Shown here in pieces: positions 1 to 22,855 of a stretch of DNA of 22,855 bases (the first letter of the stretch is position 1; every line of letters begins with the position of its first letter). The DNA comes from a virus. Location of the stretch: IMG/VR virus record IMGVR_UViG_3300042324_001299, positions 1 to 22,855 of that record, one strand, 5' to 3'. A model generated the notes under the pieces. That model ran no database searches, had not been told where the DNA came from, and saw nothing but the letters and a program-made list of their open reading frames with translations. Made by a program: the position numbers and the translations under genes.

Positions 1-1732
1 CCTTTACCTTGATGTCTGAGATAGGAGGGCGTGACTCCGCAAGATAGCGTTGCGCGTGAGCGTACAAGGCAGACTCTTCAGACTCTTCACTACGAGTTTC
101 TTCTCCGTCAAGGATAGGCCAGCCTGCTAATAAAAGATCAGTAGCAGACGCAACAGCGTACGGTTGGCTGATGTCATCGCCAAGGTCCGGGATATTTCCA
201 ACAACAAAGAAACGTGTTGCCGAGTCCTCGGCAGACTCTTCCATCGTCACGTCGATAATACTTCCAGGATACTCGAATACAAGCTCGTCTGCGCCATAGC
301 GACTTGGTGGAGACACCTCTCCCTCCGCAGGAGGGTTTGGATAATCAATAGGCAGTAAAACAAACGTACGTGTAAACGTAGGTATTTCTCCGATATACAC
401 GAGCTCGCAGTCAATGCGATACTCAAAACCGTCTACCGTGTCAGAGTACTCATCGAGTTCTTCACCGACTGAGCGAAGCTCAAATCCGCGGTATGAATTA
501 TTTGGCACGTTCTTTCCGCTATATGCGTTTGTTGAATACGCGATGTCAATATCAGAGTTTCCAGGAAACGGTCCGTACGTTCCGATGTCTACAGTTGATT
601 GAACAACCGCCGTACCACCGCTTACCGCCGTCGCAACCATGTCGCTGTCTGCAACGTATACCCTAAACGTAGTTGCACTTGGAATATCTACAATTTGGTA
701 CTCGCCGTCAAACACGATGATAAGAGAGGCAGGGTCATCTACGCCAGAAAGCACAACCGTGTCATATTGTGCAAAACCGTGAGAGGTACTTGTAGTAATA
801 GTTGCGGTAAAGTCTGTGATGGACTTAGATGTTACTGTTTTAGTTATGTTCTTTACCGAGGATGTCAAAGATGATGCAACAGTAAAGGTAGTACTACTAG
901 GCACCGACGTTACATCCCACAAACCGTCTAGTCCAGCGGACACGTTATAGATCTCCACCGTCTGCGTAGGAATTAAGTCATGTGCAGACGCGGTAGTAAC
1001 TGTAGTAATACTTGAAGGCGCGGTAATAGAGGTAATTTGTATACTGGTAGTAAGCGCGGGCTCTATGTCTGTATTAGGAAATGTTATGTCGCTAAAGTCA
1101 ACAAGAATCTCATCGAGCAGCTGGCGTACGTAGTCGTATGTATCCACACGCGCATATACCGTCACGCCGACGTATGTCCCGTTAGGCACGGATGTTCCGG
1201 TAATGGTAAACGTCGAGTTTGTAGGAGATGACGCTATCGTGTAGTACGCGTTGTATTGAAAGTCAGAAACCTCTGGAAATATAAGACGAACAGACGAGCT
1301 TACCGGGAAGTCGTACTCTAAGGCTTCTAAGGTTCCAGTTAGTGTTCCGCCTGATGCAACTATAGTTGCGCCAAAATCATGTGTCCATGTCTTCCAGATA
1401 TTGCGGTGGAAGAAGTAGCTGGTAAACTCTGATGCGCTGACGCTCAGTTCACGCTCAACAACGTTGTAGTTACGGTTCCAGATAATTCCGCCCCATACGC
1501 ACTCGCTGTCACGCACAACGTAAAGTCCTGTTTTTCCAGGCATGGTGCTTTCGTATAGATCCATTGAAGCCGTCTCCGGGATAACCGGTATGGTTCCGCC
1601 AAAGCTTCCTGCAGCCTTGATAGATCTTTCAAAGGAAACTCCCTTGAAAGGAATTTCTGCAAGTACCTGGTTAGTTAAAAGATCGGTAGTAAAGTATCTA
1701 TATACGGCTGCGTCTGATTGATACAGTGCCAT
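1..1732 (-). CDS. Tal-like minor tail protein (tail tip / host interaction), 3' end outside window
   Basis: The frame is open from an ATG at 1732 (MALYQSDAAVYRY) to the left edge without a stop, giving 577 residues of a longer protein. The start is preceded by GTGAGG about nine bases upstream. Residues 1-130 (VYRYFTTDLL, GGTIPVI, MPGKTGLYVVRD, VWGGIIWNRNY, LSVSASEF, YFFHRNI) match my memory of the N-terminal ring domain of actinophage minor tail/Tal-like proteins. That domain caps the tail tube beneath the distal tail protein. The next 250 residues hold one degenerate and two clear copies of the repeated beta domain found across this window (roughly residues 155-200, 227-290 and 293-378). After them the host fold resumes (YRGFELRSVGEEL, GFEYRIDCEL, PSRYGADELVFEYPG), so the repeats look inserted. 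It follows the Dit-like gene by 45 bases, the usual place for Tal. The family call is good. Any lytic or receptor-binding activity would lie beyond the window. Confidence 0.75.
   Translation of the reverse strand, partial: MALYQSDAAVYRYFTTDLLTNQVLAEIPFKGVSFERSIKAAGSFGGTIPVIPETASMDLYESTMPGKTGLYVVRDSECVWGGIIWNRNYNVVERELSVSASEFTSYFFHRNIWKTWTHDFGATIVASGGTLTGTLEALEYDFPVSSSVRLIFPEVSDFQYNAYYTIASSPTNSTFTITGTSVPNGTYVGVTVYARVDTYDYVRQLLDEILVDFSDITFPNTDIEPALTTSIQITSITAPSSITTVTTASAHDLIPTQTVEIYNVSAGLDGLWDVTSVPSSTTFTVASSLTSSVKNITKTVTSKSITDFTATITTSTSHGFAQYDTVVLSGVDDPASLIIVFDGEYQIVDIPSATTFRVYVADSDMVATAVSGGTAVVQSTVDIGTYGPFPGNSDIDIAYSTNAYSGKNVPNNSYRGFELRSVGEELDEYSDTVDGFEYRIDCELVYIGEIPTFTRTFVLLPIDYPNPPAEGEVSPPSRYGADELVFEYPGSIIDVTMEESAEDSATRFFVVGNIPDLGDDISQPYAVASATDLLLAGWPILDGEETRSEESEESALYAHAQRYLAESRPPISDIKVK
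596..852 (-). repeat. Repeated beta domain, copy 1 (in Tal-like protein)
   Basis: This encodes residues about 293-378 of the Tal-like protein. Signature pieces are TATITTSTSHGF, YDTVVLSGV, FDGEYQIVDIPSATTF and SGGTAVV. It directly follows copy 2 in tandem. Fold similarity to the FCCH domain of ubiquitin-activating enzyme E1, a label often attached to such phage segments, is from memory. Confidence 0.7.
862..1050 (-). repeat. Repeated beta domain, copy 2 (in Tal-like protein)
   Basis: This encodes residues about 227-290 (TTVTTASAHDL, QTVEIYNV, LDGLWDVTSVPSSTTFTV). It is shorter than the other copies and lacks the C-terminal GTA strand. A third, degenerate relative (YNAYYTIASSPTNSTFTI) lies just upstream in the gene, at about 1150-1260. 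Confidence 0.6.
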
Positions 1733-1777
1733 GGGTTATACCTCACTAAGTAGATTCGTCGTTAAACACATTGTATA

Positions 1778-3415
1778 CTATCCAAGCCATGCAGAGCGGT
1801 AATACACAGTTAAAGATGCAGAGCTTGTTAGGTCACCTTCATCATAAAAACTAAATACGTTTGCGCCAGGAGCTAAGAGTGTCCACTCTGCAAGAACGTC
1901 GATAAGACTACGCTTGCCGACTACGTCACCGTTAAGTGCGACCTCATGGTCACGCGTATCGACCTCAAGAATATCCGCGCTAGATGTAATCGTCCCGGAG
2001 GCAGCTCCAGATACTACGTTGGTAGCGGTTTTAGCATAGGTAAGCGTCGTAGTTGTTGGCACAGTTAATATCGTAAAGGTACCATTGAATGTAGAATCAA
2101 CACCAGATACAACTACCACGTCGCCTGCGAGAAGCCCGTGCGCAGCCGAGGTTGTTAGCGTTGCAATGTTTCCTGTTAGAGCCTTGTTAGAAACGGTAGG
2201 TGTTAAGACTCCGCGCAGCGCGCCGATGATGGTAATAGACTCGTTGGTTGTCTCGTTAAGGATAGTTGCAGGACCAACGATAGGACCTGTAACCTCGAAC
2301 ACAACGGGTGAGTATGCGTTTCCTGTATTTGTAACCGTACCTGTGCCAGATCCTGCGGTGCCGGAGTCTTCTCCTGCAATCGTCACCTCGCGATAACCTA
2401 GTTCATGTCCTTCGTACCACTCGTACTTAAGAGGGTCTGCTGCACGTAAGCCGATAGAAAACTCTGTGCGTCCACGCGCATTTACAGTTTGAATATCTGG
2501 TTGACCAGACAGGCGAACAAACGAAGCCTTCGTAGGATTTTCATTTGTCTTTAACCATCCGCCTACGTATACAAGATCTGTCTCTTGAATAAGCTTATCT
2601 CTTGACACAGGAATTAGCGATGGGTCTGGAGTAAGAAAGACTCCGTTAAGTGTAATTTGACGAGCCTGGTATCGTCCGCGCACGTCGTAGGATCCGTCTC
2701 CCCAACCGCGAGGAATATCACGTACCTCCGGCTCAGGATGAACCCACCAACCTTCAATATCCGTGCATACCCAGACAACGCCGTTTTCATCTACCGTGTT
2801 AAGAATAAGACTTCCGATTGAAACGTCGGCGTTAAGCTGCATTCCTGTGATCTTAGGAATAGGCAGTGGTGTAAGCCCTAGGTTGACGTACTTGTTTTCA
2901 GTTGCCTGTGTTACGTCGTCAAAATACTCGCCGACGTAGGACGCAGCCTCAAAGATAAAAGCATCTGCGTAAAACTTCTTGCTAACCGTGCCGGCCAACG
3001 GTTGAACAATTGAGATTAGCGCTCCAAGGGCTAATGAAGGCGCTGTCATTACACCCATTAGTCTTATCCAGTCATCGCCTGGAGTGTTCTCTAAACTGAT
3101 TGTGGACGTCGTGGAGATAAGGCTACCACCGCTTAGGGCAGTGTACCAGCCGACGTTAATTTGAAAGGCACCGGTTTCTTCTCCCGCAGGGACCTTTACG
3201 TATCCGGCAACCGCATACGAGGTAGCGGCGGAGACAGAGATGCGAGATGCAATCACCGCACCTGAGTTTACGGCCGCGGCCTTCGTAATTTCTAGGCAGG
3301 AGGAGCCAAAGAACGCGTCGGTGGTAATACGAGTAATCGTTGAAGATCCTGTGGCAGACCAACCTGTTGTGTCTGTCTTAAACGAAGGGTTGACGATTAG
3401 GTTATTTCTCGCCAT
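1778..3415 (-). CDS. Dit-like distal tail protein with N-terminal carbohydrate-binding-like domain
   Basis: This 545-residue protein starts at an ATG one base after the tape measure stop. Residues 1-165 (NLIVNPSF...GW at the start, then Ser/Thr-rich strands, ending FYADAFIFEAASYVGEYFDD) read as a CBM4/9-type jelly roll, a fold that binds sugars. Residues about 175-400 (ITGMQLN, WWVHPEPEVRDIPRGWGDGSYDVRGRY, ITLNGVF, GRTEFSIGLRAADPLKYEW) match distal tail protein, the hub ring between tube and tip. A galectin-like C-terminal domain appears split. Its first half ends near ESITIIGALRG and its second half begins DILEVDTRDHEVALNG. The gap is filled by one copy of the repeated beta domain (about residues 402-479). 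The position between tape measure and Tal supports the call. The probable role is host-surface sugar contact by the baseplate hub. The sugar ligand is unknown. Confidence 0.75.
   Translation of the reverse strand: MARNNLIVNPSFKTDTTGWSATGSSTITRITTDAFFGSSCLEITKAAAVNSGAVIASRISVSAATSYAVAGYVKVPAGEETGAFQINVGWYTALSGGSLISTTSTISLENTPGDDWIRLMGVMTAPSLALGALISIVQPLAGTVSKKFYADAFIFEAASYVGEYFDDVTQATENKYVNLGLTPLPIPKITGMQLNADVSIGSLILNTVDENGVVWVCTDIEGWWVHPEPEVRDIPRGWGDGSYDVRGRYQARQITLNGVFLTPDPSLIPVSRDKLIQETDLVYVGGWLKTNENPTKASFVRLSGQPDIQTVNARGRTEFSIGLRAADPLKYEWYEGHELGYREVTIAGEDSGTAGSGTGTVTNTGNAYSPVVFEVTGPIVGPATILNETTNESITIIGALRGVLTPTVSNKALTGNIATLTTSAAHGLLAGDVVVVSGVDSTFNGTFTILTVPTTTTLTYAKTATNVVSGAASGTITSSADILEVDTRDHEVALNGDVVGKRSLIDVLAEWTLLAPGANVFSFYDEGDLTSSASLTVYYRSAWLG
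1978..2208 (-). repeat. Repeated beta domain, copy 3 (inside Dit-like C-terminal domain)
   Basis: This encodes residues about 402-479 of the Dit-like protein (IATLTTSAAHGLLAGDVVVV, STFNGTFTILTVPTTTTLTY, VSGAASGTI). It separates two halves of what reads as one beta-sandwich domain, so it looks like an in-frame insertion into a surface loop. Confidence 0.75.
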
Positions 3416-3416
3416 G

Positions 3417-6400
3417 TTATGCTCCTCCGCGACGAAGTTGGAATGCGATTTGACGTGAAATTATAGACGCAAGCTCTGACTCGTTCATACCCTGTGAAGG
3501 ATAGACGTTAATTGTTGCACCTGCGCCTGAGCCACCAGCTAACATCTGAATCATAGCGCGATCTCGCTTAGATAAACCTTGCGGGTCAAGAGGCTCAACA
3601 CGCTCTGGACGTCCAGCTTCACCGATACGCGCGATTGTTCCACCAGGCGTTGCTGGGACAATTCCGCCTTGAGCAAGCTGAGGGAATCCTAATGTAAAAC
3701 TTGGAAGAGTTTGGTTAAAGACAGTCTGTCCACCAATTTTTAATTTTTTGCTTGCTACGTTTGCGTTCCACCAGGCTTTTGCGTTAGCCCATGCAGTTTT
3801 TAAGCCATCTGTTAACCCGCTCCATATATTGCTAAGACCGTTTCCAATTTTTCCTGGTATTGTTTTAATGTAAGCAATAATTTCAACAAACTTAGCCTGC
3901 ACTGCAGTGTATGCTGAACTGAGACTACCAGTTATCCATGTCCACATGCCAACCGCGGCGTCTTTAAGTTTTGTCGGTATACCTTTAACAAATGCAACAA
4001 TTTCATCAAAGTTCTTTACTACAGCTAGAACTAGCAGACCGATTGGCCCTGTAAGTATCGCAAGGATAAGTGGCCAGTTTGTCTTTATCCACTCTAGCGC
4101 CATCGATGCGCCTTCTTTTACTTTTTCAAACGCCTTTTGTACAGCTTCTCTAAACGTTTCACTGTTCTTATATAGAAGTATGAATAGTCCTGCTAGTACT
4201 GTAATGGCAAGAATGGCAATTCCTATAGGGCTTGTTACAAAGAACATGCTAAGTTTGCCTAAGTTAGTGAGAAGCTTAGATAGCCCTTCCTTTGCGGCAA
4301 TACCCGCAGCTTTTCCAAAGTCAAGTAATTTTGTGCCGCCTTCTTTAAGTGCGCTGCCCATGTCTTTTGCTATTGCCTTTGCGGTGTCTATAGCGCCTTG
4401 CTTTACCTTATCAAAGGCATACATACCTTTAAGCGCGATTGTTTCTAGACCCGACTTAACACTGGCAAGAACGGGAGCAGGCACGATGGCAGCTACTATT
4501 TTACCGATATTTTGTAGACTGCCAGCAACAACCTTTAGACCAAAGTTTCCGACCTTGCCGATGGTGCCAAGTGCTAAGCCAAAGGCTAAAACTTTTCCTG
4601 CAGCATCAAGCACGGACTTAATAAACTTATTTTCTAAGAGTGTATTTATTGCAGTTAAGACGGTATTAAGCGTGTCAAAGAATATCTTAATTGCGCCCGC
4701 GTCGGTAGTTGCCTTTGTAAATTTAAGAATACTGACTACTAGTCTAGCGAGCGATGGGCCTGCCTCGACTGACGACTTAAGAATATCTCCAAAGATAGGA
4801 GCGCCGCCCTTTAGTGTATCAAAGAATACCTTAACGTTCGGGTCTGCGCCTACCTTAAGGATTTCCTTAACGAATGCTCCTACGGACTCTAGAATCGCTA
4901 TAGAGTTTGTCGCGGCTCCCTTAAAGTATTCTGCCAAGGAGTTTTTCCCTGCTACCGAGCCCGAGAACGCTTCAAACTTGCCTGTAATCTTTTCTAGCCA
5001 CTCGAGGACGATGTATCCTCCGCCGCCAGGTTGGAAGTTGGCGCTGATTACATTAGATATTCCGCTAAATAGATTTCCAAACACTCCGCTCAACTGAGCG
5101 GCGATATTTCCTGCCTTGGTAAAGAATGCCTCTAGCTCTCCGCTAGCCTGTCCTGCGTTTAAGAATTTTGCAAAGTCCGCAGTTTTCTTAGTTAAGAAGT
5201 CTGTAAACTTGCGAATAAGAGGATCTGCCGCAACAAGGATAGAAAGAATAGAATCGTAGACGCTTCCTATTGTTTTTCCAAGACCTTCAACGACGTAGCC
5301 TGAAGTCTCAAATACTTTTTCAAGATCTTTAATGTTCTCTGGTTTGACTATAGCGTCAATAATTGAGTTAAATGCTGTGCCGATAGAAGTTGCAAGGCCC
5401 GCAAGCATGGGTTTTAGCGGATCAAATAGCTCTGTTCTTAGCTTTTCAAGACCGTCTTTAATAAGAGGCAGTAGAGCCGCGGCAGCTGCGTCTCTTAGAT
5501 CTTTGAGTGCAGGGATGAAGGTGTCTACAAGATATTTAACAAACTCTTGCGCTGCAGGTGATAGGCCATCTAACGCATTTGCGTATGCATCAACACCCGC
5601 GGCAATTCCTTCTGCTGCTTTTGCTTGATCTTCCATTGCTCGCTCAAGATCATCGTACGCATCTTGAATTTGAAGGATGATGTCTGCTTCTCGGTCTTGA
5701 TAGCGCTGTTTAACATCGGCTATCTTCTGCTCTGCGGCAAGAATTTTTTCTGTATTTGCTAGTTTTACAGATACAATATTTGCCTCAGCTGCCTGCTGGC
5801 TACGTAAGGCATCACGCGCTGTCTGAGCAACGTTTGCCTGTGCTTCTTCTTGACGCTCTAGCGCGTTGATGTATCCTTCTGTATTTTTAGGATCTCCAGC
5901 TAGCTTATCTTGTTGCTTTTGAAGATCTTTATTCTTATCCTTAGCACGGCGTAGACCAAGTTCAGCCTCAGCAAACGCAAGTTGTGCTTCACGACGAGCG
6001 CGGGAATTTGGAGGTAGATCTTGAGTACGCTGTAAGGTCTCACGAGCCTTTTCAAGAGTAATAGATGCGCGCTTCTCTGAAAGCGCTGCATCCTCTGCGT
6101 CAAAGCCAATCTGTTGAATTTCTTCACGGCCGTCTTCCAATGCTTTTGTAAGTTCAAGTTGTGCATCCTTAAGGCGATTGTTCGCCTCAATCATTGATTC
6201 AGTATTTTTTTCTTTTACAGAGGCTAGCTTGGCATACGCCTCTCCTTCATCTGCGTTTGCTTCTTCAATTGCCTTTGCCTTGTCTAGTTCTGCCTCAATT
6301 GAATCTTTAATGCGGTCACGCTCAAGACGCTGGCCGTCTACGACCAACTTCTCTATGCGCTTTTCAATATCTTCAATTCGTCGCGCCGCTGCAATTTTAG

Positions 6401-6875
6401 CTGCCGTGTTGTCTTGCGTTGCTTTCTTCTGCTGGTTTAGTCCAGCAGAAACAGCCTTGCCTACTCCACTAAAAGCCGCAACAGTTGTTATAGCCGCAAG
6501 ACCTATTGCTGTAAGTATTCCAGGCAAAACTACAAGTGCAGGCGTTGCAGCTCCTAGGATAGAAACAAGAGATACAAAGCCTCCACCGAGAGAGCCAAGA
6601 CCTGCGATAAGAGGGCCGATGGCGGCGGTAAGTGTAAAGCTTGTTCTAACTAACGTCTGAAAAGCTAAACGTGCTGCGTCTGCTTCTCCTGCAGAGAAAT
6701 CAAACTTCTTGCCTAGCCCTTTAGACAGACCGTTACTAAATCCTTTTGTAAAGGACTCGCCCACAGACTGGCCGTCAGATCCAAGATTTATGCCACCTAA
6801 AGAACGGCGCACATCTCTTTCGAAGCCAGTCGTTATAGCCTTTACGACTATATACGCATCGCCAACTACTGCCAC
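3417..6875 (-). CDS. Tape measure protein
   Basis: This 1152-residue protein sets tail length, spans the tail tube lumen and helps DNA entry. Its N-terminus carries AYIVVKAITTGFERDVRRSL, typical of tape measure starts. Hydrophobic stretches lie at about residues 95-135, 873-900 and 932-952. A long charged coiled coil (AARRIEDIEKRIEKL onward) covers about 155-420. The rest is alternating amphipathic helix and low-complexity Ala/Lys/Gly sequence. The C-terminus has the usual GGIVPATPGG...IGEAGRPERVEPLDPQG segment and a final INVYPSQGMNESELA strand. The start is GTG, chosen because a near-perfect Shine-Dalgarno sits seven bases upstream. It follows the chaperone pair directly, the standard order. 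No peptidase or lysozyme motif is visible. At the usual 1.5 angstroms per residue the tail would be about 170 nm. Confidence 0.95.
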   Translation of the reverse strand: MAVVGDAYIVVKAITTGFERDVRRSLGGINLGSDGQSVGESFTKGFSNGLSKGLGKKFDFSAGEADAARLAFQTLVRTSFTLTAAIGPLIAGLGSLGGGFVSLVSILGAATPALVVLPGILTAIGLAAITTVAAFSGVGKAVSAGLNQQKKATQDNTAAKIAAARRIEDIEKRIEKLVVDGQRLERDRIKDSIEAELDKAKAIEEANADEGEAYAKLASVKEKNTESMIEANNRLKDAQLELTKALEDGREEIQQIGFDAEDAALSEKRASITLEKARETLQRTQDLPPNSRARREAQLAFAEAELGLRRAKDKNKDLQKQQDKLAGDPKNTEGYINALERQEEAQANVAQTARDALRSQQAAEANIVSVKLANTEKILAAEQKIADVKQRYQDREADIILQIQDAYDDLERAMEDQAKAAEGIAAGVDAYANALDGLSPAAQEFVKYLVDTFIPALKDLRDAAAAALLPLIKDGLEKLRTELFDPLKPMLAGLATSIGTAFNSIIDAIVKPENIKDLEKVFETSGYVVEGLGKTIGSVYDSILSILVAADPLIRKFTDFLTKKTADFAKFLNAGQASGELEAFFTKAGNIAAQLSGVFGNLFSGISNVISANFQPGGGGYIVLEWLEKITGKFEAFSGSVAGKNSLAEYFKGAATNSIAILESVGAFVKEILKVGADPNVKVFFDTLKGGAPIFGDILKSSVEAGPSLARLVVSILKFTKATTDAGAIKIFFDTLNTVLTAINTLLENKFIKSVLDAAGKVLAFGLALGTIGKVGNFGLKVVAGSLQNIGKIVAAIVPAPVLASVKSGLETIALKGMYAFDKVKQGAIDTAKAIAKDMGSALKEGGTKLLDFGKAAGIAAKEGLSKLLTNLGKLSMFFVTSPIGIAILAITVLAGLFILLYKNSETFREAVQKAFEKVKEGASMALEWIKTNWPLILAILTGPIGLLVLAVVKNFDEIVAFVKGIPTKLKDAAVGMWTWITGSLSSAYTAVQAKFVEIIAYIKTIPGKIGNGLSNIWSGLTDGLKTAWANAKAWWNANVASKKLKIGGQTVFNQTLPSFTLGFPQLAQGGIVPATPGGTIARIGEAGRPERVEPLDPQGLSKRDRAMIQMLAGGSGAGATINVYPSQGMNESELASIISRQIAFQLRRGGA

Positions 6876-6880
6876 TTACT

Positions 6881-6890
6881 CACCTCCTTT
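6881..6890 (-). promoter_or_regulatory. Strong Shine-Dalgarno of the tape measure gene
   Basis: On the minus strand the sequence reads AAAGGAGGTG, almost the full anti-16S complement. It lies seven bases before a GTG start and decides that start over internal methionines. It is the strongest ribosome-binding site in the window. Confidence 0.8.
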
Positions 6891-6905
6891 CGGTTTTTAA
6901 TTTTC

Positions 6906-7286
6906 TTATCCTCTAGTAATCGGTCCGTCAAGCGTGTTGCCAAATGGCTGGTCCGCTGCGGCATTTACTACTGTAGGTCTGATGAAAGGCTTAGTTTCTT
7001 TTTTCTTTTGCAAAGGATCAAAAGGAACTATCTTTTCTTCTTCCTCTTCTGATATAAACTCGTAGTCGTCAAAATTCTTAGTGTAGCCTTTTCCGCTGGC
7101 TGTAGAACCTGAAGTTGTCGAGTAGGCATACGAAGAGTTGTAAAAGTCTTGATAGATAGCTACGCGGGAACGATCTCTACCCTCTGCCTGTTCAACAGTT
7201 GAGTAGAACAGATCGTCTTCAAAGAAGTAGTGCAAGACGTCGAGCATATCACTTGCCTCCATTTCCTTTAAGTTTAATCCGTTCAC
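6906..7286 (-). CDS. Tail assembly chaperone, downstream (T-like) frame, expressed by -1 frameshift
   Basis: This is the 126-residue frame between the G-like chaperone and the tape measure. Its only independent start is a GTG (VNGLNLKEME) with a poor purine-rich upstream stretch. The frame stays open upstream of that GTG and overlaps the end of the G-like gene in the -1 phase, so a ribosome slipping back one base would read IDLWPYVNGKALVNGLNL and continue to the stop at 6906. The sequence has an N-terminal helical segment (EMEASDMLDVLHYFFEDDLF), which fits the conserved helix of T-like chaperones. A Ser/Tyr-rich linker, an acidic patch (EEEEEK) and a basic Lys-rich patch follow. By analogy with lambda G/GT, the fused G-T form would bind tape measure and recruit tube subunits. 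Independent translation from the GTG cannot be excluded. Confidence 0.75.
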   Translation of the reverse strand: MNGLNLKEMEASDMLDVLHYFFEDDLFYSTVEQAEGRDRSRVAIYQDFYNSSYAYSTTSGSTASGKGYTKNFDDYEFISEEEEEKIVPFDPLQKKKETKPFIRPTVVNAAADQPFGNTLDGPITRG

Positions 7287-7318
7287 GAGTGCTTTTCCAT
7301 TAACGTAGGGCCAGAGAT

Positions 7319-7351
7319 CTATTCCCCAGGAGACGAGACTTCTGGCCCCTG
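7319..7351 (-). other. Probable -1 programmed frameshift region (G to G-T chaperone)
   Basis: The G-like frame ends CCT GGG GAA TAG (minus strand). The -1 frame is open from a TGA about 55 bases before this stop through the whole downstream gene. No perfect X-XXY-YYZ heptamer is present. The two best candidates are G-GGG-CCA (7349-7343) and T-GGG-GAA immediately before the stop (7328-7322). Both allow only partial re-pairing. Frame phase and gene order are certain; the exact slip site is not. Confidence 0.6.
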
Positions 7352-7666
7352 AGTCGGGCGTGAGGTATAACCCTCAACTAGCCAGGCGCTAATCTCTCCT
7401 AGTTTTTCCATCTGAACAATCTTGTCAGGGTGTAGAAGTAGAGCGTTAAATCGCTCGTAGCTTTCTTCCATAAGAGCATGCTTAAAGAAGAAGCTAATAG
7501 AGTTGGCAGCCTCTGCCGCATCATCTGAGTTTGACTTAGAAACTAGGTCTAAGAGAACTTTTCCTTGTAGCTCTGGACGGCAAAAAAATTCCTCGCCGTG
7601 AATCTTAAAAGATATTTCTTCTTTTTGGCCGGTGTCTTCGGACCCAAAATCTTTGAACTTGGTCAT
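7319..7666 (-). CDS. Tail assembly chaperone, upstream (G-like) frame
   Basis: This 115-residue acidic helical protein starts at ATG with GGAGGAA eight bases upstream. It has the pattern of actinophage G-like chaperones. A beta-hairpin (EISFKIHGEEFFCRPELQG) is followed by a helical core (VLLDLVSKSNSDDAAEAANS, FFFKHALMEESYERFNALLL). A conserved tail then reads ISAWLVEGYTSRPTQGPEVS, directly before the stop. The LVE-Y-T-x-R-P-T-Q ending is a hallmark of this family and marks the frameshift zone. Its product should be made in excess over the frameshifted G-T form and coat the tape measure before tube polymerisation. It lies between the tail completion gene and the tape measure, as expected. Confidence 0.85.
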   Translation of the reverse strand: MTKFKDFGSEDTGQKEEISFKIHGEEFFCRPELQGKVLLDLVSKSNSDDAAEAANSISFFFKHALMEESYERFNALLLHPDKIVQMEKLGEISAWLVEGYTSRPTQGPEVSSPGE

Positions 7667-7698
7667 TATTTCTTCCTCCGTATTGTGTTGGTGTCTTT

Positions 7699-7718
7699 AT
7701 TAAAGCACGTGCTTTAAT
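7699..7718. repeat. 20-base perfect palindrome between neck and chaperone genes
   Basis: ATTAAAGCACGTGCTTTAAT is a perfect palindrome in the 58-base gap between the gp10-like stop and the chaperone Shine-Dalgarno. As RNA it could fold into an 8-pair stem with an ACGT loop. As DNA it could be an operator. No U-tract follows in the transcribed direction, so a classic intrinsic terminator is unlikely. Confidence 0.6.
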
Positions 7719-7724
7719 TCTAGG

Positions 7725-8237
7725 TTATCTTATCAAATAAAGGTTGTCCGCGAGGAACTTATTAGGCTTAGTTCCAGGGTGTCGCACAGAGCGTGCATAC
7801 ACTACGCGACCTCTAGAACTAAACCGAAGAACCTCTGCCCTGTTAGGAGTAATTATATGTGGACGTGTACCTTCGTGATGGGCGAGAGCATATCTAAGCG
7901 GAGACCCAATAGTCATACTCTGCCCGTACACTGCTCGTGACTGCGTCATACTTATAGAATTCTTTAATCTACCGGTGTCAACTCCTACTTGAGCTTTTGC
8001 AGCGCTAACGATAGCACGACCTCGAACATACATATGACGTCCTACAGGCCCGAAGGGACTGTTAAGAGTAAAGTCCAGTGTAGTCTTACGAAATACTACC
8101 CGTGTAGGCCCAAAGCTTACACCTATGCCTGAAGATACACTGGGCGCACTTACTCTGCCAGCTTTTTGAACACTACGACCTATCCGTTGCCCCAAATAGA
8201 TTAGCGGACTGTCACGTATAATTCCAAAAAGTGGCAT
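7725..8237 (-). CDS. HK97 gp10-like tail completion / neck protein
   Basis: This 170-residue protein is recognised by its central and C-terminal pattern. It contains VGVDTGRLKNSISM, then GSPLRYALAHHEGTRPHIITP, then RVVYARSVRHPGTKPNKFL, which is the D-T-G-x-L-x-x-S-I ... Y-A-x-x-x-H-x-G-T-R-P-H-x-I signature of the HK97 gp10 family. Members act at the head-tail junction or tail completion. The basic N-terminus (RDSPLIYLGQRIGRSVQKAG) is longer than I recall for most relatives. Its ATG overlaps the previous gene's stop by one base (TAATG), implying translational coupling. The 58-base gap downstream with the palindrome is the longest break in the neck cluster. Confidence 0.85.
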   Translation of the reverse strand: MPLFGIIRDSPLIYLGQRIGRSVQKAGRVSAPSVSSGIGVSFGPTRVVFRKTTLDFTLNSPFGPVGRHMYVRGRAIVSAAKAQVGVDTGRLKNSISMTQSRAVYGQSMTIGSPLRYALAHHEGTRPHIITPNRAEVLRFSSRGRVVYARSVRHPGTKPNKFLADNLYLIR

Positions 8238-8740
8238 TATGGCACGACCATAGTTAGTTGCATAGCTGTTGTTTGAAAACCACCGTCAAACCCGGAGCTA
8301 TCAGCTGTAGCAATGACGCCCATTCCAAACTCGTCTGGCTCCCATTGGTCAAGTCTATTAAGTAAACGCATGAACATCCATGCATCTACTACAGCTGCTT
8401 CAGAACCTTCTTGAATCTTGTCTGCAGAAGGAGCTTTACCGTTCTGTCCGACGACAGGAATTTCGCGCGATATAGAAATTGTGAGAACAGCACTTCTTGG
8501 CATTGTGCAACGTTGTGGAGTGCCTGCCTGGTCTCCAGGTGTTCCTAAGTACATTTGCATGAAAGAAACAACCAGTTGCTCGCAGTCAATTGCAGGCTCG
8601 CCTACAGTCCAAAGCCTGCGAGAAGGTAGTGGGACGTTGTTTTCTTCAAATACTTTAATTGTCTTCTCGAGTACTTTATCAAGAAAAACCTTAAGGCTTA
8701 ACGCGTCTTCTGATACTGTAGAGACATCTGTTATTGGCAT
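8237..8740 (-). CDS. Tail terminator protein
   Basis: This 167-residue protein starts at ATG. The Shine-Dalgarno AGGAG overlaps the upstream gene's stop. Features recalled from actinophage tail terminators are visible: LPSRRLWTVGEPAIDCEQLVV, LGTPGDQAGTPQRCTMPRSA, VLTISISREIPV, a helix with VVDAWMFMRLLNRLDQW, and a closing GGFQTTAMQLTMVVP strand. The two cysteines (DCEQ and QRC) are part of that pattern. Terminators cap the polymerised tube and join it to the neck. It sits between the adaptor and the gp10-like gene and overlaps the latter by one base, so neck proteins are probably made in coupled amounts. Confidence 0.75.
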   Translation of the reverse strand: MPITDVSTVSEDALSLKVFLDKVLEKTIKVFEENNVPLPSRRLWTVGEPAIDCEQLVVSFMQMYLGTPGDQAGTPQRCTMPRSAVLTISISREIPVVGQNGKAPSADKIQEGSEAAVVDAWMFMRLLNRLDQWEPDEFGMGVIATADSSGFDGGFQTTAMQLTMVVP

Positions 8741-8750
8741 ATCGCGTCTC

Positions 8751-10118
8751 CTAGTTGTCTAGTGTATATGTAGGTGTCGGTATGGCGCCAAGTCTAAGTG
8801 ATAGGTTACCGGACGCAATATACACAGTTTCAGTTCCCCGTACTGCATAAAGATCCCACGTACCTGGGTCAACAAAGCCTGCGTAGGCATACGCGTCTGC
8901 GTAGGTAACCGATAATGTTAGCGTGTCACGAGACTCGTTTGTAACAAGCGCCGTTCCTGTGTCTGCGCCGTACGCAACGTTGCTTGCAACCTTGACGTAC
9001 ATAAAGGTAGTAGTCGTAGGAACATCCGCAATGTAGTACGAGCCGTTAAAGGTTGCGTTAATGCCTGAGATTGTCACGTAGTCGCCCTCTGAGAACCCGT
9101 GGGCAGTCGACGTGGTAATAATCGCCATGTTATCGGCAAGTTGCTTGTAAGAGACGGACTTAGATATATCATTAGTGATGGTATTGATAGACACGGCGCC
9201 TGAGCCAAGGTCACTTGTCTTAGTTCCGCTGTAGTTGCTGATCTTAAGGTTAGGTATCCATGTATCATCTGTAACTAAGAACGCGGCGTTGATGTAGTCG
9301 ATGTTTACGTCGAGAGTTCCGCCGTCATTTCCCGTGATGACCATGTCAAGAACGCTTGGTGCAAGAGAAAGAGGCTTAGGGACGTGACGACGAGCGCGAG
9401 GAACGTCTGGAGAGAATACGCGTGCCTTTGCACGTGCCTTATCTGGGTTTGAAGACTTAAGGAAGAGATCTACAACGTATAGACCTGTGCGAAGCTCATC
9501 AATGAAGTCCTGGTTGTCAAGAACAGTGTAGGAAACGCCTTGACGAGAAATAGAAGTAACACGCTGAGGTAGCGCGCAGTCATCGTTGCCAGACCAAAGC
9601 TTAATAAACTCTGTAGCAAGGGTACGCGCGGCTGCCTTGCCAGAGGCAGGAGGTGGAGATCCGTATGTGTATGTAACTTCAATGTTGCAAGGTGCCCAGG
9701 CTGTGCCTGAACGTGCTTGAAGTGTAGAATGATCTACTAAATAGTAATTAGAAGGGTCAACTATCGTTCCGGTGCGGTCACGGACGGCGTCGATCTTAAC
9801 TACAGGCCGTCCGCGTAGGCGTAAACGGGTAGATGGCGACATACCGTCTGTTGTAAGCTCGGCGTAGTCGTCAAATTCATCAAAAGGAAGGTTATACATG
9901 TCGCCAGCGACAAGCTCCGGCGTGTAGTTACGAGCAGAGGCGCCTAGACGATACGCACGAGATGCGCACACATATTTTTCTGTAACTGTATTGATTCCAC
10001 CATACTTGCGACCAGACATAGACCATAGAAGTTGAGACGCTACCTTAACGGCCTCGTACGCGTATTCATGATCCGCGTAGATGTCAAGTTCTTCTACTGA
10101 AACCCAAAGGTTTGACAC
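8751..10118 (-). CDS. Head-to-tail adaptor with long C-terminal extension
   Basis: This 455-residue protein starts at GTG with AGGA close upstream. Residues 1-250 match actinophage head-to-tail connectors of the gp6/gp15-like adaptor type. Visible pieces are an N-terminal helical part (YEAVKVASQLLWSMSGRKYGG), a beta segment (RLRGRPVVKIDAVRDRTGTI), YYLVDHSTLQ, VTYTYGSPPPASGKAAARTLATEF, LPQRVTSISRQGVSYTVLD and GLYVVDLFL. Simple adaptors usually end soon after this. Here about 200 residues of beta-rich sequence follow (LDMVITGNDGGTLDVNIDYINAAFL ... LTLSVTYADAYAY, GTWDLYAVRGTETVYIASGN). This extension is interrupted by one copy of the repeated beta domain (about residues 315-393). It probably projects from the neck like a collar or whisker-type decoration; that role is an inference. 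The gene follows a strong hairpin after the tail tube gene. Confidence 0.75.
   Translation of the reverse strand: MSNLWVSVEELDIYADHEYAYEAVKVASQLLWSMSGRKYGGINTVTEKYVCASRAYRLGASARNYTPELVAGDMYNLPFDEFDDYAELTTDGMSPSTRLRLRGRPVVKIDAVRDRTGTIVDPSNYYLVDHSTLQARSGTAWAPCNIEVTYTYGSPPPASGKAAARTLATEFIKLWSGNDDCALPQRVTSISRQGVSYTVLDNQDFIDELRTGLYVVDLFLKSSNPDKARAKARVFSPDVPRARRHVPKPLSLAPSVLDMVITGNDGGTLDVNIDYINAAFLVTDDTWIPNLKISNYSGTKTSDLGSGAVSINTITNDISKSVSYKQLADNMAIITTSTAHGFSEGDYVTISGINATFNGSYYIADVPTTTTFMYVKVASNVAYGADTGTALVTNESRDTLTLSVTYADAYAYAGFVDPGTWDLYAVRGTETVYIASGNLSLRLGAIPTPTYTLDN
8938..9172 (-). repeat. Repeated beta domain, copy 4 (in adaptor C-terminal extension)
   Basis: This encodes residues about 315-393 (MAIITTSTAHGFSEGDYVTI, ATFNGSYYIADVPTTTTFMY, YGADTGTALV). 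It sits between two halves of the extension that read as one Ig-like sandwich (VTDDTWIPNLKI before it, TLTLSVTYADAYAYAGF after it). Confidence 0.75.
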
Positions 10119-10162
10119 TTATCTATCCTGTCTAATCGTCGTTAATGTAGATCTTAATAAAG

Positions 10163-10206
10163 GAGCGGCATGCCTGTGTTGGTGGTAACACATCGGCATG
10201 CCGCTC
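10163..10206. terminator. Strong hairpin after the tail tube gene
   Basis: A perfect 12-base inverted repeat, GAGCGGCATGCC and GGCATGCCGCTC, is extended inward by TGTGTT/AACACA with a six-base loop and a two-base bulge on one side. On the minus strand it is followed by CTTTATTAAG, only modestly U-rich. It lies directly between the tail tube stop and the adaptor start. It may be a weak or partial terminator, or a 3' stabiliser that raises tube mRNA over the neck genes. Confidence 0.65.
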
Positions 10207-10217
10207 ACATTCTATTA

Positions 10218-11267
10218 TTAAGAGGTTGGATCCTCTGTAGACGCAAGGATAAAGTCTACAGCGTTATCAGCGTTATAGTCTTCGTTTCCAGGAACGTTAT
10301 AAGCTGTTGTTGAACCCTGTGAAGTGAAGTCTGTCACCGCACGTGAGTTCGTAGCTACCACAGCCGTTCCAGTATCTGCAGCAGAAGTGATTGTTCCGCT
10401 TGTTGTTGTCGTATATGTGAAGGTTGTTGTTGTTGGTACAGTTGCGATTGTGTATGTACCGTGCAAGGCAGAGTTTCCGTTTGTACCAGCGATTGTTACT
10501 GTATCGCCAACCTCAAAGGTGTGAGCAGTTGAGGTAGTGATTGTAGCAGTTGTTCCTGTACGGTAAGTGTTTGAGATAGTCTTTGTGATCTCTGGGTGCC
10601 ATCTGTAGAAGCCCTTGCGGCCTGTTGGAGCCCAAGCATTACGAGCATATGAGTATGGACGCTCAGTTGCAACTGGGTATTCCCAGCGCTCATCGAGACC
10701 TGATCCGAATTCCGTGTTGCCAAGTCCGTAACCTTCGAATGTGTTTGCAAGCAAACCATTCTCAATTACGCGGTCGCCTGAGAGGCGAAGCTTTGCGTAT
10801 GGGAATACCCAGTGGAAGTAAGGAAGTGATGCTGCCTTCTTTCCGTCAATGATTGCGTGTGACCAGCACTCGATAGCAACACCGTTACCTGCAGGATCAT
10901 CACCTGTTGCAGGAGAAGACCAACCGATAGATTTACGATCTGGTGAAGCGTATGTGCCAAGGTTCTTACGAAGTAATAGACCGCCTGAGATAAGCTGTGT
11001 CAATTCTGGATCTGGCTCGCAGATTGCAAGTTCCATTGTGATACGCTTTAGTGTATCTGGAGACTTGTATGTAACGCAGACAGCGCCGTTAGCGCCTTTT
11101 TCTGTAATTTCATCGCCCTCTTCGTATTCAGGTGTGAATGAAAGGCGCATGAACGCAGATGTTGTGTAGCTATCGCCAGGTTCATTCAGGAGGGTGCCAG
11201 ACGCGTCAAGTCGAGTTACTCGAATTGAGACGCCCTGAATACTGGCGGCGTATTCTTGAGTTGCCAT
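10218..11267 (-). CDS. Major tail (tube) protein with C-terminal repeated domain
   Basis: This 349-residue protein starts at ATG with AAGGAG eleven bases upstream. The N-terminal two thirds carry the actinophage tail tube pattern: GVSIRVTRLDASG, FMRLSFTPEYEEGDEITEKG, NGAVCVTYKSPDTLKRITME, AICEPDPELTQLISGG, then WSHAIIDGKK, PYFHWVFPYAKLRL and FEGYGLGN. It polymerises into the tube around the tape measure. At about residues 226-309 it carries one copy of the repeated beta domain, followed by a short tail ending NEDYNADNAVDFILAS, so the domain would be displayed along the whole tube surface. It lies before the adaptor and terminator genes rather than just before the chaperones, which is unusual. 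No other gene in the window qualifies as tube protein. Confidence 0.85.
   Translation of the reverse strand: MATQEYAASIQGVSIRVTRLDASGTLLNEPGDSYTTSAFMRLSFTPEYEEGDEITEKGANGAVCVTYKSPDTLKRITMELAICEPDPELTQLISGGLLLRKNLGTYASPDRKSIGWSSPATGDDPAGNGVAIECWSHAIIDGKKAASLPYFHWVFPYAKLRLSGDRVIENGLLANTFEGYGLGNTEFGSGLDERWEYPVATERPYSYARNAWAPTGRKGFYRWHPEITKTISNTYRTGTTATITTSTAHTFEVGDTVTIAGTNGNSALHGTYTIATVPTTTTFTYTTTTSGTITSAADTGTAVVATNSRAVTDFTSQGSTTAYNVPGNEDYNADNAVDFILASTEDPTS
10340..10588 (-). repeat. Repeated beta domain, copy 5 (in tail tube protein)
   Basis: This encodes residues about 226-309 of the tube protein (TATITTSTAHTFEVGDTVTI, LHGTYTIATVPTTTTFTY, TSAADTGTAVV). It is Thr-rich and is the copy nearest the apparent consensus. 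It begins right after the host motif GFYRWHPEI. Confidence 0.75.
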
Positions 11268-11310
11268 TGTTTATTTTTCTCCTTATTTCGAAGCGGCTAC
11301 TAGAGTTATT

Positions 11311-12411
11311 CTATACCGTTAGATCGAGCTTGATTGCGAGATGAACCGATGGATCAAAGTAGGCAATCGCCGAGCGAGTTGCCTTGATCTTCATATCGTT
11401 CCTATTCCCTGACACGTCATAGCCCTGTGCTAGACTGTCATTTACCACTTCTGACTTGCCTAGGTGCGCAAACACCTTGCCAGTAGCGTAAATCCATTTA
11501 GTGTCGTCGTCGCCTTGCATCTGAACGTATCCAGGGTAGGCGGTTGCTGCTTGATTAGTAGCTGTAATATCAGCGGTAAATGTCGTTGTGTTCGTTACTG
11601 CTTTTACAGTCCATGATCCGTCAAAGCTCGTGCTGTTTGACGAGCTTGTAATGGAGAATATTTCTCCAGCCTTCATGTGATGAGTGCCTGTAGTGACGAT
11701 AGTGGCAACGTTTGACGTTACCGCAATAGTGCTAATTGCTCGGTGTGGACCATCTCCGCTGTAGCCAGAACCTATCACTACAGGTGTCCCTGCGAAGGTT
11801 TGGATATGAGATTTACCTTCAACGTGCAAAAATGCTTGGTTGTTACTCGCAATAAGAGTAAAAGCATCACGTGATAAGTGGATAACCCCGTTCTCGCCTG
11901 CTGGAGACACCTCTCCAACGTAGTGCTCTAAAAGTGCAAGTCCACGCTTAGGCGAGTATGCGGCTCCGTGCGCTGCTTCAGAGTGAATAACTGTTCCGCT
12001 TGTGCTTGTTAAAAAAGTGTTTGGAAGTGACTGGGCTAGCGCAATCTCTCCGTTCCATAATTCGGACTCAAGTGCCTTCTGTGACACACCTTCGAGCTGC
12101 TTGAGAACACGAGCAAATCGGTCCTCTCCAGCGAGGCCAAATGTTGAGCGCTGATCTTCTACTTCAATAAAAATTGGCTTGAGCTCTTTGTAAAGACTTG
12201 AGCTAGGGCTATCTGATACAACATAGCTTGTTGTAGATGTCTCGTCCCAGTTGCGAACATAGTTTGGCTCAGTGATATATTCCTGAGAGAAACCACGTGT
12301 CCACTCGTTTTCATTTGCGTGGTCTTCGGAAAGAGATGGCTTAGCTACGGCATATAGACCAAACTCGATTGGTTCAATATCCGCTGCTGGATGGATTCCT
12401 TTGAATGCCAT
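11311..12411 (-). CDS. Second capsid-like (HK97-fold-like) or minor head protein with inserted beta domain
   Basis: This 366-residue protein starts at ATG with two overlapping AGGA sites. It follows the major capsid gene. Its sequence reads like a compact HK97-fold shell protein. An N-terminal arm (MAFKGIHPAADIEPIEFGLY) is followed by a stretch with DRFARVLKQLEGVSQKALESELWNGEIAL. A P-domain helix region follows (KRGLALLEHYVGE, NGVIHLSRDAFTLIA), then FAGTPVVIGSGY, IYATGKVFAHLGK, and a closing TRSAIAYFDPSVHLAIKLDL strand. The GTPVVIGSGY...IYATG...SAIAYFDP order is common in capsid A/P domains. One copy of the repeated beta domain interrupts it (about residues 223-295). It could be a pentamer/vertex subunit, as in actinophages with separate hexamer and pentamer proteins, or another minor head protein. 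The fold call is pattern-based and unconfirmed. Confidence 0.5.
   Translation of the reverse strand: MAFKGIHPAADIEPIEFGLYAVAKPSLSEDHANENEWTRGFSQEYITEPNYVRNWDETSTTSYVVSDSPSSSLYKELKPIFIEVEDQRSTFGLAGEDRFARVLKQLEGVSQKALESELWNGEIALAQSLPNTFLTSTSGTVIHSEAAHGAAYSPKRGLALLEHYVGEVSPAGENGVIHLSRDAFTLIASNNQAFLHVEGKSHIQTFAGTPVVIGSGYSGDGPHRAISTIAVTSNVATIVTTGTHHMKAGEIFSITSSSNSTSFDGSWTVKAVTNTTTFTADITATNQAATAYPGYVQMQGDDDTKWIYATGKVFAHLGKSEVVNDSLAQGYDVSGNRNDMKIKATRSAIAYFDPSVHLAIKLDLTV
11527..11743 (-). repeat. Repeated beta domain, copy 6 (in second capsid-like protein)
   Basis: This encodes residues about 223-295 (VATIVTTGTHHMKAGEIFSI, TSFDGSWTVKAVTNTTTFTA). It is the most diverged full-length copy. It is bounded by host motifs VVIGSGYSGDGP and DDTKWIYATGKV, which would be close together in an uninterrupted capsid fold. 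Confidence 0.65.
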
Positions 12412-12454
12412 ATTCCTTATTCCTAACCTAAAATCTAGTTATTGTTTTCGTATC

Positions 12455-12480
12455 GGGAGCGCCCATTGCTGAGCGCTCCC
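12455..12480. terminator. Hairpin directly after the major capsid gene
   Basis: GGGAGCGC and GCGCTCCC form a perfect 8-pair GC-rich stem around a 10-base loop, 18 bases past the major capsid stop. No U-tract follows on the minus strand (GATACGAAAAC). It may be a partial terminator or an RNA 3' end protector that raises capsid mRNA over downstream genes. Confidence 0.6.
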
Positions 12481-12498
12481 TCCACGACTTATCGAATT

Positions 12499-14541
12499 TT
12501 AGTATTCGACTGTAGCTGCTGTTGCGCCACCAAGTAGGTCGCGTAGTGCAGAAGCTGTACCGTTTACGTTGATTGTTGATGTCACCTTGAGAGATTCAAC
12601 GCCAACCTTTGCAACGTTCTCGAAGGTTTCAACGAACATCTTGTAGTCGTTTGTACCAACGAGTGTTGAGTCACGGATAATTCCGAGATCCATTGTGCCG
12701 CCGTCAAGGAACAAGAATGAACCTTCAGCGAACATGTACCAGATGAATGTATCTGGGAACTCGTTCATTGCGCCACCATCTTGAGCAGCAAATGCTGCTG
12801 TTCCACCAGCGATGTCGAGTGAGTAGCATACGTTGATGCCACGTGCTGCAATGTAGCCTTCGATCTCTGCATATGCATTGAGAGTTGAATCTCCAGGCAT
12901 TGATAGAGTTAAGTCAGCAGCCATTGCGTCCTTGATCCACGCTGGCATGATAACGCGAAGTGGCGCATCTGCATCTAGGCGGTGACGTGAACGGTATGCT
13001 GTTGCAGCGCGGCCAAGCTGGACTAGGAAGTCACGAGCAAGACCAACAACAGATGTTGATGTAACAGCTGTTGATGCTGTGCCGATCTTTGTTAGAAGGT
13101 TGCCTTCAGCCTCGCGTGCATGCTGGATGAGACCAAGCTCGTTGTGACGAGCGATCAATTCAGGATATGCACGTGTTAGAAGGTTACCAAACTGTAGCTG
13201 TAGTGTTACAGCGTCTGTTGAGACTGTTGTCTCAGATGCTGCTGCTACAGTCAAGCTTAGCTTAGCTGATGGTGATGGTGTTTCTGCTGAATCGTTTGCA
13301 GCAGTCCAGATGCCCACGGCTGAGCCGTAGTCAGATAGAACTGGTGGAACGATGTAGCGGATACCGCCACGATCTGCTTGGAAACGAGGTAGGCAATCGC
13401 GAACTGGGCGTACTGCTGTGCCAAGACCGAAGATGTCGTACTTAGTTTCGAATGGAGCCTGGTGTCCGCCAGATGCAACAAGTGCCTCTGGGCCGACTAC
13501 TGACTGGATCTTGTTCCAGTTAGCTTCTGCATCCTGTGTAAGGGTGCGCTCTTCTGGGAACTTTGTGGTGACAGAAGCAACGATGTGCTGCTCTCCATCT
13601 CCACCATTTACACGACGTAGTGTGTGGATACGCTTTGCCATTGCTTCGGCAACTCCACTCATATCGTCAATTGAACTGCCAGCTGTGTAGCCAGGAATGT
13701 CAGCGCCAGCAGTGATTGCCACTGCAGCAGCTGATACCTGAGCAACAGGGCGGCGATCAGCTGGAGCTTCGATTAAAGCGTCCAACTCGTTGTTTGCGGC
13801 GGCGGTCACTGGTGCCTCCTGATCTTCCTGCGCGATGGGCGCTTCGATTGTTTCTGGTTCTGTTGATGGTACCTCTTCTTCAACTGACGCTACAACTGCT
13901 TCTTCAGCAGGTGCTTCTGCGACAACTTCAGGTTCGGTCGATTCTGTTAGTACTTCTTCTACTACTGAAAGCTCAGCTTGTGGAGTTGCCTCGACTGTTG
14001 CTTCTGCAGCAGCTTCGATCTCTACAGCAGCTTCAGCTGCTGGTTCGATCTCAGTTGCAACAACTTCTTCTGGAGCTGAAAGTTCAGCTACAGGCTCTGT
14101 TGTCTCTGTTGTTTCTGTTGGTTCTACTGAGGTTGAAAGCTCAGATCCTGTTTCCACAGATGTTGACGCTGCCATAGGCATTTCCTTTTTCTCTTCTTCA
14201 GGAGCCTCTTCAGGCTTCTCTTCAGTTTCAGCAGGAGCTTCTTCAGCAGGCTTATCACCTTCTGGAGCATCTTCTGCAGGAGCATCTTCTTGGCCTTTAA
14301 CACGCATTGCTGCTTCCGCAGCACGTGCTGCAAGCTCTTCAGCTGCAGCTGCGCGACCCTTGATTTCACCGCGAACGGTGTCAAGCATATCGGCTAGTGA
14401 TGTCATGGCGTCTACTGTCTGAGGAGTAGGATCTTCCTTCTCAACCGTTTCAAACTCATTGACGATGGCTGTCTGTAGGTCAGCGAGTTGTTCCTCGTTG
14501 AGTTCAGTCAGGGTGTCAAGCATTGTTTTAATTTGGTCCAC
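12499..14541 (-). CDS. Major capsid protein with N-terminal scaffold-like domain
   Basis: This 680-residue protein starts at GTG (MDQIKTMLDT) with AGAGGAGGGA five bases upstream. Residues 1-90 form a charged helical coiled coil (LNEEQLADLQTAIVNEFETVEKED, AAAAEELAARAAEAAMRVKG). Residues 90-245 are a low-complexity Glu/Ala/Pro/Thr segment. From about 250 the shell domain begins: VAQVSAAAVAI, IPGYTAGSSIDDM, FPEERTLTQDAE. Later come RDCLPRFQADRGGIRYIVPP, LIARHNELGLIQHAREAEGN, LRVIMPAWIKDAMAADL and DGGTMDLGIIRDSTLVGTND. The protein resembles actinophage HK97-fold capsids, where an N-terminal delta domain scaffolds assembly and is then cut off by the neighbouring protease. The acidic segment is far longer than the 100-residue HK97 delta domain. 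No separate scaffold gene is seen, so it probably serves that role. A hairpin follows the gene. Confidence 0.85.
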   Translation of the reverse strand: MDQIKTMLDTLTELNEEQLADLQTAIVNEFETVEKEDPTPQTVDAMTSLADMLDTVRGEIKGRAAAAEELAARAAEAAMRVKGQEDAPAEDAPEGDKPAEEAPAETEEKPEEAPEEEKKEMPMAASTSVETGSELSTSVEPTETTETTEPVAELSAPEEVVATEIEPAAEAAVEIEAAAEATVEATPQAELSVVEEVLTESTEPEVVAEAPAEEAVVASVEEEVPSTEPETIEAPIAQEDQEAPVTAAANNELDALIEAPADRRPVAQVSAAAVAITAGADIPGYTAGSSIDDMSGVAEAMAKRIHTLRRVNGGDGEQHIVASVTTKFPEERTLTQDAEANWNKIQSVVGPEALVASGGHQAPFETKYDIFGLGTAVRPVRDCLPRFQADRGGIRYIVPPVLSDYGSAVGIWTAANDSAETPSPSAKLSLTVAAASETTVSTDAVTLQLQFGNLLTRAYPELIARHNELGLIQHAREAEGNLLTKIGTASTAVTSTSVVGLARDFLVQLGRAATAYRSRHRLDADAPLRVIMPAWIKDAMAADLTLSMPGDSTLNAYAEIEGYIAARGINVCYSLDIAGGTAAFAAQDGGAMNEFPDTFIWYMFAEGSFLFLDGGTMDLGIIRDSTLVGTNDYKMFVETFENVAKVGVESLKVTSTINVNGTASALRDLLGGATAATVEY

Positions 14542-14668
14542 TGTCCCTCCTCTGGGCCAGTCATGATGAACAAGATTAGTTAGTTCATCTCGCTAATCAG
14601 TCAAGGCCGAGGGACTTAATGCGGCGCATTAAGGCACTCCACCTAGATTGAATAATACATTATATTTT
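14542..14668 (-). promoter_or_regulatory. Non-coding leader of the major capsid gene
   Basis: This 127-base gap holds no gene. On the minus strand it offers a possible -10 box, a hairpin (CTTAATGC/GCATTAAG, 14615-14633) and two mutually exclusive stems near the start codon: GATTAG/CTAATC (14574-14598) and GATGAAC/GTTCATC (14564-14589). It ends in the strong Shine-Dalgarno GGAGGGAC (14543-14550). The layout suggests separate control of capsid expression; this is an inference. Confidence 0.4.
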
Positions 14669-14674
14669 CTAGGT
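14641..14674 (-). promoter_or_regulatory. Possible promoter: TATAAT flanked by 7-base inverted repeats
   Basis: On the minus strand TATAAT (14664-14659) lies between perfect inverted arms ACCTAGA (14641-14647) and TCTAGGT (14668-14674). The left arm includes the protease stop codon. The -35 region is poor (near TTCTTCG). The structure could be a late promoter with an operator, or an RNA stem. Confidence 0.3.
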
Positions 14675-17600
14675 TAATAGTCGAAGAAGTTTACTTAACT
14701 CAGAGGAAATCTCCTGTTGAGTATAGTAGTCTCCACCCGACATAAAGGACCGCAAGCCCACGGTTGCCTCTTCAGCGTCTTTTGCACCGATCTTCTCTGT
14801 CACTCGTGACAGCATATCGTCCATAAGATTTTTTAAAGCTGGAGGAAGATCGCTGTAGCGAACCTTCTCCGTATCACTCCCAAACGGTAGGGGAAGGTTA
14901 GCAATAACCTCACCTAGGGCTTTTGCCGAGGAGCGAACATTTTCTATTGCCTGTGGGTTTAAGGCTCCGGCATCTAGTCTGTCTACGATACCGATAACAT
15001 CGTTGGCAGCCTTAGCCGCGTCTTGGTAGTTACCGACCTCGTTGAGCTCTTCTGCCTCAGATACCTTTTGTACTACGTCCTGCAGCCCAGCGTCACCAAG
15101 ATCCTGCTTGATACGCGCTAGAACTACACGAAACTTGCCTTTTTCATCGCGCGGTTGAGTGTCAGGGGTGTATTTACCCTGCTCTTGAGTCTCAACCGCT
15201 AATGTTTTTCCCATATCATCGCCTAGCGCAGCGGAAAGCTCTGCCAAACGTGAACGAAGATCACTAACCTCTTCATCTACCATAGAGAGTGATTTCCAAT
15301 TTTCTGGGATGAGATCTGGGCGATCAAACTTACGAGCCATCTTTTTAATGTGGCGACGAACGGCTGCTCGCTTGCCAGGCTTAGAACGACCGTACGCTTG
15401 GATTGAATCCTTTAGGGAATCAAGGTTTGTAATTGGGTAAGAACCGTCTGGAAGAGCCTTGCCTTCCTTGGCTAGCTTTTGACGCTTTTCGCGTGAGATA
15501 TATCCAAAGTTGTCATCATACTTAGGAGCACCGTAGATACGGGCGTAGGCTTCAGCTGCCTTATTTGAAAGCTGAGCTTCCTTCTCTTCACGAACTTCAG
15601 TAAACCTTGCCTTTGCGACATCCGCTTTTGCAGAAAGTTGTGCATTTTCTAACTGCTCAAGTTTTTCAATTCTAGAGCTTAATTCTGTGACCGGATCTGA
15701 CTTCATGCGTGCAAGTACCTGGGCACCTGCCGCAACTAATGCCATAACCGCGCCTGAGGCTACACGAGCCCGTGCGATAGGGAACCCTGGAACGTTTACC
15801 TGACATACGGCAACGAGCTCAAGTTGTCCCTTGATTGGACGCCAGTCGCCGGAAGGTGCAGACGCACGAAGTGCACGAACCTGCTCTGGAGACGTGCCTG
15901 GACGAAGAGCACCGGAGACCCAGATACCGAAGGCATCTTCTCCAGCGTGAACATCTGCGATTGCAGAGCCTGTATCGTCATAGTGACGAGCAGCCTCGGA
16001 TGCAGATGCTTCTAGTGAGGCATGGCCTCCTGCTAATGTTAATTGACCTACAGGAATATCTGTATTGTCGTCTGTACGAACAACTCCTGTGTGGAAGTAG
16101 GCGTACTTGCTCTTTGAGCGCGGTGGACGGGTTCCAAAGGACATTCCGATGTGGTCAACGTGCCATGCGGCAATGTGCCCGAACACGCGTCCGTCTTCAT
16201 CTACCGTCAAAGGCGTTGCCTGACGTAGTTGAGGGTTGTCAAACCATGAGCGCGGAGGCGTGACTGGTATAGATCCAGCAACTAGGCCACACGCTACGAT
16301 AGCTGACGCTTCTACCGGATCCATTTCATCTGCGTATACTCCGTCTGGAATAACCACGATGTCCTCCTGTTTCTTGTCATTATTGACAAGGTAGATTTGG
16401 CACTCTTGAAATGCCGGTTTAGGCACTAGAGTTACCGCCATAACACGCGCATGAGTAATCATGAGCTTGTCCGTTCCAATTTTACCAGCATCTTCATCTT
16501 CAGATAATTCAACTGTGTGCTGGCTTGCCTCAAATTGATCCAAGTCAGCGGAAACACCGCGGATAAAGCCTTCACGAACGAGGCGCTCGGCTTCCTGCCC
16601 GTAGGCACCAGAGTCAAAGACTCCGGTGGCATTTCCAATACCATTTTCAGTGCGTTCCATAAAGTCAATGCGGCCAACTACTACCGAACCGTTATGTCCT
16701 TCGTCTGTCTTGATCTGCCACATCAAAGGAAGTGGAAGCTCGCGAATTTCAATCGCGCCCTTCTTGAATTTACGACCGTCACCTGATTCAAGATCTTCAG
16801 GGATAACAAGAGGGATTCTAAATGCTCCGCCGTCTACTGGGATAATCTCTGCGCCTGCAGTGATAACCCGCGAACGAGCATCGGCTGCTCTCGCAGATAG
16901 AGTTGAAGCTGCTAATACCTCTTCATATGAGTTGATACCGTCGATGGCAAACGCTCCTTTGTTCATTCCTGGGTTATTTTTATCTCCAGGCCACATACCT
17001 GTTACTTCGTGATGACGTAGGGAACAATATCCCTTAGCTCGTGGACCCATATACTTCTTTAGGTTTCGGTAGCAACGTGTCCAATCGCCAGGTGTGTTCC
17101 AGCGAATCTTTAGTGCGCCCTTGCCTACTGTCCAATAGCGACGTAGGGTTTCTGCGTTTCCACGGTTTCTGTCTGCACCACCTGCAGCGGTCATCACCAT
17201 GACGTTTCCGTTAGCGCCCCATAGAACTGTAATAATATCTGAGTCACTGTATCCAGAAGATACTACAGGAACGATACCGTCAACCTGCTCGATGACACTC
17301 TTCAATGACTCGCCGTCTAGTGGAACTACCGGAGGAGGAGTTGGAGAGTTAAGATCTGCTAGGATAGCTTCTTCGCGCATCCACTTACTATCCTTGCGGA
17401 TGTACGTCATAGGATCTGTAGAGGTAGAGCTTGCAGGTACAAGAGAGACGAGCTCTAGAACCGCACCTGGGTCGTCTTGAGAGACAATAGCAAAGAACAA
17501 AGGTTGAACATCACTGGTAGCAGGTGTTACTTCCTTAGACTTACCAGCTTTTTCCGCGCTACCGCGAATGATTGGCTGGTAGTAGGACTTGTTTGGGTAA

Positions 17601-19270
17601 TAAAACTTACCGTCAGACCCTTGAACCTTCTTGTTTAGGAATGGCTCTAGTAACGGATGTTTGTACGGATCAAACTCTAGCTTAGCTCCTGTTAGCTCTT
17701 CAAGCTCAGTTAGGTACGCTGGCTTTTCAATATTAGGAATTTGATCTTTTCCTGTAATTGTTTTAATAGGCTTAGGTGCATCAGGAGTAGAAACCTTTGC
17801 TGGGTTAAAAGCATCTCGCTGTGACTTAACCCAGGCAGGCCAGTCGCCCATCATCTTTCCAAGATCTTCAGGTGATAGTGCTGGAAGAGTTCCAGGTATT
17901 CTTGCGTTAGGACGGTCAATAGGAACTCTTGGCTCACCAAGAATTCCTGATGTATCTAATCCTTCAAATTCAATTGGTGCCTGCGTTGAAGACGTAGGTG
18001 AGGCGGTAGCCTCTGACTCTGTTGCATTAGCTGGGACATCAACTACACTGCCAGAGTCAAGACGAACACGCACGCTTTGTTTTGCAGGGTCAAGGGCAAT
18101 AATGTTTCCTGTGCCTTTTTCAGTGTCTCCACCGATAACTACACGTGAGCCAACCTTTGAAAACTTGCCTGTCTTATCACGTACTTGCTTATCTGCATTT
18201 TGTGCTCGCTCTTCAGGAGTGTAGTTTCCATCTCCTGGAACCGGAGCTTCTGCCGCGGCGGTAACAACTCTATCAATGAACGTGTAGTCAAGCTCAGACG
18301 CAGCCTTTAGAATCATGTCTGCTTCATCGTAGTTAATATCAAACAACGAGATGTAGTGCCCTGGGTTTTCCTGTAGGCAGGCAGAGATAAAGAGCGCAGA
18401 CTCTGCGTCGATCTCAACGTGGGTTTTTTCAACTGTATCATCTGGATTGTCAAGTGCTAGGTCATAACTTGCAAAGTCAGAGTTTGTCTCCGGCATAGAG
18501 TGCCAAAATCCTGCATCCCACACTGAAACGTTATACGCTTCGTCTACCTTGTAGAGACGGTCAATTCCTGAGCCGTCCATACGCATACGGGCAAGAAATT
18601 CAACTGCTCCATTATCAGTGGCTGCCGCTAACTTAAACGCATCAACGTCCGCGTCATAGCTAGTGTCTGTGGCATAGGTGTATTGATCTTCCTCGTAGCC
18701 ACGATCTGTGTATCCGTCAGCTCTTAATGCTTTTTTATTTTCTCGCTCGACGATAGCCTGCGCCCATTTCCATCCCGCGTCTCCGCCCCAGAGAGCCCAC
18801 GCAATACGCCCACGAGAAGGAAAGCCCTTCTCGCCTGGCTGATAGCCCGTCGCCTTCTTATCAATCTCATGACGAGGAAAATACTTAGCAATATGGCGAA
18901 CTTTTTCAATTCCAATTTGGCCACCCTTCGCAAGTGTACGTGCAGAGTTGACACCTACAGGTGTTCCTCCACGGTCGTGTTCTTTACGCCACTCTAGACC
19001 GCGCTTAGCTTCCTCCTGGGCGCCTTTAGGAATGGTGTACATGCGACCTGCGGAAGAAACAATGCTTACGTCTAGTGTAGTCAACGCAGCCTGGGCAAGC
19101 TCTGCGGTTGACTCATCAAACTCGATGCTGTCGTTATACCACTTAGCAGAAGCAATAAGCGCTGAAAGAGATCCGGAGTCTACTACCGTATTGTCATCGA
19201 CATCGATGATGACTCCGCTGTTCTCGTTTGAGAACAGAACGTGCGAGCCATTCTTGCCTACGATATGCAT
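14669..19270 (-). CDS. Giant multidomain prohead (capsid maturation) protease
   Basis: This protein has 1533 residues from the ATG at 19270 (MHIVGKNGSHVLFS), one base after the upstream stop and preceded by AAGGGAAGAAG. An earlier in-frame ATG at 19291 lacks a ribosome site. The S78-like protease core lies at about residues 830-950. It has H in DEGHNGSVVVGRID (about 858) and S in RGVSADLD (about 906), then ARVMAVTLVPKPAF. Flanking modules, in order, are a helical block with KGGQIGIEKVRHIAKYFPRH and GRIAWALWGGDAGWKWA (about 103-170); an SH3/KOW-like barrel (VGSRVVIGGD, about 371-413); a Cys/His block with DWTRCYRNLKKYMGPRA and YCSLRHHEVTGMWPGD (about 728-762); and a post-protease block with GALRPGTSPEQVRALRA. 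Toward the C-terminus come LPDGSYPITNLDSLKDSI and KYTPDTQPRDEKGKFRVV. Usual prohead proteases have 150-300 residues. It should cut the capsid scaffold domain. Confidence 0.85.
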   Translation of the reverse strand: MHIVGKNGSHVLFSNENSGVIIDVDDNTVVDSGSLSALIASAKWYNDSIEFDESTAELAQAALTTLDVSIVSSAGRMYTIPKGAQEEAKRGLEWRKEHDRGGTPVGVNSARTLAKGGQIGIEKVRHIAKYFPRHEIDKKATGYQPGEKGFPSRGRIAWALWGGDAGWKWAQAIVERENKKALRADGYTDRGYEEDQYTYATDTSYDADVDAFKLAAATDNGAVEFLARMRMDGSGIDRLYKVDEAYNVSVWDAGFWHSMPETNSDFASYDLALDNPDDTVEKTHVEIDAESALFISACLQENPGHYISLFDINYDEADMILKAASELDYTFIDRVVTAAAEAPVPGDGNYTPEERAQNADKQVRDKTGKFSKVGSRVVIGGDTEKGTGNIIALDPAKQSVRVRLDSGSVVDVPANATESEATASPTSSTQAPIEFEGLDTSGILGEPRVPIDRPNARIPGTLPALSPEDLGKMMGDWPAWVKSQRDAFNPAKVSTPDAPKPIKTITGKDQIPNIEKPAYLTELEELTGAKLEFDPYKHPLLEPFLNKKVQGSDGKFYYPNKSYYQPIIRGSAEKAGKSKEVTPATSDVQPLFFAIVSQDDPGAVLELVSLVPASSTSTDPMTYIRKDSKWMREEAILADLNSPTPPPVVPLDGESLKSVIEQVDGIVPVVSSGYSDSDIITVLWGANGNVMVMTAAGGADRNRGNAETLRRYWTVGKGALKIRWNTPGDWTRCYRNLKKYMGPRAKGYCSLRHHEVTGMWPGDKNNPGMNKGAFAIDGINSYEEVLAASTLSARAADARSRVITAGAEIIPVDGGAFRIPLVIPEDLESGDGRKFKKGAIEIRELPLPLMWQIKTDEGHNGSVVVGRIDFMERTENGIGNATGVFDSGAYGQEAERLVREGFIRGVSADLDQFEASQHTVELSEDEDAGKIGTDKLMITHARVMAVTLVPKPAFQECQIYLVNNDKKQEDIVVIPDGVYADEMDPVEASAIVACGLVAGSIPVTPPRSWFDNPQLRQATPLTVDEDGRVFGHIAAWHVDHIGMSFGTRPPRSKSKYAYFHTGVVRTDDNTDIPVGQLTLAGGHASLEASASEAARHYDDTGSAIADVHAGEDAFGIWVSGALRPGTSPEQVRALRASAPSGDWRPIKGQLELVAVCQVNVPGFPIARARVASGAVMALVAAGAQVLARMKSDPVTELSSRIEKLEQLENAQLSAKADVAKARFTEVREEKEAQLSNKAAEAYARIYGAPKYDDNFGYISREKRQKLAKEGKALPDGSYPITNLDSLKDSIQAYGRSKPGKRAAVRRHIKKMARKFDRPDLIPENWKSLSMVDEEVSDLRSRLAELSAALGDDMGKTLAVETQEQGKYTPDTQPRDEKGKFRVVLARIKQDLGDAGLQDVVQKVSEAEELNEVGNYQDAAKAANDVIGIVDRLDAGALNPQAIENVRSSAKALGEVIANLPLPFGSDTEKVRYSDLPPALKNLMDDMLSRVTEKIGAKDAEEATVGLRSFMSGGDYYTQQEISSELSKLLRLLT

Positions 19271-19271
19271 A

Positions 19272-19835
19272 TTACTTCTTCCCTTGTTCATCGTTATTGG
19301 CTGGCTGCTCGTCTAGATAATCTAACAGCTCTGCATAAGGTCCATTAGGATCAACCGAGCCTAAAGCTGCAAATATAAGCTCTGTCACGCCAGACGCCGT
19401 AACTTCTTGGTCCGGGTCATCTGACATGAGCTGCTCGTAGAGCTCTGGGAAGTCTACAAAAACCTGCTCGATGTCTAGAGATCTACGAGTAAGCTCGGCA
19501 GACTTACTAGACATCTTCTCTAAGTCTTCATTCTTTTTATTTTTCTCCATCTTAAGTTTTTCACTTTTGATGGCGATATTCTCGTTAGGCTCTTCAAAGG
19601 GAGCAGAGAAATAGTAGTTACTTAGGTTATACTTAGCCAGGTTAAGGTAGTCATCTACTGTAAAAGACTTCTTATCTTTTTTAACAGCATCTAAAACAAG
19701 TTGAACTCGCTTACCTGAGTTAAAAATAGCTTCCTTGTCGTTTAGGAAGATATACTTAAATCCTTTGTCGGTTGCCACAACGGAAAAGGCATGCGTCTTG
19801 TCGTTCATATCAAATGCGCGGATCACTTTTATCAT
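19272..19835 (-). CDS. Protein of unknown function between kinase-like protein and protease
   Basis: This 187-residue protein starts at ATG with AGGGGAA nine bases upstream, overlapping the upstream stop region. I do not recognise the family. Residues 1-75 look like a small alpha/beta domain (MIKVIRAFDM, HAFSVVATDKGFKYIFLNDK, RVQLVLDAVKK). Residues 90-130 are a highly charged Lys/Glu coiled coil (KSEKLKMEKNKKNEDLEKMS). The C-terminus is acidic (FPELYEQLMSDDPDQE, LLDYLDEQ). There is no signal peptide or membrane segment. The position between the kinase-like protein and the prohead protease, with an 11-base gap and a 1-base gap, implies co-translation and a head-assembly or regulatory role. A small scaffold, a chaperone or a partner of the kinase-like protein are options, none proven. 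Confidence 0.6.
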   Translation of the reverse strand: MIKVIRAFDMNDKTHAFSVVATDKGFKYIFLNDKEAIFNSGKRVQLVLDAVKKDKKSFTVDDYLNLAKYNLSNYYFSAPFEEPNENIAIKSEKLKMEKNKKNEDLEKMSSKSAELTRRSLDIEQVFVDFPELYEQLMSDDPDQEVTASGVTELIFAALGSVDPNGPYAELLDYLDEQPANNDEQGKK

Positions 19836-19846
19836 TGCGTATTCCC

Positions 19847-22800
19847 CTATCGTTGAGACCAGTAGCTGGGTTTAAGAACATTTAATAAAGTCTTATAGCC
19901 TTCACCGTTAGGCTTAAGAAGAGAATCAATACGCTCTTGGATCTTTTGACGGTACGCGTCTAGGCTTCCAAAATTAGAAATTATAAGATCAAGTTCTTTT
20001 CCTGTAGGAAGGTTTGCTGGATTGCTTAGTGCTTCCATCATATTATTTGCTTCATTTCTAAACAGAGCAAGAAGCTCTTGTTGTTTAAGACGCTTGGTTA
20101 GAACTGGCATTGCCATTCCGTAAAGATTATCGTTACCTTCGTTAAACACTTGCAACACCGTGTCCTGTATTCTTTCAACATCAGGACTAAATGATGATAG
20201 CGCATGGTCGATAGGCAGTATTCTGATTTTACCCGTGTCTGTTCCATCGATAGCAATTAGGAGATTTCCATTATGGCGATCTACATTGCTGATGATAAGA
20301 TCGACTAGCATCACCCTAATAGCATCCTCTGGAGTATGTAGAAGATCCATAAAGTTCTGTGGGTTAACCTTTACGGTTGTGCCGTCTGGCAGATCTATAG
20401 ACATTTTGTAGAGTGCATTGGATGCTGTCATAGGCTCACCAAGAAGAGGCACTCCTACGCCTGCGCGCTGCATAACGAGAACCTCTGGGTCTACGTTGCT
20501 GACGCGTGTTTCATACCCTGCAACAACTCCTGATGCACGTAGCATAGTGTCTGCCTGTATCTCGGCGCCTGGCCCGTTGATGCTATACATTGAAGCATAT
20601 GCATCCTTCTTCAAAAAGAATATTTGACCGGAGTCGTTATGCGTCACCATATACGTATCGTTAACACCTGATTCATAGACGCCAAGTTCTTTTATGGTAA
20701 ACCCTGGAACATTATTTTTTCTAACGTCATCCATTGAAACGTCTAGAAGCTGGTTGCCAACCCCAAAGTCACTTGAAGCTGATAGAGGATTGTCCGCCTT
20801 AAACTCTGCATCGAGAGCTATACGCAACTTAATAATATCTTCCAGGCTTAGTGTTCTGTCTTCGCCTTTCATAAGCTGAGAAGCGGTGAAGCGATTTAAC
20901 GCGGTCTTTGCGCCAGGAGACAGGACTGCCAGTGAGCGGTTGCTTCTAAGAACATCACGGATGTAGTCAATATACGGTCTAAGCTCTGGGTTTGCGTCTG
21001 CAAACTCGTTACTGTTAGCCTTAAGAACAAGTTCACGGCTAACGTTAGGACGATTTACATTGCCTGCTATTCTCTTTCGTGCATTACGCATCTGATCATA
21101 GTTTACAGCTTGGCGCTGCTCGATAGCTGCCGGATCAAGGTTCTTTACTCCATACCAATCGAGGGCAGACATTGCACGCTTTCCTGCCCACGATGAACCT
21201 TTTGAAGCCCCTTGCGATGAGCCGATAAGAGCAATTTCAAGAGGCGTAGGCACGGTACCTGGAGTGTATTTACCTGTAGGGTTGAGCTCCGCCATCTTCT
21301 GTTGCATATCTTTAATAATTTTCTTTTCTTCTTCTGTAGTTCTTGCATCATTTAGCATCTTACGAAGAATAGCTGGAACTCTGCTAGCCTGGCTAGGTCC
21401 GTCCCAGATAAAGCCGTTAAGCGCCCAGACAAGTCCACCCTGCCAACGCGCTCCAGCAGCAGCATGTACCTTTATCTTCTTAAAACCGTTTGCTATGTAC
21501 CAGTCTTCCATATATCTGTTATAAGCTGCTGCAAACCCAGACTGTTTTTTACTGTTGTCTTCAATGACAAGAATATCATTTGACACAGACCATTCTTGCA
21601 CTGTAATGCCGTCTGGCTGTTCTACGTTGGCACGTCTAAGTGAGCGAGATCCTTGACCTATATCTGTTCCATTACTGTCTAATATTCTAAATGAGATACC
21701 GACACTTACTTCACCAGAGTTGTACATAGAAAAACTAACGTTTGCTTCTTCTTTAATAGTATAATTGCTACTTCCAAGTGCTACACCTGCACGAATACCA
21801 AATGTATCGCGCACAAGCTTCTTTAACTGTGTGTAGTATAAAGAAACTTCAGCATCAGCCTTGTCTCGCTCGTCGGCAGTCGATGCGTTGCGTGCTGCAG
21901 TTCTTGCTTCTTCTGTTTTTACAACTAGATCTTCTATATTTTTAATAGTAGCGCGGTCACGCCCAGCTCGAGCAATTTCAGGAGCACGCAGACCCCACGC
22001 TGCGTAATCAGATTGCTTAGCGTCAGGGTTGGTAAATTCAACAAGATCTTGCGGAGTGTCTGCTAGCATAACTCCAGGAATGTCTCCGTTACCTGCTATA
22101 ACTGGTATACCTTGAGGCGCTGGCTCGTTAAGACGTACCGCTGGATCTTGAGGGACTGGGTTACGACGAGCTGGTGGAAGCTGTCCTGGCCCTTCTCCTT
22201 GAGCAACAGGAGCTCCAGCGTCAATTCCAAAAATTTGACGGGCAGAGCGAACAGCAGTCGTGCCGTCGTCAAAACGAATACGCGCATAGTCTGCATCACG
22301 GCCAGTTTTTGTGTCAATGTTTTGTACCGCAACGATTGTCCCAGCGCGCCCGTCGGATAGAGCTTGAATACGTGAGCCTGCCCCAACCGCGACGCGGTTA
22401 GAGTCAAGAATGATGTTGTTAGCGCTATATCCATTTTCACGAGGACCTGGGTAGTTAAACTGTGGAGTTTCAGCTTCTGGAGAGTCAATAGCAACTTCTG
22501 CAGAAGGCGTTGGGCTTACCGGTGACTCGGACTGCGGAGTTTCTTGGCCAAGTAGTCCAGGGCCAGCAACTTCAGTGATTGCCTCGATGATCTCTGCATC
22601 ATCTGCCTCGGACCAATCAAGAAGTCCTTTTTCATCTATAGCATCACGAATCTTGTCAGCAGTATCATCGTCAAGAGTATTTCCAGTCTGCTCTACAAGA
22701 TCTTTAATCATCTGTGAGTGTGCCTGAAGTCTTGGTGCTTTAGAATCTGGCTCGCTCATATCATTTGATTCTTTCTTAAGATCTAAAAGAATCTGGTTGG

Positions 22801-22855
22801 TGTTAATGTCTTGATATTGAATGGCATCACGCATTGCCTCGATAGGAACCTCGAC
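19847..22855 (-). CDS. Multidomain polyvalent-type protein with GNAT-like and PI3/4-kinase/HipA-like domains; 5' end probably outside window
   Basis: The frame is open to the right edge. The first in-window ATG is at 22834 (995 residues), but it lacks a ribosome site and seven upstream codons are open, so the start may lie outside. Residues about 1-130 are acidic and linker-like, and about 150-205 form an SH3/KOW-like barrel (GSRIQALSDGRAGTIVAV). Residues about 345-490 resemble a GNAT-type fold: YMEDWYIANGFKKIKVHA, then GGLVWALNGFIWDG. The kinase lies at about 715-900. It has a glycine-loop analogue YESGVNDTYMV (about 724), lysine in FFLKKD (about 741), glutamate in GAEIQAD (about 757), catalytic loop SNVDRHNGNLL (about 848) and metal motif PIDHALSSF (about 876). 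These match the PI3/4-kinase-like and HipA-like protein kinases. All key residues look intact. The protein may be packaged and act on host targets at entry; this is an inference. Confidence 0.65.
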   Translation of the reverse strand, partial: VEVPIEAMRDAIQYQDINTNQILLDLKKESNDMSEPDSKAPRLQAHSQMIKDLVEQTGNTLDDDTADKIRDAIDEKGLLDWSEADDAEIIEAITEVAGPGLLGQETPQSESPVSPTPSAEVAIDSPEAETPQFNYPGPRENGYSANNIILDSNRVAVGAGSRIQALSDGRAGTIVAVQNIDTKTGRDADYARIRFDDGTTAVRSARQIFGIDAGAPVAQGEGPGQLPPARRNPVPQDPAVRLNEPAPQGIPVIAGNGDIPGVMLADTPQDLVEFTNPDAKQSDYAAWGLRAPEIARAGRDRATIKNIEDLVVKTEEARTAARNASTADERDKADAEVSLYYTQLKKLVRDTFGIRAGVALGSSNYTIKEEANVSFSMYNSGEVSVGISFRILDSNGTDIGQGSRSLRRANVEQPDGITVQEWSVSNDILVIEDNSKKQSGFAAAYNRYMEDWYIANGFKKIKVHAAAGARWQGGLVWALNGFIWDGPSQASRVPAILRKMLNDARTTEEEKKIIKDMQQKMAELNPTGKYTPGTVPTPLEIALIGSSQGASKGSSWAGKRAMSALDWYGVKNLDPAAIEQRQAVNYDQMRNARKRIAGNVNRPNVSRELVLKANSNEFADANPELRPYIDYIRDVLRSNRSLAVLSPGAKTALNRFTASQLMKGEDRTLSLEDIIKLRIALDAEFKADNPLSASSDFGVGNQLLDVSMDDVRKNNVPGFTIKELGVYESGVNDTYMVTHNDSGQIFFLKKDAYASMYSINGPGAEIQADTMLRASGVVAGYETRVSNVDPEVLVMQRAGVGVPLLGEPMTASNALYKMSIDLPDGTTVKVNPQNFMDLLHTPEDAIRVMLVDLIISNVDRHNGNLLIAIDGTDTGKIRILPIDHALSSFSPDVERIQDTVLQVFNEGNDNLYGMAMPVLTKRLKQQELLALFRNEANNMMEALSNPANLPTGKELDLIISNFGSLDAYRQKIQERIDSLLKPNGEGYKTLLNVLKPSYWSQR

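What the first reader, a model, noticed from the sequence alone, without database searches (positions are those of the whole stretch)
19847..22855. Kinase plus GNAT-like multidomain protein in a head-gene cluster
An apparently intact PI3/4-kinase/HipA-like active site (lysine, glutamate, D-R-H-N-G-N loop, I-D-H metal motif) and a GNAT-like segment sit in a protein adjacent to the prohead protease. Late head-operon location suggests it is built into or packaged in the capsid. Iyer, Aravind and colleagues described 'polyvalent proteins' with effector domains delivered with phage DNA; this could be a new architecture of that type acting on host translation or defence.
Basis: partly seen in the sequence, partly recalled or inferred. 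Interest (0 to 1): 0.78.

Follow-up and report, generated by a model that had tools for sequence, protein, structure and literature searches.

The report
Giant phage protein with kinase payload
A freshwater actinobacteria-type phage carries, among its head-building genes, one enormous (about 2,700-residue) protein ending in an acetyltransferase-like domain and an intact kinase, and related phages keep the front of that protein while swapping the enzyme at the back, which suggests a built-in delivery arm whose enzymes are injected into the host with the DNA (delivery itself is not yet shown).

Summary
The ORF is open at the window edge: it is the C-terminal ~1,000 residues of a 2,721-residue protein (complete in L004, 100% DNA identity over 3.5 kb). 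Its kinase is real: the AlphaFold model (pTM 0.84) matches CotH, CtkA, Vps34 and HipA, and the catalytic K, E, D-R-H, N and metal D are invariant in 26 clusters down to 30% identity. The GNAT-like part has a GNAT fold (AAC(2'), GmvT, TacT), but the first glycine of its acetyl-CoA loop is lost in the whole clade.

The new part is context. In every locus checked the gene lies between portal and capsid protease. 242 relatives share an N-terminal 'RDxxGRWxEMG' domain; 26 complete proteins pair it with GNAT+kinase, others with a different kinase, ADP-ribosyltransferase, DUF3626 or a helicase. The tag inside this domain occurs only three times in a complete 129-kb relative, always in slot or head-protease proteins. 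A kinase-like+ART protein of a Yersinia phage is annotated 'phage particle associated'.

Best reading: a capsid-packaged, injected polyvalent effector with exchangeable payload; delivery and target are inferred. New variant of a known kind.

The parts
19847..22855 (-). C-terminal ~1,000 residues of a giant (about 2,700 aa) protein; N-terminus lies outside the window
   Evidence: open at window edge; full-length homologue L004:729-8894, 100% DNA identity over 3,476 bp
22235..22420 (-). small conserved segment, residues 139-200 (SH3/KOW-like by eye)
   Evidence: HMM from 17 relatives recovers it here only; fold not tested
21119..21844 (-). GNAT-like module, residues 331-572
   Evidence: AF2 pLDDT 84, pTM 0.73; Foldseek top hits nearly all GNATs; homologous to the C-terminus of Microbacterium phage Jera gp5
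20765..21118 (-). conserved linker domain between GNAT-like and kinase, residues 573-690, unknown function
   Evidence: conserved in all 12 aligned relatives
19850..20764 (-). CotH/CtkA/PI3K/HipA-like kinase domain, residues 691-995
   Evidence: AF2 pLDDT 82.5, pTM 0.84; Foldseek CotH 2.9e-5, CtkA 3.6e-5, Vps34 1.1e-4
20609..20611 (-). predicted ATP-binding lysine K742
   Evidence: invariant
20561..20563 (-). predicted glutamate E758
   Evidence: invariant
20264..20281 (-). catalytic loop D852-R-H-N-G-N857
   Evidence: D, R, H and the second N invariant in 26 clusters
20204..20212 (-). metal-binding I875-D-H877
   Evidence: D invariant in 26 clusters; H is N in one subclade
19272..19835 (-). 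187-aa conserved gene following the giant
   Evidence: present after the giant in nearly all loci where the contig reaches it
14669..19291 (-). 1,540-aa head-protease fusion protein
   Evidence: phrog_18402 head maturation protease 3e-61, phrog_859 3.9e-92; overlaps the 187-aa gene by 20 bp
18161..18181 (-). first RDxxGKF tag in the protease protein (residues 371-377)
15131..15151 (-). second RDxxGKF tag in the protease protein (residues 1381-1387)
12499..14541 (-). major capsid protein
   Evidence: phrog_777 1.4e-79; 72% identical to DSL-LC01 MCP

Best explanation
It is the payload end of a polyvalent-type protein built into the phage head. The N-terminal RDxxGRWxEMG domain docks the protein to the procapsid (portal or protease-scaffold complex) during head assembly; the long, linker-rich protein passes through the tail with the DNA; in the newly infected cell the C-terminal GNAT-like domain and the kinase fold and modify host proteins. 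Shown by sequence: domain anatomy, intact kinase site, fixed place in the head operon, shared N-terminal domain with exchangeable C-termini. Inferred: packaging, ejection, kinase activity, protein (rather than lipid) substrate, and a host target, most likely the translation or transcription apparatus by analogy with HipA, TacT and T7 kinase.
For: Kinase fold and invariant catalytic residues. GNAT fold. Order TerL-portal-DUF5824 gene-giant-187aa-protease (and MCP where the contig reaches it) in the loci checked, with coupled or nearly touching ORFs. N-terminal domain encoded on 242 viral stretches, attached to GNAT+kinase (26 complete proteins), to a Pumpernickel kinase missing from its relative Big4, ADP-ribosyltransferase in L133, DUF3626 in DSL-LC01, UvrD helicase in Mimi. 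Tag motif found only 3 times in the DSL-LC01 genome, all in slot or protease proteins, 0.0 expected in shuffled ORFs. GNAT unit also C-terminal on a Phage_min_cap2 protein in Jera; PI3/4-like kinase fused to MuF in L057 and beside portal, MuF, Zeta-toxin and InPase proteins in L056. A kinase-like + ART protein of Yersinia phage fHe-Yen8-01 is annotated 'phage particle associated protein'.
Against: No virion proteomics for this phage or its close relatives. The Yersinia kinase-like family (A7) is not demonstrably homologous to this one by profile comparison. The GNAT-like domain has lost the first Gly of Q/RxxGxG/A in all clade members, so it may be inactive or bind something else. Some relatives carry no recognisable effector (Big4). 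A structural role for the whole protein is not excluded.
Confidence: 0.6

Rival explanations
1. A late-expressed, non-packaged enzyme that alters the host during virion assembly, for example to block superinfection.
For: Benler et al. 2021 (PMC8008677) found a HipA-family kinase between portal and MCP in five 'Gratiaviridae' phages and argued for a late anti-superinfection role.
Against: Does not explain the N-terminal domain and tag shared with head-protease proteins, nor fusions of such kinases and GNATs to MuF/minor-capsid domains.
Confidence: 0.18
2. The giant is mainly a structural or assembly protein (internal core or scaffold), and the kinase acts on phage head proteins, as CotH does on spore-coat proteins.
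For: Best fold match is CotH, a structural-protein kinase; the gene lies between portal and protease-scaffold and a protein of this kind is present in the slot of all relatives inspected.
Against: Exchange for ART, helicase or DUF3626 and absence of the kinase in Big4 are unlike an essential assembly enzyme.
Confidence: 0.17
3. The kinase-like domain is a phosphoinositide or other small-molecule kinase, or a non-canonical kinase-fold transferase (for example AMPylation as in SelO), rather than a protein kinase. This concerns the chemistry only and is compatible with delivery.
For: The best curated family hit is PI3_PI4_kinase.
Against: Structural neighbours include protein kinases CotH, CtkA and HipA, the first two at better E-values than the lipid kinases; phosphoinositides are not general bacterial lipids (own knowledge).
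Confidence: 0.15

Closest known systems
Polyvalent proteins of phages (Iyer et al. 2017, PMC5512222)
   Same: large multidomain proteins, unrelated enzymatic domains (kinase, GNAT, ART, helicase), encoded with head/portal genes
   Different: kinase class differs (CotH/PI3K/HipA-like versus Ser/Thr/Tyr kinases lacking the C-terminal subdomain); a conserved N-terminal RDxxGRWxEMG domain with no Pfam or PHROG match
MuF polymorphic toxins (Jamet et al. 2017, PMC5576092)
   Same: N-terminal head-associated module with exchangeable C-terminal enzymes; relatives of the GNAT unit and kinase occur on minor-capsid/MuF proteins in Jera and L057
   Different: no MuF domain in the giant; no immunity gene seen; far larger
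HipA-family kinase of 'Gratiaviridae' gut phages (PMC8008677)
   Same: kinase of related fold encoded between portal and MCP
   Different: there not described as part of a giant multidomain protein, and read as anti-superinfection; no sequence comparison was made here
CotH / CtkA / HipA / PI3K kinases (PDB 5jda, 3akl, 3dnt, 2x6h)
   Same: fold and catalytic residue pattern
   Different: 11-13% identity; no sequence-level membership in any of them
Actinomycetia phage DSL-LC01 3,289-aa protein, Pumpernickel gp82, Big4 gp74, Mimi gp77
   Same: same slot and same N-terminal domain
   Different: different or no C-terminal enzyme

Membership tests
Polyvalent protein (phage type) | several unrelated domains in one polypeptide | tested here: met
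   N-terminal domain, GNAT-like, kinase
Polyvalent protein (phage type) | encoded with portal-terminase head genes | tested here: met
   ten loci checked
Polyvalent protein (phage type) | packaged in virion and injected | not testable with these tools
   only an analogue (fHe-Yen8-01) is annotated as particle associated
Polyvalent protein (phage type) | kinase of the Ser/Thr/Tyr group lacking the C-terminal subdomain (a domain listed by Iyer et al., not required of every member) | tested here: not met
   fold search gives CotH/CtkA/PI3K first; model has a helical part beyond the active site
MuF polymorphic toxin | N-terminal MuF domain | tested here: not met
   no MuF hit in full-length proteins
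MuF polymorphic toxin | variable C-terminal effector | tested here: met
PI3/PI4-kinase PF00454 | score above curated cut-off | tested here: inconclusive
   below in window, above in L055
HipA kinase | HipA_C / HipA_2 match | tested here: not met
   one of 12 members at E 0.07 only
CotH kinase | CotH family sequence match | tested here: not met
   no CotH hit in Pfam; fold similarity only
GNAT acetyltransferase | GNAT fold | tested here: met
   (best E 7.3e-4, modest TM-scores, but top list dominated by GNATs)
GNAT acetyltransferase | Q/RxxGxG/A acetyl-CoA motif | tested here: not met
   KK[SK]GF-type loop in clade members; Jera keeps RGQGF
Any of the kinases | phosphotransfer activity | not testable with these tools
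   needs biochemistry

The most novel reading that the evidence does not exclude
The RDxxG[RK][FW] tag domain is a general capsid-loading signal of actinobacterial phages: it recruits proteins to the procapsid through the head-protease complex, so an enzyme fused behind it is delivered into the next host cell. The window's kinase/GNAT is one of a family of interchangeable cargoes.
Probability: 0.3. Interest if true: 0.85.

Novelty: new variant of a known kind. Interest (0 to 1): 0.62.

Why it matters
It identifies a conserved N-terminal module without a Pfam or PHROG name in a large group of actinobacterial and freshwater phages that carries different enzymes in one fixed position between portal and capsid protease, including a kinase class not listed for phage polyvalent proteins. 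Cultivated members (Pumpernickel, Big4, Mimi) make packaging, the tag's role and kinase function directly testable.

Tried and rejected
PDB sequence searches with the single protein and with the kinase and GNAT profiles gave nothing meaningful. NCBIfam: only TIGR03843 (SCO1664 family), best E 0.0027, for 5 of 12 members. A scan of viral contigs with the Pumpernickel kinase found no relative. A genome-contig scan with the N-terminal domain found no prophage or host, so the host is inferred only from DSL-LC01 and other actinophages. Profile comparison of this kinase with the Sixama/Yersinia kinase-like family was weak, so I do not claim homology; Foldseek suggests a shared fold. The idea that the SH3/KOW-like segment is also in the protease protein was not supported by an HMM search. 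The conserved C-terminus of the DSL-LC01/L117/L133 giants (H...GGLLSTxxRW) looks ART-like by eye but has no Pfam hit, so it is left unassigned. The Mimi C-terminal zincin (HEFGH) is read by eye only. The reading as a stand-alone 995-aa protein was rejected.

Full report
OBSERVATION. The window is a fragment of a tailed-phage genome (22,855 bp virus record). All genes assigned here lie on the minus strand: giant protein, 187-aa protein, 1,540-aa head-protease fusion, major capsid protein, neck and tail genes including a 1,152-aa tape-measure candidate. The finding's ORF is open at the window edge. In IMG/VR three near relatives contain it complete: 2,495, 2,721 and 2,927 aa (L003, L004, L005); L004 is identical to the window over 3,476 bp.

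KINASE. PF00454 and phrog_3162 give weak hits around residues 835-904. A 12-member alignment gave a confident AlphaFold2 model (pLDDT 82.5, pTM 0.84) whose nearest solved structures are Bacillus CotH, Helicobacter CtkA, Vps34 and, lower, HipA. Among 26 clusters below 90% identity, as low as 30% identical, the few invariant columns include the predicted ATP lysine, the paired glutamate, D-R-H, the second Asn and the metal Asp. A decayed enzyme would not be expected to keep exactly these. The window's kinase is therefore most likely under selection as an enzyme.

GNAT-LIKE DOMAIN. Residues 331-572 model well (pLDDT 84) and match GNATs: AAC(2'), GmvT, TacT, SpeG, NatA (best E 7e-4). The same unit ends a Phage_min_cap2 protein of Microbacterium phage Jera. 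Jera keeps RGQGF; window-clade members have KK[SK]GF-like loops, so catalysis is doubtful.

THE SLOT. In the cultivated or assembled relatives DSL-LC01, Big4, Pumpernickel, Mimi and Sixama the interval between portal and capsid protease holds one or two very large proteins. All-against-all comparison shows a shared N-terminal domain in the first four plus the window clade, with unrelated C-termini: a PF00454-like kinase in Pumpernickel only (its relative Big4 ends where the kinase begins), UvrD helicase in Mimi; Sixama has an ADP-ribosyltransferase protein in the slot, but no shared N-terminus was detected there. A profile of the N-terminal domain found 242 relatives among viral contigs, 80 kept. 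Among complete, non-redundant proteins 26 have N-terminal domain + GNAT + kinase, 1 has kinase without GNAT, and 12 have neither (a few of the 12 may be protease-side proteins with weaker matches). The same domain also heads a DUF3626 protein in DSL-LC01 and an ART protein in L133. Gene order TerL-portal-DUF5824 gene-giant-187aa-protease holds in the ten loci inspected, as far as each contig reaches; in the two of them that lack GNAT+kinase, the 187-aa gene was not recognised.

TAG. The core of the N-terminal domain is Q[WR]RDxxG[RK][WF]xxMG. RDxxG[RK][FWY] occurs three times in the ORFs of the 129-kb DSL-LC01 genome: the DUF3626 protein, the giant, and the protein preceding the protease; shuffled ORFs give 0.0. 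In the window clade it is in the giant and twice in the protease fusion. In an unrelated phage (L056) KYSEDQARDxHGRF-type tags recur between domains of three adjacent proteins: an ART-like/kinase protein, a Zeta_toxin/2H/CTP_transf/InPase protein, and a MuF protein. This suggests, but does not prove, a capsid-loading or processing signal.

MODULARITY. L003 and L004 differ mainly by a ~226-aa insertion next to a Pro-rich linker; L005 carries a 139-aa module twice (1 nt difference in 417).

VIRION EVIDENCE. None for this clade. A second kinase-like family (A7), next to portal in Gordonia phages (Sixama gp73, Forza, GodonK) and inside the DSL-LC01 giant, is also in a 2,146-aa Yersinia phage protein with C-terminal ART, annotated in its record as 'phage particle associated protein'. 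It resembles this kinase by fold (Sixama gp73) but not convincingly by profile; the support is by analogy.

KNOWN. Polyvalent proteins (PMC5512222) and MuF toxins (PMC5576092) are the nearest concepts. A HipA-family kinase between portal and MCP has been reported in gut phages and explained as late anti-superinfection (PMC8008677). I found no paper in the held library linking PI3K/CotH-like kinases to polyvalent proteins, which is not proof of absence.

VERDICT. The kinase is real and conserved; the GNAT fold is real but may be inactive; a virion-delivered effector with exchangeable payload is the best-supported mechanism (0.6), with delivery, activity and target inferred.

Noticed in passing
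window 2-1732, 1778-3415, 8751-10118, 10218-11267, 11311-12411 (-): The same Ig-like-looking repeat (ITTSTAHGFxxGDxVxISGxxxxFNGxYxIxxVPTTTTFTY, by eye) sits in five tail/neck/decoration proteins.
   Followed up: no
L056:8387-18002: Phage with portal, ART-like+kinase, Zeta_toxin+2H+CTP_transf+InPase and MuF proteins in a row, domains separated by KYSEDQARDxHGRF or KYSEDQARVPAGxPGGGQF tags.
   Followed up: partly
L057:1-1797: MuF head protein fused to a PI3/4-type kinase (PF04233 and PF00454).
   Followed up: partly
L006:19823-20524; L010:7111-7770; L139:4971-5624: A second kinase-like family (WD...DN, RVDxGG motifs) beside portal in Gordonia phages, inside the DSL-LC01 giant, and fused to ART in a particle-associated Yersinia phage protein; no Pfam family.
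   Followed up: partly
C-termini of L117:9461-17095, L133:9449-19825, L006:14801-24670: Conserved C-terminal domain (H...GGLLSTxxRW) replacing GNAT+kinase in one subclade; ART-like by eye, no Pfam match.
   Followed up: no
L005 residues 792-1068: A 139-aa module is duplicated in tandem with 1 nt difference in 417, flanked by GPDEPPTPPSG linkers; recent module duplication or assembly artefact.
   Followed up: partly
window 14669-19291: phrog_859 'portal protein' is matched only in the part that other families call head maturation protease; the PHROG name looks misleading here.
   Followed up: no
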